Shown piece after piece: positions 1 to 64,000 of a stretch of 64,000 nucleotides of DNA. A model generated the notes under the pieces. That model was not told where the DNA came from, did no database searches, and saw only the letters and a list, made by a program, of their open reading frames with translations. Both the position numbers and the translations under genes were made by a program. Numbering within the stretch: position 1 is the first letter of the stretch; every line of letters begins with the position of its first letter. This DNA is from a virus, in IMG/VR virus record IMGVR_UViG_3300023196_002944, positions 1 to 64,000 of that record. The stretch is one strand, 5' to 3'.

Positions 1-621
1 CCGCTGACGCCGCGAGAAGCGATATTCGTGCATGAGTTTTTGCGCGATCTGAATGCCATTGAGGCGGCAAAGCGGGCGGGGTACAAGATCAAGGATGACA
101 GAGCGTACGCGCTGCTGGAAAAAGCAAACATTCGGCATTCGATCCACTTCCAGATGCAGGCGAAGGATGAATCCCTCGACATCACGGAACTGCGCATCAT
201 CGAAGAGATTGCGGCGCTTGCCTTTGCCAACGTCGGAGACTTCATCGACTGGACTGGTGGCTCGGTGATGATTCGGTCCAAGAGCATGATCAAGCCGTCA
301 CTGCAGGCGGCGATTGCAGAGATTACGGAGGTCACGCTGCCCAACGGCATGACCACGATCCGCTTCAAACTACACAACAAACTGAAGGCGTTGGAAGACT
401 TGCTGGCTTACACCTTAGACAAGAACAAGGCGTTGCAGGGCAATGAAGATGATGAGATGGTCAAAGCGCTGACAAAGTCTCGTGCACGGTCGCTCTTGCG
501 TGCGCGAGAAGATGCCAAACGGGATGAAGAAGATGGGGAGGAAGCGGGGCGACTGGTGCGTGAGAGCGCACCTGATAGTGATCCGCTGGATGAAGCACTG
601 GATGGAGATAACAATGAATGA
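1..621 (+). CDS. terS: Terminase small subunit, 5' partial
   Basis: The frame is open from base 1, and the first residues (LTPREAIFVHEFL, then LNAIEAAKRAGYK) match the N-terminal DNA-binding region of Terminase_2-type small subunits. The start codon therefore lies upstream of the window, and the GTG at 28 is not the true start. The family recognises the packaging site on concatemeric phage DNA and recruits TerL. About 206 residues are visible. The C-terminus is Arg/Lys/Glu-rich and acidic at the end, as is common for the TerL-contacting tail. It overlaps the next gene by 8 bases, and TerL lies about 1.5 kb downstream. The assignment is good from motif and context; only the missing N-terminus is unknown. 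Confidence 0.85.
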   Translation, partial: PLTPREAIFVHEFLRDLNAIEAAKRAGYKIKDDRAYALLEKANIRHSIHFQMQAKDESLDITELRIIEEIAALAFANVGDFIDWTGGSVMIRSKSMIKPSLQAAIAEITEVTLPNGMTTIRFKLHNKLKALEDLLAYTLDKNKALQGNEDDEMVKALTKSRARSLLRAREDAKRDEEDGEEAGRLVRESAPDSDPLDEALDGDNNE

Positions 622-955
622 GGATATTGAAGTTAAAAATGTCGCGGAAGCTGACTTCGAGATTGCGGAGGGAGAAGCCATGTTGCGGTTCTTTCCGCTG
701 GATGGGGTCGACGCCCTGCACATGTTTGTGCGCCGGCCGAAGGATAGTGAGCCTGCGGATTTCCGTGAGTTGACCAAGAACCAGCGGCTGACGGCGCTGC
801 TCTTCGGAGCGCTGACTGAAACGACCGAGGGGCAGGCGCTGATTCATCACGCCCGGTCTCTGGAAAACTGGCTCATGCAATCTAAGTTGCCTATCGAAGA
901 AGCGCAAAAGGCATACTTCGAAATGGCATTTATCCACCCAAGTGGCTCCACGTAA
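614..955 (+). CDS. Hypothetical phage protein, 113 aa
   Basis: The start is the ATG at 614, inside the end of terS, with GGAG seven bases upstream. A longer in-frame reading from a GTG at 482 would overlap terS by 140 bases and lacks this support. The product is acidic, with a predicted helical C-terminal half and no motif I recognise. It sits between the two terminase subunits together with four other small genes, so a packaging-associated or early accessory role is possible but only inferred. Confidence 0.65.
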   Translation: MNEDIEVKNVAEADFEIAEGEAMLRFFPLDGVDALHMFVRRPKDSEPADFRELTKNQRLTALLFGALTETTEGQALIHHARSLENWLMQSKLPIEEAQKAYFEMAFIHPSGST

Positions 956-977
956 CTATGACGATGTGGAGTACATG

Positions 978-1196
978 ATGAATCTCACCGACGCCCTCCC
1001 ACGGGGGGAGCAGCACTGGAAAGCGCATCTGACACCTCAGAAGGTGAGGGCCATGCGTGCGCTTCGGGGGAAGCACAAACTCTGCATCGCATGCATTGCG
1101 AAGCTCTACAGGGTCAATTACCAGACGGCATACGATGCCATCACTGGTCGGACGTGGGCACACGTAACTGAGGTGGCTGTAGGGGAAGAAGGTTAG
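978..1196 (+). CDS. Small helix-turn-helix-like protein, 72 aa
   Basis: A central stretch (LTPQKVRAMRAL, then IAKLYRVNYQTAYDAI, then TW) resembles the small helix-turn-helix modules found in phage HNH endonucleases and regulators, in which the second helix ends in a conserved Trp. No HNH catalytic residues are present, so this would be the DNA-binding part alone. The start is the ATG at 978, with GGAG six bases upstream. An ATG at 975 and a GTG at 942 (overlapping the previous gene) are alternatives. The HTH assignment is by pattern only. Confidence 0.5.
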   Translation: MNLTDALPRGEQHWKAHLTPQKVRAMRALRGKHKLCIACIAKLYRVNYQTAYDAITGRTWAHVTEVAVGEEG

Positions 1197-1226
1197 TGAG
1201 TACTTACCAACCAAGGAAATTCTATT

Positions 1227-1556
1227 ATGGATTCACACAAAGACGCTGCCCGCCTGCAACTGCTGGATCACTATTTTGAAGCGGTCGTTATCTGCGATCC
1301 CTTCACGGAGTTGAAGGCCACCATTCCACATGACCAACTCGACGAACTGACCACGGTCTTCATGACGTGGGGGGATGACGGTGTTCGCGCCTTTGTTCAC
1401 GCGGCTGTGGGTTACAGCGAGAAAGGGTCACTACTGACCCGAAATTACCTAGAAGCGAAGGAGTACATCCATGCGAGACGTAGAAGCGATGACAGTGACA
1501 GTGCAGATCGGAAAATTAGTGGGCTTCCTAAAGGGGCATCGGAAGACCCACATTGA
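1227..1556 (+). CDS. Hypothetical protein, 109 aa
   Basis: The ATG at 1227 has AAGGAA eight bases upstream. The first 80 residues look like a compact acidic domain. The last 28 codons overlap the next gene in another frame and are Arg/Ser/Asp-rich, consistent with a tail that drifted into the neighbouring gene. I recognise no family. It lies in the small-gene cluster between terS and terL. Confidence 0.55.
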   Translation: MDSHKDAARLQLLDHYFEAVVICDPFTELKATIPHDQLDELTTVFMTWGDDGVRAFVHAAVGYSEKGSLLTRNYLEAKEYIHARRRSDDSDSADRKISGLPKGASEDPH

Positions 1557-1836
1557 GGAATATGAGCAGGCGTGCGGAGCCTACTTTCGGAAACTGAAAG
1601 ATGAACTCAACATACTGTCGGGGCAGGCTGGTGCGAACAAGTTCCGTAAAGACAACTACGTGATTCAGGTCGTGCAGCCGGTGAACCGCGAATCTGAGTA
1701 CAACAAGTATATCGGTATGCTGGAGATGGCCGAGGAAGAGACGTTGGCGATTTCCACGCATCAGTATCGATGCTTCGTAGACAACGAGTGGTTGTGGGCG
1801 CAAGAAGCGTTCTTGTCGAACTCCACGTACCGATAA
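1471..1836 (+). CDS. Conserved phage protein of unknown function, 121 aa
   Basis: The start ATG at 1471 is preceded by GAAGGAG at ideal spacing, inside the preceding gene. The C-terminal pattern (YNKYIGMLEMAEEETL, then FVDNEWLW) matches a small protein I have seen across unrelated tailed phages, which carries a YDRAIRMLEM-like helix followed by a DEWxW end. Its function is not known to me. The N-terminal half is probably helical (HIEEYEQACGAYFRKLKDEL). An ATG at 1489 is a weaker alternative start. Confidence 0.6.
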   Translation: MRDVEAMTVTVQIGKLVGFLKGHRKTHIEEYEQACGAYFRKLKDELNILSGQAGANKFRKDNYVIQVVQPVNRESEYNKYIGMLEMAEEETLAISTHQYRCFVDNEWLWAQEAFLSNSTYR

Positions 1837-1850
1837 GCTAGGATATAATC

Positions 1851-2153
1851 ATGGCATCAGGAATTGAAGATGAAATGGCTGAAGTTAACGAGGTAGCAAC
1901 GCTTGCTCAGTCAGCCGTTGCTTCAGATGGCAAACTGGACCCGGATGATGCGGCGTTGATCATGACTGCAGATGGCAGGATGAAATGCGTCGTGCCGGGG
2001 GTGGGGGGCGACGGAGAGGATGGTATGCCGCCGCACTGCGCGTTGATTGCCGGGTTGTACCTGTCGTTCCGTGATCAGACCGAGGCGGGAAAGCAGTTCA
2101 TGGATGCGGCGCTGACTTACTTACAGGAGGCGTTCCCCCGCGATGCGAAGTAA
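1851..2153 (+). CDS. Acidic hypothetical protein, 100 aa
   Basis: It starts at the ATG at 1851 after a weak AGGA and overlaps terL by 11 bases. The product is acidic, with a predicted helical C-terminus and a Gly/Asp-rich middle (GVGGDGEDGM). No recognised domain. Its coupling to terL suggests co-translation, but no function can be assigned. Confidence 0.6.
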   Translation: MASGIEDEMAEVNEVATLAQSAVASDGKLDPDDAALIMTADGRMKCVVPGVGGDGEDGMPPHCALIAGLYLSFRDQTEAGKQFMDAALTYLQEAFPRDAK

Positions 2154-3582
2154 TTTTGGGGACGATGTCGGGAAATATGTAGCCGAGCCCGGCAAATTCT
2201 CCAATGACATCTATAAGTGGGGGGAAGAGGGCACCATTCTCTACGATCATGATGGCCCTGATATTTGGCAAGCCAAGGTACTGGCGCGAATAGCCTACTG
2301 CGTCGCTCGAAATCTCCCTGTCAGAATCGCCGTGGCGTCCGGTCACGGCATAGGCAAGTCAGCCTTGGTGGCGTGGTTGATCCACTGGTTCATGTCCACG
2401 CGTGGCCCGAACCCGCAGGTGGTGGTCACGGCCAACACCAAGAACCAGTTGATGACCAAGACGTGGCGCGAACTCGCCCGTTGGCACAAGTTGTCCATCA
2501 ACGAGAAATGGTTCAAGTGGACGGCCACGCGCTACTACGGCTTTAAGAACCCTGAGACATGGGTGGCCAACGCGATCCCGTGGTCTAGTGAGAACTCCGA
2601 AGCGTTCGCCGGCACCCACGAAGAGCATGTGCTGGTCATCTTCGATGAAGCGTCGGCGGTCGACGATGCGATCTGGGAAGTCACCGAGGGCGCGATGACC
2701 ACACCCGGAGCCATGTGGGTGTGCTTCGGGAACCCGACGCGGAACACCGGTCGGTTCAGGGAGTGTTTTGCCGGGGGCAAGTTCTCTCACCGGTGGTGGA
2801 CGATGCAGGTGGATTCCCGCACGGCCAAGATGGCAGACAAGCGGCAGCTAAACGAGTGGATCGAAGATTACGGGATTGATTCTGACTTCGTGAAGGTTCG
2901 TGTCCTCGGCCAGTTCCCCGTCGCTGCCAACAACCAGTTCATCCCCAGTGACATCGTCACTCGCGCACGCGAACTGATTCTTCCTGACGCTGACTTTATC
3001 CAAGAGCCAAAGATTCTGTCCTGTGATCCGGCACGCTTCGGTGATGACTCCACCGTGGTCACGCGCCGGCAGGGCGGGAAGGTCTGGCAGCAAGCAGAGT
3101 ACAAGGGGCTCGACACCATGGCCGTCGCCCGGATTGTGGCGAATGATATCGATGAGTGGTCACCTGATGGAGTGTTCGTCGATGGCATTGGCATCGGGGC
3201 TGGCGTAGTGGATCGCCTACGTGAGATGCACTTCAAGACCTTCGATGTGCAGGTGTCAAATACGGCGAACCAAGAGGATGAATACTTCAATCATCGGGCT
3301 GAAATCTGGGGGGATGGGAGGAAGTGGCTGAGAAGGCAGGTTGATTTACCTGCCGATGATGATAAATTGCAGACAGACCTGATCGGTATTGAGTATGGGT
3401 TTGATGGCAAGGGCCGCATCCAACTGGAGAAAAAGTCCGATATGAAGAAGCGGGGGCTGAACTCCCCCGACCGTGGCGATTCACTGTTCCTTGGGTTCAG
3501 TGTTCCTGTGAGGAAGGATATGTTGCGGGATAGTGGTATATTGGCGATACGCCGTGAGACTGCGAACTGGCGTGTCTTGTAA
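2143..3582 (+). CDS. terL: Terminase large subunit
   Basis: This is the ATP-driven packaging motor and DNA-cutting nuclease, which docks on the portal. Residues 67-74 (GHGIGKSA) form the Walker A motif. Residues 166-171 (IFDEAS) form Walker B with the catalytic Glu. The RNase H-like nuclease follows, with acidic residues at D295 (SCDPARFGDD), around D347 (VDGIG) and in SPDRGDS (441-447). At 479 aa the length is normal for an intact two-domain terminase. It overlaps the previous gene by 11 bases. Unusually, the portal gene is not next door but about 15.5 kb downstream. Confidence 0.95.
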   Translation: MRSNFGDDVGKYVAEPGKFSNDIYKWGEEGTILYDHDGPDIWQAKVLARIAYCVARNLPVRIAVASGHGIGKSALVAWLIHWFMSTRGPNPQVVVTANTKNQLMTKTWRELARWHKLSINEKWFKWTATRYYGFKNPETWVANAIPWSSENSEAFAGTHEEHVLVIFDEASAVDDAIWEVTEGAMTTPGAMWVCFGNPTRNTGRFRECFAGGKFSHRWWTMQVDSRTAKMADKRQLNEWIEDYGIDSDFVKVRVLGQFPVAANNQFIPSDIVTRARELILPDADFIQEPKILSCDPARFGDDSTVVTRRQGGKVWQQAEYKGLDTMAVARIVANDIDEWSPDGVFVDGIGIGAGVVDRLREMHFKTFDVQVSNTANQEDEYFNHRAEIWGDGRKWLRRQVDLPADDDKLQTDLIGIEYGFDGKGRIQLEKKSDMKKRGLNSPDRGDSLFLGFSVPVRKDMLRDSGILAIRRETANWRVL

Positions 3583-3607
3583 TTATGTGATGCTGGAGGA
3601 ATGAATC

Positions 3608-3943
3608 ATGGCTGCTGGTCAGACAATTGCTTCTATCGGTAGTGAAGTTGGTCATCCGCGTGCGGACCTGACCGTAACCGTAGCTGCCCCAGTACTGCTG
3701 CGCATCCGTGGCAGTTCACACCCCATCTCTCTCGTCGGGCTAGCGCCCGCTACGGCGACACTGGTTGTTGCCTATACGTTGTCAAGCTGGGATGAAATGG
3801 ATGCCGGGACTGCCGTCTGGGTGGATTCCGCTATCACGTTTACTCCCGGCACAACGCCTATTGGTGGACAGATCGGATTCCCCGTGAATGGCCTGCGCGC
3901 CACAGCTACTACGCTGACGTGCACGTTGCAGGCGCAGGTGTAA
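3608..3943 (+). CDS. Probable structural or appendage protein, 111 aa
   Basis: The start ATG at 3608 has GGAGG eight bases upstream. The product is rich in Ala, Thr, Val and Gly with alternating hydrophobic residues, suggesting a small all-beta virion protein. No motif is recognised. It opens the fibre block and is followed directly by a tail-associated small protein, so an appendage role is inferred from composition and position. Confidence 0.5.
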   Translation: MAAGQTIASIGSEVGHPRADLTVTVAAPVLLRIRGSSHPISLVGLAPATATLVVAYTLSSWDEMDAGTAVWVDSAITFTPGTTPIGGQIGFPVNGLRATATTLTCTLQAQV

Positions 3944-3946
3944 ATC

Positions 3947-4306
3947 ATGGCCTGCGTGCAGCGCGAAAAACTGTGCATTTCGCAGGGGTCGGATTACGAC
4001 CATACCTTCGTCTACACGGAGAAGGACGGTGTCACTCCCATCGACATCACAGGCTTCACCGTAAGGATGAAGTTCAAACCCGACTATGATGACGATACAA
4101 TACTCTACGAAGCCACCTCGGCGGGGGGAGAATTTACGATCCCTAACGGTACGGATGGCGAGATTGAACTGTCCATTGCGAATACGGTCACTGAAGCTTG
4201 GCCTTTTGAAGATGCGGTGTATGATATTGAAATCGTGTCGGCAACAAGCAAAGTAACTCGTATACTGCAAGGTATAGTGGTCCTATCACCGGAGGTAACT
4301 GACTAA
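3947..4306 (+). CDS. Small tail/fibre-associated beta-domain protein, 119 aa
   Basis: The pattern is SQGSDY near the N-terminus, then DITGFTVRMKFKP, TDGEIELSI, AVYDIEIV and a final VTRILQGIVVLSPEVTD. It matches a small domain common in tail-fibre regions of phages, in which a beta-sandwich ends in a YDLEI...G.V.RLL.G...S.EVT signature. It probably acts as an adaptor or decoration near the fibre base (inference). Its stop overlaps the next start as TAATG. Confidence 0.6.
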   Translation: MACVQREKLCISQGSDYDHTFVYTEKDGVTPIDITGFTVRMKFKPDYDDDTILYEATSAGGEFTIPNGTDGEIELSIANTVTEAWPFEDAVYDIEIVSATSKVTRILQGIVVLSPEVTD

Positions 4307-4473
4307 TGGCTATAGCAAGCGTAGCGCGTAATTACGCAAAATCCGTATCTCTTGATGCCGTGAAGATCACGGCGGATGGGAAGCGTGTCCCACTCGGGAC
4401 CATTTCGTACTGGCACCGCAATCCGTTCATGCGTCTGATGTATGTGGTAAAGCGGTTTTTCAATCTTGTCTAA
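4306..4473 (+). CDS. Small basic protein, 55 aa
   Basis: This is a short gene beginning at the ATG that overlaps the previous stop (TAATG), with GGAGG about 11 bases upstream in CCGGAGGTAACTG. The product is basic, with an aromatic, hydrophobic C-terminus (YWHRNPFMRLMYVVKRFFN) and no family I recognise. Tight coupling to both neighbours supports it as real. The amphipathic end could contact membrane or a larger virion protein, which is speculation. Confidence 0.55.
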   Translation: MAIASVARNYAKSVSLDAVKITADGKRVPLGTISYWHRNPFMRLMYVVKRFFNLV

Positions 4474-4485
4474 TGGAGGCTAGCA

Positions 4486-4857
4486 ATGGCTACTCTGGTA
4501 ACGAATGCAGGTCTTGCCGTCGTCACAAACCGACTGAAGGGCGCGGGCACTGAACCCAACTACATCGATTGGGGCACCGACGTCACGGCGGCTGCGGTCA
4601 CCGATACGGCGCTCGGCACTCCCGGTGGTGAGGCCCGCGTAGCGGGTACCTCAACGCAGGAGACGACTTCGGTCACTAACGACACCTACCGTGTTGTTGG
4701 CACCATGACTGAAGGCGGCGCGGGCGAGACATTCCGAGAAGCAGGACTGTTCGACGCGACAACGGCCGGCAACATGCTGGTCAGTGCGCAGTTCGGGGAT
4801 GTTGTTCTGGCGACGGGCGAGTCGATCCAGTTTACGTTCAACGTCCAGTTCTCGTAA
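4486..4857 (+). CDS. Probable tail-fibre-associated protein, 123 aa
   Basis: The ATG at 4486 has GGAGG upstream. The pattern TNAGLAVVTNRL, then FREAGLFDA and LVSAQFGDVVLATGESIQFTF resembles phage tail-fibre accessory domains whose end reads REAGLFD...F.....GDSIQFT. It likely folds as a beta-sandwich attached to the fibre base. It is followed by a hairpin and then the first large fibre gene. Confidence 0.55.
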   Translation: MATLVTNAGLAVVTNRLKGAGTEPNYIDWGTDVTAAAVTDTALGTPGGEARVAGTSTQETTSVTNDTYRVVGTMTEGGAGETFREAGLFDATTAGNMLVSAQFGDVVLATGESIQFTFNVQFS

Positions 4858-4876
4858 TGACTCGGGCCATGGGTTG

Positions 4877-4900
4877 ACGGTGCTGTAACAACGGCACCGT
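4877..4900 (+). terminator. Hairpin before the first fibre gene
   Basis: ACGGTGCTGT and ACGGCACCGT form a 10-bp stem with one G-U pair around an AACA loop, in the 65-bp gap before the fibre gene. Only a short T-run follows (TGGCCTTT). It may be a weak or leaky terminator, or an mRNA-stabilising hairpin. Confidence 0.4.
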
Positions 4901-4922
4901 TGGCCTTTGAGGGGAGACGCGC

Positions 4923-7742
4923 ATGGCTCTCGTCTTCAAGGACCGGGTCAAAGAGACAACGTCGACGACCGGGACGGGTACCTATACTCTTCTCGGCGCA
5001 GCGGCGGGCTATCAGTCCTTCGCTGATATTGGTGATGGCAACACCTGCCATTACTTCGTATCTAATGGTGTCGACTGGGAATCTGGTCTAGGCACCTACA
5101 CGGCGGCGGGCACACTCCTTGCCCGCACAACCATCTACGAATCCTCCAATGCCGACGCCGCCGTTAGCTGGGGCGCGGGCACCAAGCAAGTTGAACATGG
5201 CCCGGTGGCGGCGTACGCGGGCGTCACGCTGGTCGATGCCGACATCGGCGTCACCGTCGCCGCCTTCGCTCACAACCACGCTGGAGTATACGAGCCGGCC
5301 GACGCCACGATCCTTAAAGACGCTGACATCGGCGTCACCGTCGCGGCCTTCGCTCACACCCATGCTGGGGTCTATGAGCCGGCCGACGCTACGATCCTCA
5401 AGGATGCAGACATCGGCGTTACGGTCGCGGCCTTCGCGCACAACCACTCAGGCGTGTATGAGCCGGCCGACGCCACGATTCTGAAAGACGCTGACATCGG
5501 CGTCACCGTCGCCGCCTTCGCGCACAACCACTCAGGCGTCTACGAACCGGTCTTCTCCAAGAACACAGGGTTCAACCTCAATCTCGGTACGGGGGCCGGA
5601 ACCGTATCGGAGGGCAACCACAACCACACCGGAGTCTACGAACCCGCTGACGCCACCATCCTCAAAGATGCTGACATCGGCGTTACCGTCGCCGCCTTCG
5701 CGCACAACCACTCGGGGGTGTACGAACCCGCCAGCGCCAATCTGACCAAAGACAATGTAGCCGAGACGATCACTGCGGCATGGGCATTCAACGGCGACAT
5801 CACGACCGCCTTTGAGCAGCACACCTATCTTGGTGCCTACCACGGTATAACAGGTAGCTCTGAATCCATTGTCTCTGGCGGATCAGGAACCACGGACGCT
5901 GTATATCTCGGGCGTATATGTACCGGGATGCACACGCTAAAAATTTATTACTCTGGCTGGGGTGCCTACGAGGGTGGCGAGTACCTAGTCCATAAGGATT
6001 ACGGCGTCACCACTCCAACCATTTTTGAGCAGAATGTTTGGGGCGCTGAGTTAACCTCCCTGCATTGGGTTTCTGTATCCAATACAGCCTGCGATCTGTT
6101 CCTGCTGTTTACGCACTCATCGCCCGTCTCAGAGAGCATCGCCGTCCGATGGACATTTGAATCGGTCAAGGCGACCGCTGACGAGAGAGTAACCTTCCCT
6201 GCGGTAACACCGCCGACGCTTGACGGCACGAATGACATTGTTCCGTGGAAGAAAACACCCAACACGGGTATTACAGAGTACGTCAACACCCCGACTGTCG
6301 GCGGAACAGCGGTATCCCTGACCACGCATAACCACTCGGGCGTGTATGAACCTGCTGACGGCACCATCCTCAAGGACGCTGATATTGGCGTGACGGTCGC
6401 TGCCTTCGCGCACAACCATAGTGCTGCCAATATTACCTCTGGCACCCTTGCGGTTCTTCGCGGCGGTACAGGTGTAACCACGAAGACAGGGACCGGGTCT
6501 GTAGTCCTCTCCGCAAGCCCGGTATTCACCGGGACAGTCGATCTTGGAACGCTTGCCCTAGTCGATGAGCTTAGGGTGGGCGACGGGTCTGTTTCGGCAC
6601 CGTCCATGACTTTTGGTGGGGACACCAATACTGGGTTTTATCGCTACGTAAGTACGGACACATACTTAGCCGTAACAGTAGGCGGGAACCTATGTGCTGA
6701 GTTTGGGTTTGACGAATCTAGTTACGAGTACACGGGTATTTATGGCGACCTGTATGTCTATGGGCAGGGCATTTGGGCTGATGAGGTATTTCTAGCAGAC
6801 CCCGGAAATGTCCAATTAACACTGGATAACACTGTCGCGCCTTCTACGCACGACCGGGTAACGATGGGGGTCAGCACCACTGGCCTGTTCACAATAGATG
6901 GCGACGGCATCCCGATCTTCGAATCGCAGATGGCGGCGACCACGATTACCTACAATCGGTTCCGTGGCCCGATGCAGTTCCAGTACGGCAGCACGGGGCA
7001 GGGCTTCACGGCGCTGTTCGGGGCGGACGCCATATCGAACGGCAGCACCCTGACCAACGTCACGACGAAGATCGCCCGAGTGGGCGTTCCACACTACACC
7101 AATGCAGAACAACCAATGTGCCTGTTTTGGGGGCAGAGCGCCTCCGGCTCTACCAGCATGTCCATAGGCGGTGGGTCGTCACTGTTTAACACTATTGAAA
7201 CCCTCAATATCTACGGAGCCGCCAACGACACGACGGTTACAGGCACGTTGCTGGCCCAGTTCACGCTGGCCGCCGGGCTGAACATGCAGCAGCAGGGCGT
7301 CAAGCTCAACAACCTCGCCTCATCCAACGTGAATACTTTGGATGATTACGAAGAAGGAACCTTCACTCCGGTTGTGTCAGGCAGTACCGTTACCGGGTCA
7401 GGGACATACTCAACTCAGAACGGGTACTACACAAAAGTAGGGGATGTTGTTTACGTATCCATAGATATTGGGTGGACGGCACATACGGGTAGCGGGAATA
7501 TGCTTTTGGATGGGTTGCCTTTTAACGCCAACGCTTCTCATTCCTACCACACGCTCTCGTGCAATTATGAGAGTGGGGTAACTAATAGAACTACAAATAA
7601 GCACATATCCGGTGGGTACATCACGCCTGGTAATAATTACGCTACGTTAGTGCAAACTGACCACGCCGCAGCAGGGGGCGCAGGGGCTATATCTCTCGGG
7701 GCGGCGGGGCGTCTGATGTTCAATGGGTTTTATAAGGTGTAA
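4923..7742 (+). CDS. Tail fibre protein with HxH repeats, 939 aa
   Basis: Residues 1-100 form the common fibre N-terminal module (TGTGTYTLLGAAAGYQSF, GDGNTCHYFV, SSNADAAVSWGAGTK), expected to bind the tail. Next come six copies of a 28-residue unit (DADIGVTVAAFAHNH.GVYEP), four of them in tandem. His-x-His motifs like these coordinate metal ions in the trimeric fibres of T4-like phages. Later regions are beta-rich. The C-terminus (NGYYTKVGDVVYVSIDIGW, LDGLPFNA) resembles C-terminal domains of many tail spikes. I see no enzymatic motif, so receptor binding rather than depolymerase activity is the likelier role. The N-terminal module recurs in the protein at 11773. Confidence 0.85.
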   Translation: MALVFKDRVKETTSTTGTGTYTLLGAAAGYQSFADIGDGNTCHYFVSNGVDWESGLGTYTAAGTLLARTTIYESSNADAAVSWGAGTKQVEHGPVAAYAGVTLVDADIGVTVAAFAHNHAGVYEPADATILKDADIGVTVAAFAHTHAGVYEPADATILKDADIGVTVAAFAHNHSGVYEPADATILKDADIGVTVAAFAHNHSGVYEPVFSKNTGFNLNLGTGAGTVSEGNHNHTGVYEPADATILKDADIGVTVAAFAHNHSGVYEPASANLTKDNVAETITAAWAFNGDITTAFEQHTYLGAYHGITGSSESIVSGGSGTTDAVYLGRICTGMHTLKIYYSGWGAYEGGEYLVHKDYGVTTPTIFEQNVWGAELTSLHWVSVSNTACDLFLLFTHSSPVSESIAVRWTFESVKATADERVTFPAVTPPTLDGTNDIVPWKKTPNTGITEYVNTPTVGGTAVSLTTHNHSGVYEPADGTILKDADIGVTVAAFAHNHSAANITSGTLAVLRGGTGVTTKTGTGSVVLSASPVFTGTVDLGTLALVDELRVGDGSVSAPSMTFGGDTNTGFYRYVSTDTYLAVTVGGNLCAEFGFDESSYEYTGIYGDLYVYGQGIWADEVFLADPGNVQLTLDNTVAPSTHDRVTMGVSTTGLFTIDGDGIPIFESQMAATTITYNRFRGPMQFQYGSTGQGFTALFGADAISNGSTLTNVTTKIARVGVPHYTNAEQPMCLFWGQSASGSTSMSIGGGSSLFNTIETLNIYGAANDTTVTGTLLAQFTLAAGLNMQQQGVKLNNLASSNVNTLDDYEEGTFTPVVSGSTVTGSGTYSTQNGYYTKVGDVVYVSIDIGWTAHTGSGNMLLDGLPFNANASHSYHTLSCNYESGVTNRTTNKHISGGYITPGNNYATLVQTDHAAAGGAGAISLGAAGRLMFNGFYKV
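5235..5570 (+). repeat. Four tandem 84-bp units in the fibre gene
   Basis: Units begin at 5235, 5319, 5403 and 5487 and encode a 28-residue HxH repeat. Two further copies lie separately, near 5640-5720 and 6355-6425. Copies differ at many third positions, so the protein rather than the DNA is being conserved. Confidence 0.9.
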
Positions 7743-7745
7743 AAA

Positions 7746-8036
7746 ATGGCAATCATACAGCGCGTAGAAACACAAATAGACGTACTTCGTGATCGACAGC
7801 TAGGCGTTGCGGTATACACGATCACCGAGGACAGCGTGACCGGCGAAGAAATGGCCCCGGCGCAAGTAGACCGTCGCGTGATCGATGTAGAAGATGATGT
7901 GACCGCCGAAGCTAAAGACATTAAGGATATAGCATCCTTGGTGTGGACTCCTGCCGTTAAATCCGCAAGGCAGGTTAAACGTGCGGAAGAAGCGGCCAAA
8001 ATGGAAGAACTGACGCCGCCGATAGTTGAAGAGTGA
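7746..8036 (+). CDS. Hypothetical protein, 96 aa
   Basis: It starts at an ATG three bases after the fibre stop. The product is highly charged, with an acidic, Ala/Glu/Lys-rich and probably helical C-terminus. The N-terminus (RVETQIDVLRDRQLGVAVYTI) may be a short beta/helix fold. No family is recognised. Position suggests a small accessory of the fibre system. Confidence 0.5.
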   Translation: MAIIQRVETQIDVLRDRQLGVAVYTITEDSVTGEEMAPAQVDRRVIDVEDDVTAEAKDIKDIASLVWTPAVKSARQVKRAEEAAKMEELTPPIVEE

Positions 8037-8066
8037 TTTGTGTAACTTAAGCAGAAGGATTTAATA

Positions 8067-8303
8067 ATGGATGAGCAAGCGAAACAAGTAGCGAACTACC
8101 TTCTAGGGCTTCTTCAGGAAGCCTGCACTATTCCCGCACGCGAAGCGGAGAACGTCGTAGGAGCGAAGAACTTCCTGCGTGCGATGGCGACTGGGCAATT
8201 GGTGGTCAGTGAACCGAAAGCCCCAGACACCCCGCCCCCCGTTCCGCCAAAGGGGAATGGAGTGGATAGCCCGGATAGCCCGGATTCCCCGCCCGCTGAA
8301 TGA
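8067..8303 (+). CDS. Small protein with Pro/Ser/Asp-rich tail, 78 aa
   Basis: AAGGATTTAATA precedes the ATG at 8067. The N-terminal 50 residues are helical (QVANYLLGLLQEACTIPAREAENVVGA). The last 28 are a disordered tail of Pro, Asp and Ser (a DSPDSPDSP core). No family is recognised. It lies directly upstream of the first 18-residue-repeat protein. Confidence 0.5.
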   Translation: MDEQAKQVANYLLGLLQEACTIPAREAENVVGAKNFLRAMATGQLVVSEPKAPDTPPPVPPKGNGVDSPDSPDSPPAE

Positions 8304-8306
8304 CTC

Positions 8307-9932
8307 ATGGCGACTTACGGCGATGCACCGTATGCGGCGTCATCGGTGTCGATTTTCTACAAGATATTGTCGGCTGTTGTAACAGTCGCGTCGAGCCTTT
8401 CGAAGTCTGCGTATAAAATAGCGAGTGCCACCGTTTCAGCGACGGTGGCACTCGTTAAGTCTATTACCAAGATTCTATCTGCCGGCGTGACGGCTGTTGC
8501 TTCGCTGATCAAGACACTCTACGAAGCGCTGTCAGCCACAGTCACGGCGACGGCTTCGTTGTCCAAGACGCTTTTTGAAACCCTATCGGCCGGCGTAACT
8601 GCTACTGCGACGCTTGCCAAAGAAGCGGCGCTTATATTGGTCGCGCCGGTTACATCAACCGCCGCGCTGATCAAGCGGGGCTACAAGATATTGTCGGACG
8701 CTGTTACAACGACGGCCACTACGCAGACGGCACGCACCCTGTTGTTGGCATTGTCTGCTTCGGTGACGGCTGCGGCTGACCTCATTAAGCGGGTCTACAA
8801 AATCCTCACGGACACCGTCGTGACTACGGCGGATACCGCCGCCGTGAAGGCACTTCTGCGGACCTTGAATGCCACGGTGACGGTCGCCACCACGCTGACC
8901 AAGAGTGTCACCAAGCTGCTGGCCTCTTCGGTAACAGCTTCGGCTTCCCTGATCCGGGCTATTGGTCAGACACTCACCGCGTCGGTGACGGCCTCGGCTG
9001 CGCTGATCAAGCGAGTCTATAAGACGCTGTCAGACCTTTTGGTGGCTACGGCTGCGCTCGACGCAGTTAAGGCACTCCTGAAGACCCTGACGGCCACGGT
9101 GACAGCTTCAGCCACCTTGACGCGTCTCGCTAGCTACCTACGCACCCTCAACGCCTCTGTAACAGCCACAGGCACGTTATTGCGGGGACTGTTCATGTCC
9201 CTATCCGCTACGGTGACTGTGGTCGCTACCTTGGACGTAATTGAACAACTGAAGCGTGTGTTGAATGCTTCTGTGGGGGTGACGGCTTCTCTGGCCAAGA
9301 CTGTTTACAAAATACTAACGGGTGCCGTTACCACGGTGGCAACGACTGAGCCGATCAAGGCGTTTTTGCGGGTACTGAACACTTCGGTCACGGCAGCAGC
9401 CTCATTAACCAAGGAAATTGGTAAGGTATTAAATGCCACCACAACCGTGGCAGCGTCGATCAGCAAAGATGTGTTCAAGTTGCTCACTAGCAGCGTGACA
9501 GCCACAGCGACGCTAATCCGACGCCTGTATATGGCCCTCGCTGCCAGCGTGACCAGTACGGCATCGACGATCAAGCAGGTGAGCAAGTTGCTAGCAGCCA
9601 CCGTGGTGACCGCCGCTACTACGGTTGCAGAGAAGTTCATTGCCGTTCTCGTCGTCTTGACAGCCACAGTCAGTACGACAGCTTCACTCGTTGTTGATCG
9701 TGCATTGTTCCTGCTGGCTCAGGTAGGCGTGGCTGGGTCCATGACCCGGCACATCTTCAAGATTCTCACAGCGACGGTCACTTCAACGGCCACCAAGCTG
9801 GCGAAGCGAGTCAGGGATGAATTCGTGGACATGCACCATTCCATCGTCAAACGGTGCGCGGCGCTGATCACCTACGTGCGGCGTCGCCCGGATGATAGTA
9901 TGACGATCATAAAGCGGCGTGGTAATGATTAA
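8307..9932 (+). CDS. 18-residue-repeat protein 1, 541 aa
   Basis: Almost the whole protein (residues about 18-503) is about 26 units of a degenerate 18-residue repeat, with some 20-residue variants. A rough consensus is K-I-L-S-A-x-V-T-A-T-A-S-L-I-K-x-x-Y. Composition is dominated by Ala, Thr, Val, Leu and Ser, with Lys or Arg at fixed positions. The alternating pattern fits either a beta-solenoid or a long amphipathic rod; 18 residues also equals five turns of alpha-helix. A basic tail follows (IVKRC, then TIIKRRGND). I recognise no family. It sits among fibre genes and is coupled to its paralogue by TAATG, so a fibrous virion or appendage protein is the most likely role. Confidence 0.8.
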   Translation: MATYGDAPYAASSVSIFYKILSAVVTVASSLSKSAYKIASATVSATVALVKSITKILSAGVTAVASLIKTLYEALSATVTATASLSKTLFETLSAGVTATATLAKEAALILVAPVTSTAALIKRGYKILSDAVTTTATTQTARTLLLALSASVTAAADLIKRVYKILTDTVVTTADTAAVKALLRTLNATVTVATTLTKSVTKLLASSVTASASLIRAIGQTLTASVTASAALIKRVYKTLSDLLVATAALDAVKALLKTLTATVTASATLTRLASYLRTLNASVTATGTLLRGLFMSLSATVTVVATLDVIEQLKRVLNASVGVTASLAKTVYKILTGAVTTVATTEPIKAFLRVLNTSVTAAASLTKEIGKVLNATTTVAASISKDVFKLLTSSVTATATLIRRLYMALAASVTSTASTIKQVSKLLAATVVTAATTVAEKFIAVLVVLTATVSTTASLVVDRALFLLAQVGVAGSMTRHIFKILTATVTSTATKLAKRVRDEFVDMHHSIVKRCAALITYVRRRPDDSMTIIKRRGND

Positions 9933-11610
9933 TGGCTATTGAAGTTGTTCGACCGTTAGACGCCTTTGGTACCCTGACCAATAAGGCGAATGCCTACGAT
10001 ACCGACACCGGTACGTTTGCCGACGCCACCGACTACAACTCTACAATTTCGTTCGGCGGCGACACCATACTGGAGATCACCAACGACTGGGATACCAAGG
10101 CTCAGACTTGGGATTCTGCCGAAGTAAAGATCGACTGTTCGTGGGACGGCGCGACCGGCAACGATGAAATGGAAATCCTGCTGGTCGATGCAGGTAACGG
10201 GTACGCCACGGTCGCCACACTTGTGGCCAATACGACGACGACATGGGGGCGCACGACCTACTCGGGAACACTGACAACGGCAGCGTTCGGAACCAACTTC
10301 GTAGACTTCGCTGATGCCCGCCTCCGCGTCAACGGCACTAAGATAGCTGGCAAGGACGGTAAATCCCTCAAGGTCTACGATGTCTGGATCGAAGGCACGT
10401 ACTCAAGTGCTACGCCTGTCACTCTGACCGCCACAGCTACGGCGGTTGCCGCCACGCTTTCCAAGAGCGCAAGTAAGGTTCTGAATGATGCCGTCACGGC
10501 AGCGGTGACCTTGGCCAAGTCGGTCACCAAGGTTCTGAACGACTCAGCTACTGTGGCCGTGACATTAATCAAGTCGGTCACCAAAGTTCTGAACGATGCG
10601 GTTACGACCGTAGCGACCACGACACCGACCAAGCAGGTGCTTCAGGTACTGAATGCCACGGTGTCAGGCGCTGTGAGCTTGTCCAAGAGCGTGAGTAAGG
10701 TGTTGACTGATGCTGTGACCACGACAGCCACGACGGGGTTGATTGCATCCTACCTACGCACGCTGACTGCTACAGCCACGACTGCAGCCGCTTCACTGAT
10801 CAAAACTGTTGCCAAGGTGCTATCGGACAGCGCAGCGACGACGGCTACGATAGAGACACTGAAGGTTTTCGGTCAGGTGCTGAACGCTGCAGTGACTGGT
10901 ACGGCAACGCTAGCCAATGCGGTGTTCAAGGTATTGACCAGCAGCGTGACGGTGGGAGTGACCCTACTCAAGTCGGTGACCAAGACGCTTACTGATGGTG
11001 TGACTACGACGGCCACACTTGATGCAATCAAGAGTGTGCTGATTCTGCTGACCGCTACAGCCACAACCGTTGCGGCCACGCTGGCCAAGTCGGTGGGCAA
11101 AGTACTGAATGGTGGGGCCACGGCAACGGCGACTCTGATCAAGTCAGTCAGCAAAGTGCTGACTGATGGCGCAACAGCAACAGCGGTGCTGATCAAGAGC
11201 GCGTGGAAGATTCTGGCTGATAGCGTAGTGACGACAGCCACGACGCAGGCGTTGAAATTTGTCATTCAGGTGCTGAACGCCACGGTGACAGCAGCCGCTA
11301 CAGCTACGAAATTTATAACCAAGAGCCTTGCTGCCGCAGTGACAGCAACGGCGGTATTGCTCAAGCGCATACCGGTGGCGTTGGTGGCTACGGTAACAAC
11401 GACAGCGACCACGCAGGCGCTGAAGTATGTGCTGCTGGTGCTGACAGCGACGGCTACGACAGCCACAGCGACGCTGACCAAGACGGTGAACTGGGTACTT
11501 TCGGCCACGGTGACCGGGGCAGCGACACTCACTAAATCAGTAGGCAAAGTGCTGACGGCCGGCGTGACGTCGATAGCACAAATTATCAAAAAGCGTTTGG
11601 TGGTTCTCAA
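8358..11610 (+). repeat. Array of degenerate 54-60 bp coding repeats
   Basis: Repeats of about 54 bp (18 codons), some 60 bp, cover most of two consecutive genes and reappear at about 16275-16980. They are divergent at DNA level but conserved in amino-acid pattern. Long antisense open frames here are by-products of the biased codon content. Confidence 0.8.
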
Positions 11611-11773
11611 TGCCGTAGTGACGACAGCCGCTACAGGTGTGGCGACTTTCCTTGGCACACTGAGTCAGTTTGTAGACCGATTCCGAACCGTGATTCCACG
11701 AATTGTAAATCGAACCATCATTAAGGATGTGACTAGCGCGATCTCCATCGTGCTGCGCAAAGGCGGTCTCTGA
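9932..11773 (+). CDS. 18-residue-repeat protein 2 with N-terminal beta domain, 613 aa
   Basis: Residues 1-162 form a separate beta-rich domain (FGGDTILEITNDWDTK, VKIDCSWDGATGNDEMEILLVD, LKVYDVWIEGTY), plausibly a jelly-roll used for binding. Residues about 163-560 are some 21 repeats of the kind seen in the upstream protein (typical unit KVLNDAVTAAVTLAKSVT). A basic tail (IVNRTIIKDV, LRKGG) ends it. The adjacent repeats are more alike in this protein than in the first, suggesting later expansion. It starts on TAATG and ends on TGATG, so three or more fibre genes are translationally coupled. Function unknown; a rigid stalk carrying a binding head is my inference. Confidence 0.8.
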   Translation: MAIEVVRPLDAFGTLTNKANAYDTDTGTFADATDYNSTISFGGDTILEITNDWDTKAQTWDSAEVKIDCSWDGATGNDEMEILLVDAGNGYATVATLVANTTTTWGRTTYSGTLTTAAFGTNFVDFADARLRVNGTKIAGKDGKSLKVYDVWIEGTYSSATPVTLTATATAVAATLSKSASKVLNDAVTAAVTLAKSVTKVLNDSATVAVTLIKSVTKVLNDAVTTVATTTPTKQVLQVLNATVSGAVSLSKSVSKVLTDAVTTTATTGLIASYLRTLTATATTAAASLIKTVAKVLSDSAATTATIETLKVFGQVLNAAVTGTATLANAVFKVLTSSVTVGVTLLKSVTKTLTDGVTTTATLDAIKSVLILLTATATTVAATLAKSVGKVLNGGATATATLIKSVSKVLTDGATATAVLIKSAWKILADSVVTTATTQALKFVIQVLNATVTAAATATKFITKSLAAAVTATAVLLKRIPVALVATVTTTATTQALKYVLLVLTATATTATATLTKTVNWVLSATVTGAATLTKSVGKVLTAGVTSIAQIIKKRLVVLNAVVTTAATGVATFLGTLSQFVDRFRTVIPRIVNRTIIKDVTSAISIVLRKGGL

Positions 11774-12510
11774 TGGCGTTCATACATGCTGACTTTGTAC
11801 TTGAAACCACGGTCACTACCGGGACGGGCACCTATGATCTTGATGGGGCCGTAACAGGACATCGCTCATTCGTGGCAGGGATCGGTGGCGGCAACTCTTG
11901 CTACTACGCCGTTGAAGATGCCACAGATTGGGAAGTTGGTATTGGCATGGTGACCGATGCGGCCCCCGATACAATCTCTCGTACCCAAATCATTTCTTCT
12001 AGCAATGCTGATGCGGCCGTTAACTGGGGGGCGGGTACGAAGAATATCTATTGCACGCTGAGTGGCCACCGTTTGCTCACAGCCCCTGCGACGTACCCGG
12101 TAACTGCCGGCGGGCTCTTAGCGTTCGATGGCACGACTCCCTCTCAGGTTATCGACTCAGGCATCACGGCGGACGCTAACGGAAACATTTCGGCGGGGAT
12201 GGCCACTGTAACAATCAGCACCAGTCGCGCGTTGACACAAACAGATAATGGCAAAGTGTGCGTTTGTGACAATGGGGCGGCAATTACACTTACGTTGCCA
12301 CAGCAATCTACTGAGGCTGTTAATGAAGGCTTCGCCTGCCAAATAGTTCGGGCGGGTACAGGCACAGTTACTTTTGCTACGGAGGGCACGGATGTGCTGT
12401 ACATCGTATCGGGGGCTACGCAAATCGCTGCGCAGTTTGTGTCGGTTTCTGTGCACAAGCACTTCGATGCAGCGCAGAGTACATGGGGCATTTACGGTGA
12501 TCTGACATGA
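11773..12510 (+). CDS. Fibre N-terminal-module protein, 245 aa
   Basis: Residues 1-105 are a second copy of the fibre attachment module found at 4923 (TTGTGTYDLDGAVTGHRSF, GGGNSCYYAVEDATDWEVG, SSSNADAAVNWGAGTKNIY). Residues 110-245 form a beta-rich domain ending QSTWGIYGDLT, like the small C-terminal domains of phage fibres and neck passages (TVTISTSRALTQTDNGKVCVCDNGAAITLTLP). It is coupled on both sides (TGATG start, ATGA stop). It is probably an adaptor joining the tail to the spike encoded next. Confidence 0.65.
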   Translation: MAFIHADFVLETTVTTGTGTYDLDGAVTGHRSFVAGIGGGNSCYYAVEDATDWEVGIGMVTDAAPDTISRTQIISSSNADAAVNWGAGTKNIYCTLSGHRLLTAPATYPVTAGGLLAFDGTTPSQVIDSGITADANGNISAGMATVTISTSRALTQTDNGKVCVCDNGAAITLTLPQQSTEAVNEGFACQIVRAGTGTVTFATEGTDVLYIVSGATQIAAQFVSVSVHKHFDAAQSTWGIYGDLT

Positions 12511-15500
12511 CCACTCGGCAGCAGAGTCCTCGCACCGAAAGGGATACAGCGTCTGATGACGTTGGCCTGAATGCAACAAACCACTGCACGTTTATTCGGC
12601 CGGGGGGGCCAGAAAAAGCATTCCGGCTCTACACGCTAGAGCGTGGATGTCTCATGCATAGTTTTGGCAATTTGTCGTTGACAACCAAAGCAGCAAGCAG
12701 CGGCAGTTCAGATAGCAGCATTATACTGTACCAGAGCGCACGTTTGAGTACGGCTTCGCCAGATAAAACAGAACCAGATGACAATTACACCATATTATAT
12801 ATTTACAGTGATTGGAATAACCCAAATCCCTATAAACAGCCTCCATCAGAGCAAGTCCCATGGACTGAAGCTGGCATGTGGGGACGGTGGTATTACGCGA
12901 ATATAGGCATACCTGAGCAGTCCACCACGCAGTACGCGGCAATGCTGATTGGTATCCACCTGATGCAAACTGGCCCGTCAGACAATTACTACGAAGGCGC
13001 ACTGACGAGCGGCCAAATATTTAGTTGGGGCGCATCGAAAAACGCAGGGCGTGATTGTTACATCAACAATGCATTTACCGACACGCAGTTATGGGGGACA
13101 GTCAGCAGAGCGAATTACGATAGCTACGGGCCTAATTGGGCACCAGCGCAACACAGTGTAGTCCCTGGCGGATGTCGGTACATCTACAATGCATCAACGG
13201 CGCGGGTTCTATTTGATGGATACTGGTACCCCGGCTTGACGCGTGCTGATTATTTATGGGGGTTTCAGGTCTACAACGCCAGTGGTGTGCGCTTGCTTGC
13301 GACGCTTGAAGGAGGGCCGCGACACGCTACCGATCTGACCACTAATGGCGGGTTGGTTATGGGGCTTCAGTTAAACTCCAACCAAGGCGAATCCGATTCG
13401 GGGCAATGCCACCTTGCGCGGATTGGGACTACGGACCCAACAGCGTTCAGCCAAGAATATAGGGATAACCTTTACTGCCCTCCCGGCACGGTGATCGATA
13501 ACTTTAAGAACAACCGTACTGGGACGTTAGATGGGCGACACGTCGAATGGATAGATAATCAGGCGCGACAGTATTCCAGCGGGTTATGGGAACTGAAAGG
13601 CGGTGTCTCTCCTACCTACGTGACAGACGCTACGTATGGCGTCGATATGATTCAGTTCAACAGCGACCCGGCGGTCGACTTCATCTGGCTCGATTACGAT
13701 ACAGACATCCACGTGGCTGTGTCCTTCGATCTTGGCGCGGCGGGAACGGGAGAGATCACGTTTATCTTCCGCTACAAAGACAATCAGAATTACGAGTACT
13801 ACTACGTCACTGCTGGTGGCTATTCGTATGGTGAGTACGTGGCGGGGGTTGGGTCTGAAATCACGGCTTCTGGATCACGCACTAATCGGTTCCAAAACAC
13901 AATTAACTTTGTTATCCAAAAAACGCATGGGACGCCTGTAGCGGCGAATATCAACTTATCTTCCGTCTTGTTTAACGGTGATCGTGTTGATCTGGATAGT
14001 GGCGGCACTCCACCGACAGGGATTACGAACGGTATAGGGTTCAGCGCTAATAAAGACGCAAGAGTGTCGTGCGTGAAGATATGCCCTGATGTGGCGCTGC
14101 CTGATGGAATCCCTAACAAGTGGGGACGTGGGTATCTTGCAGGCAAGTCTGAGTACTCCATGATTATAGGCGGCGTTCCAAGTTATAACCCGAGACATTC
14201 TCGCTATGCGATTTTGCGCACAGCGAGTTCAACACAGCGGCATTCTCTTGTTGGCTTGGAAAGTGCACACGGCAATATGCAGTTTTGGTGCAATAACAAC
14301 AGTAGTGGGTTTCCGCTTGCTCAGTACCAAGTAACGTACAAATCGGCTGGATACATTCAACTGGAAGGGCGGCATCATAATGGTACTGGCGGCGGCGGTA
14401 CGCCGCTTTACTTAATGGGGATGTGCGCCGAAGTTGCCGCGACCCGTTTTAGTACAGGAGCAGGCGGATACGCTATTGCCATGAATACCAATGGGTTCCC
14501 GTGGCGTGGAAAGTGGGCCTTAGAGCTTAATCAGCAAGCTGGTTATTTTGGCGACTGGACGTTAAATGGCTACGGCATGTGCAGTTTTGAAAGGGATGAA
14601 CCGTCAGTTGGCCCCCCGCATACAGGAGGGCACGCAGACCTAGATGACGGTTGGGGTACGGTGTATCTCAATTGGCAGGGGGGCAACTACCCGCTCGGAA
14701 ATGTCACTATTGACCAAAAGGTCGCACTGCATCCAAACATTCCTTGCACCAAAGTTATGGTTCGTATTATGCGTACGAGGCACATGAATGATGTAATCGG
14801 TGACGAAAACAGGGTTAAATTTATTCCCGGCACAGATGCTACGTGGGACTTGAGTGGCACACAGTATTTCTTCGGTCCTAAACTTCGATTTACAGGCATC
14901 GATGCTACGTTCCTTCGGTGGAGTTCAAGCAGCCACAACACAACAGACGTCAGTAGCTCGGTAGTGCCACTGTATATAGGCAGCGGTGAGCCTGATGAGA
15001 CTACGGCCTATGATAATAATTGGGCCACGAAGATTTATGGTGCGGGGGCATCAGGGGCTTTTACAAGCAGCACTTACGATCACGCTCGGTGGTACGAAAC
15101 ATTTTCATCTGGTACCGGTTCTATTGATGGTGTCAATTGCAATAGTGGGGAAGCAATCCCATGGACTGTGATCGGCGCACTAGGGGCTAATGCAAGCACA
15201 TTGCAAACCAACGGCCAGTGGAGCTACGGCGGCGGGTCACGCAAGACCCTCGCCTATCTTGATCCCGGCACGACGGAAGTGTCTTGTTTTTTGTGGTCGC
15301 GGGCCTACGCAGCAGCCGAAGTTATGCTGGCTTTTAGAATCGTAGATGGTTCTAATTTCTGGCTTGCTGGGTTCTGGACGGATGAAACGGCGGTTGAGGT
15401 CGTTCGTTTTGTATCTGATACAGCGACTGTTATGGCGACGCATACGCGGGCGAAGTTCTACGATCCATCAGAAGGGGACGTGCCATTTATTAATATCGCA

Positions 15501-15722
15501 GTGCGCAGTCAGGCAGAAGACATCTTGCTGCAGAACCGTTTCTATACAGATGTCGGGGCTATGACGGCTGATACTACTCACAACACGGCAACGAAGTTTG
15601 GTCTTTACAACCAAAAATCTGGTAACCCAGGCAATTCAATCGTAGAGCGTTTCGCACTTTATGATCTGAGTGACCCAAAATACCTAGAGATGTGGAAGAC
15701 CATGACAGGAGCGGACAGTTGA
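12507..15722 (+). CDS. Large tail spike or fibre protein, 1071 aa
   Basis: The protein is Tyr/Trp/Gly/Asn-rich with no predicted coiled coil or transmembrane segment, typical of receptor-binding spikes. Two regions (residues about 390-470 and 900-1050) look like concanavalin/LamG-type sandwiches, for example AAGTGEITFIFRYKDNQNYE and AAAEVMLAFRIVDGSNFWLA. I see no clear catalytic motif. It overlaps the preceding adaptor by 4 bases (ATGA) and is a likely carbohydrate-recognition component. Specific enzymatic activity cannot be called from sequence alone. Confidence 0.6.
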   Translation: MTTRQQSPRTERDTASDDVGLNATNHCTFIRPGGPEKAFRLYTLERGCLMHSFGNLSLTTKAASSGSSDSSIILYQSARLSTASPDKTEPDDNYTILYIYSDWNNPNPYKQPPSEQVPWTEAGMWGRWYYANIGIPEQSTTQYAAMLIGIHLMQTGPSDNYYEGALTSGQIFSWGASKNAGRDCYINNAFTDTQLWGTVSRANYDSYGPNWAPAQHSVVPGGCRYIYNASTARVLFDGYWYPGLTRADYLWGFQVYNASGVRLLATLEGGPRHATDLTTNGGLVMGLQLNSNQGESDSGQCHLARIGTTDPTAFSQEYRDNLYCPPGTVIDNFKNNRTGTLDGRHVEWIDNQARQYSSGLWELKGGVSPTYVTDATYGVDMIQFNSDPAVDFIWLDYDTDIHVAVSFDLGAAGTGEITFIFRYKDNQNYEYYYVTAGGYSYGEYVAGVGSEITASGSRTNRFQNTINFVIQKTHGTPVAANINLSSVLFNGDRVDLDSGGTPPTGITNGIGFSANKDARVSCVKICPDVALPDGIPNKWGRGYLAGKSEYSMIIGGVPSYNPRHSRYAILRTASSTQRHSLVGLESAHGNMQFWCNNNSSGFPLAQYQVTYKSAGYIQLEGRHHNGTGGGGTPLYLMGMCAEVAATRFSTGAGGYAIAMNTNGFPWRGKWALELNQQAGYFGDWTLNGYGMCSFERDEPSVGPPHTGGHADLDDGWGTVYLNWQGGNYPLGNVTIDQKVALHPNIPCTKVMVRIMRTRHMNDVIGDENRVKFIPGTDATWDLSGTQYFFGPKLRFTGIDATFLRWSSSSHNTTDVSSSVVPLYIGSGEPDETTAYDNNWATKIYGAGASGAFTSSTYDHARWYETFSSGTGSIDGVNCNSGEAIPWTVIGALGANASTLQTNGQWSYGGGSRKTLAYLDPGTTEVSCFLWSRAYAAAEVMLAFRIVDGSNFWLAGFWTDETAVEVVRFVSDTATVMATHTRAKFYDPSEGDVPFINIAVRSQAEDILLQNRFYTDVGAMTADTTHNTATKFGLYNQKSGNPGNSIVERFALYDLSDPKYLEMWKTMTGADS

Positions 15723-16201
15723 TTTCGCGGTACGTACTGACCAAGTGGGAAGTCGTGCTTGCAGGCTCGGATGCCATCCCCACGCGTCGGCCGGCAGTCT
15801 TCGGCCATGCTAAATTAGGCGAGGCGCACATGGATGTGTACACGCCATTTTTTGAAAAGAACATGGAGGTGGGGCACGATGCCTTATTGGTGTTTGTTCG
15901 CGCAGAACAGATTGTGATCGACGCCATTGAAGCGGATACAGCCAAGTGCCTCGTACTGCCCATCGATCACAAGACGCAAAAGTATGACATCAATGCCTCG
16001 CAGCCTGCGAACATCAATCGGGTGAGGTCGTTCCTGAATGCGCGGGGGATTGAAAACCAGCATCTCAGTGAACTTGGCGGGCTCAAAGATGGGCTGTTCG
16101 TCCGCAAGGTGATCGACATCCTTCATGGCTTGAAGGGGGATACAAACAAGATGCCTCACATGAAGCGGTTCTTCGGGGCGTATGCAGGTGAGGATGTCTG
16201 A
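15719..16201 (+). CDS. Hypothetical protein of the fibre operon, 160 aa
   Basis: I chose the TTG at 15719, which overlaps the upstream stop as TTGA and has AGGAG seven bases upstream. The GTG at 15692 has no ribosome site. The product is mixed alpha/beta (VLTKWEVVLAGSDAIPTRRP, then VYTPFFEKN) with a charged C-terminal helix. No family is known to me. It ends as TGATG with the third repeat protein. A chaperone or capping protein for the spike is possible but unproven. Confidence 0.55.
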   Translation: MISRYVLTKWEVVLAGSDAIPTRRPAVFGHAKLGEAHMDVYTPFFEKNMEVGHDALLVFVRAEQIVIDAIEADTAKCLVLPIDHKTQKYDINASQPANINRVRSFLNARGIENQHLSELGGLKDGLFVRKVIDILHGLKGDTNKMPHMKRFFGAYAGEDV

Positions 16202-17121
16202 TGCCTGCTCTTGGTCGGTACCCTATCGCCACGGCGCACTTTGCCAAGGAGCCTACTCTTGGCCCCGCCCCTCCAGTGCTTCTCACGCTGAACGCTTTAA
16301 TCGACGTCGGCATCGATCTGTACAAGCTGACGTGGGAGACGCTATCTGCCACGGTGACTACAGCGGCAGACGTCGTGACGTTCAAGTTTGTGTCTGTTGC
16401 GCTGACGGCTGCAGCTACGACTGTTACAGCGGCGCTCTCCCGGTCCTATCTATTGATCAAGTCTGCCGTGGTGACTACAACAGCCACCATGACCAAGATC
16501 GCAGATTTTCTACGGGTGCTTTCAGCGTCAGTCACGACGACAGCGACAGCCTTGAAGCATATTACATTCAATGCCCTCGTCGCCGCAGTGACAGCAGCGG
16601 CTTCGACGGGGGTGGCTCGGACCCTGCTGCTATCACTGACAGCAGTAGCGACAGCTACTGCTGTCCTATTCCGTATGATATCCATGACCTTGGCAGCGGC
16701 AGCAACTGTAGTGTCTACCTTGGTTAAACGCGTGGGCAAGGTTCTGATAGTTACAGTTAGTGCAGCGGCATCTGTCTTCCGGCAGATGTACCGAATACTC
16801 ACGTCTTCGGTTACTGCTACGGCGATTCAGGTGAAGATTGATCTGTTCCGCATCCTGTCAGCTACGGTGAATACCGTGGCCACGTTAGGGAAACCTCTCA
16901 TCACCAAGATTTTCTATACTCCTGTACGGAAGACGGCGACGTTGACTCGCCATATTACCCAATCGCTGTACGCTGCAGTAAGTGCTACTATAACGGGGAC
17001 TTGGGAGTTTATGTCGCCTCACAACCCGAGGTACCGAACCATTGTGAAGCGTTGTGTAGTGGAGACACGTCTGGTAGCGAAGCGTCTTAGGACGATTATT
17101 CGCCCGCGTGGAAATGGGTAA
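16201..17121 (+). CDS. 18-residue-repeat protein 3, 306 aa
   Basis: This is a shorter paralogue of the proteins at 8307 and 9932. About 12 units of the 18-20 residue Ala/Thr/Val repeat occupy residues 40-260 (for example RILTSSVTATAIQVKIDLF). The Pro-rich N-terminus (about 40 residues) is different. The last 35 residues (RTIVKRC, then LRTIIRPRGNG) match the end of the 541-residue protein closely, which makes common ancestry certain even though a spike gene separates them. It starts on TGATG. Likely a fibrous appendage component; function unknown. Confidence 0.75.
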   Translation: MPALGRYPIATAHFAKEPTLGPAPPVLLTLNALIDVGIDLYKLTWETLSATVTTAADVVTFKFVSVALTAAATTVTAALSRSYLLIKSAVVTTTATMTKIADFLRVLSASVTTTATALKHITFNALVAAVTAAASTGVARTLLLSLTAVATATAVLFRMISMTLAAAATVVSTLVKRVGKVLIVTVSAAASVFRQMYRILTSSVTATAIQVKIDLFRILSATVNTVATLGKPLITKIFYTPVRKTATLTRHITQSLYAAVSATITGTWEFMSPHNPRYRTIVKRCVVETRLVAKRLRTIIRPRGNG

Positions 17122-17126
17122 ATGAT

Positions 17127-17546
17127 ATGCCTGAGAAACTTCTTGAGTTCCTGAACATCAAAGAATGCGCTATGCCGTTCATGCTTGCAGCGAGTACCCA
17201 TACCAATCGACTCAACTTTCCTCGACTCCTAGAACTGGTCATCATCGTCGCATCGTCGGCGTTTGCCTCATACCAGATCATTGAGTATCGGCTTGATAAC
17301 GCAGCGGCAGACATCGTTACGTTGGAAGCGAACTTGCTAACCACCAATGCCAACTTCATTAATCTGGAGCGTACGTTGACTTCTACGAAGCTGGCGATGT
17401 CCGACCGATGGACTGGAGCTGACGAAGCTGATTACCAGTACGCCCACCTCAAAGAACATCATGCCATGATGAAAGAGGTTACGGGAGCCATTGAAAAGAT
17501 GGCTGACCGCATACGAGCGGTAGAGATTAATAACGGAGGCAGGTGA
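17127..17546 (+). CDS. Single-pass membrane/coiled-coil protein (lysis region), 139 aa
   Basis: One hydrophobic segment lies around residues 34-52 (LLELVIIVASSAFASYQII). A long helical, probably coiled-coil C-terminal part follows (residues 58-135). This layout is seen in phage holins, i-spanins and Rz-like proteins. It sits 1 base before the amidase gene. I infer a lysis accessory (spanin-like or pinholin-like) but cannot tell which. Confidence 0.5.
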   Translation: MPEKLLEFLNIKECAMPFMLAASTHTNRLNFPRLLELVIIVASSAFASYQIIEYRLDNAAADIVTLEANLLTTNANFINLERTLTSTKLAMSDRWTGADEADYQYAHLKEHHAMMKEVTGAIEKMADRIRAVEINNGGR

Positions 17547-17547
17547 C

Positions 17548-18171
17548 ATGATCGTGCTGGTTTCTGCAGGCCATCATGGGCGGGCGAGAGGGGCAGTCTT
17601 TGAAGGCTTCTCTGAGTACCCCGAGACGTCGATCTGGGCTGATGCGCTCGTCACAGCGATCAACGAGATGAAAGAGACTCGGCACCATCCTCTTCTTGCA
17701 GACTACCCCGCAGCCATGCGCATTCAGAGTGGGCTACTGCGCGACAAGGTGGTTGAAGTCAACGAAATTTGCAAGGCGTCGCCTGTTTTCTGCGCCATAG
17801 AAATCCACTTTAATTCAGCCGCTGCCGCGAATGTCAGAGGAAGCGAGACGCTGTACGCTCCCGGTTCTCAGCGAGGCAGGGGCATTGCTCAGATTGTTCA
17901 GCGCTACTTGGCCAAGACGTTTCCGCCCGACCGTGGCATCAAGGAGGGCTGGTACCGTATGGATAGGCCGGGCATCATCGATTACCAAGGCGACGTTGAT
18001 GGTGATGAGAAAATTGACTTTTGGCTGCGTAAGACACAGTGCCCCGCGCTGATTGTCGAGCCTGAATTTATTCAGAACAATGGGCTGATTACTGGCAAGC
18101 GTGAAGAGGGGATAACGCAGTTGGCAGAAGGCGTACTTGACGCCTTCATGGCTCCTGCAACGAGGCAATAA
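17548..18171 (+). CDS. N-acetylmuramoyl-L-alanine amidase (endolysin)
   Basis: It is an Amidase_3-type zinc hydrolase cutting the bond between muramic acid and L-Ala in peptidoglycan. The expected metal-ligand motifs are present: SAGHHG at residues 6-11, IEIHFNSAA near residues 88-96 and LIVEPEFI near 170. At 207 aa it is a single catalytic domain with no cell-wall-binding module and no signal peptide, so export would need a holin. The membrane-protein genes on both sides complete a lysis cassette. Confidence 0.85.
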   Translation: MIVLVSAGHHGRARGAVFEGFSEYPETSIWADALVTAINEMKETRHHPLLADYPAAMRIQSGLLRDKVVEVNEICKASPVFCAIEIHFNSAAAANVRGSETLYAPGSQRGRGIAQIVQRYLAKTFPPDRGIKEGWYRMDRPGIIDYQGDVDGDEKIDFWLRKTQCPALIVEPEFIQNNGLITGKREEGITQLAEGVLDAFMAPATRQ

Positions 18172-18174
18172 AGT

Positions 18175-18603
18175 GTGGAACAAATACAGCAGAAGGTAGA
18201 ATACCTTGCTCCGACACAGCATCCGCCGCCACCTGATGGCGTATGGGAAGCGCTTTGGCCGGCGATCCACTCATTGATGACTCCAGCATTGATCGGGGCT
18301 TTCGTCCTCACGATTGCAGCAACGCATATCCTCAAACAGATTGTGCCCGTGACGTTCCCCCACGTTACAGCTAGTGAGAACATATGGCGGGCTTTCTGCG
18401 CTACAGCGTCCATGCTGATCGGCGCGATGGCGGGTACCGTTGTATGGCTTGCTTCCAATGCGGAATGGTTGGCTATCCCACTTGTGGCGTTCGGTACTGG
18501 ACTTGTCTGGCGGATAATGATCGCTTTGCTTCCCGCACGAATCAGTGCAGCTTTGATGACGGATGAAGACCGTCGATGGAAGCAGGAAGAGCTAGGAGGG
18601 TGA
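18175..18603 (+). CDS. Holin-like membrane protein, 142 aa
   Basis: It starts at a GTG (18175) three bases after the amidase stop. There are three likely transmembrane segments (about residues 35-55, 75-98 and 101-120) and a charged C-terminus (DEDRRWKQEEL). Size, topology and position fit a class I-type holin that releases the endolysin at lysis time. No family signature is certain. Confidence 0.6.
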   Translation: MEQIQQKVEYLAPTQHPPPPDGVWEALWPAIHSLMTPALIGAFVLTIAATHILKQIVPVTFPHVTASENIWRAFCATASMLIGAMAGTVVWLASNAEWLAIPLVAFGTGLVWRIMIALLPARISAALMTDEDRRWKQEELGG

Positions 18604-18604
18604 T

Positions 18605-19102
18605 ATGGAATGGTTAGACGGTCTATTAGGCATCGCTGCCACGGCTGGATCAGGCGGGCTATTCGGAGTAATTGGTGGGTTAGTCGGGGCCGTGGGGAAG
18701 TACTTCGGGGAGAAGCAGCGCCAAGCATGGGAAGTCCAGAAGCACGCCATGATGCTGGATACCATGAAGATGAGGCAGCAGATCGCGGCGAGTCAGGGTT
18801 CGTGGGACGGCTTAACCGCCGCCATGACCCAACAGCGCGAACCCGAAAGCAGTAATGTCCATATGTGGGTGAATGACATCCGCAGCCTGTTTCGGCCCAT
18901 GTTCACCATCATGCTCTGGGTTCTGTCAGCCTACATTTTTTACCTCCTACTTAACGGGGTTCTCGACAGTAAATTCAAGGCAGAGGGAGGTATTGAACTA
19001 GTCAAATACATCGTCCACAGCGTGATCTTCACAGCAGCGACTGCTGGCACGTGGTGGTTCGCTGATCGGGCGCTGATGCCGCCCGGTGCGAAGAGCAGAT
19101 AA
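18605..19102 (+). CDS. Membrane protein, possibly a GTA-type three-TM holin, 165 aa
   Basis: GGAGG precedes the ATG by five bases. A Gly/Ala-rich hydrophobic N-terminus (residues 8-32) is followed by a helical stretch (KQRQAWEVQKHAMMLD) and two further hydrophobic segments (100-120 and 135-155). This is the layout of the Holin_3TM family of gene-transfer agents, but the fit is by pattern only. It closes the lysis cassette just ahead of the portal gene and could instead be a minor virion membrane protein. Confidence 0.5.
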   Translation: MEWLDGLLGIAATAGSGGLFGVIGGLVGAVGKYFGEKQRQAWEVQKHAMMLDTMKMRQQIAASQGSWDGLTAAMTQQREPESSNVHMWVNDIRSLFRPMFTIMLWVLSAYIFYLLLNGVLDSKFKAEGGIELVKYIVHSVIFTAATAGTWWFADRALMPPGAKSR

Positions 19103-19121
19103 ATTAAGGTAGACTGCGGCT

Positions 19122-21233
19122 ATGCCAGCGAAAATGACGACGGAAAAACTTGAAGCTTTCCTGTTAGATATACGGGATGAGCCGAATTGGCGTCTTGAAG
19201 CCAACAAGGAAATGGATTACTACGATGGCAATCAACTCGACAATGACATTCTGAGACAGATGGAAGATCGGGGCATGGCCCCGCTGATTCGCAATTTGAT
19301 CGGGCCGACCATCGATGTCGTCTTGGGCATGGAAGCCAAGAACAAGCGTGACTGGAAGGTCGTGGGAGACGAAGAGAGCGACACAGATTCTGCCATGGCC
19401 ATGAACCAGCGCATGCGTGATGCAGAGCGCATGTCCGAGGCCGACCTTGCTTGCTCTGATGCTTACGGCTCACAGGTGAAGGTCGGTCTCGGATGGGTCG
19501 AAGTAGCCAGAGAGTCTAATCCCTTCGCTTCTCCCTATCGCGTCAGGTACGTCCACCGACGCGAGATGTTCCCTGACTGGCGTGACATCGAACGCGATCT
19601 GTCCAATTCTCGTTTTCTCGTTCGCAAACAATGGCATGACGAAGACATTCTGCTTCTGGCCTTCCCTGACCAGAAAGACAAGATCAAGGCGGCGATCTAC
19701 GGCAACAACGCCATGCCAATGTGGCAGACGATTCAGGAAGCCGCAGAGACCGATATCGAACTGGCGCAGAATCTTGAGACGGCGTCGCGTAGCAGCATCA
19801 ACGCAGAAGAGTACCGCGACTTTGATCGCAAGCGTGGTGCCCTGTTCGAAGTCTGGTACAAGGTTTATGAGCGGGCCGTTATCATGCGCCTCCCCGGTGG
19901 GCGCGTGGTCGAGTTCGATCTGAAGAACCCGAAGCATCAAGCCATTGCCAGTTCAGGTCAGGTCATTCTTGAGACAGCTATCATCCCGCGCATCCGGTTG
20001 TCGTGGTGGATTGGCCCCTACCAACTGGCTGACATCCCGAGCCCATACCCGCACAACCGATTCCCCTACGTCCCCTTCTGGGGCTACCGCGAAGACCGTA
20101 CTGGCATTCCGTATGGCCTGATCCGCCGCATGATGTCTCCGCAGGACGAGATCAATTCTCGCCTGTCGAAGATGATGTGGTTACTTTCAGCCAAGCGCGT
20201 AGTCATGGACTCCGACGCCACAGTGTGGACGCACGAGCGAGTCATGCAGGAAGTCGGTCGCCCTGATGCTTTCATCATCCTGAATGAGAACCGGAAAAAT
20301 AAGGACAAAGACGCCTTTCAGGTCGAGAGTGATTTCAACCTGTCGCAGCAGCAGTTCATGGTTCTGCAGGATGCTTCCAAGGCCATCAATGATACGGCTG
20401 GCGTCTATCAGGCCATGCTTGGCAAACAGGATCAGGGCGGGGCCGAATCCGGTGTTGCCATCAATTCGTTGGTCGAGCAGGGGGCCACTACGCTGGCTGA
20501 GATTAATGATAACTACCGTTACTCTCGTCGGCTTGTCGGTGAACAGTTGATGTCATTGGTCCGTGAGGATATGCGTGACGATCCGCAGACTGTTTCGGTG
20601 GACTTCAACGGGCGGCGTCGTGATATTGAATTGAACAAACCAACACAGGATGATCATGGGTACGTTTACCGCACCAATGACATCATGCTGGCAAAGATGC
20701 ATGTCGAGTTAGAAGACGTGCCGAACACGCCGGCCTACAAGTCGCAGCAGTTAATGCAACTGACTGAAATCACGAAGTCCTTGCCCGATGAACTCAAAGC
20801 GATTATTGTCGATCTCATTATCAAGGCGACTGATCTTGAACAGCGCCATGAAATCGCAGATCGTCTTGCCCGAGCGACTGGCCAGAAGCCAACTAATATG
20901 TCGCCCGAGGAAGAGGAAGAGTACGAAGCCGCGCAGCAGAAGCAGCAGGAGCAGGAGCAGCTTGCTTTGCGCGAACTGGCAGCGAAGGTTGAGAAACTGG
21001 AGGCCGATGCAGAACTTTCCCGCTCCAAGGCTGATAAGACTGAAGCGGAAACGGACATCCTTGAGGATGATGCGGTGCGTAAAGTGGACGTGCACGAACA
21101 AGAGGCAGGGTCACGCCGATTGGAAGATGCGCGTACATTGAGCGAAGCCGACCGCAACGAGGCCCAAGCAACCGCTGCGTTGCAGAAGCCAAAAGAATCG
21201 TCCGCTGGAACGACATCCAGCAAAAAGAAGTGA
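19122..21233 (+). CDS. Portal protein, P22-type
   Basis: The dodecameric portal is the DNA channel and docking site of terminase. The N-terminal region (YYDGNQL, RGMAPLIRNLIGPTIDVVLG, YGSQVKVGLGWVEV) and the middle (NRFPYVPFWGYREDRTGIPYG, SRLSKMMWLLSAKRV) match P22-like portals, and 703 aa is the normal length. The C-terminal 130 residues are a long Glu/Ala/Gln-rich helix (the barrel), ending in a Lys tail. It heads the head-assembly cluster: scaffold, capsid and decoration follow directly. Confidence 0.85.
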   Translation: MPAKMTTEKLEAFLLDIRDEPNWRLEANKEMDYYDGNQLDNDILRQMEDRGMAPLIRNLIGPTIDVVLGMEAKNKRDWKVVGDEESDTDSAMAMNQRMRDAERMSEADLACSDAYGSQVKVGLGWVEVARESNPFASPYRVRYVHRREMFPDWRDIERDLSNSRFLVRKQWHDEDILLLAFPDQKDKIKAAIYGNNAMPMWQTIQEAAETDIELAQNLETASRSSINAEEYRDFDRKRGALFEVWYKVYERAVIMRLPGGRVVEFDLKNPKHQAIASSGQVILETAIIPRIRLSWWIGPYQLADIPSPYPHNRFPYVPFWGYREDRTGIPYGLIRRMMSPQDEINSRLSKMMWLLSAKRVVMDSDATVWTHERVMQEVGRPDAFIILNENRKNKDKDAFQVESDFNLSQQQFMVLQDASKAINDTAGVYQAMLGKQDQGGAESGVAINSLVEQGATTLAEINDNYRYSRRLVGEQLMSLVREDMRDDPQTVSVDFNGRRRDIELNKPTQDDHGYVYRTNDIMLAKMHVELEDVPNTPAYKSQQLMQLTEITKSLPDELKAIIVDLIIKATDLEQRHEIADRLARATGQKPTNMSPEEEEEYEAAQQKQQEQEQLALRELAAKVEKLEADAELSRSKADKTEAETDILEDDAVRKVDVHEQEAGSRRLEDARTLSEADRNEAQATAALQKPKESSAGTTSSKKK

Positions 21234-21269
21234 CCACTCCGCGAACCCGAGCGAAAGAGGGATAGAGAA

Positions 21270-22421
21270 ATGGCAGGCGAAAACGCAATTGATCTGGACA
21301 AACCGGAAACATGGCCGGATGACATTGGCGAGTTAGAGTCTTTGACGGGCGGTATCCCCGACCCGGAAGACGCTCCCGGCGATAAAGGGAAGACCACTGA
21401 CTCAGATGACGATGACAAGCTGACGGACGAGGAAAAAGCAGCCGCTCAAAAGGTGGAAGAGGAAGAGAAAGCCAAGGCCGATGCCGACGCTGCGAAAGTA
21501 GCAGATGAGGAAGCCGCTGCAGCGAAAGCTGCAGAGGAAGCCGAAGCTGCCGCCGCTGCTGCGAAGGAGAAGGAAGAGGAAGAACTTCCGATTGCGACAC
21601 GGGACGGCAAACAAACCATACCGTTCGAAGTCCTTCAGCAAGAGCGCCAAAAGGCTCGGGATGCGATAGCTCGTAATACCGAACTTGAGGCTGAACTTGA
21701 GGCGGCTCGTAAGGTTACTCCGGTCGATAAGACTGTAGTGACAGAAGAGGAAGCCGAAGAGTTTGTTGTCACCGAGGCCATGCAGGCGAAAGCCGATCAG
21801 TTGAAAGAGGATTGGGGCGAAGACATTGCGGAGCAGCACATCAACAGTCTGCGCATCGCGTTTGACAATGAGCAGCTTCGTAAGAAAATCGACTCCCTTG
21901 AGACGGAGACAAGTCGCACTTCGGCAGCATCGAAACAGAGAGAAGAAACCGTGGTTCAGGCCGCGATTGACAACTCTCCTGACATGCTGGCGTGGCAGAG
22001 TGGGGACGCGGCCATGTATGACCGCTCTCTCACAATGCATGACACATTGATGGGTACTGACCCAACATATGCTGCGATGACTTGGGAAGAACGGTTTCAG
22101 GCACTTCCGAGCCGCGTTCGCGCTGCCTACGGAATGCCAGAGCCGAAACCCAAGGAAGACCCTCCGAAACCCAAGGAAGACCCTCCTGCCAAGACTCCAG
22201 AGGAAATTGAGGCGGAAGCTAAAGCTGCAGCCGACAAAGCTGTTGCTGAAGGCAAGCCTCCAAATTCCATGTCGGACCTTCCAAAAGGTGACACACCGAT
22301 TGAGAAGACACCGATCGAAGCGCTTGAGGGGTTGGACAGTGTTGATATCCAGAAGAAAATGCTGGAGCTATCTGAATCAGACCCGGTGGCCTACGAGCGG
22401 TACATCAACTCTCTCATGTGA
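21270..22421 (+). CDS. Scaffold-like protein, 383 aa
   Basis: The protein is extremely acidic and Ala/Glu/Lys-rich over residues 45-125, with coiled-coil character through the middle and a Pro/Lys/Glu repeat (EPKPKEDPP, PKEDPP) near residue 290. The composition and its place between portal and capsid genes are those of a phage scaffolding protein, which organises the procapsid and is then removed. No protease motif is seen. Only the functional class is inferred; sequence identity with known scaffolds would be low. Confidence 0.75.
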   Translation: MAGENAIDLDKPETWPDDIGELESLTGGIPDPEDAPGDKGKTTDSDDDDKLTDEEKAAAQKVEEEEKAKADADAAKVADEEAAAAKAAEEAEAAAAAAKEKEEEELPIATRDGKQTIPFEVLQQERQKARDAIARNTELEAELEAARKVTPVDKTVVTEEEAEEFVVTEAMQAKADQLKEDWGEDIAEQHINSLRIAFDNEQLRKKIDSLETETSRTSAASKQREETVVQAAIDNSPDMLAWQSGDAAMYDRSLTMHDTLMGTDPTYAAMTWEERFQALPSRVRAAYGMPEPKPKEDPPKPKEDPPAKTPEEIEAEAKAAADKAVAEGKPPNSMSDLPKGDTPIEKTPIEALEGLDSVDIQKKMLELSESDPVAYERYINSLM

Positions 22422-22465
22422 GCCTGATGGAAGGGGAAACAACGGTCTAAAATGAGGAACCTCTA

Positions 22466-23704
22466 ATGGCTCAGACCAATATCCCCTTTGGGCATCCCCT
22501 TGCCCGTAAGGTTTTCGGTGCGGCTGTCTTCGCAGAAGTGGTACGTGCCCCAAGCCTTACAAATCGCCTCGTCGGCCCGGCTCCCAAGCTGGGTCAGGCG
22601 ACCGCAAAGCTGGAGAAGATGCAGACTTCAGCCGATTACCCAATTATTCGGGTCACTGATCTGAATAAGGGTGCTGGTGATACCGTCAGTGTTGACCTGT
22701 TCAACATCCTTGAAGGTAAGCCGGTGATGGGTGATACCAAGCTGTCAGGCAAGATGATGAAACTGACCTCGTCCAGCATGGACGTCCAGTTGAATCAGTG
22801 CCGTGGCGGCGTCGACACCGGTGGTCGGATGACGCAGCAGCGTACTATCCATGACCTCCGTCGTGTCGGTCTTGCCGGCCTCGCCGGTTGGTACGCTCGG
22901 TTGGCTGAACAGCGTCGGTTCGTCCATCTGGCTGGTGCCCGTGGATCGCAGAATACTGCGGACTGGGTTATCCCGCTGGCTGCGGACGGTGACTTCAGCA
23001 CCATCATGGTCAACTCGGTAGCTCCACCGACCTATGACCGTCACTTGTACTCGGGTGCAGCCAATGCGGCCCCTGCGGATATCGCAGCGGCGGATATGCT
23101 CGTACTGGATGACATCGACCGTATGCGGGCGCTCATTGATGAGCAGAACTTCCCGTTGCAGCCGGTGAAGTTCCCCGACGATCCGGCGGCGGAAGACGAG
23201 CCACTGTTCGTGTTGCTGGTTAGCTCACGTGTGTGGCATCACCTCCAGACGGAAACCGGTTCTACGGCGTGGCGTACCTTCTTGATGAACGCTCGTGAGC
23301 GTTCTAGCAAGAACCCGCTGTTTACCGGAATGCCGGGGATGTGGAACGGAATCCTTGTTCGTAAGATGCCGCGTGCCATTCGGTTCAATCCGGGTGACGT
23401 CGTGACCATCGCCACGAACGCGGATACGCCGGGTACCACGACCAGTACGGTCGCTGCTGGCGTTACGGTTGATCGCTCAGTCTTGCTCGGTGCACAGGCA
23501 CTGTGCGAGGTCTACGGTCGCCACACGTCGTCTGGTACTCACTTCAATTGGCACGAAGAGAAGACCGACCATGAAAACACGCTGGAAGCGTCGATTGCGT
23601 CCATCACTGGCTGTTCGAAGCTTCGCTTCGCTGACAAAGCCGGTCGGACCAATGACCATGGCGTCATGGTCATCGATTCTTCTTCGCCCACCATCGTCGC
23701 GTAA
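22466..23704 (+). CDS. Major capsid protein, N4 gp56-like
   Basis: A 412-residue protein in the canonical capsid position. Its N-terminal part (FGHPLARKVF, AEVVRAPSLTNRLVG) and the LVSSRVWHHLQTET and HEEKTDHENTLEASI passages fit the N4 gp56 / DUF4043 capsid family, an HK97-fold. GAGG lies upstream of the ATG. It should be the most abundant virion protein. The scaffold precedes it and a probable decoration protein and a strong hairpin follow, so this transcript segment is well delimited. Confidence 0.85.
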   Translation: MAQTNIPFGHPLARKVFGAAVFAEVVRAPSLTNRLVGPAPKLGQATAKLEKMQTSADYPIIRVTDLNKGAGDTVSVDLFNILEGKPVMGDTKLSGKMMKLTSSSMDVQLNQCRGGVDTGGRMTQQRTIHDLRRVGLAGLAGWYARLAEQRRFVHLAGARGSQNTADWVIPLAADGDFSTIMVNSVAPPTYDRHLYSGAANAAPADIAAADMLVLDDIDRMRALIDEQNFPLQPVKFPDDPAAEDEPLFVLLVSSRVWHHLQTETGSTAWRTFLMNARERSSKNPLFTGMPGMWNGILVRKMPRAIRFNPGDVVTIATNADTPGTTTSTVAAGVTVDRSVLLGAQALCEVYGRHTSSGTHFNWHEEKTDHENTLEASIASITGCSKLRFADKAGRTNDHGVMVIDSSSPTIVA

Positions 23705-23718
23705 GGGAGGGTTAGTAA

Positions 23719-24132
23719 ATGGCTGACTTCAACTTCACTGAACTGCGCCGTGACCTCATCCCTGCGGGGACTTGGGGTAACGTCAACGTGGTTCTTGGCG
23801 CTTACACTGCTGATACGAATGAGAACACGACTGACCGTATCGCGCTGTGTAAGGTTCCGGGCAACGCCTTGATTCTTGGCTTTGCCTACACCATCGGTGA
23901 CATGGGTACCGCTCAGACGTTCGACCTCGGTGTCGAGGCTGAAGACGGGCTACCTACTGCCCCGACGTCACTGGCGACTGCAATTGCAGAAGCCACCGCT
24001 GCGGTTGTCTGGATTCCCGGTGGTCTGGCCACGGTCGAGGATTCGTATATCTTTGCCACTCTTGGCGGTGCTGACATCACCGTTGCGGGCGACATCGATA
24101 TCACGGTGTTCTACCGTTACGACAACGCCTGA
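23719..24132 (+). CDS. Probable capsid decoration or head protein, 137 aa
   Basis: A very strong ribosome site (AAGGGAGGG) lies before the ATG at 23719, as expected for an abundant product. The sequence is Ala/Thr/Gly-rich, beta-type and acidic (VKFR-free core, ends TVFYRYDNA). It directly follows the capsid gene and precedes the terminator-like hairpin. A head decoration or cement protein is the likely role, inferred from position and expression signal. Confidence 0.6.
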   Translation: MADFNFTELRRDLIPAGTWGNVNVVLGAYTADTNENTTDRIALCKVPGNALILGFAYTIGDMGTAQTFDLGVEAEDGLPTAPTSLATAIAEATAAVVWIPGGLATVEDSYIFATLGGADITVAGDIDITVFYRYDNA

Positions 24133-24140
24133 TCGGCGTA

Positions 24141-24165
24141 GCCCCCGGCCAAAGTGGCCGGGGGC
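24141..24165 (+). terminator. Strong hairpin after the capsid cluster
   Basis: GCCCCCGGCC and GGCCGGGGGC form a perfect 10-bp GC-rich stem around AAAGT, nine bases after the preceding stop. Only ACTTTC follows, so it may act as a leaky terminator or protect the capsid mRNA 3' end. Confidence 0.7.
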
Positions 24166-24183
24166 ACTTTCAAGGGAGTAGGC

Positions 24184-24534
24184 ATGGAAACTGTCCGCTT
24201 AAAGTACGTAGGCGCAGAGCCTCGACTGGACCGAACACTGGATATCCCCATTGTGTGGATGCCCGGTGATGTCCGTATCTACCCCCGCCGCCTTCGGCCG
24301 AATAGTAAATTCTACAAGGCCATGAAGGGGCAAATCGGGAATGACGATATCGGTCTTCCCATCCCTGTTTTCCCAGAACGTATTTCCCCGCGAGACATCG
24401 AACGATCTATTAAATGGTATTCGCTGATGGAACTCGTTGAAATGCGCGAGGTGTATCAGGCTGCAAAGATGCGCCAGCACCGCGACGTAGTCGACGAGGA
24501 AATCATCCGCCGGGAGGGTGAAGGTGAAACTTGA
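24184..24534 (+). CDS. Hypothetical head-tail region protein, 116 aa
   Basis: GGGAG lies five bases upstream of the ATG at 24184; the GTG/ATG choices further upstream fall in the hairpin and are rejected. The N-terminal half looks like a small beta domain (VRLKYVGAEPRLDRTLDIPI). The C-terminal half is helical and charged. It resembles small connector-region proteins of podoviruses but I cannot name the family. It overlaps the adaptor gene by 11 bases. Confidence 0.55.
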   Translation: METVRLKYVGAEPRLDRTLDIPIVWMPGDVRIYPRRLRPNSKFYKAMKGQIGNDDIGLPIPVFPERISPRDIERSIKWYSLMELVEMREVYQAAKMRQHRDVVDEEIIRREGEGET

Positions 24535-25240
24535 ACCTTTAGTTCGCCATCTACGGTCCAAGTTATTGGACTTTGGCACCTACGTCGCCACGGACGAAGA
24601 GTGGATCGATGACGATGCCGACATGCTCTGGAAGAATGAGGAACTGGTCCTCTACCTCCAGAGAGCGGAGGAAGAATTCTGCCGGCGCTATCCGATCATG
24701 GATCGCACTACGGCAGCGGTGTGTCAGGCTACAGTGACGCTGGCTGATCCCATCGTTGTTCTCGATCCCCGCGTCTTGCAGGTAGATCGCATCAAGCTGT
24801 CTACGGGCACGCAGTTTCTGAAGCAAATTTTCCTCACTGAACTGGAGGAAGTAATACCAGATACGTGGGAAGCTGAGACGGGTGAGCCTACGCATTTCAT
24901 CGAAGACTGGGAGCGCAATAAGCTACGGCTCTATCCGATCCCGATCACGACGGGCACAGCAGACATGCACGTTGGCCGCAACCCGCTGCGTGCACTCAAA
25001 TGGGATTTTAATAATCGCTCCCCAGAGATTCCTGAAGTGTCGCATGCCCATCTTCTGGACTGGGCCTTGTATCTGGCCTACCTCAAGGATGACACCGAAG
25101 AAACGGCCGATGTGAAGCGGGCCATGACGTTCCGCGATCTGTTTAATGACAACGTCGGTGGTGATATCTCCGTGAAGGCCATGGAGGCTCGTAGGCACCA
25201 CGCGGCGCGCCCTCCACGCACTCGGGCTTATGACCGATGA
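24524..25240 (+). CDS. Head-tail adaptor (connector) protein, 238 aa
   Basis: The pattern is LVLYLQRAEEEFCRRYPIM, then VLDPRVLQVDRIKL, TWEAETGEPTHFIEDW, LRLYPIP and MHVGRNPL. It is the signature of phage adaptor proteins that form the first ring beneath the portal. The GTG at 24524 has GGAGG six bases upstream; a GTG at 24518 lies too close to it. It overlaps the next gene by 4 bases (ATGA). The family call is from remembered pattern, with good context. Confidence 0.75.
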   Translation: MKLEPLVRHLRSKLLDFGTYVATDEEWIDDDADMLWKNEELVLYLQRAEEEFCRRYPIMDRTTAAVCQATVTLADPIVVLDPRVLQVDRIKLSTGTQFLKQIFLTELEEVIPDTWEAETGEPTHFIEDWERNKLRLYPIPITTGTADMHVGRNPLRALKWDFNNRSPEIPEVSHAHLLDWALYLAYLKDDTEETADVKRAMTFRDLFNDNVGGDISVKAMEARRHHAARPPRTRAYDR

Positions 25241-26421
25241 GTCAGTCAGTCAACATTGACCGGTTCTTGGGTCTGCGCAACAAGGTCGATGAGTTGCGTA
25301 CGGTCACCGATGGCGGCATCGGTCTGACGCGGGCCGACAACATCTACATCGATGATGAATTCAAGATGCAGTTTGCCGAGGGCACCACACGCGTGACCAC
25401 GGAGATTTCACGCGAGTTGATTATCAGCCATGATGAACAACGGGCGTTGGTTATCACAGGGACCACTTTACGAAAACTAAATGATGATCTGACGACCACG
25501 ATGATCATGGATGGGCTGGACCCTACAGCCACGTATGACTACTGTGAGGTCAACGAATTCATCTATCTGTCCTCGTCCAAGGGGGACTCATGGATCATCG
25601 CTCCTGACTTCACTGTGCGTGCGTGGGGGCTTCCATTGCCAGCACAGGTGGACCTGTTCTTCGTCGATGGCTATCTGGCTGCAGGTCGATACCAAGTCGC
25701 CTGCACATTCGTAGCGCCTGACGGCCGTGAATCCGGTGCGCCGCTGTCGACCGTACTTGAGGTCGTGGACAGCAGTGCCTTGGTGATCAGCGATATCCCA
25801 CAACTCGCTGGCCACCTGACGCGGGTGTACATTTCCTCCACAAACGGAACTGTGCTGTACCGCGCTTTCGAGACGACGCAGATTGTCGTGACGTGGAATG
25901 GTCCGGTCGACGAACTCGTTGAGCCGCTACGCACGCAGTTCCTGCGTCCACCTCCCGCTGCTGATCGCGTGGCCTACTACCGTGGACAGTTGATCCTCAG
26001 TTACTGGGATGCGCACCGGAACATTTCCATCCTCTATGGCAGTCAACCGTTGGGGTTTGAACTCTTTGATACCCTGAAGAATGCCAACGTCCTGTCTGGG
26101 CGAGTGCATGTGCTGCGGGGCATGAAGGAATATCTCGTTATTGGCACTGACAGTGAAATCTACATCTACGCCGATGATGACCTTACAAGGGTGGCCAAAT
26201 ATGGGGTGCCTTTTGGTAAATCGGATGTAGAATACGAGAAGAAGGTCTACTTCTGGTCAAACCGAGGCGTCTGTCGTGCTGCGCCTTTTGAGAACATGAC
26301 CGAAGAAGATGTGAGTTTGCCTCCGGGTACGGATACCTACGGGGCAATCGTGGAGAGCGGCGGTGTTGAGAAATACGTCGTAATGCTCAATGATAGTGGC
26401 ACAGCACGTAATGCTTACTGA
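25237..26421 (+). CDS. Probable tail nozzle/stabilisation protein, 394 aa
   Basis: The protein is beta-rich with a propeller-like pattern (NIDRFLGLRNKVDE, LTRADNIYIDDEFKMQFAEG, NEFIYLSSSKGDSWII, WGLPLP, YISSTNGTVLYRAF). It fits the P22 gp10 / podovirus nozzle type of tail protein, in which an early GLRN..D...L..A.N...D motif precedes repeated beta blades. It follows the adaptor and overlaps it by 4 bases. Likely part of the short tail tube. Confidence 0.65.
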   Translation: MSQSVNIDRFLGLRNKVDELRTVTDGGIGLTRADNIYIDDEFKMQFAEGTTRVTTEISRELIISHDEQRALVITGTTLRKLNDDLTTTMIMDGLDPTATYDYCEVNEFIYLSSSKGDSWIIAPDFTVRAWGLPLPAQVDLFFVDGYLAAGRYQVACTFVAPDGRESGAPLSTVLEVVDSSALVISDIPQLAGHLTRVYISSTNGTVLYRAFETTQIVVTWNGPVDELVEPLRTQFLRPPPAADRVAYYRGQLILSYWDAHRNISILYGSQPLGFELFDTLKNANVLSGRVHVLRGMKEYLVIGTDSEIYIYADDDLTRVAKYGVPFGKSDVEYEKKVYFWSNRGVCRAAPFENMTEEDVSLPPGTDTYGAIVESGGVEKYVVMLNDSGTARNAY

Positions 26422-26433
26422 GAGGTAATTGAC

Positions 26434-26898
26434 ATGGCTATCCGCTTCAGCACCGGTCTTCGGGATAACATTCTGGACACCGCCAATTTTGGTGCCATCT
26501 TCAACGATGGTGTCATCTACATTTACTCCGGCTCCCAACCTGCTTCTGCTGACAACGCTGTCAGCGGCACGCTGCTGGCTAAGGTCACTGTTGACGCAGG
26601 TGCCTTCGCATTTGGCTCCCCGACCAACGGGTTGTCGTTCGCAGCGGCGGCTGTCGCAGGCCAGCTACTCAAGAACGCCGCCGAAACGTGGCAGTGGCTC
26701 GGTGAAGCTGCTGGCGTCGCCGGCTGGTTCCGCCTGATGGCCAACCCTGTCGATAACCTCGGGGCTAGCACTACGCTGCCTCGCATGGATGGCACCATCG
26801 GTACGTTCGGGGCTGACCTGAACTTGTCGAATGTGAACATCGCTGTCAGTCAGGTGGGTACCATCGACACGTTCACGGCCACCATCAACGCCAACTAA
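26434..26898 (+). CDS. Tail/virion protein, 154 aa (paralogue A)
   Basis: A small beta-rich structural protein with the features GVIYIYSGSQPASADNAVSG, NGLSF, WQWLGEAAGVAGWFRLM and RMDGTIGTFGADLNLSNV. I have seen this pattern in small tail-associated proteins of many phages. The following gene encodes a clear paralogue (AEGNLKTLMETADI... instead of the opening here, the same FRL and DLNLSS blocks). Function beyond structural is unknown. Confidence 0.6.
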   Translation: MAIRFSTGLRDNILDTANFGAIFNDGVIYIYSGSQPASADNAVSGTLLAKVTVDAGAFAFGSPTNGLSFAAAAVAGQLLKNAAETWQWLGEAAGVAGWFRLMANPVDNLGASTTLPRMDGTIGTFGADLNLSNVNIAVSQVGTIDTFTATINAN

Positions 26899-26908
26899 GG
26901 GGTGAGCC

Positions 26909-27391
26909 ATGGCTGTTCAACTTAGCCGACGCGCTCGGAATTACCTTCTGGCTGAAGGTAATCTCAAGACGCTGATGGAAACAGCGGACATTGGTGCAGG
27001 AGCCGAGGGCTTCGTCCTCGACATCTTCTCCGGTGCCGCTCCGACCAACCCTGAAGATGTAGCATCCGGTACACTGATCGTCACGGTCAGCGAAGCCGGT
27101 GGAGGGACGACCCTTGGATTTGAAGCCTCCCCCGTTACGGGCAACGGCGCAATCGCAAAAGCGTCCGCAGGTGATTGGCGCGGTACAGCAATCGGTGCTG
27201 GCGGTACCATGGGGTATTTCCGGTTCAGGAAGATCAGTGATGCACAAGCAGCGGATGGAGCGTTCACGTACCCACGCATCCAAGGAAACGTCGCGCTTGC
27301 AGCGTCGGACCTCAATCTTTCCAGCACTTCCCTGACGACCGCGCAGATTCAGATTATCCTTTCGTTTACGATGAATCTGCCCGTGATGTAA
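26909..27391 (+). CDS. Tail/virion protein, 160 aa (paralogue B)
   Basis: It shares with its upstream neighbour the order VLDIFSGAAPTNPEDVASG, GYFRFRK, YPRIQGNVALAASDLNLSS and a closing beta-strand. The pair is therefore a tandem duplication that has diverged strongly. AAGGGGTGAGCC precedes the ATG. The paralogues may form a hetero-oligomeric ring or play the same role in different parts of the tail (inference). Confidence 0.6.
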   Translation: MAVQLSRRARNYLLAEGNLKTLMETADIGAGAEGFVLDIFSGAAPTNPEDVASGTLIVTVSEAGGGTTLGFEASPVTGNGAIAKASAGDWRGTAIGAGGTMGYFRFRKISDAQAADGAFTYPRIQGNVALAASDLNLSSTSLTTAQIQIILSFTMNLPVM

Positions 27392-28549
27392 ATGGGCCGT
27401 CGCAAGTATATCCTGCTAGGAGATCAGAAAAGGGCAGCAGGTATGCTGCCCTTTGCGTATCGATTGGCAGATTCTCTGGCTGCACAAGACAGACGGCATG
27501 CTCGTCGGGAAATGCTTGACGGCACGTGGGTCGAAGTCACGCGCTACTCTGCCAGTGGACTGGAAGACATCCGCATCTTCGGCGGTTCGGGCTACGGTGC
27601 TGGATCGTACATCGTCGTTGAAGCGGATTATGTCCGCGACGGTGTAGATACGATTTGGGGTTCCCCTCTCGGCACCCAACCGGGCTACCGAAATTACTTC
27701 GTCTATGCTGTGGATGGGTACACTGCCAAGACGAATCTACTGTTCTGGTTCTATGGCGGCGATTCGCCTATGAGCAGCGCCATCGGCTCACGTGGGGCCA
27801 GCACACCTCCGCCAATTATTTATCCCTACTTTTTCAACAACGCGTTTGAAGGCAACGGGGGGTTACTGCATTTGCATGTAGATAACCACTACAGCAACAC
27901 GACTGGAGGCATGTACGCCGAGTATCTATTCGTGTCGGACACGCGGGACTTCGGCTCTTATACAGCAACCGTGGAAGGCTGGCAGATTTGGGTTGGTTTT
28001 GGTGAAGCCACATGGCCAGTAACCGTCTATGACGGTACGCTGCTAGGGCACATCTTCCTCCCCCCTGCACAGCGGATGGCAGCGAACCAAATTCGTGGCG
28101 ATGAAACGTGGACATGGTCCTACAACATCAAGACGCAGGAGAGTGACACACCCGATTGGACTCCCCTGATTGGGTACAAAATCGCCAACACCAACTACTA
28201 TGGCTATACCTCAAATTTCTGGAATACGTGGGTCGATTTCAATAACGGTTCGCACTTCCCTTATGCGATCTACAACCCTGACGGCGCGGGCACGGATGGC
28301 TACGACATTTACGGGCGAAGTGATGATTCAATCATTCGCGCTTTGAACGACATTGCCTACGACATGATCAGTTTCTTTAACTGGCGCGAAGTAAAATTAT
28401 TCTGCGCTCTCGACTACCGTATTGGCGCGACAGAAGCCTATGGGGACATCGGTTTGTTCTCGGTCGACATCGTCGACTCCATTGGTGACGTTGGAGCGCA
28501 CCTTGCTGGCTTCTGTGTATGCCCCCGGTGCCATTTCATTTATATGTGA
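27392..28549 (+). CDS. Appendage protein, N-terminal part of a possibly split gene, 385 aa
   Basis: The protein starts on the ATG one base after the upstream stop. It is beta-rich with many Tyr, Trp, Gly and Asn residues, as in fibre or spike proteins (TATVEGWQIWVGFGEATWPV). The last 15-20 residues (HLAGFCVCPRCHFIYM) look like out-of-frame translation, while the frame of the next ORF continues sensibly (ERTLLASVYAPGAISF). This suggests a frame change near 28490-28510. Whether that is a mutation, two genes or a sequence error cannot be decided here. Confidence 0.55.
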   Translation: MGRRKYILLGDQKRAAGMLPFAYRLADSLAAQDRRHARREMLDGTWVEVTRYSASGLEDIRIFGGSGYGAGSYIVVEADYVRDGVDTIWGSPLGTQPGYRNYFVYAVDGYTAKTNLLFWFYGGDSPMSSAIGSRGASTPPPIIYPYFFNNAFEGNGGLLHLHVDNHYSNTTGGMYAEYLFVSDTRDFGSYTATVEGWQIWVGFGEATWPVTVYDGTLLGHIFLPPAQRMAANQIRGDETWTWSYNIKTQESDTPDWTPLIGYKIANTNYYGYTSNFWNTWVDFNNGSHFPYAIYNPDGAGTDGYDIYGRSDDSIIRALNDIAYDMISFFNWREVKLFCALDYRIGATEAYGDIGLFSVDIVDSIGDVGAHLAGFCVCPRCHFIYM

Positions 28550-29237
28550 AACATTCCTTGAGTCCGATGAATCAAATGTCGTCGGGTTTGTTCTCAGCTT
28601 CAACGATGAGTTCGCCAAAGCGGGATGGCGGGCTGACTTCTACGTAGGCACGACCTTGAGCGCGGCCACGAAGCTGTTCAGCATCAACGCCAAGACCGAC
28701 CTGATCAATGGATACGATCCTGATGACCCTGACCTTCAGGCTGAACACTCAGGCTTTTTGACTTTTTTCTGGAGCTGCAAGTGGTTCGTCCTGCTGGATG
28801 CTACTCCCGGCGCACGTATTTTTGGTTTCGCTATGACGAACACCAACTCATATCTTGGGTACCCCAACATCATCGCTCGTTACCACGAAGCCACAGATGA
28901 CATTCAGATTCTGTACAAGAGCAACAAGCCCTACACGTCTAACTCACATTGGTGGCATACCCGTGAATACGACGCGCAGGCCGGAGATGCAGGTACTGGG
29001 TACACCAACAGCATGATGTATCTGGAGTGGTCCTATGACACCTACGGTTCGGGGAAGTACATGCTGCCACCGAAGATTGTTAATATGGATAGTGGAGAAA
29101 TAGCTGACCTTGGCACTCGTCCGGTTTATTACCCAGCAAGTATTTCGTCGAGTCCGGGGTCGTGGCGTCTAGGCTACAAGTGGCCGGGCATATGCTGTAT
29201 ACAATCAGATAGTCATTCGCTGCCGCTGACACCCTAA
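28440..29237 (+). CDS. Appendage protein, C-terminal part of the possible split gene, 265 aa
   Basis: The first in-frame ATG is 28440, but it has no good ribosome site. A TTG at 28503 has GGAG six bases upstream and is an alternative. The protein is again fibre-like (FLTFFWSCKWFVLLDATPG, then FGFAMTNTNSYLGYPNIIARYHE). It overlaps the previous frame by 110 bases. The most economical reading is that it is the C-terminal half of the same spike protein displaced by one frame. No enzymatic motif is visible. Confidence 0.5.
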   Translation: MGTSVCSRSTSSTPLVTLERTLLASVYAPGAISFICETFLESDESNVVGFVLSFNDEFAKAGWRADFYVGTTLSAATKLFSINAKTDLINGYDPDDPDLQAEHSGFLTFFWSCKWFVLLDATPGARIFGFAMTNTNSYLGYPNIIARYHEATDDIQILYKSNKPYTSNSHWWHTREYDAQAGDAGTGYTNSMMYLEWSYDTYGSGKYMLPPKIVNMDSGEIADLGTRPVYYPASISSSPGSWRLGYKWPGICCIQSDSHSLPLTP

Positions 29238-29251
29238 TGAGGGCATGAATT

Positions 29252-29935
29252 ATGGCATTTGAAGTAACTGGCACTGGTAGCCCTGACCTAAAAGCACTAG
29301 AGGGCTGGGGCTGGGGTCAGCAATCGACTGACACCTACAACAACGCAGGTTGGGCGGATGCTGATATAGCGTCGCTCACAGCCTTCGGCCACAACTCGCC
29401 GGTCGCAGGCTTTCCTGCCTTTGGCCTGATCGCTTCAGGTTCGGTCGTTACGCAGGGGGGAGAATTCGTCTTCCCAGCCGTGACTCTGATTGGAGAGAGC
29501 GGTGGCACGCAGGACAATGCTGTCATCGGCTGGTCGGTGTCGGTTACGGGCACCTCTCTTGCACTAGGCCGCGCCCCCGACCTTCGCTTCCCAGCTTTCA
29601 CGCTAGAAGGTAACGGGCTGACAGGTGCCCGTGGCACAGCAGAATTCTCCGTGCCTGACTTCCTGCTGGCAGGTTACGGTGCCGGTAATGCCATACTAAG
29701 TTGGCCGCTGTTCACTCTGAATGGCAACGGCGTTGCGATGGAAACGGGCGTCCTGCAGGACGAGTTTGAATGTGACTTCATCAATCTGTTTCCCATCACG
29801 TGGACCGTCACAGGCAGTGGCACCGTCGTGCCTTCCGGTAATGCCGTTGCTCCGTTCCCCAGTTTCACCGTTTCGACGACCCCACTACAAAGCATTACGT
29901 TCCCTGCGTTCTGGATTGATGGGAGAGCCGCATGA
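29252..29935 (+). CDS. Repeat-containing structural protein, 227 aa
   Basis: Short beta units of the form FPAFTLEGNG, VPDFLLAGYG, WPLFTLNGNG and FPAVTLIGES recur about every 25-30 residues. They are probably successive strands of a repetitive beta structure used in virion appendages. GAGG precedes the ATG. The gene overlaps its follower by 4 bases (ATGA), so these two and the next gene are co-translated. Specific role unknown. Confidence 0.55.
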   Translation: MAFEVTGTGSPDLKALEGWGWGQQSTDTYNNAGWADADIASLTAFGHNSPVAGFPAFGLIASGSVVTQGGEFVFPAVTLIGESGGTQDNAVIGWSVSVTGTSLALGRAPDLRFPAFTLEGNGLTGARGTAEFSVPDFLLAGYGAGNAILSWPLFTLNGNGVAMETGVLQDEFECDFINLFPITWTVTGSGTVVPSGNAVAPFPSFTVSTTPLQSITFPAFWIDGRAA

Positions 29936-30423
29936 CTGACACCATCTACACCATGAATCTTCGTCACAAGGGAATGACGAAGTACACGCACATGCCGTTC
30001 ACGCGAATCGTGCGGTTCAAGGACAAGATTGTTGGCATCGCCCCGGATGGCATCTACACCATTAGCAAGGATGTGACAGCAGCCAACGGCGTGAATATCG
30101 ACAGCTTTGTGGCCACCGGCCAGATGGATTTCAACTCTAAGACCATCATCGGGACCAGACAAAAGCGCGTGCCGGCGGTATACGTTGGGTACCGCTCCAC
30201 AGGTGATATACTGATTTCATTGCAGGATGATGCGAAGACGGCACTGGCCTACACGCTGCGTAAGAACCGCACGGACAAGCTGGTGCAACGCCGCATCATC
30301 GCGGCACGTAATCGTCGCGGCCGTTATTGGAAGGTGACATGGCAAAATGTCGATGGGTGCACCTTCGACATTGACAACACCGAGTTGATTGTTGAGGTTC
30401 TGAAACGGAGGCTGAGTACATGA
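29932..30423 (+). CDS. Hypothetical tail protein, 163 aa
   Basis: It starts and stops on 4-base ATGA overlaps. The product is basic, with a beta-strand N-terminus (MPFTRIVRFKDKIVGIAPDGIYTI) reminiscent of propeller blades and a highly basic middle (RRIIAARNRRGRYWKVTW). Position among tail genes suggests a structural role. Family not recognised. Confidence 0.55.
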   Translation: MTDTIYTMNLRHKGMTKYTHMPFTRIVRFKDKIVGIAPDGIYTISKDVTAANGVNIDSFVATGQMDFNSKTIIGTRQKRVPAVYVGYRSTGDILISLQDDAKTALAYTLRKNRTDKLVQRRIIAARNRRGRYWKVTWQNVDGCTFDIDNTELIVEVLKRRLST

Positions 30424-32321
30424 CTGCTGAAGCCACAGTTAATAACATCATTGAAGATGCACGGACTTACGCGGAAGAGAGCTACGATAATGGCGTCGGT
30501 CTGATCTCCGCCGCTATCAATGCTGCGCGTGGGTATACCTACATCACACTGGAGGCAAATCTTCCACAAATCGATGAAGTTGAGATTGCTACGATCCCCG
30601 ATCCGGGCGACTTTACCGGGGTACTGGAAGCGCCGGGCACAGCACCTGTCCTCGGGGCATTCGGCCCAGTTCATATCCCGGTCTTCAGCGACCTCCGCGA
30701 TGCGCCAGAGGCAATCGACACGTCGGGCCTTTTTCAGCATCCGTTACCTGACGGCTCGTTACCAACTCTCGAAGCGCAGGAACCGACGCTCACGGACCCG
30801 AATCTTCCTGTTACGCCCGTTCTGCAGGACATCACGTTCCCTACGCTTCGCCCCATTGACTCGCCAGATGCGCCCAGCATCTCGTTGCCTGTCTTTGATG
30901 GCGTCCGTCCGCAGAACCCCCCAACGGCACCAAATGACTTGAAGTGTATGTTTGAAGATGCCTACAACTCTATGTTGCCGGAGATGCAGTCATACATCGA
31001 CAATCAGGTGCTGTCTTTCATCGAACGGTATTACCCAGACTACAGCGCCAACATGAGCAAGGCACAACTGCGGCTGGAGGAAATGCTAGATGGCAAGGCA
31101 CTACCTGAAGAAATTGAGCAGGCAATCTTCGACCGGGCACGGGGGCGGGTTAACCGGGAAGTTGTCCAGTCGGAAAGTACTGCGTTTGACATCTTTGCCA
31201 AGCGCGGTTTCTCCATGCCCCAAGGCATGTTGGCCGAAGAACTCTCACGGGGACATCAAACGGCTGCGGACCGAAACGCTGCTGCTGCTACGGAAATTGC
31301 CATAAAGCAGGCTGAACTTGCTCAGAGCAATTTGCAGTTTGCTATCTCGTCTGTGCTGAGTCTGCAGGAAGGTGTCCGCAGTGCAGCAATCCAGTATGCC
31401 TCGACCCTCGTCTCCACGAACGGAGCGGCGCTGCAGTATGCGCAGGGTCTGGTGGGCTCGGCTATCGAGTTGTACAACGTGCAGGTAAAGCAGTTTCAGG
31501 TCGAGGTCGACCTGTATCGGGCGTACGCCAGCGTCTATGAATTGGAGATCAAGTCGGAATTGGCGAAGATTCAAATCTTCGAATCCGAGGTTCGGCTGGC
31601 TGAGTTGCAGGGCACGCTGAACAAACTCGACGTGGAACTCGTCGCCCAGCAGGTAGCCGTATCCAAGAGTCGGATTGAACTCTACGCTGAAGAGATCAAT
31701 GGTGTGAAACTCACGCTCGACGTGCAGGAACAGCAACTTGATTTGTACAAGGCACAAGTGGATGCCTACTTGGCCAAAGTGAAGGTCAAAGAGTCGGAGT
31801 TCCGTATCTATGAAGCGGCGATGAATGGCGACACGATGAAGGTCCGCGCCAACATCGCTGAGTTCGATGGGTTCCGCTCCGAGGCCGCAGCTTTGACGGC
31901 TGGTGGCCAGCTTGAGGTTGCCCATATGAGTGGTGACATCACACGTAACACGAACATCGTTGACGTCTACAAGGCCGAAATTGCGCAGTATGCTGCGAAC
32001 CTCGACTTCAACAAGACGACCTTCGAAGCTGACCTCAAAGCTTACCTGTCCTATCTGGACCGGTACCGAATCCGCATCGACAGCGAAATCGCAGAGGCAA
32101 AGTTGATTCTTGATCAGCGGCTTGGAAACGCCGATATAGCTCACAAGGAAGCACGGCATGACCTCGACCGGGCCATCACGAACAGCTCAAACTTCGTGAA
32201 GCTGACTGACATCGAAGCCACTACGACAATGCAGGGTGCCAAGGTGTATGCTGCTATTGCAGAGGCTGCAATTTCTGCACAGCACACCATGGTGCAACTG
32301 GTGAACCAGACGGTTCAGTGA
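30420..32321 (+). CDS. Long coiled-coil virion protein, 633 aa
   Basis: Residues 70-175 form a Pro-rich, extended linker. Residues about 195-620 are almost entirely helical, with long heptad-like stretches (ELEIKSELAKIQIFESEVRL, then LDLYKAQVDAYLAKVKVKES). A protein of this layout in a podovirus is most often an internal-core or ejected protein, or a tail-tip rod. It starts on ATGA overlap and is followed by two other large proteins that may form the same internal complex. I cannot assign it to a named family. Confidence 0.6.
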   Translation: MTAEATVNNIIEDARTYAEESYDNGVGLISAAINAARGYTYITLEANLPQIDEVEIATIPDPGDFTGVLEAPGTAPVLGAFGPVHIPVFSDLRDAPEAIDTSGLFQHPLPDGSLPTLEAQEPTLTDPNLPVTPVLQDITFPTLRPIDSPDAPSISLPVFDGVRPQNPPTAPNDLKCMFEDAYNSMLPEMQSYIDNQVLSFIERYYPDYSANMSKAQLRLEEMLDGKALPEEIEQAIFDRARGRVNREVVQSESTAFDIFAKRGFSMPQGMLAEELSRGHQTAADRNAAAATEIAIKQAELAQSNLQFAISSVLSLQEGVRSAAIQYASTLVSTNGAALQYAQGLVGSAIELYNVQVKQFQVEVDLYRAYASVYELEIKSELAKIQIFESEVRLAELQGTLNKLDVELVAQQVAVSKSRIELYAEEINGVKLTLDVQEQQLDLYKAQVDAYLAKVKVKESEFRIYEAAMNGDTMKVRANIAEFDGFRSEAAALTAGGQLEVAHMSGDITRNTNIVDVYKAEIAQYAANLDFNKTTFEADLKAYLSYLDRYRIRIDSEIAEAKLILDQRLGNADIAHKEARHDLDRAITNSSNFVKLTDIEATTTMQGAKVYAAIAEAAISAQHTMVQLVNQTVQ

Positions 32322-32337
32322 GCGTTGGAGAATTGAT

Positions 32338-33849
32338 ATGCCGCATACGCCAAATCATTTTGTGAACACACCTGTAGGCCCGACGCCAGCCCCTCGGTCA
32401 CGTCGGCCAGCGCCTTCATTCACTACAGGAATCAATGAACTGGTTTCGGGGGTCACGAATCTCCGAAAAGGGTTTCGAGCCGACGTGGAAAGCAGGGCGG
32501 GACAGCCACCGATAGGTGCCATGGAATCTATCCTCTCGGGACGTGGACTTACAGGCACAGTCAAACAGCCAACTATACCCCCAGAAGCGCAATTCCGTGG
32601 GGAGTCAGGCAGCAACGTCCAGACTGGCGCTGCGCCGCTCACTGGCTCTGCCCGTTTCTCGTCGGCTGGAGCGACCAATCCTGAGCAGCCAATGAACGTG
32701 GCTGGCAACAAACCTACATCAGCCTACCTTCTATCTGAAGAGGCTGCGCGAGACGCTGTTGTCGAGGCCAAAACAAATCAGCGATTTGGAGAAGACAAAT
32801 ACCCAACCCATCCCGCTTCCACGTCGCCCCATGGGTTCATGCGCAGAGGGGGAGATCAGCCGTTTCGATTTGACCCTGACCCCAACCGGGCGGATGAAAT
32901 GAATCGGCTGCAGTCGCCGGAGTATCTTCGCTACCTGAAACAGCAAGGCGCAGAACGGTTGCCGGAAGGCGTCAACTTCAGTGCCGAAACTGGATTTACC
33001 AGTGGCGGCGGATACGGTTCAGGCAAGACTCCACAATCAGCGCAGTATGACCGCGCTGGCGAAGCTGAATTGATTAGAGGGCGGCGTGCTGACACCGCTG
33101 CTTTCATCGAAAGTCGAGGCGGCGGGGCAGAAGGGCGGCGCGAAACCAATCTGCGCCGCAAGGCTAATGCTCGTCTGTCAGGCAACATGGGCATCGTAAG
33201 CTTCGTGACGGCCGCAGCCAACCGCAAAAATGCTCGTGATGAACTGACGCAGTTGACTACCGAAAAAGGCCGTGATCGTCGCGCCTTCCTCGCTGCTGAT
33301 ACCAGTCGCGCAAACGTAAGAGATCAGCAGAGCGGTGCGCTTGATCGGACGCTGATCGGTGAGCGGGGAGACACGAATCGTGCTGTGTACAAGGCAGAAC
33401 AGACCGAACGGTTGGAATCGTTCAAGCAAGGTAAACTCGACGCCCGTAATCTGTTCTCCGAAGCGGCCAAGACCAACCGCGAACTGCTGAAGCAAGAGTT
33501 TACTGCGCTGAAAGAAGTGGCTGGTAGTCGCCGTAAATTGATCACTCGTGTAGCAGAACAGCATGACTCCAACGAAGCTGATTTGATAAGTTACATTGTC
33601 GATGGTGTGCGACCGGGCATAAACCAGCAGCGCGCCGAACAGAATAAAGCCCCGCTAGGCACTGATCCCGGCTTGTGGAATGATGGTGATCTGGCACTGG
33701 CACTCAGTTCTGCGGGGCCATTCCTCGCACGGCAGGCTTCCAGCAGAACTTTCTTTGGCGATCCTGCTATCGATGCTGTTGACGCACGCCGTGAAGCGGG
33801 CTCAAATTACTTCTCTTCGCGTCGCCGGAACGACAACTCCAAAGACTGA
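32338..33849 (+). CDS. Disordered/charged virion protein, 503 aa
   Basis: GGAG lies eight bases upstream of the ATG. The first 230 residues are low-complexity, rich in Pro, Gly, Ser and Arg. The next 180 are basic and helical (RREIN-like Arg/Asp/Glu mixes such as TEKGRDRRAFLAADTSRANVR). No domain is recognised. It lies between the coiled-coil protein and the giant protein, so a partner of those in the ejected core is likely (inference). Confidence 0.5.
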   Translation: MPHTPNHFVNTPVGPTPAPRSRRPAPSFTTGINELVSGVTNLRKGFRADVESRAGQPPIGAMESILSGRGLTGTVKQPTIPPEAQFRGESGSNVQTGAAPLTGSARFSSAGATNPEQPMNVAGNKPTSAYLLSEEAARDAVVEAKTNQRFGEDKYPTHPASTSPHGFMRRGGDQPFRFDPDPNRADEMNRLQSPEYLRYLKQQGAERLPEGVNFSAETGFTSGGGYGSGKTPQSAQYDRAGEAELIRGRRADTAAFIESRGGGAEGRRETNLRRKANARLSGNMGIVSFVTAAANRKNARDELTQLTTEKGRDRRAFLAADTSRANVRDQQSGALDRTLIGERGDTNRAVYKAEQTERLESFKQGKLDARNLFSEAAKTNRELLKQEFTALKEVAGSRRKLITRVAEQHDSNEADLISYIVDGVRPGINQQRAEQNKAPLGTDPGLWNDGDLALALSSAGPFLARQASSRTFFGDPAIDAVDARREAGSNYFSSRRRNDNSKD

Positions 33850-33860
33850 GGTAACGCCCC

Positions 33861-36800
33861 ATGGCGAACGACCGTAGATTCTCAGCGACTAATGCGCTGA
33901 CGCCTCGTACCATAGACGCCGACACCATCGATCTGAGGGGTCGGCGTCATCGTCTCTTCGGTGTCGGTGCCTCGGAGATGAGTACGGCTTCCGGCCGCGA
34001 GGCCACACGTCGCGCCAGTGAGTTCCTATCTCGCCCCGGCGTCACAACGCGAACTCATGGGACGGGGTACTTCGGCCGAGCGCTATCAGAGGCTATCGGT
34101 CCTGATGGCGAGAATCTGAATGCCCGTCTTATCGAAGAAGGGCTGGCAATCTCTAGAGATTATACGGGCGTTGGAAACATCTACCCCGATGCCACGGCGA
34201 AGAGCAGACGCGAAGGCGAAGTTCCCAGTCGTGCTGCGCAGTTCCTTGAAGCCCGTGCTGCGCAGCGTGGGGACGTAGCTACTAAGTTCGACGAGAAATA
34301 CGTTCCCCCAGAAGCCACGGTCACGCAGGCTCTGGGAGTCGGTGTCCGCTCTGGCGTCGACAGCCTGCAAGCTGGTGCCTACGGTATGGCCTCGGCGCTG
34401 GCCAGTATCATTTCCCCGCCTGCTGACCAGCAACCCAGTGATGACAGCGCGATTGAACGATTCGGTCGTCGCAAGCGGAATGACTTTGAGAATGGGTTCA
34501 TTCGTAACAGCATCGAAGCTTCGCAGGTGCATGTAGCGCAGTCGCTCAAAGAACTGACGGAAGGTGAAGACACCACGTTTGGTGACTGGGCACGGTGGGC
34601 CGCATTCAACGTCGGTGTTGGCGCTCCCTCGCTTGTAGCCATGGCAGCTACTAGTGGCACTGGTTTCGCCGCAGGAGCAGGCTTACGTGCTCTCAGCCTC
34701 GGTGTGGCCCGATCCCTCACCAAGAAAGGCATGAGTCGCGCTACGGCGAAACAGATGTCAAAAGGCATCATGACCAATCTGCCGAAATACGGTGCCCGCA
34801 TGGGAGCCATGATGGGGTCTGGCGTACCGCAGGGCGGTCAGATTTACGAGACGGTCAAGAATGATTACGGCGTTGATTCTGTAGGCACCGCCCTGACGAC
34901 AGCCGTCATCACAGGTGGGCTGGATGTGGTTGGGCTGGAGTATGTCCTAAGAGGGCTGTTACCTGACCCGAAGAAGTACCTGTCAGAATCCATCGCTGTG
35001 AACCTCGCCAAGATGATGGCAGGCAGTTCCGCCCGAGGCATTCTTGCAGAAGCCCCGGTCGAAGCACTGCAGGAAGTCACGGCGTTGGTAGCCGAAGGCA
35101 TCCATGATCCTGATGAACTGATCATGGAGAAACTGACTTCGGAAGAAGGTCGGTGGCGCATCCTTGAAGCGGCTGCGGCCGGCGCTGTGTTCGGTGGCGT
35201 GTTCGGCGGCTCTGGTGGGGTCATGTCCTACGGCCTGCAGGGTCTGCCGACGAAGCAGAAGAAAGCTAAGACCCCAGCACCAGATGCCCCGCCGCCTGAT
35301 GCCCCGCCGCCTGCTATTGAGCCGCCTGATGCCCCGCCGCCTGCTGGTGCGCCGCCTGCTGGTGCGCCGCCTGCTGGTGCGCCGCCGATTGGTATTGTCT
35401 CGCCGGGCGAAGGTCCACCCCCTGATGATGGCGTACCACCAATCGGTGTCGATCCACGCAATCCGACAGCGCCACCGATCGGCCTGACGCCAACCGAAGA
35501 AGGTCGACCTGCGCCTGAGACTGTGGAGGTTTCAGAAAGAGCAACCGACGTCGAGGGCAAGCACACCTTCAGCAAGCCGCGTGAGGCGATGGAGTTCGCC
35601 AAGAACGTAAAGAAACTGTACCCCGCAGCACAGGTCAAACAGACTCGTCTTGAAGTCGAAGTGAAATTCCCAATTGATGAGGCTCCGACTGATACCGGAG
35701 TAGACCCGCGTGCTGCAAAGCCGACTGAGGCTCCAACCACTACGTCCCCAGTCGCTGAGACGCCAGCACCCGAGGCTCCCAAGACTGAGGCTCCAGTTGC
35801 TGCGCCTGTCGAGTTCAATGAAGGTGATAAAAAGCGTGGGCACAAAACAAAGCAGGAAGATCACGAAGTTGCGCTTGCCGACGGTTCTAGGCATGTCGTT
35901 AAAGGTCGCACTGTTGTGCCGCCAGAAGGTTTTGAAGACGTTCGGCTCATCGTCCACAAGATTGTAGGCGGAAAAGAATGGAAAGTTACAGAACTCGAAA
36001 CTGGATACGGTATTGGTGGCACCTCCGCAACCATGAAAGAAGCCGTCGCAAACGCAAAGAAAAAGCTAAAAGATGTTGGGCGTACAGAATTCGATCTCGC
36101 TTTTGCAAGAACGCAGGAAAAAATTGCTGGTAAGGAAGCTCCGAAGACCGAAGCTCCGAAGACCGAAGCTCCGAAAGTTCCAAGGACTCCTGAAGAGTTC
36201 AAAGCGCAGCAGGAACAACGTCGTGTTGAATCTCAGGAGCGCGCTGAAAAAGAAATCGCTGAAGTCGAAGCAGCGGGCGGTAAGGCCCGCAAGTCCAAGG
36301 GCGGCGACAAACGCGGCATCATGGAGTTTGCTGATCGTGACAAGTTCGTTGCTTATCTGAAAGGAAAAGGCCGCGAAGATTTTATCATTGAAAATATCCT
36401 GCGTGGGCAGAGTGGCCCGTTTACTCACTTGATGGAGTATGCGCAGACTGAACACTTCACTGCGAAGCCTGCTGCGAAGCCTGCTGCGAAGCCTGCTGCG
36501 AAGCCTGCTGCGAAGCCTGCTGCGAAGTCCGAAGTTAAATTTCTATCTAACGAAGACAAAGATGCGCTGATCGCTGTCGAAGGTGTCGTCAGCAAACTGC
36601 CGCAGGTTTTGCGCTCTCGTATAGTCAATGTAGTAGCGAAGTCCCTCGGCATAGGTGCTATCAATGAAGGACAAGTCATTGAGTGGGCAAACCGCACTTA
36701 CGGAACAAACTTCAACATAGAAGCCAAGCCTTCAGATGTAAAGAAACCTGCTGCCAAGTCTGAACCGCACGAAGCTGATCCCGGTGTAAACCCACGTGCG

Positions 36801-39800
36801 CGTCCAGCGAAGGCTCCTGTTACTACAGCCCCGCGCCGTGCACCTAGTAACCAAGGTGCCAAGGGCCGGGCAGCGCGGAAACGGAGAAACGAGGCAGCGA
36901 GGCAGACTGCGCCTGCTACATCGCAGGAAGCGGCTCCGCTGCATAAGGTCGCGCCTGCAAGTGTCGCCGCCGGCACGCCGGGGATTGCCTATTCAGGTGG
37001 TGCCATAGGTTCTGACTCTGTGTGGTCTGCTGCGCTGGCTGACAAAGACGTGCCGACTGTACACATGTCGTTCGCTGGCCACAGCATAAATAAGAATGCA
37101 CGCGGCCAACGTGTAGAGTTGACTCCTGAACAACTGACTGAGGCCGATGCAGCGTACAGACGTGCACGTGGTCGCCTTAATAGAAGCGGCAAACCCAGTA
37201 CTGACTTTGCTACCAATCTGCAGCGCCGCAACTATTTCCAAGTGCGCGATGCCGATGCGGTCTACGCCGTAGGTGAACTCATCATCGACAAGCGAGGGGC
37301 TGTGTCTGGTGGGACAGGGTATGCCGTTGAGTACGCCGTGCAGATGGACAAGCCTGTATTCCTGTTTGATCAGAAGCAGAACCGGTGGTTCAGCATCACC
37401 AAGGGAGCGCAGAACAACGTCGTCAAGCCTGCGGAAGTCACTCGACTGGAAGGCGACACTGTTGCGCTGATTGGCACGCGGAAGATCAGTAAGCAGGCCA
37501 AGGAAGTCATCTACACGCTGGTAGATAACACCTACAGTGTCGACCGAGGCAATGCCCCCGGTCCCACAGATGCCATGGCTGATGGTGTAGCACCAGAAGA
37601 TGCAGGTGTAGGCCCGATCCAAAAAGATACGCCCGCTGTAATTGCGGTCATGAACAGACTCAATTCACTCTTTGGCAAAGTCGAACTCAGCGACGGAGCC
37701 TATGGCAAAGGGTTAATAGCCGCAGTCAGTAAACATCTGCTGACTGACGCTGCAAATGCCAAGGGAATCCTCACGGTCGTCGAAGAGTACACGCAGAACT
37801 TTGTTACGGACCACATCTTCGATAGCCCGAAGGCGTTAATCGGCGTGCCTCTTATTGGCCTCGACGCCCAGTTCTTCAGTTCTCAATTTGCAACTTGGAA
37901 CCGCAGTAATACTTTTGAGAAACTGAATAAGGCGTTTCCGATGAATCGGAACCGCATGGTGTCAATCAACACACGCCCAGAATACAGCCTCCACGAATCG
38001 TCTGACCTCAGATACCGCGATACTTATGTGTTTGAACTTAGAAAGCCTGATGCGCGGGAATTCCGATTGACGAAACTGGCACGAAGCTGGGCAAACATGC
38101 TTGGCCTGAAACGATATGCAAAGCAGATAACAGTTACGCTTCGTGACCCAGAAGATAGCCGCGATGACGCGTATCTTTGGGGCATATATGGCATGGCCTA
38201 CACCAATGAGGCCATCATTTACATCAATCCCACACTGCTCGACCCAGCAGTGTTAAAAGACAATGCTGCGCTGAAAGGTGTTCTCGCTCATGAATTCGGG
38301 CATCTCGTTCATCGCGCAGTGATCGATGGGATGCTAGAGACGGCAGAAGGGGACTACTTCACTCTGCTAAAAGAAATGCGGCAGTCCTACCGTACGTTTG
38401 CAGGGTTGAAACGTGGCAGCGGCGTTGTGACTGACGGCCTGACAGATCGTGCCAATAAACTGATGGATGAGTTTAATGGCCTGCAGTCAGCACTCGTAGC
38501 TGGCACTTTGAATGATGCCGAATTCGCAGCCGCTCTCAAACAGCTTACGCCATTCATAGATACCGTCTCACAGCAGCGTGGCTTCGTTGCATCACAAGAA
38601 GTTGTAGATACGTTGCGCGTTGAGCGAGGCCAAACGCTGGCCCGCACTCCTGCCATGACTAGTTTCATACTGGCTGTGCAGAATGGTGATCCCATCACGG
38701 ATGCAATGCGAGAAAGCGCATTGAGTGATGCGCAGGATACGGTAAAGAATTTCATCTCTAGTTATATAATTAGCCAGCCCGAGTGGTATGCCGATCAAAT
38801 TGGGGCGTGGCTAAACACTAAGGAAGAGCCGAAGACAGTACTGGAGCGTTTCTTTGCCGGCCTCGCGGCGGCGATCAAGAAACTGTTTGGTCAGGCACCG
38901 CAGACGTCAGCCGACTTTGCTGGTAAGCCACCAGTCAATTCTGTCCAGAAGTTCATGGACAGTCTGCTGGCTACATCCCGACCAATTAAGTCCAAGCCTA
39001 AGAAGCATGTGTTCAATCAGCAAGCCGAAGCGGTGCTGGATGCCATCATTGAAGAGATTGAACGCGACCCTGTAGCCAAGATCGCTGTGACTACCGTCCT
39101 AGAAGGTGATGTCACGCGCATTGGGCCGAAGCGTTCTATTGAATGGCTGCGTAATCGGCTGAAGTTAATCTTTGATGGTACGAACGCCGAGATCGAAAAT
39201 GCAATCTGGGGTGCGTTCTATATCGTATCGATGGGGGACATGTACAACGAACTGACCCGCAACGATCCGCAGACAGACTGGGTGCCGGGCGAAGACTTGA
39301 TTGTGGCCGATGATGATGGTGGCAAGGGGTCACCGTGGCGCACCGGGTTTGTGAGTGTCATCAATAACATTCGTGGCAAGCACGGTCAGGTTGCCGGCAT
39401 CGACGTAGGATTCTCACTGAAGAGCATCTTCCCAAGCGGCTATGACAATAAAGGTATGGGAGCGCTGGTCAATAACCCGCGTCGTTTGCGCTCTGTCGTG
39501 GGCGGCATGCTGCCAACGGGTTACTACAACGCCCTGTCCGTAGCCTTGGAGCAGGCACGTCTGAAAATTCAGGCGGCTCCTGAGTACAACGCACAGGCCG
39601 AACGCATATATAAGAGTTTCCTAATAAACAAACGCGGCCTGCAGCGTGACTCCGAGAACCCGAATATCATTCATGTTCCAGTATCTCCGATGTTGTTTGA
39701 TGCACTGGACACCAAGCACAAGGCCAAGATCGATCAGTTCATTGCTGAACAGCAGCAGTGGGCCAAGGACAATAATGTCGAGACGGCCATGACGCGGGAA

Positions 39801-42800
39801 TCATTGATGGACCCACAGGGTCTGAACCAACTCTTCCTGACGTACAACCCCGACATGCAGCAGAAGCGTCAGGACGGCACGATGGAAGACCGTGCGTGGA
39901 CGTTCTCTCTCCGCACTCATCAGGGCACCGAACTGGCGTGGGTCTGGCATGAGAATCGGCATCGCCTGTTCCAGCAGGTTTTCGATTCCATGATCGATCA
40001 GGCCAAGAGCTACGCCAAGAATAAACTCGACACGGCTGATGAAGCCCACTACCTGCAGACCACATTGCAGTTCTTGGCTCCTGCGAAGACCACGCTCAAC
40101 TCCAAGGGCGAAGAGGTGCACACGCCCCCGCAGCCCATCGATCTGGGCGTTCGTGTGCTGGCTCAATACGGTCGTAGCTTTGATGGCGGTCAGCGACGTG
40201 GGATTGAATCGCCACAGCGTCATGTACTCAACCAAGAACGCTACCTTGCCAACGGCATCACCGCCCTACTGGATAACGGCTATGTGCTACTGAATGATCG
40301 CACGATGCCTGATGGCAAGGGCACAAAGCTTGTGCCACAAGTAGTAACCGACAAGATGGGCACGCGCTTCAGGGCTGACCTCATCGTTGGTTATGGCACT
40401 GGAATTCGTACCGCTCGTCGTCTGTCTGATGCGCTCAAGGCTGTGCAGAGAGAATCCAAACTGCACGATGAAGCTGCGTGGATCGAACGCAGCATCGAAC
40501 GCAGCATGGAACGTGTCGCCGGCCTGAAGGGCAAAGTTGCTCAGTACAAACGCATCAAGGCGCGGGCAAAATCCATTGCGTCAGCCAAGCCAAAGCTGAA
40601 AACCGCTATGGATCGTCAGTTACGCAAGGCTGAGACGGCGATTACCAATGAGATGGAAGCCGTGTTCACCATCCTTCACGACGAAGAGACGCCGTACAGT
40701 GCGGCACTCAAGGAAGGCATGGACAAGGTGACCATGGAGTTCCTTGAAACGGATGACATGATCGCTCTGCGCAACGAAGCGATGCAACGATTGCAGGCGG
40801 CTCAGGCAGAGAACAAACGCGTCGATATTGGTGCCCAGCTAATTGAGAATCGTGTTGGGCAGGCGGAACTGCATTCAATCTATGAAGGCATCAAGACCAA
40901 ACTAGAGACCTTAGCAGGAATCGTCGACGTCACAACGGATGAAGTGGCCAAGGCCACGCACGCTTACAACGAGTCGAACACCAAGGCGAATCTCGACAAG
41001 CTGATGAAGGCACGTGCCCATCAGGGGCTGGCCATCTTGCGGCAGATGCAGCAAGTGGACCCGGATACGATCACAGATGAGTTCATCGAACAGACTATCC
41101 AATCCGACGCGTTTCTTGGTACTACGCGGCTGTACGAATTCAAGCCAGAGACGAAGCGCCAGAAAGCAGAAGTGAAAGAACGCGTCATCGATATGCAACG
41201 TACGCGTTCTGCGGCCACACTCGCGCTGCATAAGTTCAGGGATGATGTTGGCAATGCTCTGAAGAAGCGACTGATTGAACTCGACCATAAACTGGCTACG
41301 ATGACTGGTGTTGCTAACGGCCTCGTCCAGTGGGCTTCGCAGAACGGTATCCTGATCGAAGATTTGGAGGCCGAAGGGCAGATCACAGTTGACGATGACA
41401 AGAAGGTCAGTGCGGCATTCAAAGAACTTCAGAAACATGAAGCGCGAGTGCAGTCCCTGCAGGCTAAAGTCGATGGGATGAATGCCGTGGTTACCCCGCC
41501 TGCCAAACTCGCAGAAGCGAGTGCCCAGTTACGTGAGGCTCAGGAACATCGGGAAGCCGCCTTTGCAGACGCTACGGTGCAGCGCCGAGGCAAACGCGTT
41601 CTGGATATGCGTGCATTGGAGACAGCGTATGGCAAAGCAGCCGGTGCCTACACCATAGCCAAGCGCAAGGCGTTATCTGAACTGCAGGTATATCTGGTAG
41701 AGAACGATATCGACACGGGCGTAGATGCTGAATCTACACTGATCAGCCAAATGTCGATTCCATATGAAATACAGCGCCTGCAGCGGATGCGGCGTGAGTA
41801 CATACGCGTCACGCAGATAGATGCTTTCCGTCATGCAAGCATCCCCTTGCTGGACCAAAAGATTGCTGGCATCACGACTCAACTTGAGTCCCTGTATCTA
41901 TTGAACTCTATGCGAGTTTCGGAGATTCGCAATCTGATGCCCTTAAATCGGGTACTGCGTTCCCGGTTGGCTTCGTTAAAGCGTGAAGGGGCTCCGTTCT
42001 GGAATGGGCAGATGGCTATCGACGAAGAAGCCGAAGCTGTCGCCGCGCTGCATGAAGAAGTTGCTGAACATGAGCAGTACGGCATGGATGTCGTCGATCA
42101 TAATTTGGCGCAGACAGAAACCGAAGCGGGCATGACCTTCAGCACAGATGTCGCGCTCGACCCTGACACCGGGAACCCTCTGGCGATTCAGCGATTCCGT
42201 GAGCCACGCCAGCTAGGTTCCTTGGCTTTCGAGAATGGGTTCCTGCCTGAGAACACCACGAAGGGTAAGGGGGCACGGAAGACAGTCACGAATCCCATGC
42301 TGGAAACAATCCAAGCCATCTATCGCGTGAGTGGTCTGGACCGGTTCGGCATCGACTTCAACTTTGGGTTCAATGAGAAGGAAGGCATGCCCAGTCAGGT
42401 TACGATCTGGACAGAGCCGGGAATGCGAGAGCATAAGCGCAAGATCGAAGTCACGATCAGAATCGACCCGGCGCTGAAAGATAACCCCGAGGCGATGATC
42501 CGTGATATCGCCCATGAAATGGCCCACGTCACCAAGGACGCGCTACTGGGAGTCGAGGAATCGAAGAACTCCGTAGTGTGGAAGAAGTTGATGAAGGGCT
42601 ACAAGCAGTACGCGGCTGACTGGAAGGGAGAGGGTCCAGCCCCAATCTTTGAAGAGTGGTTTGCTGATCGCTTTGCTGCATGGCTGGTGGATTCGACGAT
42701 GCGGGGACGTAAGTCCACCATCAAGAATGATCCGAAGACCGTTGTTGGCAAGTTCATGCGGCGGCTGGGTGACACGATCAAATCCATACTCAAGATATCC

Positions 42801-45191
42801 AACCCGAAGAAATCCGAAGAGGATGTGGTCTACGAATTTCTCGACATGCTGGCCGTGATCACGACCCGCGACACCATGCCTGACAAAATCTATGACGAAT
42901 TCCGCAACCAGAACGAAATGTTCGATGAGGTATACAACCGACTGCGTGGACGGATGGGCCAATTCCAAGAGGGGCAGGTGTCTTACTTTGCAGATGGCGG
43001 GCGTAGCGGCCCAGTCGTAGGTCGCGTGGACGAAGTGACGGCGCGGAGTCGTGTCTTCGCCATGGCATTCAGTGGAGCCAAGAACGTATGGAAGGATACG
43101 CGAGGATTCATTGCTGAGATTTATGACCGCTACATTCGGTGGGCGAACCGCTCACTGTGGTTGCAGAAGAACTCAGATGGCAAGATCATCAAGGCCATTC
43201 GCGCTTTCGGGTTGCAGTGGTCTGATATGCCCGGCCACGCCCGTGGTGATCGTCACCCAGTGACGGGGGAGTGGCATGACAACGTAGTCTTCATCACCCG
43301 TGCTGATGGCCGAGTGGAGACAGTCAAGATCGGTGATGAAACAATCAAGCATTCCATTGACCGGGAACGCGGCCAGTGGGTCGAGCTTAAACTGACAAAG
43401 TTGTTAGAAGAGCATGGCAATACCGAACAGCACGATCAGGTGCTGAAGTATCTGCAGTCTGAGACGCCACTAAGCAGCATTCGCAATGCTGAAGTACGTG
43501 CACATGTCTCAGCGTTCCGTGATTATCTGGATTCCTTTTACGACGACTACATCGGTGCGATGTACGAAAGCCGTCAGGGCAGCGGTGCCCCGGTGGAGTA
43601 TGGCATCAAACGGTGGAATGCGAATTACTTCCCTCGCGTCCTCGACCCCCAGATTCTGATGGAGAACAGGGATGAATTCATCACCGACGTAGTGACAAAA
43701 CTCGGGTTCACACGTCAGGGAGCCGAGGAATTGTGGCAGTCGTACATGGGCAACGACAATGTTGACGCGTGGTTCGATCCTGACCGCACCTTTGCTCCGG
43801 GCAACCCCCAAGGCAAGAGTCGTCAGCAGCAGTTGGCCGACGCCGCACCGGTGCTGGAGAAGTACATGGCGAAGAGCATGACCCACGTCATGCAGAGCTA
43901 CATGCACGCCATGATCAAACGGGTTGAGTACGAGCGCCGGTATGGTGGCGTGGCCATGACTGAAGCAGGCACGCCGTACTGGGATCACGATGTAGGGTTC
44001 CAACGCTTGATGCGGCTGGCGAATGAAGAGGGCGCGTCGGCCGCGCAGTTAAAATGGTGGTCTGAAGTGAAGGAAGGTTACCTTGGCCGTTTGGGTCAGG
44101 ATATCCCGCCTGCGCTGCGCCGGTTCTACTCCCTGACGCAGACGTTTCTGAACTTCCTGTTGCTGCCGTTCGCCACGCTGTCATCGTTCGTCGATCTTGC
44201 CAATGTGATCGTGCGGTCCAACGGTTCGGTGACCTTCAGCCTTACTCACCTTCGTGATGCTTTCAAGGCCGTGCGTGAGAAAGGCGACAACGAGCTATGG
44301 AAGCTGGCCCAGACTCATGGTTTGGTGGTCGACAATGTCATGCATTCAGTGCTGGCTGAACGATTTGATACGGGGTATATGACCCCTATCTACCAGAAAA
44401 TGAACGAGAAATTCTTCCGCTGGATCGGATTGCACCAGTGGACGGCCGCGATGCGCATGTATTCGTGGCAGATGGGCAAGGATTTTCTCCATAAACACGC
44501 TACAAACCGTACGGAGTATGGCGATAGCTACCTTACAGAACTGAATCTCAAGGCCGAGGATGTCCTGAACTGGTTCCATGAAGGCCAGAAGACGTGGCAG
44601 GTGACTCCGGGGGCTGAGAACGATGCTCTGGCCCGCAAAGTGACTATTGCCCTGAATCGGTTCGTCTCGGAGTCCATATTTCGCCCTGACGCCTCTCAGC
44701 GGCCGAAGTGGGCCTCTGACCCACACTGGATGCTTGTATGGCACCTGAAGCAGTTTGGCTACTCATTCTGGGCCAATCTGGTGCATCGGTTGATCGATGT
44801 AGCCAAGACGAGGCCCGGAACGCTGGCTAAAATGGCCGCATTCCTACCTTTGCTGGCCGTTCTGCCGTTTGCCATGGTAGGCATGGAGTTGCGGAATATA
44901 ATCCAGTACGGAGCATCTGACGAGACCCCTTACAACCATCAGAGGGGAGCGGCTGGGTACATGGCCGAGCTAGTAGAGCGGTCAGGCGCTCTGGGGCCAA
45001 TGCAGTTCCTCTGGGATGCCATGGAGTCACAGGAGCGAGGTAAGCTCTTCATCCTGTCTTTGCTTGGGCCTGCCGCGACAATGACAGAAACAGCACTCAC
45101 CAAGGAACTCAGCACGGTTATCCCTCGCTTCACACCGGGGATTTCGGTGATGCCTCCCTTGCGGCACTGGCTGACAGAGCAGGTGCAATAA
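33861..45191 (+). CDS. Giant multidomain (polyvalent) virion protein, 3776 aa
   Basis: Domain order by eye: residues 1-110 form a nuclease-like fold of the staphylococcal type, with D21 and putative catalytic R31, E39 and R73. A Gly/Ala-rich hydrophobic region spans about 250-450. Pro-rich and AKPA linkers follow. A SLOG/YpsA-like Rossmann domain lies at about 1040-1170 (YSGGAIGSD, GGTGYAVEYA). Zincin motif HEFGH is at 1477-1481 with EWYAD at 1641-1645. HENRH is at 2030-2034. Long coiled coils span about 2150-2780. A second zincin is at HEMAH (2885-2889) with EEWFAD at about 2931-2936. The last 900 residues match C-terminal regions of other giant phage proteins (NANYFPR). Polyvalent proteins of this type are packaged and injected to counter host functions; that role is inferred. 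GAGG precedes the ATG. Confidence 0.75.
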   Translation: MANDRRFSATNALTPRTIDADTIDLRGRRHRLFGVGASEMSTASGREATRRASEFLSRPGVTTRTHGTGYFGRALSEAIGPDGENLNARLIEEGLAISRDYTGVGNIYPDATAKSRREGEVPSRAAQFLEARAAQRGDVATKFDEKYVPPEATVTQALGVGVRSGVDSLQAGAYGMASALASIISPPADQQPSDDSAIERFGRRKRNDFENGFIRNSIEASQVHVAQSLKELTEGEDTTFGDWARWAAFNVGVGAPSLVAMAATSGTGFAAGAGLRALSLGVARSLTKKGMSRATAKQMSKGIMTNLPKYGARMGAMMGSGVPQGGQIYETVKNDYGVDSVGTALTTAVITGGLDVVGLEYVLRGLLPDPKKYLSESIAVNLAKMMAGSSARGILAEAPVEALQEVTALVAEGIHDPDELIMEKLTSEEGRWRILEAAAAGAVFGGVFGGSGGVMSYGLQGLPTKQKKAKTPAPDAPPPDAPPPAIEPPDAPPPAGAPPAGAPPAGAPPIGIVSPGEGPPPDDGVPPIGVDPRNPTAPPIGLTPTEEGRPAPETVEVSERATDVEGKHTFSKPREAMEFAKNVKKLYPAAQVKQTRLEVEVKFPIDEAPTDTGVDPRAAKPTEAPTTTSPVAETPAPEAPKTEAPVAAPVEFNEGDKKRGHKTKQEDHEVALADGSRHVVKGRTVVPPEGFEDVRLIVHKIVGGKEWKVTELETGYGIGGTSATMKEAVANAKKKLKDVGRTEFDLAFARTQEKIAGKEAPKTEAPKTEAPKVPRTPEEFKAQQEQRRVESQERAEKEIAEVEAAGGKARKSKGGDKRGIMEFADRDKFVAYLKGKGREDFIIENILRGQSGPFTHLMEYAQTEHFTAKPAAKPAAKPAAKPAAKPAAKSEVKFLSNEDKDALIAVEGVVSKLPQVLRSRIVNVVAKSLGIGAINEGQVIEWANRTYGTNFNIEAKPSDVKKPAAKSEPHEADPGVNPRARPAKAPVTTAPRRAPSNQGAKGRAARKRRNEAARQTAPATSQEAAPLHKVAPASVAAGTPGIAYSGGAIGSDSVWSAALADKDVPTVHMSFAGHSINKNARGQRVELTPEQLTEADAAYRRARGRLNRSGKPSTDFATNLQRRNYFQVRDADAVYAVGELIIDKRGAVSGGTGYAVEYAVQMDKPVFLFDQKQNRWFSITKGAQNNVVKPAEVTRLEGDTVALIGTRKISKQAKEVIYTLVDNTYSVDRGNAPGPTDAMADGVAPEDAGVGPIQKDTPAVIAVMNRLNSLFGKVELSDGAYGKGLIAAVSKHLLTDAANAKGILTVVEEYTQNFVTDHIFDSPKALIGVPLIGLDAQFFSSQFATWNRSNTFEKLNKAFPMNRNRMVSINTRPEYSLHESSDLRYRDTYVFELRKPDAREFRLTKLARSWANMLGLKRYAKQITVTLRDPEDSRDDAYLWGIYGMAYTNEAIIYINPTLLDPAVLKDNAALKGVLAHEFGHLVHRAVIDGMLETAEGDYFTLLKEMRQSYRTFAGLKRGSGVVTDGLTDRANKLMDEFNGLQSALVAGTLNDAEFAAALKQLTPFIDTVSQQRGFVASQEVVDTLRVERGQTLARTPAMTSFILAVQNGDPITDAMRESALSDAQDTVKNFISSYIISQPEWYADQIGAWLNTKEEPKTVLERFFAGLAAAIKKLFGQAPQTSADFAGKPPVNSVQKFMDSLLATSRPIKSKPKKHVFNQQAEAVLDAIIEEIERDPVAKIAVTTVLEGDVTRIGPKRSIEWLRNRLKLIFDGTNAEIENAIWGAFYIVSMGDMYNELTRNDPQTDWVPGEDLIVADDDGGKGSPWRTGFVSVINNIRGKHGQVAGIDVGFSLKSIFPSGYDNKGMGALVNNPRRLRSVVGGMLPTGYYNALSVALEQARLKIQAAPEYNAQAERIYKSFLINKRGLQRDSENPNIIHVPVSPMLFDALDTKHKAKIDQFIAEQQQWAKDNNVETAMTRESLMDPQGLNQLFLTYNPDMQQKRQDGTMEDRAWTFSLRTHQGTELAWVWHENRHRLFQQVFDSMIDQAKSYAKNKLDTADEAHYLQTTLQFLAPAKTTLNSKGEEVHTPPQPIDLGVRVLAQYGRSFDGGQRRGIESPQRHVLNQERYLANGITALLDNGYVLLNDRTMPDGKGTKLVPQVVTDKMGTRFRADLIVGYGTGIRTARRLSDALKAVQRESKLHDEAAWIERSIERSMERVAGLKGKVAQYKRIKARAKSIASAKPKLKTAMDRQLRKAETAITNEMEAVFTILHDEETPYSAALKEGMDKVTMEFLETDDMIALRNEAMQRLQAAQAENKRVDIGAQLIENRVGQAELHSIYEGIKTKLETLAGIVDVTTDEVAKATHAYNESNTKANLDKLMKARAHQGLAILRQMQQVDPDTITDEFIEQTIQSDAFLGTTRLYEFKPETKRQKAEVKERVIDMQRTRSAATLALHKFRDDVGNALKKRLIELDHKLATMTGVANGLVQWASQNGILIEDLEAEGQITVDDDKKVSAAFKELQKHEARVQSLQAKVDGMNAVVTPPAKLAEASAQLREAQEHREAAFADATVQRRGKRVLDMRALETAYGKAAGAYTIAKRKALSELQVYLVENDIDTGVDAESTLISQMSIPYEIQRLQRMRREYIRVTQIDAFRHASIPLLDQKIAGITTQLESLYLLNSMRVSEIRNLMPLNRVLRSRLASLKREGAPFWNGQMAIDEEAEAVAALHEEVAEHEQYGMDVVDHNLAQTETEAGMTFSTDVALDPDTGNPLAIQRFREPRQLGSLAFENGFLPENTTKGKGARKTVTNPMLETIQAIYRVSGLDRFGIDFNFGFNEKEGMPSQVTIWTEPGMREHKRKIEVTIRIDPALKDNPEAMIRDIAHEMAHVTKDALLGVEESKNSVVWKKLMKGYKQYAADWKGEGPAPIFEEWFADRFAAWLVDSTMRGRKSTIKNDPKTVVGKFMRRLGDTIKSILKISNPKKSEEDVVYEFLDMLAVITTRDTMPDKIYDEFRNQNEMFDEVYNRLRGRMGQFQEGQVSYFADGGRSGPVVGRVDEVTARSRVFAMAFSGAKNVWKDTRGFIAEIYDRYIRWANRSLWLQKNSDGKIIKAIRAFGLQWSDMPGHARGDRHPVTGEWHDNVVFITRADGRVETVKIGDETIKHSIDRERGQWVELKLTKLLEEHGNTEQHDQVLKYLQSETPLSSIRNAEVRAHVSAFRDYLDSFYDDYIGAMYESRQGSGAPVEYGIKRWNANYFPRVLDPQILMENRDEFITDVVTKLGFTRQGAEELWQSYMGNDNVDAWFDPDRTFAPGNPQGKSRQQQLADAAPVLEKYMAKSMTHVMQSYMHAMIKRVEYERRYGGVAMTEAGTPYWDHDVGFQRLMRLANEEGASAAQLKWWSEVKEGYLGRLGQDIPPALRRFYSLTQTFLNFLLLPFATLSSFVDLANVIVRSNGSVTFSLTHLRDAFKAVREKGDNELWKLAQTHGLVVDNVMHSVLAERFDTGYMTPIYQKMNEKFFRWIGLHQWTAAMRMYSWQMGKDFLHKHATNRTEYGDSYLTELNLKAEDVLNWFHEGQKTWQVTPGAENDALARKVTIALNRFVSESIFRPDASQRPKWASDPHWMLVWHLKQFGYSFWANLVHRLIDVAKTRPGTLAKMAAFLPLLAVLPFAMVGMELRNIIQYGASDETPYNHQRGAAGYMAELVERSGALGPMQFLWDAMESQERGKLFILSLLGPAATMTETALTKELSTVIPRFTPGISVMPPLRHWLTEQVQ
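35284..35391 (+). repeat. 15-bp tandem repeats encoding a Pro-rich linker
   Basis: GCCGCCTGCTGGTGC-type units occur in tandem and are flanked by DAPPP-coding units. They give a flexible Ala/Pro hinge between the hydrophobic segment and downstream domains of the giant protein. Confidence 0.8.
36462..36521 (+). repeat. Five exact 12-bp tandem repeats (AKPA linker)
   Basis: Five consecutive GCGAAGCCTGCT units encode an Ala-Lys-Pro-Ala linker. Identity at DNA level indicates recent slippage; copy number is likely to vary between isolates. Confidence 0.9.
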
Positions 45192-45222
45192 AAAACGGGC
45201 TAGTGCGGTAGCACCAGCCCGT
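45189..45222 (-). terminator. Rho-independent terminator of the leftward operon
   Basis: Read on the minus strand, ACGGGCTGGTGC and GCACTAGCCCGT form a 12-bp stem (one G-U pair) with a TACC loop, followed directly by TTTTTTA. It stops the leftward transcript between the converging operons. On the plus strand one pair is A-C and no T-run follows, so it works mainly leftward. Confidence 0.85.
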
Positions 45223-45256
45223 CAAAACCACCGAAGAGGACACCCACCCATAGATG

Positions 45257-45769
45257 TCAGCGTTTATGGTACCAGTGCTTCCCGCGAATTCCAAGTAAGG
45301 ACTCCAGCACCCTTCGAACGGACATGGCCAGCATGGTGTAGCCCATCATTTCGATGAGTGAAATCACAAAGACGATGCTGCGGCGCACCAGTTCATCTTC
45401 GTCACCGCTGTTCTCTCGTATGATGTCGGCATATTGCCGATGCATTTTGAGCGGGGAACGGTAGTGGTCCCGCCAGTCATCTCCGAAGATTCTGGCCCAT
45501 TCAGTCTCTACCAGATCAGCCGCGCCGACATTCAGCATCTTCATTAGTGAACTGAACGGTATTTCCGTTAAGGGGACGATGGGTGTGTTATCACAGGTCA
45601 AGGCTCCCAGCCGCATGATCGGTTCGGATTTAGGCCTGAAATCGCAGGTAATGCTCACGAAGGGCATACCCCCCGTGGTATCTACAGCCCGAGGGTCGCC
45701 CCATTTTCCATCAAAGAGTATCAGTTGCCGAATCTTCGGCCCCGGCTTTCTTCGGCTGCTGTTTTTCAT
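45257..45769 (-). CDS. Hypothetical protein, last gene of the leftward operon, 170 aa
   Basis: The ATG has AGGGA about seven bases upstream and lies inside the preceding gene (59-base overlap). The product is mixed alpha/beta with a hydrophobic segment near residues 130-150 (SIVFVISLIEMMGYTMLAM), which may be a membrane anchor or a buried helix. No recognised family. Confidence 0.55.
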   Translation of the reverse strand: MKNSSRRKPGPKIRQLILFDGKWGDPRAVDTTGGMPFVSITCDFRPKSEPIMRLGALTCDNTPIVPLTEIPFSSLMKMLNVGAADLVETEWARIFGDDWRDHYRSPLKMHRQYADIIRENSGDEDELVRRSIVFVISLIEMMGYTMLAMSVRRVLESLLGIRGKHWYHKR

Positions 45770-45926
45770 TAGTTTTCCCTAATGACAGGACGGTGTAGTC
45801 AGATTCCGAGAGCCCTCGGTGCATGGTGTTGATCACGCCTTTGATTAGTGCAGCAGCGTGCTTCATGTCCCGTGCCGGAAAAGAAATTCTCCGCTTGAGG
45901 GTGTATGTCAGTTCAAATTCAGCCAT
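45711..45926 (-). CDS. Small hypothetical protein, 71 aa
   Basis: GGGGAG lies eight bases upstream of the ATG. The N-terminal two-thirds look like a small alpha/beta domain (FELTYTLKRRISFPARDMKHAAALIKGVI). The end is Lys/Gln/Ala-rich and overlaps the next gene by 59 bases in another frame. Function unknown. Confidence 0.55.
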   Translation of the reverse strand: MAEFELTYTLKRRISFPARDMKHAAALIKGVINTMHRGLSESDYTVLSLGKTNEKQQPKKAGAEDSATDTL

Positions 45927-45983
45927 GGCTTGTACTCCCCGAGCCCCACTTAGGTTTTAGCCTCAAATAAAAAAATAATCAAC

Positions 45984-46241
45984 TCAGATAGAAACCATAA
46001 GTTCGATAGAGTCTCCTTTTTCTACAGGTGTAACAATGCCATTACCATTTTGGATGGTAGCGGGGTTGCCGTTGTGTAGGTTAACAGCGCAGTAGATATC
46101 AGTAGCGCTAGCGGTTCTTGAAGGCGTACGAATATAAAAAAATCCTTCGTAGATGAAGATGTCACCAACTGGAAGGGCACCGGCGGGTTTACCGATAATA
46201 CTTGGATGGGGGTTTAGTGTGACTCGGTTGTTGTTGCTCAT
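45984..46241 (-). CDS. Small conserved phage protein, 85 aa
   Basis: The product is beta-type (PVGDIFIYEGFFYIRTPS, IYCAVNLHNG, VEKGDSIELMVSI), reading like a single compact barrel or sandwich of the kind found as small unknown proteins in several phages. It overlaps the preceding Tat-signal gene by one base (TAATG-type junction). Function unknown. Confidence 0.55.
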   Translation of the reverse strand: MSNNNRVTLNPHPSIIGKPAGALPVGDIFIYEGFFYIRTPSRTASATDIYCAVNLHNGNPATIQNGNGIVTPVEKGDSIELMVSI

Positions 46242-46537
46242 TATGAATCCTTTATCTTGTAGTTGCCGTCTCCTACAGTTTGGTTAAGTAGGAATACCCA
46301 GCGTTGGCGGATAGGGTCGAGTTCATTGTGCAATGCTTCGCTGTACATTTTGGCAGCGAGGTCTTGTCGTTGAAGGATTTGTCGGCCAGTGCGCATTTGG
46401 TCGATGGTGATGGTTTGCTCATAGTATGATAAGAAAGTGTCTTTGAGCGGTGCAGGTACCATGAGTGAGCCGTAACGGACGAAGGCTGGAGCCGTAGCAG
46501 CGGCAATCATACCTTTGAGGAAGTTACGGCGTTTCAT
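46241..46537 (-). CDS. Protein with a Tat-type signal, 98 aa
   Basis: The N-terminus MKRRNFLKGMIAAATAPAF has the twin-arginine consensus (RRNFLK) and a short hydrophobic region, as in substrates of the host Tat export pathway. The remainder (residues 35-95) is helical and charged. If exported it would act folded in the periplasm, or remain anchored by its signal. It overlaps its neighbours by 1 base downstream and 14 bases upstream. Function unknown. Confidence 0.65.
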   Translation of the reverse strand: MKRRNFLKGMIAAATAPAFVRYGSLMVPAPLKDTFLSYYEQTITIDQMRTGRQILQRQDLAAKMYSEALHNELDPIRQRWVFLLNQTVGDGNYKIKDS

Positions 46538-46814
46538 GATGTTTTATCCATGCTTTGTAGGCTTCGGGTGATCCGTGACTGCCGGGCGGGGCGCAGTTGT
46601 AAATGTATTTGATGTATTCCAATAGACAGTATTGGTTGGTGCTGTCAGCGTGGCTGGCAGCATCGTAGTAGTTGTTGCTAATTATCAAACGTAAGAAATC
46701 TCCCGCTTCAGCGTGGTTGATGAAGTAGTTAGTCATACCTTCCCACATGTGAAGAGGGATATGATATTTCAGGCATGCGTCACGACATTCTTGGGTGGTG
46801 GTTGGGCAAGGCAT
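46524..46814 (-). CDS. Conserved phage protein of unknown function, 96 aa
   Basis: The pattern IPLHMWEGMTNYFINHAEAGDF, then LIISNNYYDAASHADSTN, EYIKYIYNCAPPGSHGSPEAYKAW resembles a small helical protein family seen across many tailed phages (AD..N, YNxAPxxxxGS, and a closing W). No activity is known to me. It overlaps the next gene by one base. Confidence 0.6.
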   Translation of the reverse strand: MPCPTTTQECRDACLKYHIPLHMWEGMTNYFINHAEAGDFLRLIISNNYYDAASHADSTNQYCLLEYIKYIYNCAPPGSHGSPEAYKAWIKHHETP

Positions 46815-47062
46815 TATTTTTTCTCCTTGTCTGCGAAGTATAGGTCCATCTGACGATCTTTCTCTGCTTCGTAGAGATAGTCGCCATATCCGTCGTCACC
46901 TTCGTCTGGGTCAGGTGCGTATTCATCGCATTCTTGGCATTGCCAGCCGCCGGGCTCTTCGGGGGTTTCACGAGTCTGTGGGTAAGGGGAGTCATAGTAA
47001 AATTCTGTGGTCTTACCACAGTGTTCACAATGAATTTGTCTGAGGTCACCGGTTTTTGGCAT
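46814..47062 (-). CDS. Zinc-ribbon protein, 82 aa
   Basis: Two Cys pairs, CEHCG and CQEC about 30 residues apart, form a likely zinc ribbon. The C-terminus is very acidic, then basic (EKDRQMDLYFADKEKK). I use the ATG at 47062, with GGAG nine bases upstream; the longer reading to 47113 lies mostly inside the neighbouring gene. A nucleic-acid or protein adaptor role is possible. Confidence 0.6.
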   Translation of the reverse strand: MPKTGDLRQIHCEHCGKTTEFYYDSPYPQTRETPEEPGGWQCQECDEYAPDPDEGDDGYGDYLYEAEKDRQMDLYFADKEKK

Positions 47063-47231
47063 CAGATTTGTCTCCGAAGAATTGTGCATGGCGGGTGCGA
47101 ATGGCGTTACCAAGGATTGAGTAGTAACTGTCAGTCAGGTACTCGGGCATTTCCATGATGTAGTCGAGAAGTTCAGATGCTGGCATTCTCATGATCCGTT
47201 CGACTTCAAGGTCGTTGGGTGATTTGGCCAT
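47046..47231 (-). CDS. Small helical protein, 61 aa
   Basis: A short acidic, helix-rich protein (ELLDYIMEMPEYLTDSYYSILGNAI), overlapping its downstream neighbour by 17 bases. It starts one base after the preceding gene's stop. No family recognised; operon position supports it as real. Confidence 0.5.
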   Translation of the reverse strand: MAKSPNDLEVERIMRMPASELLDYIMEMPEYLTDSYYSILGNAIRTRHAQFFGDKSDAKNR

Positions 47232-47232
47232 G

Positions 47233-48138
47233 TCAGGTTCCTGTCATCGGTAAAGGATCAACTACACGGTAGATTTTACCGCGATAGTCTTTCTCTAGTG
47301 CGCCGATCCATGTGGGTTTGATCCAGATGCGCTGGCCATATTTTGGATGGTTGCGGAAACGTGGGTGGTCGAGACGACGCCAGTGTCCGCGTCGATCATG
47401 GCCGCGAGGGGAGGCGTGGTGTCCACCTTGAGATTCATGGGGTTTACTGGGCATGCGATTCAACGCGAGGATGACGGTGTAGTCATCATCTTTCCACGGT
47501 TTGTGTTTGATTTCTTTTGCAGTATGAAGATGACGGGGTTTATTTTTTGCTTCTATGAAGTAATGATCGCTTGTTTGGACCCATTGGTTCCATAAATAAA
47601 TAGTATTAAACAAAGAGACGATGACTCCGGTCATATAGGGCTGGCGTTCTTCAGGGCATAAAGAGTAGACTATATAAGGTTGAGGATCGGTATAGCCTGA
47701 TTGTTCTTCACGCCCGAGATTAAAGAAAGTAGTTTCGCGTATAGTATTATCTACTTCAGTGATAAGAGCAGCACGTGTAATTATTTCTTCACCGTTAGGG
47801 TCCATAAGATGACTAGGTTCAACAGATAAAAATAAAGCGGCGTGGTTGTGAACACCTTTTAGGTTTTTGGCGAAGTTAGAATCAGCAGAGTATTTTTTAG
47901 AAATTCTTTCGAGTTGGTTGAGGCTTAACTGAATAGTATAAATAGCGCGCCGAAAAGGTAGCCATTCTAGGTTCCAAAAAGCGCAGCTAATTTTTTCTTC
48001 AATAGATACGGGTCGAGGACTTGCTATGTCATTATATTGGTCAGGGGGGATTAATACGAGCGGACGTTGTCTCCAGTCATCTGCCAGTTCTGGTGACATA
48101 GCGTGTAGGTGTCGGATGATGTGCTTATCAATGCGCAT
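47233..48138 (-). CDS. Conserved phage protein with Gly-His-Trp C-terminal motif, 301 aa
   Basis: The N-terminal two-thirds are mixed alpha/beta and contain FNLGREEQ and HNHAALFL passages. The C-terminus is a His/Arg-rich linker followed by GHWRRLDHPRF and GQRIWIKPTWIGALEK. This ending (GHWR...G..IWI.P.W.G) recurs at the C-termini of phage and plasmid proteins of unknown function. SD AGGATA lies just before the ATG. The gene follows the 22-residue membrane peptide at 48142. Role unknown. Confidence 0.6.
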   Translation of the reverse strand: MRIDKHIIRHLHAMSPELADDWRQRPLVLIPPDQYNDIASPRPVSIEEKISCAFWNLEWLPFRRAIYTIQLSLNQLERISKKYSADSNFAKNLKGVHNHAALFLSVEPSHLMDPNGEEIITRAALITEVDNTIRETTFFNLGREEQSGYTDPQPYIVYSLCPEERQPYMTGVIVSLFNTIYLWNQWVQTSDHYFIEAKNKPRHLHTAKEIKHKPWKDDDYTVILALNRMPSKPHESQGGHHASPRGHDRRGHWRRLDHPRFRNHPKYGQRIWIKPTWIGALEKDYRGKIYRVVDPLPMTGT

Positions 48139-48141
48139 GGG

Positions 48142-48210
48142 CTATCCTATTTTTCTGGCTATGAGGGCGAGGATAATAATAATGACAAGGATGAAAAATA
48201 TGTTATCCAT
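48142..48210 (-). CDS. 22-residue single-pass membrane peptide
   Basis: A mini-gene: MDNIFFILVIIIILALIARKIG. Its ATG overlaps the upstream stop (TAATG), and the downstream gene begins three bases after its stop. Nearly the whole peptide is one transmembrane helix ending ARK. Its placement between two co-transcribed genes and coupled start argue it is translated; it may be a regulator or small membrane effector (inference). Confidence 0.55.
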   Translation of the reverse strand: MDNIFFILVIIIILALIARKIG

Positions 48211-48629
48211 TAGTCAGGTACCGTTGTTTCAACATAGAGACTGCCGTCAGTGATGTTTTCTATGTTGTGACCTGAAGTAAACATGTGTTCGTGATCTTCA
48301 ATGGCTTGTAAAATATCTGGTATTTTTACTTTAAGGGCACGAGAAACACGACGTACAGTTGGAAATTCTGTTTTGTCTTTTTTCTGAAAGAATTTTTCTG
48401 TGTAGTTGTAAACTAACTTGGGCAGATTATTCATTCTTTCTAATCTGCGTTGATTTGCTTTTATCTTAATTTTGTCTTTTGCACGTTCTCTAATTGAAAA
48501 GGAGTCATATTGCATACAGGCACGTAAAAGATTGGCACGAATAGAATTGAACCCGCTTTTGATGATGTCGTCAGCAATCCAGCGGGTGTTTTCTTCTAAG
48601 AGTTTATTGAGTTCTATCGGTATGCCCAT
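48210..48629 (-). CDS. Basic helical hypothetical protein, 139 aa
   Basis: The middle is strongly basic (KDKIKIKANQRRLERM) and the whole is predicted helical. A late segment (FPTVRRVSRALKVKIPDILQAI) may be a helix-turn-helix. DNA or RNA binding is plausible but not shown by a known motif. It overlaps the phosphatase gene by one base upstream and the 22-residue peptide downstream. Confidence 0.55.
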   Translation of the reverse strand: MGIPIELNKLLEENTRWIADDIIKSGFNSIRANLLRACMQYDSFSIRERAKDKIKIKANQRRLERMNNLPKLVYNYTEKFFQKKDKTEFPTVRRVSRALKVKIPDILQAIEDHEHMFTSGHNIENITDGSLYVETTVPD

Positions 48630-49114
48630 CAGAAGTTTCCTTTCTCCACTTGCAGAGTCTTGATGCCGAGGTCACGCCACATCTCCACGACTTGGGTACG
48701 GTCGTCGACAGCAAAGAGAATTTCACGATCTATGAAGTAAGCATCGTGAATTTCTTTTTTGATGACATAGTCGGCGCGGTAGTCTTTATTTTTACGCATA
48801 TGCAGGAAGTGAAAAAATACGCCGTGATCTTCAAGCCAGTTAATAGTTTTCTCACGACTGCTTTCCATGCGACCAGAAGTTAAATGAATTTCGTAGCCGG
48901 CAAAATAAATCATTTGGTTTAAGCGGTAGATAGGATCGATCAACGTGTCCTTGGCGATCTCGGAGTCGGAGTGAAATTTCTTCCAGTCAGGCTTGAAGTT
49001 GACTTGGACATCGACGAGCGAGGGTTTGATAAGGTGTAGACGGTGAGTGATGTCAGCGAGTGTGCCATCGATATCCATGATGACTATTGAAGGGGGTGTA
49101 TTGTAATTACCCAT
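48629..49114 (-). CDS. HAD-family phosphatase, PNK 3'-phosphatase-like, 161 aa
   Basis: The N-terminus IVIMDIDGTLAD contains the HAD nucleophile motif DxDGT (D14, D16). A later passage (HLTSGRMESSREKTINWLE) and FAVDDRTQVVEMW give the Ser/Thr and Asp motifs. The layout matches the phosphatase half of T4 polynucleotide kinase, without the kinase domain, so it would trim 3'-phosphates from DNA or RNA ends. It lies in the recombination and repair part of the operon. Confidence 0.75.
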   Translation of the reverse strand: MGNYNTPPSIVIMDIDGTLADITHRLHLIKPSLVDVQVNFKPDWKKFHSDSEIAKDTLIDPIYRLNQMIYFAGYEIHLTSGRMESSREKTINWLEDHGVFFHFLHMRKNKDYRADYVIKKEIHDAYFIDREILFAVDDRTQVVEMWRDLGIKTLQVEKGNF

Positions 49115-49439
49115 TTTTTTCTGCCTTTTTTAGTTCTTCTATTGCATGGAAGGATTCTGCAGATAATGAGTCGAGTTCGATTTTCATATACATTTGAATT
49201 GAATGTAGATCGGAGATTGACGGTTGGCGTACACGGAAATTTAGATACGCGCATAACAATAAATTGGCTGATGTGTATTCAGCAAGGGCAGCTATAGTAA
49301 GTTTAGAAGGTTGAACCTGCATACGTTTGGGAGCGCCACGAAGAAATTTGTAGAATTCTTTTGTGTCTTCGCATTCATCGATAACTTTGGTCAGAGTGTC
49401 GGTGAGTGCCTGAATGAATTTGCCGCTGTCGAGTTCCAT
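49107..49439 (-). CDS. Hypothetical protein, 110 aa
   Basis: I start at the ATG at 49439, rather than the longer frame to 49475 that lies inside the nuclease gene. The product is helical with heptad-like repeats (FIQALTDTLTKVIDEC, IELDSLSAESFHAIEELKKAEK). It overlaps both neighbours. No domain is recognised. Confidence 0.5.
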   Translation of the reverse strand: MELDSGKFIQALTDTLTKVIDECEDTKEFYKFLRGAPKRMQVQPSKLTIAALAEYTSANLLLCAYLNFRVRQPSISDLHSIQMYMKIELDSLSAESFHAIEELKKAEKNG

Positions 49440-49840
49440 AGTATTTTGCTCTCGGTTGCTTGGTGGGTGATCCATGCAATGACATCTTGACGTGTCAGTG
49501 GCATGGTGGTGGTGTCGATAGTGTTGTACCAGTCACGGTTCAAAAGAATGATGCTTCGTTTCATATCAGAAAGGATGACACCGACATTGCGCCCTTCGGC
49601 ATAACGTCCATCAATCCAACGAAGTTGTTTGCCAGATAGGCAGGGAACGTGAGTGCGAGTAACTAGGTTAATGGACTTGGGTAGTTTTTCTGCAAATTTG
49701 AATTCAATCCAGAAGTCACGTGCTGTACCGGAGAAGTAAGCATCAAGTATGCCCGATGTGATGTTGTCGTGGATTTTCCACGCATACACCACACCGGGCA
49801 ACTTTCCGGTTATGGTCCTCGTATGTGAGGACTCGTTCAT
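49391..49840 (-). CDS. VRR-NUC-like PD-(D/E)XK nuclease, 149 aa
   Basis: GILDAYFSG followed by DFWIEFK gives the restriction-endonuclease core with D33, E46 and K48, in the arrangement of small phage VRR-NUC/Holliday-junction nuclease-like proteins. A LPCLSGKQLRWID-type helix follows, as in that family. It probably cuts branched or flap DNA during replication or recombination. It is followed downstream by the PNK-like phosphatase and preceded by the Cys-rich protein at 49844. Confidence 0.7.
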   Translation of the reverse strand: MNESSHTRTITGKLPGVVYAWKIHDNITSGILDAYFSGTARDFWIEFKFAEKLPKSINLVTRTHVPCLSGKQLRWIDGRYAEGRNVGVILSDMKRSIILLNRDWYNTIDTTTMPLTRQDVIAWITHQATESKILWNSTAANSFRHSPTL

Positions 49841-49843
49841 GGT

Positions 49844-50518
49844 TTAGTCGGATTCAGGCTCTGGTTCCGACCACAGTAACGGTTGCGCTTCCGCATGTAG
49901 CGGGTAGCACGCGTCCAGATTCTCGTTTTTGCCGATGTCATTGAAGAGAAGGTTTGGATAAACCTCATTCTTGTTGAAGCTGATTTCAGTGACTACAGCA
50001 ATCGGAGTTGAATTGGTCGCTATGTTGATACGCTCGACATAAGCTGCCCAACCTGTAAGTCCCTTGGGGGCGACTTTCAGGATCATCACATCATTACCGT
50101 GTTTCGGGTTGGCGGGAACCACGGCAAGACGTGCGTAGTTGGTACAAGCTTTACCTCGCTTGTTGGCAGCAGACTTATACTGATTCATTGGACAGTTAAA
50201 GCAGAGGTCATTCTGCTTGTTCTTTTTCTCGACATTCTCGCTTGGTGCGAGTTCTTTGACTTTACGAGCAAGTGCCCAACAGACAGGCGGGGAGTATACT
50301 CCCGGTACCCAGTCGTCGATGTAATACGCGTAGAAGTTTACAAAGTCGAGAATGACGACGTTCAGCGGGCCGGGTTCAGATCGGCCGTTGGGTAGAGTGA
50401 ACATCTTGCCCTCAGTTGAGATGTTAAACCCGGCAGGTTGCGGAAGAGAGTCCGCGAGATTTTCAGACTGTTCTGCGATTTGTTTCTGAATTTGAGTTGC
50501 AATATCGGTTCCACTCAT
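49844..50518 (-). CDS. Cys-containing phage protein, possibly ssDNA-binding, 224 aa
   Basis: A central CFNCPMNQYKSA, then GKACTNYARL forms a conserved Cys/Asn motif. I recall it from phage proteins next to recombination and replication genes. The first 90 residues and last 100 are beta-type, with an acidic tail (WSEPEPESD) like that of single-strand-binding proteins. A ssDNA-binding or recombination-mediator role is possible; it is not proven here. It overlaps the next gene by 4 bases. Confidence 0.5.
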   Translation of the reverse strand: MSGTDIATQIQKQIAEQSENLADSLPQPAGFNISTEGKMFTLPNGRSEPGPLNVVILDFVNFYAYYIDDWVPGVYSPPVCWALARKVKELAPSENVEKKNKQNDLCFNCPMNQYKSAANKRGKACTNYARLAVVPANPKHGNDVMILKVAPKGLTGWAAYVERINIATNSTPIAVVTEISFNKNEVYPNLLFNDIGKNENLDACYPLHAEAQPLLWSEPEPESD

Positions 50519-50901
50519 TGCTTTCCACCTCGGTTATATGACAGTTTTCGCGTTGTGATGGGCTTTACACCCGGAATTACCGAACCTAACTTGATCATTT
50601 CCAGTACAGCTTTGGGAGCTAATCTGGCTTGGTACAAGAAAGGTTGGTTCGTTTCGACGACGTAATCACCAAAAGCTTGTGGGTCTTCCAGTGCCACAGT
50701 TTCATTTTCAGAAAAGAAGGCAGAGCCTAGATTCCCACGTGCAAGGTCGAGGCCAATAGCATCGAGATTGCTGGCAATAGACTCTTGGATTAGTTCAGCC
50801 TCCTTCTTTTTGTCACGAAGAGCGGCTTCAATGTCTGATTTTTCAGACAGAAGAGTCATCCACTGATCGATGAGGTTACCAAGGTTAACGGGGTCAGACA
50901 T
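50515..50901 (-). CDS. Conserved phage protein, 128 aa
   Basis: An N-terminal coiled coil (IEAALRDKKKEAELIQESI) is followed by a domain ending AVLEMIKLGSVIPGVKPITTRKLSY. The closing PGV...T..KLS.N pattern is typical of a small family widespread in podo- and siphoviruses that usually sits beside recombination genes. Its biochemical function is unknown to me. It overlaps its neighbour by ATGA. Confidence 0.55.
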   Translation of the reverse strand: MSDPVNLGNLIDQWMTLLSEKSDIEAALRDKKKEAELIQESIASNLDAIGLDLARGNLGSAFFSENETVALEDPQAFGDYVVETNQPFLYQARLAPKAVLEMIKLGSVIPGVKPITTRKLSYNRGGKQ

Positions 50902-50906
50902 TGGAC

Positions 50907-51146
50907 TTATGCCTTCTTTTTGGCCGCTTTCTTAACGGCTTTTCTGGGTGTGGCACCGGCTTTGATCTTGGCTTCCAATTTGCCAAGGGTAACCGTTACA
51001 TCGGCATTCTGAAGGGCGAGGGCTTCGACCTCCTTCATATCGCCAGCGGCGGCGGCGATGCCCATGTCAGTGCGGTTGGCGTCCTGTGCCAGCTTGAGTG
51101 CATCATGCATCATGCGAAACTCATCGGTGCTGAAACGTACATTCAT
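50907..51146 (-). CDS. Small helical protein with Lys-rich tail, 79 aa
   Basis: Two helices (EFRMMHDALKLAQDANRTDMG and ALALQNADVTVTLGKLEAKIKA) end in KKAAKKKA. The basic tail suggests nucleic-acid contact. No family is recognised. It overlaps the upstream small gene by 4 bases. Confidence 0.5.
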   Translation of the reverse strand: MNVRFSTDEFRMMHDALKLAQDANRTDMGIAAAAGDMKEVEALALQNADVTVTLGKLEAKIKAGATPRKAVKKAAKKKA

Positions 51147-51295
51147 TTGTTGTCTTCCTTCATGTTGATTGTGAAATTCAGGTCACGTCGTTTTCCATAT
51201 CCGTGAGTTTCACGAAAACGGAGCAGGGCTATCCGCTCGACCTGAGTGATGGTGTAGCCCTGTGTATCAAACTTAACTTCGTCAGATGTTTTCAC
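51143..51295 (-). CDS. Small hypothetical protein, 50 aa, start uncertain
   Basis: The frame is open back to an ATG at 51421, which would overlap the helicase gene by 100 bases. The GTG at 51295 lies just after the helicase stop and gives a 50-residue product (TSDEVKFDTQGYTITQVERI and RFRETHGYGKRRDL). No strong ribosome site is seen for either. Real but short, function unknown. Confidence 0.4.
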   Translation of the reverse strand: MKTSDEVKFDTQGYTITQVERIALLRFRETHGYGKRRDLNFTINMKEDNK

Positions 51296-51321
51296 GCAGA
51301 ATGCTCTAACATTCCAATATA

Positions 51322-52689
51322 TTAATATTGCTGACTTACTAACATTAGAAGGTCGTCGAGGGTTCCTTGCTTTTCTTGTAACCGATTGTACACTTCGGTT
51401 TCTATCGTGTCCAATGCGCATATGTGTATGGTCTCCGTTTTGCGGGTTTGGCCGGCGCGATAGATGCGCTTGTTAAACTGTAGATAGTGTTCAAGGTTAT
51501 AAGTTGGGCTGGTCCAGATAGTAGTTGTTCCCCGCGTTAGAGTGAGGCCGTGGGCACCAGTTTGTGGGTGAGCAAAGATGATTCTAAGCTCCCCTCGTTG
51601 AAACGCTTCTACGGCTTCTAAACGAGTGTCATCACTGGTGTCTCCGTCGATAACAGCAAATGTGAATCCTCTTTTGGCAGCTAGCTCAGTCAGCTTGTCA
51701 CGTTGGTGTTTCCATAAGAAAGCAATGACGCATTGTTGACGTTCTTCTACAAGGTCCATGATCAATTCATAGCGATCTTCAAACATGCAGTGCATACCAC
51801 CTGTCTGGTCGTAGACAGTTCCGGCTGTGATCTGCAGAAGTTTATTCATAAAATCTGCTGCATGGACTGGATCGATAGAACCGGGAACTGGGTTGCCAAA
51901 ATCCATAAATTTTTTGGCGATAAATTCTTGGTACTCCATTAAGACATGAGCTGGAATTTCGGTTTCGATGTTGTGAACGGAGTGTGGAGGAATGTCGATA
52001 CATTCTTCAAAGATATGACGAATGGTGCAGTCAGATATCATTCCGCTAACGGCATCTACAGCACCGGGTTTGTCAATCCAGCGAACCATTTTAGCGTCGC
52101 GTCCTACTTGCTGGGGTGCGCAGGTTGCCATACGAAAACCGTAGAAACTTTTGCCTAGACGTTCTCCTTCATCAAGGATGAACATTTGTGCCCATATATC
52201 AAGTACGGTATTAGGAATGGCTGTACCTGACATTAGGTAAATGTGTTTGAAATATTGCCGCATGTTGAATACAGCTTTGGTGCGTTTAGACCCTGGATTT
52301 TTGAACGCCGTAGATTCATCTATGACCAAGATGCCGAAGTACCCATCGATCCATTTAGGGTCAATGTAGCGGACGGCATCATGATTAGTGATGACAATGT
52401 CTGCTAGTTTATTTTTGAGGGCTTCTTCTCGGTTTTTATTTGTAGCAATGCAGAAGGTCATATGGGGGGCGTAGGTGCGAATGTCTTTGCCCCATGCCGC
52501 CCGTGTAATGGACTTTGGGCAAAGGACAAGAGCGCGACCACTGCCCTGTTTTTGCAGTGTGTCGATGGTATCGATTAATGAACGGGTTTTGCCAGTGCCC
52601 GGATCGGACATATCAAATCCGTAGGGCAAAGGAGATAAGTAATTAGTTGTTTTTACTTGGTGGTCAAACTGGGGTGGGATCGCTAGCAT
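51322..52689 (-). CDS. SNF2/DEAD-type helicase, 455 aa
   Basis: It is a superfamily 2 ATPase: DPGTGKT (Walker A, residues 29-35), ILVIDESTAF (DExx box), MSGTAIPN (motif III) and in the second RecA-like domain GDTSDD, TGAHGLTLTRG and YRAGQTRKT (motifs V and VI). The QTRKTETI ending is characteristic of SNF2-type ATPases, which translocate on duplex DNA and remodel DNA-protein complexes. Length is normal for the phage subfamily. GAGG lies seven bases upstream of the ATG. It lies between a RecB-like nuclease and small recombination-linked genes. Confidence 0.85.
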   Translation of the reverse strand: MLAIPPQFDHQVKTTNYLSPLPYGFDMSDPGTGKTRSLIDTIDTLQKQGSGRALVLCPKSITRAAWGKDIRTYAPHMTFCIATNKNREEALKNKLADIVITNHDAVRYIDPKWIDGYFGILVIDESTAFKNPGSKRTKAVFNMRQYFKHIYLMSGTAIPNTVLDIWAQMFILDEGERLGKSFYGFRMATCAPQQVGRDAKMVRWIDKPGAVDAVSGMISDCTIRHIFEECIDIPPHSVHNIETEIPAHVLMEYQEFIAKKFMDFGNPVPGSIDPVHAADFMNKLLQITAGTVYDQTGGMHCMFEDRYELIMDLVEERQQCVIAFLWKHQRDKLTELAAKRGFTFAVIDGDTSDDTRLEAVEAFQRGELRIIFAHPQTGAHGLTLTRGTTTIWTSPTYNLEHYLQFNKRIYRAGQTRKTETIHICALDTIETEVYNRLQEKQGTLDDLLMLVSQQY

Positions 52690-52698
52690 TTTATTACC

Positions 52699-53415
52699 TC
52701 ACATGAAATCTGGGCTATGTGGGCACTCATTGGAGTTGTTGGATGAGAATGGGCAATATCTGCAGTTCCATGCGTTGGGTTTTGCAGGAAACTCAGTAGC
52801 TGTAGTCATACATAAACCACGGTGCCAGAGTTTTTGTTCCATGTTTGTGATGGCTTCTTTATTGAAGCGTCTGTGAAACGGTTTGGTATTGGTTGAATCG
52901 AAGTACACAGCATAAAGGTCATAAGCTTCGATAGGAAATGGAAAGATGTGTTTAGCCGCGCAGCCATAAGCGATTAGTTGCTGCAAATGAACGACTTCTT
53001 TTCCTGTGCGTTTACCGGTTTTGTAATCGGTGATACTCAGGATGGCAAGTTCGGGGTTGTAGTGGCAGTAATCAGCACCGAAACGTGCCCACGCGTCGTC
53101 ATCATAATAGCCTGTAGATTTTAGATCATTGTCGAGGCACCATTTAGTTTCTACCCAAGTGTGTTTTGGGTACATCTCTATAGTGTCACGATATTCACTG
53201 AGTAAGTTTTTGTATGGCAAAAGACCTTCGGGAAGAGCAATTTTACCAAGAACAAAGTTCTCTGCCCATCCATGCCATTCGGTTCCACGAGCTAGTATCT
53301 CGTCTCGTTCTTGACTGGATTGGACGGGCAGTTTGTTTGGGCCATAAAGAAGAAGCGCTCGGTAAGGGCATTCTTCGAATTCTTTTAGACGACTCATTGA
53401 CCAGCTTTTGATCAT
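52699..53415 (-). CDS. Cas4/RecB-like PD-(D/E)XK nuclease, 238 aa
   Basis: Core motifs are present: GTEWHGWAE with H48, WVETKW with E89, AD near residue 115 and ITDYKTG with D130 and K132. A Cys at residue 16 and three Cys at the C-terminus (NCRYC, then ECPH) match the four ligands of the [4Fe-4S] cluster found in Cas4 and AddB nucleases. It should be an exonuclease with possible helicase coupling. The ATG overlaps the upstream stop (ATGA). The SNF2-type ATPase follows. Confidence 0.8.
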   Translation of the reverse strand: MIKSWSMSRLKEFEECPYRALLLYGPNKLPVQSSQERDEILARGTEWHGWAENFVLGKIALPEGLLPYKNLLSEYRDTIEMYPKHTWVETKWCLDNDLKSTGYYDDDAWARFGADYCHYNPELAILSITDYKTGKRTGKEVVHLQQLIAYGCAAKHIFPFPIEAYDLYAVYFDSTNTKPFHRRFNKEAITNMEQKLWHRGLCMTTATEFPAKPNAWNCRYCPFSSNNSNECPHSPDFM

Positions 53416-54464
53416 ATGTTGCCTCCGGTGTTTTGGTTAAACCCCCATTCGTATTGCATTACGCATTTCTCTTCAAGATCACTTAGAAAATCGTCATAGT
53501 CAAATCCAAGTGTAGAATAGATGTATTCAGCAGCGGCATCTGATTCATACTTGAGAAGTTCAGCAATGAGTTCTAGGTGTTCAACACGAGTTCGATCACG
53601 AATGGGTTTTGGTAGTGATTTAGTAGTTGCTGTTTTTGGTAACTGGCTTTCATAGCCAAAACCGTCGCGTGCACTGCCATAACTGTAAGTATAACGGTAG
53701 TTGTCTTCGGATGGATTACGTTTGACAGGAAGTTCATGCCATTTTATATCGATCAGTTTGTCGGTGAGTTGCACAAGGTATTCTACATTAAGGTGTTCGA
53801 ATTTGCTGTGTTCCTCGTAGTATCCAATACTGATGTTGCTGCATTCGGGGACTAAGTGAACGTAGTTGGCGGTGTCAGTGAATGAACCAGTAGCAGGAGA
53901 GTGGCCCATATCTAGCTGTTTTGCCAAGGCATAGGCCCATTCTTGTGAACAGCAGACACCTGTCATTTGGCTGGTAATGATGTCTTTGGTGCCTTTGCGG
54001 TCGAATGCCAGAATCATATCAATGTCTTCTAACAGTTCGGGATTGAATTCAGCGATTGCATCGCTGCCAATACCTCCCATTTCTTCTCCGACGTGGAATA
54101 TGTATTGTCCCGGTACGTTGTACTTGATCAGCATTAACATGATCCATACACCTGCGCCGTCATCAGCACCTAAAACTCCCCCGTCGTGGTTAAAGATGGT
54201 GCAGGTGTCTTTGACTACAGCCAGTTGGTGACGAGTGTCTTTGTTGTGAACGGTATCAAGATGGCAGGAAAAAGCATTGCGGTAATTTTCACCAATGCTG
54301 ATTAGACGGTTGCCTGTACTATCAACAATGCATCCGGGGATTGGATCAATCCAGTCTTCTGCAAGTTGTGACTCATGTCTGCCGTTGTAAGGGCGTCCTG
54401 TGGAAAGAATGTTAAACAACGCAGGAACATTCAGTTCATATTTGGTGGGGGATAGTATTCTCAT
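53412..54464 (-). CDS. M20/M28/M42-like zinc metallopeptidase, 350 aa
   Basis: All five expected metal ligands can be placed: HLDTV (H68), GADDGAG (D101), GEEMGG (E127, E128), AFDRKG (D154) and EEHSKFEHLN (H224 region). It has an intact catalytic core but a C-terminal 110 residues that resemble no known dimerisation domain I recall. Such enzymes usually cleave N-terminal residues, dipeptides or amide-linked acyl groups. A cytosolic peptidase or amidohydrolase in a replication operon is unusual. It overlaps both neighbours (1 and 4 bases). Confidence 0.75.
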   Translation of the reverse strand: MRILSPTKYELNVPALFNILSTGRPYNGRHESQLAEDWIDPIPGCIVDSTGNRLISIGENYRNAFSCHLDTVHNKDTRHQLAVVKDTCTIFNHDGGVLGADDGAGVWIMLMLIKYNVPGQYIFHVGEEMGGIGSDAIAEFNPELLEDIDMILAFDRKGTKDIITSQMTGVCCSQEWAYALAKQLDMGHSPATGSFTDTANYVHLVPECSNISIGYYEEHSKFEHLNVEYLVQLTDKLIDIKWHELPVKRNPSEDNYRYTYSYGSARDGFGYESQLPKTATTKSLPKPIRDRTRVEHLELIAELLKYESDAAAEYIYSTLGFDYDDFLSDLEEKCVMQYEWGFNQNTGGNI

Positions 54465-56683
54465 CAGGCAACAACCTCTTCTGCTGTGGGTTCAATGGGC
54501 TCTGCATTGTCTTCCATGGCTTCATCGATTAGAGATTGAAGGCGCTTAAATTTATCGAGAGTGAGATAGAATTCAATAGCATGAATAGACGTGATAACAG
54601 AATCACAGGTGTAAGGTAAGTTTTCTGGCTTACAAGGTTCAGTTCGATTTTCTTTACATGCTTTGAGGTATGAATAGACGATGTACTTATGTAGGGACTG
54701 GGTGATTTCAAGGGCGGGACAATTACATGAATCAAGAATATCAGCACCCATTAAAGAATTCGACAAGAATGAAGAGAAGTAAGTGTCGAGGGGAGTAATT
54801 GCCAGAGGTTGCGTACGATAGATGTCTTCGCTCACGTTGAAGTAGTGAGCAGAATCAGTTTTGATGCATTTTACATCTTCTCCGTTAAATAGAAGGTCTG
54901 CGCAGAAGTGAAGGAGTGGTTCTGGGCGATCTGTGAATTCGGCTTCTTCTATAAAATCCATATCGCAGACAGCGAGTTTGCCGCCATCAACAGGGCCGAT
55001 GATCATATCTTCATTTATAATATCACTGGTAAGCATGAATGTGACATCACCAGAATCATTAAGAACAGGAAAGGCTTCATCATTCGGGATGTATTCACCG
55101 GAGATATCTTCAAGGAGATCATCTGCTCTCATGTAGTCGTCGTTATATTCACAGTACAGAAACCCGTTGTTTATGGCGGCTTCGTAGTTAACAAAGAATT
55201 GGTCTTGGCATTCTGATTTGACAAGGTCTTCATTGTTAATTTCGACCCAAGAAGTCCAGCCGTGTAAGTTGTGGGCCTCTACGAAGTAATTATCTATACA
55301 TGACTGACATACATCTGTTCCGGTATGAATCGTAGTAAACTCGATATCACGGCGTTCTTCACACCATTCACAATACCGCCCTTGGTCAAAATGTGCATAG
55401 CCTTGTGTGGCGTCTGCATCAATTGTTTGCATATCTTCCATACTATCGTTAGAAGGTATAAACCATTCACCATCTGAGTCTTCTACTATGCCAAAAGCGT
55501 AGCAGAAGCCGTCAATATAAGGGAATACATAGGAGCCGCTACAGTAGTCGCCGTTATCAATGGCAGCAAGGCGACAACCATTTAAAGCTCTTTCGTTGTA
55601 TCTGTAACCTAAGTCTTTTAGTAAACGACTGAGTACGCCTTCATCGCCATAAACGCGGCCAAATACTTTATCATTTTTGTTAACTACAGCGCGTGCTGAA
55701 TATCCCCTACTTCCGTTTTGGCGGCGTAAAGCAACAACGGTAGTATCAGGTGAGAAGTAGACGCGAGAGGGGTGGCAAACAGTTTCGAAGGTATGTGATC
55801 CATCCATGCAAGAACTGGGGCCGTCTTGGTAGATTTCTTCTGCGTCATCAGAACTTTCTGCGAAGAAAAGACGTTGCATTGCTATGTCGGCTGTGAATGA
55901 AGCAACGGCGTCTTTGATTTGCTCATTATCCATAAATGGGAATTCACGTGAAAGATACCGTCCCGGTCGTATGCTCAGTTGGCGATCTCCAATAAGATAT
56001 TGGAGGTTGGGAGTATAGGCGATATTCTCCGGTTTGTTGCGTGCACGATGAACGAAGTGAGACGGCATTGTAGGAAAACAGGAAGGTGGCACCATGTCGA
56101 TTAAACCAAGTGCTGACCGAAGATTTTCTCGGTGCATGGGCCAGTGATTACTCATCTGGTTTTTTCCGATTATTCTACGGATGTAATAACCGATGTTGTG
56201 TGGGCGAGTAAAGGTGTCACTGGGGAAAAAGGCTGCAACGTATGGCAAAATGCTTCCTGTATTATTTAATACTGGAATAATTGATTTTAACATGTCAGGA
56301 GCCGTTTCCATGTTTGTTTCTTTCATAACTTTGATAGCACATTGTTCAAATTGATCCATCATGGAATTTATATCTGAAGCAAGAGGGGATTCAAGTGCAC
56401 TTAGAAGGGCGTACAGAGTATTTTCCCATGTGTGTTGATGAGCAAGAGCTACTAAAAGAGCGTGGTGATAGTTTCGATTGCGATCTGATTGGTCGCGGGG
56501 AGGCTCTCCATTGAATGAATCTAGTTCAATGACAGAAGAATCGTAGTCGGGAAGATAAGGAACGAGACCGGATCGGATTATCGAATGTTCTTTGGGTATG
56601 AATCTGAGTGTTAGGTGCGAGAAAACTGGGCCGAGGAAGCCAACTGTCCAGAGAAGAAAGCGATGTTTACTATTGATTTTCAT
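54464..56683 (-). CDS. Large phage protein with Cys knuckles, 739 aa
   Basis: A SCM motif at residues 286-288 opens a beta-rich region (RVYFSPDTTVVALRR, then ARAVVNKNDKVFGRVYG). A zinc-knuckle-like stretch (CEWCEERRD, then CQSCIDNY) and later LYCEYNDDYMRADDL follow. I have seen similarly built proteins of unknown function in other tailed phages. The first 270 residues are helical. It joins the metallopeptidase by a 1-base overlap and starts two bases after a 52-residue gene. Function unknown. Confidence 0.55.
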   Translation of the reverse strand: MKINSKHRFLLWTVGFLGPVFSHLTLRFIPKEHSIIRSGLVPYLPDYDSSVIELDSFNGEPPRDQSDRNRNYHHALLVALAHQHTWENTLYALLSALESPLASDINSMMDQFEQCAIKVMKETNMETAPDMLKSIIPVLNNTGSILPYVAAFFPSDTFTRPHNIGYYIRRIIGKNQMSNHWPMHRENLRSALGLIDMVPPSCFPTMPSHFVHRARNKPENIAYTPNLQYLIGDRQLSIRPGRYLSREFPFMDNEQIKDAVASFTADIAMQRLFFAESSDDAEEIYQDGPSSCMDGSHTFETVCHPSRVYFSPDTTVVALRRQNGSRGYSARAVVNKNDKVFGRVYGDEGVLSRLLKDLGYRYNERALNGCRLAAIDNGDYCSGSYVFPYIDGFCYAFGIVEDSDGEWFIPSNDSMEDMQTIDADATQGYAHFDQGRYCEWCEERRDIEFTTIHTGTDVCQSCIDNYFVEAHNLHGWTSWVEINNEDLVKSECQDQFFVNYEAAINNGFLYCEYNDDYMRADDLLEDISGEYIPNDEAFPVLNDSGDVTFMLTSDIINEDMIIGPVDGGKLAVCDMDFIEEAEFTDRPEPLLHFCADLLFNGEDVKCIKTDSAHYFNVSEDIYRTQPLAITPLDTYFSSFLSNSLMGADILDSCNCPALEITQSLHKYIVYSYLKACKENRTEPCKPENLPYTCDSVITSIHAIEFYLTLDKFKRLQSLIDEAMEDNAEPIEPTAEEVVA

Positions 56684-56685
56684 GT

Positions 56686-56844
56686 TTAGTGTTCTCGTTT
56701 GATGGGTATATCTTTGTCATCAATGTTTTTGCTGATAGTATCTGCAATGTCGTGCAGTTTGTCTGCCAAGTCCTCCTTATCATCAGCATGTACAGTAATA
56801 TCCAGTTTTAGTCGTCGTCGTTTTTGCTTTTTCTCGTCAGTCAT
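56686..56844 (-). CDS. Small charged protein, 52 aa
   Basis: Begins at the ATG inside the end of the Prim-Pol gene (8-base overlap) and stops two bases before the 739-residue gene. The product has an Arg/Lys-rich N-terminus (EKKQKRRRLKLDI) and an acidic helical middle (ADDKEDLADKLHDIADTI). No family is recognised. Tight packing supports expression. Confidence 0.55.
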   Translation of the reverse strand: MTDEKKQKRRRLKLDITVHADDKEDLADKLHDIADTISKNIDDKDIPIKREH

Positions 56845-57682
56845 GTGTGTGTCTTCCGGCAAGCCCGTAGGGTGTGGTTATACCTGCTGCTTTCAGGCAC
56901 GTGGTTGTGGGTTCGTGGAAATGTGGGCATTTCCATTGGCTGTAAATATTACGACAAGTAAGTGGGAACGAAACATTTTTGTAGATGTTGTTGGTGTGAC
57001 GATAGTGGTGGCCGAGACTGAGAAATTCGGGGGTCGCATCGGCTGCTAGATAGGCATTAGATGCGTAAGCACGAGCAGTTGCGTAACGATTTTCCCAGTC
57101 TGGATCATTGCGTTTGTTTTGGAACCAGCGAATGAAATCGCATCGCATTAATTCGTCTTGATGTATGGTCATAGGTTCAAATGGTGCTACAGGGATGACT
57201 GAAGCTGAAGGGGATGGAAGTGATTTCATAAACTCACGTATCCAGTAAGGTTCTGAATACACAACTGGTTGGGCGTAAAGCATTACAATATGCGGGATGT
57301 CGATGCGAGGGTAGACATTTAGCCCGCGCCGATGTCCTTCTTCCCATTTGAAGTAGTAGTGACGCCCGCCACTGGGGGTTTTTGTGTACTTGAACCAGAG
57401 CCACGGGATGCGGGAGATTGGCCTGAAGTCTTTGTTGACGGGAGTGTCAAAGTCGATGACGGTGATGCCGCTGGCTTTGCCGGTGAGGACGCAGTAGTGG
57501 CCTGTGTCGAATTTGGTGATGCTGCTCCAGAGTTCTTCTGGACTTGGTGGCTCCTGCTGATAGTGTTTCCAGCGGATTGCTGGCCTTTTTTCTTGTCTGA
57601 TCGCTGGGAGAATGATCCATTTTTCCCTGAAGATTTTACGCCGGATGTACTCGCCATCGATGGGTGTGAGGTGGTCTGCCAT
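56837..57682 (-). CDS. Stand-alone Prim-Pol (AEP) enzyme, 281 aa
   Basis: It matches the bifunctional DNA primase/polymerase N-terminal domain of the AEP superfamily. VIDFDTP gives DxD at D77 and D79, TPSGGRHYYF gives the sGGxH motif with H108, and IDIP near residue 128 gives the third acidic residue. Thus it can start strands and may extend them. The C-terminus has four Cys/His residues (CPHFHEPTTTC) that could bind zinc. GGAG sits seven bases before the ATG, inside the neighbouring gene. It is separate from the larger primase-helicase at 60317. Confidence 0.8.
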   Translation of the reverse strand: MADHLTPIDGEYIRRKIFREKWIILPAIRQEKRPAIRWKHYQQEPPSPEELWSSITKFDTGHYCVLTGKASGITVIDFDTPVNKDFRPISRIPWLWFKYTKTPSGGRHYYFKWEEGHRRGLNVYPRIDIPHIVMLYAQPVVYSEPYWIREFMKSLPSPSASVIPVAPFEPMTIHQDELMRCDFIRWFQNKRNDPDWENRYATARAYASNAYLAADATPEFLSLGHHYRHTNNIYKNVSFPLTCRNIYSQWKCPHFHEPTTTCLKAAGITTPYGLAGRHTHD

Positions 57683-58254
57683 GATTTTCTCTCCGGCAAG
57701 GCTTCAGCTACGACCAAGGAGTCGAAGGGATTAGTTGCTGCGGGTTTGCTTGTGATAACCAATTCATCATCCTCTGCTGAGAGGAATCCCAGCGGTTCGT
57801 TGGTTTTGGTGTCGAAGAGGGCACCGCAGTCGATGCAGATGGACACATCTTTTAGGAACTCGGGTGGGTTGGGGGGAATCATGAGATTGTGGGGACAAGG
57901 AGGTGTCTCTGGTTCTACTGCAGGTTCGAAGACAATTTCCACCTCTTCCTCATCGTTGTCATCATCAACGAGTGCGATAGGAGGGGGAAAATCGATAGAC
58001 TCTCCTGCGAGTCCGAAAAGAGCAGCACCGTCGACGTAATGGTCAATGTTGGTTTTCTCCCCTCGGGAACGTGCCATTTTTACGCAGACCATGAACATCC
58101 AGCCTTCTTCTTCAGTGAGTTTGTGTTCACTGTAAGCATTGAAGATGGCAACAGTGCGTTTCATGCTGCGTTCAGCGTGGATGTCGCGCTCGGCAGCGCG
58201 GTCTTCAATTTGATCGCCTGCAATTTCGAGGATGGTAAAGGCTGATGTCTTCAT
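57319..58254 (-). CDS. DUF6378-like protein with overprinted C-terminus, 311 aa
   Basis: Residues 20-90 (ERDIHAERSMKRTVAIFNAY, then FMVCVKMARSRG, then DHYVDGAALFGLAGES) fit the DUF6378 family of phage proteins. A possible zinc site (CPHN, CIDCG) follows. From about residue 192 the protein runs out of frame through the first 121 codons of the Prim-Pol gene and becomes low-complexity (Ser, Thr, Pro, Lys, Ala), as expected of a frame that is not constrained. The intact N-terminal domain is probably real; the long C-terminal overlap may be translated or could reflect a lost stop. GGAG precedes the ATG by five bases. Confidence 0.6.
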   Translation of the reverse strand: MKTSAFTILEIAGDQIEDRAAERDIHAERSMKRTVAIFNAYSEHKLTEEEGWMFMVCVKMARSRGEKTNIDHYVDGAALFGLAGESIDFPPPIALVDDDNDEEEVEIVFEPAVEPETPPCPHNLMIPPNPPEFLKDVSICIDCGALFDTKTNEPLGFLSAEDDELVITSKPAATNPFDSLVVAEALPERKSWQTTSHPSMASTSGVKSSGKNGSFSQRSDKKKGQQSAGNTISRSHQVQKNSGAASPNSTQATTASSPAKPAASPSSTLTLPSTKTSGQSPASRGSGSSTQKPPVAGVTTTSNGKKDIGAG

Positions 58255-58265
58255 GTTTGCTCCGT

Positions 58266-58484
58266 TTATGGTTTATGCTTCTGCAAGGCTTCTTCGATCT
58301 TTTCGTGAAATTCCGGGGTATCAAAATTTTCGGTGATTATACGGCAGGTGCTAAGTAATCCCATTAAAGACTTGAGTTCATATTCACCAAAATCGCAGAC
58401 TTCTTGTTCATTTAACATGTCAAGACATTGTTCAAGATCAGGAGCGGTATTTTCGATGGCGCAGTAGCTCATGTTAGCCATCAT
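58266..58484 (-). CDS. Small conserved phage protein (MSYC-type), 72 aa
   Basis: AAGGAG precedes ATGs at 58484 and 58481 (the longer 87-residue frame to 58529 lies in the neighbouring gene). The core SYCAIENTAPDLEQCLDML matches a short protein family found in many tailed phages (MSYC.FENT..DL..C). Function unknown. It overlaps the zinc-ribbon gene by 11 bases. Confidence 0.6.
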   Translation of the reverse strand: MMANMSYCAIENTAPDLEQCLDMLNEQEVCDFGEYELKSLMGLLSTCRIITENFDTPEFHEKIEEALQKHKP

Positions 58485-58818
58485 CTTTCTCCTTGAAGTC
58501 GCAGTGGCCAGAAGGATTATCGCTCCCACAATGTAGACAGCAATACTTGCTGTGAACGAGACGGTTACCTACGCAGCGTTTTGGGTCGATGTAGGTGTGA
58601 CAGAGAGCAAGTCTGTCTTTTTGATCTTGAGTAAGAACAATTTTTTCAGGTTCGATTTCAATTTCGGTGTGATGGAAATCGTAGATGTTGGTCCATTCAA
58701 GGCCACAGTCACGGCATATGACTTCGATATATTTTTCATCACTTCTGACACGATTGATTGAATTAGATCGGCAACTGGGGCATAGGTTGGGCGGAGAGTC
58801 GAGGCATATGGTAGTCAT
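58474..58818 (-). CDS. Two-zinc-ribbon protein, 114 aa
   Basis: CPSC and CRDC (residues about 13-39) form one zinc ribbon resembling those of TFIIS-like or topoisomerase-type proteins. CCLHC and HC near the C-terminus may form a second. The acidic centre (IEIEPEKIVLTQDQKDR) links them. It is probably nucleic-acid-binding. It overlaps the HTH gene by 4 bases (ATGA). Confidence 0.6.
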   Translation of the reverse strand: MTTICLDSPPNLCPSCRSNSINRVRSDEKYIEVICRDCGLEWTNIYDFHHTEIEIEPEKIVLTQDQKDRLALCHTYIDPKRCVGNRLVHSKYCCLHCGSDNPSGHCDFKEKDDG

Positions 58819-59123
58819 GCGGCTTTTCTCATTGCCATCAGTTCGTGTAGACCAGTGTTGGTAGCACGGTCGGCATAGTAGACATCAAGGCCAAGACCAT
58901 TGGCAACTTTGGCGATAGTTTTGAAGTGTGGAAACATGACGCGGCAGTCGATCCAGTTGTAGAGAGTCTGGACGCTGACTTCTGCGTCCAGTGCAAGTTT
59001 GGAAAGAGCGAGACCTTCGTTTCGGTTCATGTAGATGATGTATTCAACGAGTTCATCGAAGGCTTTGTAGTGGGCTTCTTGGGACATGGCTTTGTGCCAC
59101 ATTTTTAAGCTCATTTTCTTCAT
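58815..59123 (-). CDS. Cro/C1-type helix-turn-helix protein, 102 aa
   Basis: The segment LSKLALDAEVSVQTLYNWI is a standard HTH, followed by an IAKVANGLGLDVYYAD helix as in XRE-family DNA-binding proteins. Predicted to bind DNA and act as a transcriptional regulator. Because it lies mid-operon rather than divergently, its target is not obvious from position. Confidence 0.75.
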   Translation of the reverse strand: MKKMSLKMWHKAMSQEAHYKAFDELVEYIIYMNRNEGLALSKLALDAEVSVQTLYNWIDCRVMFPHFKTIAKVANGLGLDVYYADRATNTGLHELMAMRKAA

Positions 59124-59128
59124 CGGTT

Positions 59129-59539
59129 TTATTCTCCAGTCTCTGGGGGCGTGTGCAAATCGGCATACCTGTGGATGTGTTTCAGGTCTGTGAGTACGGT
59201 ATCCAGACGTTGAGCGAGTTCATCGATTTCGGGGTGACTGCGGTCGACGTAACGAAGTAATTCGATATGAGTAAAGCCGTGAAGGTTGATATTAGACATG
59301 GGTTCTAACATGTCGAGTTCAGAATCCACGAACTGGTAGATGATTTCAGATTCGTCTGGCGAGGTGACGAGGCAAACTTGGTAGGCAGTGTTGAAAGGGT
59401 TGGGGTGTGGGTATTCCAAGAACATGAGCGGTGTGCGGTCGCGTTGCATACCTAGCATGTGGTCGGTAGTTCCAAAGGCGAAGTCGTGCACACCTCGGGT
59501 GATGACAATTTTGTCACCGCGTTGAAATTTGTTTGGCAT
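59129..59539 (-). CDS. Hypothetical protein, 136 aa
   Basis: I use the ATG at 59539, with GGAG nine bases upstream, not the TTG at 59554. An N-terminal beta domain (GDKIVITRGVHDFAFG) and an acidic helical C-terminus (ELAQRLDTVLTDLKHIHRYADL). It overlaps the upstream gene by 26 bases. No family recognised. Confidence 0.5.
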   Translation of the reverse strand: MPNKFQRGDKIVITRGVHDFAFGTTDHMLGMQRDRTPLMFLEYPHPNPFNTAYQVCLVTSPDESEIIYQFVDSELDMLEPMSNINLHGFTHIELLRYVDRSHPEIDELAQRLDTVLTDLKHIHRYADLHTPPETGE

Positions 59540-59801
59540 GCTGTTTTGCTCCAACTTTTATGAGGAAGGGTTTGTGGGCTTGCGATACGATCAATTGGTA
59601 ATGCCCTTTGGGTAAGTCGTCAGGCATGACGTTGAATATGGCTTCCCACATGATGTAGCGTGCTTCTGCGTGCCCATAGCCTCGGTTTGAAGCTTTAGAT
59701 AACAAGTCGTAGAGACGTAGAATGTCGATTATGTGTTCCTTGGGGATCATATAGTGGGTTTCGGTTTTGGGTTCGAAAAAGGCTTTTATTGCTTTCCACA
59801 T
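59514..59801 (-). CDS. Hypothetical protein, 95 aa
   Basis: The ATG at 59801 has AAAGGAG at good spacing; the longer frame is an overlap with the neighbour. N-terminal MWKAIKAFFEP may be amphipathic. A helix-rich middle (IIDILRLYDLLSKASNR) ends in a basic tail. Family unknown. Confidence 0.5.
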   Translation of the reverse strand: MWKAIKAFFEPKTETHYMIPKEHIIDILRLYDLLSKASNRGYGHAEARYIMWEAIFNVMPDDLPKGHYQLIVSQAHKPFLIKVGAKQHAKQISTR

Positions 59802-59811
59802 AGGGGCTCCT

Positions 59812-60357
59812 TTAAGGCTGCGCTTGCATCCACTCAATGGCTTCTTCAAAATAGTTGGAACCAATAGAACGTCGTATTATTTTGTCGACGTAGAGAGTTT
59901 CAGTCATGTCGCAGGTTACAGAAGTGAGTATTTCTGTGCCTTCTGGGATGATACAAAGTGCCAGTCCTACATCATGACCCCAGAAGCAATACTCTTTTGC
60001 TTTGGCTAAACTTAAGAAGCCAAAAAATCCGAAAGTTGAATCAAATGGAGATGAGTATTCAAAGCCGGGGGCGTAGTGCACATCTTCTCCCGTAGGGTGG
60101 TTTACTATTTTGCCCATCATGCGCTGATTCCTTTTGGCATTGCACCATTTGAGGATGGAGTCAATAACAGCGAATCTGCCTGACAGGAAGAAGGAGTCGA
60201 GGTCATTTGAAAAGGTGAACCCTCCGCGTTGCGAGGGAGAGTAGTAAGACCAGTATTTAGACCTTCTTCCTTTGGTTCTTCGAATTTCAACCCATTTGTA
60301 GAAGGGGGTGGGGCAGTTAGTTATGCGCGGCATACTCGTCTTCAGCATTAAGCTCAT
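59812..60357 (-). CDS. Hypothetical protein, 181 aa
   Basis: I use the ATG at 60357, with GAGG nine bases upstream, giving a 41-base overlap with the primase-helicase gene. The middle (GFFGFLSLAKAKEYCFWG, then ALCIIPEGTEILTSV) resembles phage proteins of unknown function with an FFGF...A...Y signature. A later start at 60333 is possible. No activity can be inferred. Confidence 0.5.
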   Translation of the reverse strand: MSLMLKTSMPRITNCPTPFYKWVEIRRTKGRRSKYWSYYSPSQRGGFTFSNDLDSFFLSGRFAVIDSILKWCNAKRNQRMMGKIVNHPTGEDVHYAPGFEYSSPFDSTFGFFGFLSLAKAKEYCFWGHDVGLALCIIPEGTEILTSVTCDMTETLYVDKIIRRSIGSNYFEEAIEWMQAQP

Positions 60358-62623
60358 GGGTGGTGTCCTCTGTCTTCCAGTCAATTATCATTCCGCGATG
60401 GGTTTCGTCATCGACACGCAAGACTCTTATTTTTACGAAGTGGTGTTTCAGCATGCGTGAGAAGTTGGACGGTGAGAGGTCTTTGCCTCCCTGAATGTAG
60501 TGATAGACCTTGTAGAGTTCGTCGCGTTTTACTTTGGATGGCCGTGAATCGGCGGCATCAGCTATCCACTGATCGATGATCTTCTTGCTCTGTTCAAACT
60601 CAAGCATCTTGTTGAACGGGGGTTCTGCCATGCCAAGGTCAGTGAAGTAATCCAAATCGCATGCGTGCAGGGCATTGAAGAAATGATCGACTGAGTTCTG
60701 GGCAGCGAGGCGCATGTCCACCTTGGCTGAGTTGTCTGTGGCCATCATGACGCGCTGTTCATCGATCTCCAGATGCATGATGAAGCCCATGAAGTGGGCT
60801 AGCTCATGTTCGATCTGTTGAATCTCTTTTGTGGTAATGAGTAACCGGGCTTCTTGGCGTGCCGCAACGTGATGCCGGCGGTCAGATTCGGGGATAGCGA
60901 TGGCGTCGTGGTCGTTAGATGCGAAGATGATGCCGAAGTAAACAGGGACTTGGTATGGGTTGGTGCGCATGGGCCGAATTCGCCCCGTTGGCTCCGTGAT
61001 CATGTTTCTTATCTGATTAATAGTTTTTCGGTCGGAAATTCCGTCCAACTTAACTTCATCCACAAAGAGCAAGAGACAATACTCCATCCATTCATTAAAG
61101 GAATCTTTGAAATCTTGAACTGTGATAATACGGCAGTAGTCAGGGCCGAGGGTCGGAGCAATGATATTGTGGAATAGTAAACCCTTGCCTGTTCCTTCCA
61201 CTCCATGCAAAACAATGGCGGTGCCGGGCTTGGTTCGCCTTTGATATATCCACGCAAGCCAGTGCAATAGGGTTGTATAAGATTCCTCGTCAGCGGTGAC
61301 ATGGTGCATGATCCTTTCTATGGTAGCGGGCAGGTGATCTTGTTTCGGGGGCACGTTGCGCATGTACACAGTCGGGACGTAACGGTTGGCACGCTGTTTC
61401 TTCATGTCGAGTAGCTTGGAGTCGTGCGGATCGAAGCAATACTCCCAATCAGGTATGGGATCGGGTAGCTGGCTCCCGTGTTGCACCATGAAGTCGTTTA
61501 AACGGTCTCTGGCCCCGGTTCTGGCAAGCAGGAGACTGGGCACGTCGGGGTCATAGATGCCGTTCCAGTAGCTGTCTGATTTGAAATCACGAAACACGAT
61601 GGGCATGCGGCCGGTGGGTTCTTGGTGTCGTTGTATCTGTTCCCAGTAATCCGGCAGGAAGGTCTCGGTCAGGTAGATGGGCTCTCCCTTGAAGTTCAAA
61701 ATAAATCGCGGGTTCTCTTTCGGGTGCCAGTAACCGTAGCTGTCACCACCGTTGATATTGAGGTACACAAATCCGCGCTCTGAGCGTATGGGTCCGGTGA
61801 TGTGCGCACGAGACGGGTTGGTCATGACCCGGTGCCCCATCATTGATTTGAAACGGCAGGTTTTGGGTTTCAGACCGGCCCGCTTGCGCACCTTGTTGAC
61901 CGTCGCCTGCACGCGTTCCTCGGTTTCACTCATGGAGCGCGGATCAATATCGATCGATGCGCGTCTCTGGCCCTGATTCACCTGCACAATCCGATCCGCA
62001 ATGTCGATGTTGGGGTCGATGCCCACGATCACCGGCGGTGCGATGTAGAGCAGCTTGTCGTTCTGGCAGGTGGTGGTGTCGACGGGGTATTTGAGCGTGG
62101 TGCCATTCACCGAGAGGGCCAGTTGCGATTCCAGCCCTTCGTCGAGGTTGATGCGCTGCAGCCACGATTTGAGCATCGGGGCCGGGATTGGCGCGTCGAG
62201 CAGGAAGAATACGTGGGCAGATAGGCCGCGTGAGAAGCCGTGAGAGGCGCTGTATTGGATGATGTGGTCTACGTCATGGAGTTCAGAGGGCAGGGCGCGC
62301 TTGATGAAGTCTGGTACGTCTGTGAAGCCTCTGGCCCGGTCAATGTCGATACACAGCCATTCAGTGTCGTCTTCGGTGCGTGTCGCGCCGGCCCGAGACT
62401 CATTGGCAAGGCTCCGATGGAGGGTGCCTTTGAGTAAGCAGTGGCCCATATCGGCGTGTGCCCTGATTGCCGCTTCGAAGGTGTCGAGGTCGTCAACTTC
62501 GTGATGGAAGGAGTTGAAGTCGCGGATGTGTGGGTAAGGGTTCTTGGTGACGTGGCCGTTTTCGACGGTGATGGTTTTTGTCAGCGGGGTTTTGTCCGCT
62601 GCCTGAAGAAAAAAGAGCTTCAT
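60317..62623 (-). CDS. AEP primase-polymerase fused to SF3 helicase, 768 aa
   Basis: The N-terminal 220 residues are an AEP Prim-Pol domain: CIDIDRA gives D93 and D95, GLSAHVFF gives S135 and H137, and a later acidic residue lies in KYPVDTTT. The C-terminal half is a superfamily 3 helicase: HGVEGTGKG (Walker A), LLFVDEVK (Walker B) and GIIFASND (motif C). This domain pair is that of the NrS-1 phage replicase, in which one protein both primes and copies DNA while unwinding it. It starts at the ATG at 62623, after GGAG, rather than the longer frame to 62695. It lies just downstream of the repeat region described at 62624. Confidence 0.85.
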   Translation of the reverse strand: MKLFFLQAADKTPLTKTITVENGHVTKNPYPHIRDFNSFHHEVDDLDTFEAAIRAHADMGHCLLKGTLHRSLANESRAGATRTEDDTEWLCIDIDRARGFTDVPDFIKRALPSELHDVDHIIQYSASHGFSRGLSAHVFFLLDAPIPAPMLKSWLQRINLDEGLESQLALSVNGTTLKYPVDTTTCQNDKLLYIAPPVIVGIDPNIDIADRIVQVNQGQRRASIDIDPRSMSETEERVQATVNKVRKRAGLKPKTCRFKSMMGHRVMTNPSRAHITGPIRSERGFVYLNINGGDSYGYWHPKENPRFILNFKGEPIYLTETFLPDYWEQIQRHQEPTGRMPIVFRDFKSDSYWNGIYDPDVPSLLLARTGARDRLNDFMVQHGSQLPDPIPDWEYCFDPHDSKLLDMKKQRANRYVPTVYMRNVPPKQDHLPATIERIMHHVTADEESYTTLLHWLAWIYQRRTKPGTAIVLHGVEGTGKGLLFHNIIAPTLGPDYCRIITVQDFKDSFNEWMEYCLLLFVDEVKLDGISDRKTINQIRNMITEPTGRIRPMRTNPYQVPVYFGIIFASNDHDAIAIPESDRRHHVAARQEARLLITTKEIQQIEHELAHFMGFIMHLEIDEQRVMMATDNSAKVDMRLAAQNSVDHFFNALHACDLDYFTDLGMAEPPFNKMLEFEQSKKIIDQWIADAADSRPSKVKRDELYKVYHYIQGGKDLSPSNFSRMLKHHFVKIRVLRVDDETHRGMIIDWKTEDTTHELNAEDEYAAHN

Positions 62624-63132
62624 GGCGCAGTCTCCAAGGGGGTGGGCAGCTAGTGTGATACCACGTGGTTCATAAGGGCACAAGTGAGCAATCACTAACT
62701 TGGGTTTATTATATTCGAATATTAAGAGGTGCTTTTATAGGTGGGGCGGTTCAGCCTGCGAGGAAAAACGGTTACGGTGGTACAGTGCTTCGCTAAGTGC
62801 TTGATCGATCAACAATGTTACAGGGAAACAGGGAGACTAGGCTTAAGTTACACTTATGTTACACTTTTTATTCTTATAAGTATATGAATTATATACTATG
62901 TTACACTTATATAGTTATATTGTAAGTTAATTAGTATTAACCGGGGAATACATAAAAACTGTAATGTAAGGGTCTAGTGTGTGCTACGTCCCCACCGGGG
63001 GGAAATCGCAGATTCACTACCTTTTTAACTACGTATGTGTAACTTACCTTTGGAATCAAAGGCTTAGAAGAGAAATAAGTGTAACAAAAGGGCTAAAAAA
63101 GTGTAACATGTTACACTTTTTTGTGTAACATG
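62624..63132. promoter_or_regulatory. Putative origin/operator with phased GTTACAC repeats
   Basis: No gene is seen in this 509-bp AT-rich gap. GTTACAC or its complement occurs at 62847, 62858, 62900, 63037, 63079, 63101, 63110 and 63123 (first base of each core). Spacings of 11, 42, 42, 22 and 22 bp keep sites on one face of the helix. AAGTGTAACATGTTACACTT (63099-63118) is the core of a 28-bp perfect palindrome at 63095-63122. Two further palindromes lie at 62711-62722 and 62801-62812. TATAAT hexamers for leftward transcription occur at 62888-62893 and 62708-62713, without clear -35 boxes. Confidence 0.7.
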
Positions 63133-63603
63133 CTAAATGTCATCTCCGTGGAGACGGATTTCGGGCTGGTAGGTGCGCGCCAATGTTACACATCTGTCGA
63201 TGGTCTTCCAACTGATCTGGTAGCGTTTGTACATTACGCTCAGAGGGATGCCGGCGTCGAAATCGGTGGCTATTCTGACGGCGCGCTTCAATCTCACCTC
63301 CCTGCGCGCGTCCCTGCACATGAGGAATACTGTGTTGCGTCCCAGTTGCACAAGCGAGGCGATTTGGTTGTAGGTGAACCGCCATTTCCAACCGATGGTG
63401 GGGGGCTCGGTTTTGATCGATAAAGCGATGACCCGTTCTTTATAGAGGGGGTTGACTTGGCCGTAATGCTCTTTGTCACCGATGCGTTTAGGTACGACTT
63501 TTGGCCCCCAGTTGGTGTCTCTAGTCAGCCGCTGCCAGCGTGGTTTCGGTGGGCTTTTGCTGAGACGCGAGGGTTTGATAGAGGTGGGCTTGTGCGCGGA
63601 CAC
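63133..63603 (-). CDS. DNA-binding protein with two helix-turn-helix motifs, 156 aa
   Basis: The C-terminal half holds two likely HTH units (YNQIASLVQLGRNTVFLMC and SVMYKRYQISWKTIDRCVTL). The N-terminal half is Pro/Arg/Lys-rich. The GTG at 63603 has AAGGA upstream but overlaps the exonuclease by 83 bases, so the true start may be further in. It lies directly upstream of the repeat region, and one more repeat copy lies inside its own coding sequence (63184-63193). It is the best candidate for the repeat-binding initiator or repressor (inference). Confidence 0.65.
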   Translation of the reverse strand: MSAHKPTSIKPSRLSKSPPKPRWQRLTRDTNWGPKVVPKRIGDKEHYGQVNPLYKERVIALSIKTEPPTIGWKWRFTYNQIASLVQLGRNTVFLMCRDARREVRLKRAVRIATDFDAGIPLSVMYKRYQISWKTIDRCVTLARTYQPEIRLHGDDI

Positions 63604-64000
63604 GGATGAGTTCCTTTTGTGAGAGTTGCACGATCTTGGCCTGTCGGATGGTGTCGGTCAGAGCGTGGTGTTTTGGCCCCTCTACTTGGGGGTTTGGACC
63701 GCCACCGTTGGGCCATGCTGCATCCTTGAGAGTGCGAAGGCTGCGGGGCTGATAGAACCTGAAGGGCCAGCGGGCTTTAACGGCGTGCATGTTGCAGCGA
63801 ATGATGGCGACATCGAAGTCAGGATCGTTTGCCCAGACATGCAGTACCTTGAATGGGAGGTTCGATAACCACATGGCGAAATTGTGCATGGCTACAGCGA
63901 GACTGGGTCCACCTTTTTCAATTTCAGCGCGTGCTTCGGTTGACTGTTCTTTCCACCACTTGATGGTGGACTCAGTTACACGCATGCCTTTGTCGATTCC
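63521..64000 (-). CDS. DEDDh 3'-5' exonuclease, 5' partial
   Basis: The frame stays open to the window edge with residues GIDKG before the first ATG, so the N-terminus with the first DxE motif is missing. The visible part has TIKWWKEQSTEAR, WANDPDFD, FYQPRSLRTLKDA and HHALTDTIRQA. The His-x4-Asp ending is that of the Rv2179c-like/T4 DexA-like 3'-5' exonucleases. It would trim 3' ends during replication or repair. The long C-terminal helix overlaps the HTH gene. Confidence 0.8.
   Translation of the reverse strand, partial: GIDKGMRVTESTIKWWKEQSTEARAEIEKGGPSLAVAMHNFAMWLSNLPFKVLHVWANDPDFDVAIIRCNMHAVKARWPFRFYQPRSLRTLKDAAWPNGGGPNPQVEGPKHHALTDTIRQAKIVQLSQKELIRVRAQAHLYQTLASQQKPTETTLAAAD

What the first reader, a model, noticed from the sequence alone, without database searches (positions are those of the whole stretch)
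62846..63193. Helically phased GTTACAC iterons and 28-bp palindrome
At least eight copies occur between 62846 and 63130 plus one in the HTH gene at 63184. Spacings of 11, 42, 42, 22 and 22 bp repeat the 10.5-bp helical period. This is typical of iteron-type origins or cooperative operators. A two-HTH protein lies next to it and the Prim-Pol helicase gene starts just beyond, so an initiator-origin-replicase set is likely.
Basis: partly seen in the sequence, partly recalled or inferred. Interest (0 to 1): 0.75.

Follow-up and report, generated by a model that had tools for sequence, protein, structure and literature searches.

The report
Repeat-array replication origin of a phage
Next to its copying-enzyme gene this phage carries a cluster of eight or more short GTTACAC repeats, very probably the site where copying of its DNA begins; the same repeat marks the same spot in unrelated phages, among them one whose copying enzyme has a known start signal lying inside the repeats.

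Summary
Eight exact GTTACAC copies lie at 62847-63129, a ninth at 63185, and a perfect 28-bp palindrome at 63095-63122. Same-strand spacings are 11, 42, 42, 22 and 22. Chance is excluded.

It is most likely an iteron replication origin. The array lies 223 bp upstream of a D5/SF3 (DUF5906) primase-helicase gene, with repeats flanking an 85% AT core. The only solved structure that the helicase family matches is phage NrS-1 primase-polymerase (E=1.7e-55). NrS-1 has 11 GTTACAC copies directly after that gene. The enzyme's published priming motif, TTTGGTTA, occurs once in its genome, inside that array. Large GTTACAC clusters elsewhere usually adjoin D5 or DUF3987 primase-helicases (15 of 19 with at least nine copies), helically phased. 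The annotated putative origin of Streptococcus phage Sfi11 has the same layout with GTTAC repeats.

The 63133 protein has no detectable relatives. In 65 DUF3987 loci the iteron sequence tracks the helicase's own C-terminal HTH (partial r 0.48; 0 of 2000 permutations). The window helicase ends in a probable winged helix.

Against: the closest named relative, KPP25, lacks repeats, and binding is untested. Verdict: new member of a known kind.

The parts
62847..62853 (+). iteron GTTACAC, left arm
62858..62864 (+). iteron GTTACAC, left arm, next to the AT-rich core
62817..62823 (+). variant iteron GTTACAG; other origins also carry GTTACAG near the core
62801..62812 (.). palindrome TTGATCGATCAA beside the variant iteron; TTGATn0-5ATCAA occurs in 5 of 24 origin regions (shuffle mean 0.1)
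62865..62924 (.). AT-rich core (85% AT over 60 bp), candidate unwinding element
62900..62906 (+). iteron GTTACAC inside the AT-rich core
63037..63043 (-). iteron GTTACAC, right arm
63047..63062 (.). inverted repeat CCTTTGGAATCAAAGG between right-arm iterons; resembles similarly placed elements in Sfi11, L077 and L034 by eye
63079..63085 (-). iteron GTTACAC, right arm
63095..63122 (.). perfect 28-bp palindrome AAAAAAGTGTAACATGTTACACTTTTTT formed by two iterons (63101- and 63110+)
63123..63129 (-). iteron GTTACAC, right arm, outermost intergenic
63185..63191 (+). iteron GTTACAC inside the HTH ORF
60317..62623 (-). D5/SF3 primase-helicase (DUF5906), NrS-1 and KPP25 type; start ATG at 62623 by homology
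60383..60538 (-). C-terminal winged-helix-like domain of the helicase, proposed iteron reader (pLDDT about 81-91 over most of it)
56837..57682 (-). separate Prim-Pol (PF09250) gene of the same replication module

Best explanation
The array at 62817-63129 (plus 63185) is the phage's iteron-type replication origin. Two facing arms of GTTACAC iterons, helically phased, flank an AT-rich core. The phage's own D5/SF3 primase-helicase, encoded 223 bp away, would bind the iterons through its C-terminal winged-helix domain, assemble as rings on the two arms, open the AT-rich core and start primer synthesis there. Shown: the repeats, their phasing and orientation, the AT core, the helicase family, and recurrence of the same iteron and layout beside homologous helicases. 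Inferred: that this helicase binds these repeats, that replication starts here, and the ring-assembly and opening steps.
For: (1) The helicase profile's only PDB relative is the NrS-1 phage primase-polymerase (E=1.7e-55). NrS-1 carries 11 GTTACAC in about 310 bp directly after that gene. The NrSPol priming motif TTTGGTTA (PMC8718748) occurs once in the NrS-1 record, inside this array, within GTTACACTTTTGGTTACAC; PMC7102993 had suggested those sites as the origin. (2) A three-iteron pattern hits 81 viral stretches against 3 for its reversed control. Of clusters with at least nine GTTACAC per 500 bp, 15/19 have a D5 or DUF3987 primase-helicase in the fetched locus, most within 600 bp; with 3-4 copies, 5/88. 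(3) Spacings are phased at about 10.75-11 bp across families. (4) Facing arms around a core of 72-97% AT recur. The annotated putative rep_origin of Streptococcus phage Sfi11 has this layout with GTTAC repeats directly after its D5 primase gene. (5) In helicase-anchored loci chosen without regard to iterons, GTTACAC is enriched only beside the gene: DUF3987 2.6/kb in the 600 bp downstream against 0.08 for permuted 7-mers; D5 0.63 against 0.13. 65 of 74 DUF3987 loci have a 7-mer repeated at least six times beside the gene, and its sequence tracks the helicase C-terminal HTH after controlling for the rest of the protein (partial r 0.48, 0/2000). Closely similar helicases (L313-L318 against L319-L325) that differ in the C-terminal HTH have GTTACAC and GTTTAAA arrays respectively. 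(6) Helicase homologues L013 and L015 keep TTACAC repeats at the same place. (7) Precedents: SCCmec Cch2 binds AAGTG iterons next to its gene with its C-terminal domain, as does SaPI Rep (PMC7581432).
Against: Helicase homologues KPP25, phiA008, L011, L012, L014 and L016 show no array upstream. Only 4/80 D5 and 14/74 DUF3987 loci use GTTACAC itself. The window array is on the 5' side of the gene, most others on the 3' side. The arms are about 130 bp apart and include a GC-rich stretch. GC skew shows no turn here. The C-terminal model matches winged helices only weakly (best Foldseek E 0.16; NrS-1 chain probability 0.66, TM 0.47). The covariation evidence comes from DUF3987 helicases with an HTH, not from the window's winged-helix type. 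Recognition-helix comparison among D5 loci was suggestive at most. The TTTGGTTA priming motif is not in the window array. No binding or replication data exist.
Confidence: 0.74

Rival explanations
1. The repeats are a cooperative operator: the 63133 HTH protein (or another regulator) binds them and controls transcription of the leftward helicase operon, without origin function.
For: The array lies upstream of the helicase gene and directly downstream of an ORF with a probable C-terminal HTH. Palindromic and phased sites suit a dimeric, cooperative repressor. One site lies inside the HTH ORF.
Against: No sigma-70-like promoter was found in 62500-63700. The HTH protein has no relatives, yet the same array recurs beside helicases without it. 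In most loci the array is 3' of the helicase gene, where it could not be its promoter operator. NrS-1's priming motif lies inside such an array.
Confidence: 0.12
2. Dual function: the array is the origin and also the autoregulatory operator of the helicase operon, with the initiator (or the 63133 protein) repressing its own operon when bound.
For: Here the array lies 5' of the gene, where its promoter would be expected. Autoregulation through iterons is common in plasmid Rep systems (established knowledge).
Against: No promoter match; no expression data.
Confidence: 0.3
3. The 28-bp palindrome is a bidirectional intrinsic terminator between the HTH gene and the helicase operon, and the other repeats are incidental.
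For: A terminator-like stem is called at 63135-63104 on the - strand. It sits at the 3' end of the HTH gene.
Against: The stem has few G-C pairs, and the scan finds about as many such sites in shuffles (2 found, mean 1.1, sd 1.1). It does not explain the other iterons, their phasing, or the same palindrome core without a T-run in L019.
Confidence: 0.05

Closest known systems
Nitratiruptor phage NrS-1 replication locus (AB746912, NrSPol)
   Same: Homologous helicase domain (E=1.7e-55); the identical iteron GTTACAC in 11 copies adjoining the gene; AT-rich
   Different: Array on the 3' side; NrSPol's TTTGGTTA priming motif lies in the NrS-1 array but not in the window array; the window phage also has a separate Prim-Pol gene
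Streptococcus phage Sfi11 putative origin (NC_002214 rep_origin 35254-35557, gp504)
   Same: D5-type primase with an origin adjoining its gene; facing GTTAC arms around an AT-rich core
   Different: Iteron is GTTACT/GTAAC, 3' of the gene; helicase only distantly related
SCCmec Cch2 and SaPI Rep iteron origins
   Same: D5/Primase_C-type helicase reads short iterons next to its own gene with its C-terminal domain; the Cch2 iteron AAGTG is contained in AAGTGTAAC (PMC7581432)
   Different: Three 5-nt iterons in SCCmec, nine or ten 7-nt here; primase is a separate polymerase there; DNA binding shown there, not here
Satellite phage P4 alpha protein and origin
   Same: Primase-helicase whose C-terminal domain binds iterons (established knowledge; compared in PMC4234260)
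   Different: P4 iterons are a different sequence (from memory GGTGAACAGA) and its primase is Toprim-type
pRN1 ORF904 (Prim-Pol, SF3 helicase, winged helix)
   Same: Same domain plan (PMC4234260)
   Different: pRN1 uses a large stem-loop, not iterons; that paper proposed stem-loops as general for this domain plan, which these arrays contradict
Pseudomonas phage KPP25 ORF056 locus (Kochitakasuvirus)
   Same: Closest named homologue of the helicase (37% identity)
   Different: No iteron array in its 141-bp upstream gap

Membership tests
Iteron origin read by a D5/SF3 primase-helicase (P4 alpha, SaPI Rep, Cch2 kind) | Three or more short near-identical repeats in one noncoding region | tested here: met
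   8 exact copies in 283 bp, 0/500 shuffles
Iteron origin read by a D5/SF3 primase-helicase (P4 alpha, SaPI Rep, Cch2 kind) | Array adjoins the primase-helicase gene | tested here: met
   Helicase start 62623, first exact iteron 62847
Iteron origin read by a D5/SF3 primase-helicase (P4 alpha, SaPI Rep, Cch2 kind) | Gene encodes a D5/SF3 (DUF5906) helicase | tested here: met
   PF19263 E=5.1e-17; NrS-1 primase E=1.7e-55
Iteron origin read by a D5/SF3 primase-helicase (P4 alpha, SaPI Rep, Cch2 kind) | C-terminal DNA-binding (winged-helix) domain | tested here: inconclusive
   AF2 mean pLDDT 76.8 with helix-helix-strand-strand order; Foldseek matches weak
Iteron origin read by a D5/SF3 primase-helicase (P4 alpha, SaPI Rep, Cch2 kind) | AT-rich unwinding region between iteron arms | tested here: met
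   85% AT at 62865-62924, left arm +, right arm mostly -
Iteron origin read by a D5/SF3 primase-helicase (P4 alpha, SaPI Rep, Cch2 kind) | The helicase binds the repeats and replication starts there | not testable with these tools
   Needs gel shift and origin mapping
NrS-1-type PrimPol replicon | GTTACAC array beside a homologous helicase | tested here: met
NrS-1-type PrimPol replicon | Priming motif TTTGGTTA inside the array | tested here: not met
   In the window TTTGGTTA occurs only at 46279 and 53432
NrS-1-type PrimPol replicon | Archaeo-eukaryotic primase domain fused N-terminal to the helicase | tested here: inconclusive
   Motif-like residues by eye only; Pfam finds Prim-Pol in a separate gene at 56837-57682
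Operator array of the 63133 HTH protein | Adjacent DNA-binding protein of a recognisable family | tested here: inconclusive
   No family hit, poor model with one probable HTH
Operator array of the 63133 HTH protein | Co-occurrence of that protein with the repeats in relatives | tested here: not met
   No relative found while the repeats recur elsewhere

The most novel reading that the evidence does not exclude
GTTACAC is a recurrent, possibly ancient origin word of D5/PrimPol-type phages. It serves twice in one array: as double-stranded docking site for the helicase's C-terminal domain and, once opened, as template start signal for the primase domain. The NrS-1 TTTGGTTA motif overlaps an iteron, and NrSPol's second site GTG is the start of GTGTAAC. 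That would explain why unrelated phages keep the same 7-mer.
Probability: 0.2. Interest if true: 0.8.

Novelty: new member of a known kind. Interest (0 to 1): 0.6.

Why it matters
It gives a sequence-readable origin for a large and poorly studied class of phage replicons. It connects the biochemically studied NrS-1 primase-polymerase to an iteron array that the passages of the two NrS-1 papers seen here do not mention. It also suggests a testable recognition code between a helicase's terminal DNA-binding domain and its iterons. With that, origins of many uncultured phages could be predicted and initiator specificity tested in vitro.

Tried and rejected
A close relative of this phage's helicase or HTH protein in viral contigs: none found. 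The HTH protein in named phages and in PDB: none. A universal GTTACAC iteron for D5 helicases: rejected by the helicase-anchored scan (4/80) and by seven named D5 phages, in which Burkholderia AH2 has GGTCCGAA repeats instead and the other six show no clear array. A stable recognition-helix signature for GTTACAC among D5 winged helices: not convincing. Promoter in the region: none found. GC skew turn at the array: none. GTTACAC arrays in the literature: a text search gave only plasmid RA3 primers and unrelated hits. Clusters inside coding repeats (such as L108, L164, L184, L195) and the dispersed repeat of L053 were set aside as unrelated.

Full report
OBSERVATION. GTTACAC occurs exactly at 62847+, 62858+, 62900+, 63037-, 63079-, 63101-, 63110+ and 63123-, and at 63185+ inside the next ORF. 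A GTTACAG variant is at 62817. No 7-mer of any kind reached 8 copies in 500 dinucleotide shuffles of the region (maximum 5). The palindrome 63095-63122 is perfect over 28 bp. The left arm reads + and the right arm mostly -, so the arms face each other. The 60 bp at 62865-62924 between them are 85% AT, in a window that is 52% GC.

SETTING. The window is bases 1-64000 of a 72,654-base virus record. The array fills the gap between a leftward 156-aa ORF (63133-63603) and a leftward gene for a D5/SF3-type helicase (DUF5906, E=5.1e-17). Homologues place the helicase start at 62623. The closest named homologue is Pseudomonas phage KPP25 ORF056 (37% identity). The only solved structure that the helicase family profile finds is the C-terminal region of the NrS-1 phage primase-polymerase (E=1.7e-55). 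A separate Prim-Pol gene lies at 56837-57682.

RECURRENCE. The palindrome core AGTGTAACATGTTACACT matched only five contigs in the viral collection. All five carry 8-11 GTTACAC around it and belong to phages of about 30% GC; in those read, the neighbouring gene encodes a Prim-Pol-DUF3987 helicase ending in an HTH. A three-iteron pattern gave 81 stretches against 3 for the reversed control. Large clusters adjoin D5 or DUF3987 primase-helicases: 15 of 19 clusters with at least nine copies have one in the locus, against 5 of 88 with three or four copies. Whole-contig searches for the two families agree: in most positive contigs the gene lies within about 600 bp of the array. These contigs were chosen for the repeat, so the test was also run the other way round (see 'Who reads the repeats').

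NRS-1. Nitratiruptor phage NrS-1, host of the one solved homologue, has 11 GTTACAC, most followed by TT, within about 310 bp directly after its primase gene, and no other copy in the 6.8-kb stretch read. NrSPol starts primers at the template motif TTTGGTTA (PMC8718748). In the record that motif occurs once (17198-17205, - strand), within the array, as part of GTTACACTTTTGGTTACAC. The structural paper states two copies in the genome and proposes them as origin (PMC7102993); one exact copy was found here. This is the strongest link from the repeat to replication initiation. The motif itself is not in the window array.

LAYOUT. Printed side by side, many of these regions share a plan: outer iterons, a short inverted-repeat element, inner iterons (often GTTACAG then GTTACAC), an AT-rich core, and the mirror image. 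Core AT is 72-97% in 60 bp. The annotated putative rep_origin of Streptococcus phage Sfi11, directly after its D5 primase gene gp504, has the same plan with GTTAC repeats. Paenibacillus phage LincolnB and satellite Javan611 have it with other or variant repeats. Same-strand gaps are phased with a period of 10.75-11 bp (n=102, nR2=37). The window fits the plan loosely: left palindrome TTGATCGATCAA, GTTACAG, two GTTACAC, AT core with a third GTTACAC, then a right arm displaced by about 100 bp.

WHO READS THE REPEATS. Its single-sequence model supports one C-terminal HTH at best. The alternative is the helicase itself. Loci were fetched by helicase alone, without regard to repeats (80 D5, 80 DUF3987). 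GTTACAC is enriched only beside the gene, yet most loci do not use it (4/80 D5; 14/74 of the analysed DUF3987). Instead 65 of 74 DUF3987 loci carry some 7-mer, GTTACAC or another, repeated six or more times there. The repeat tracks the last 26 residues of the C-terminal HTH: partial correlation 0.48 after controlling for the rest of the protein, 0 of 2000 permutations, 40 distinct HTHs. L313-L318 and L319-L325 make a natural swap: helicases 86-100% identical over the matched length, with HTH SRQQIYRYIN or SRTQIYRYIA and GTTACAC, against SLQMIYKYMK (or SLTMVYKYLK) and GTTTAAA. In the window's helicase family the same end of the protein is a winged-helix-like domain (weak Foldseek support, with the NrS-1 chain among the hits). 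Among KPP25-type homologues, L013 and L015 have TTACAC repeats upstream of the helicase, L010 and L017 have ACTTTAGA repeats, and KPP25, L011, L012, L014 and L016 have none obvious. The helicase's C-terminal domain is therefore the best candidate reader. For this window that remains inference.

WHAT IS SHOWN AND WHAT IS INFERRED. Shown: the array and its statistics; the AT core; the helicase family; the same array next to a homologous primase-polymerase with a known priming motif inside it; family-wide co-location and phasing; HTH-iteron covariation in the DUF3987 family. Inferred: binding, unwinding and initiation at 62.8-63.1 kb in this phage.

COMPARISON. It works like the iteron origins of SCCmec Cch2, SaPI Rep and P4 alpha, where a primase-helicase reads repeats next to its own gene through its C-terminal domain (PMC7581432; PMC4234260). 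The Cch2 iteron AAGTG is contained in AAGTGTAAC. It differs from pRN1, where the same domain plan uses a stem-loop. Because binding could not be tested, membership is claimed at the level of organisation only. The finding is a new member of a known kind. The recurrence of one 7-mer across unrelated phages, and the NrS-1 link, are what deserve attention.

Noticed in passing
L313-L392 (DUF3987 loci): A likely recognition code between the C-terminal HTH of DUF3987 primase-helicases and their iterons: S-L/V/I-Q/T-M-(I/V)-Y-K goes with GTTTAAA, SLRMIYKY with ATTGAAC, several SR- helices with GTGTAAC, GTGTAAA, GTTTACA or TGTGCAA.
   Followed up: partly
L232:4003-4404 (NrS-1 record about 17055-17456): NRS1_29, annotated as a hypothetical protein, consists largely of the GTTACAC array and is probably not a gene.
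   Followed up: partly
L064 and L077 (contig IMGVR_UViG_3300035520_000467): The same contig carries two copies of the GTTACAC array in opposite orientation (5190-5404 and 19550-19786), one beside the helicase and one beside an integrase-like ORF.
   Followed up: no
L036, L039, L059, L082, L088, L093: Clusters of 4-7 GTTACAC lie upstream of a gene that looks by eye like a terminase small subunit, and no D5 or DUF3987 helicase was found on those contigs that were searched (not L059); function unclear.
   Followed up: no
L151:957-1233: Eleven GTTACAC in the two-arm layout between two apparently chromosomal genes of a Ruminococcus MAG, with no phage gene recognised beside it.
   Followed up: no
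window 33861-45191: A single ORF of 3776 aa on the + strand; after it gene direction reverses and GC falls from about 54% to about 46%.
   Followed up: no
window 56837-57682 and 57319-58254: The Prim-Pol ORF and a 311-aa ORF overlap by 364 nt on the same strand in different frames; possible frameshift or dual coding.
   Followed up: no
L393:4504-4994 (Burkholderia phage AH2): GGTCCGAA repeated about 9-10 times directly after the primase-polymerase gene, probably the origin of that phage.
   Followed up: no
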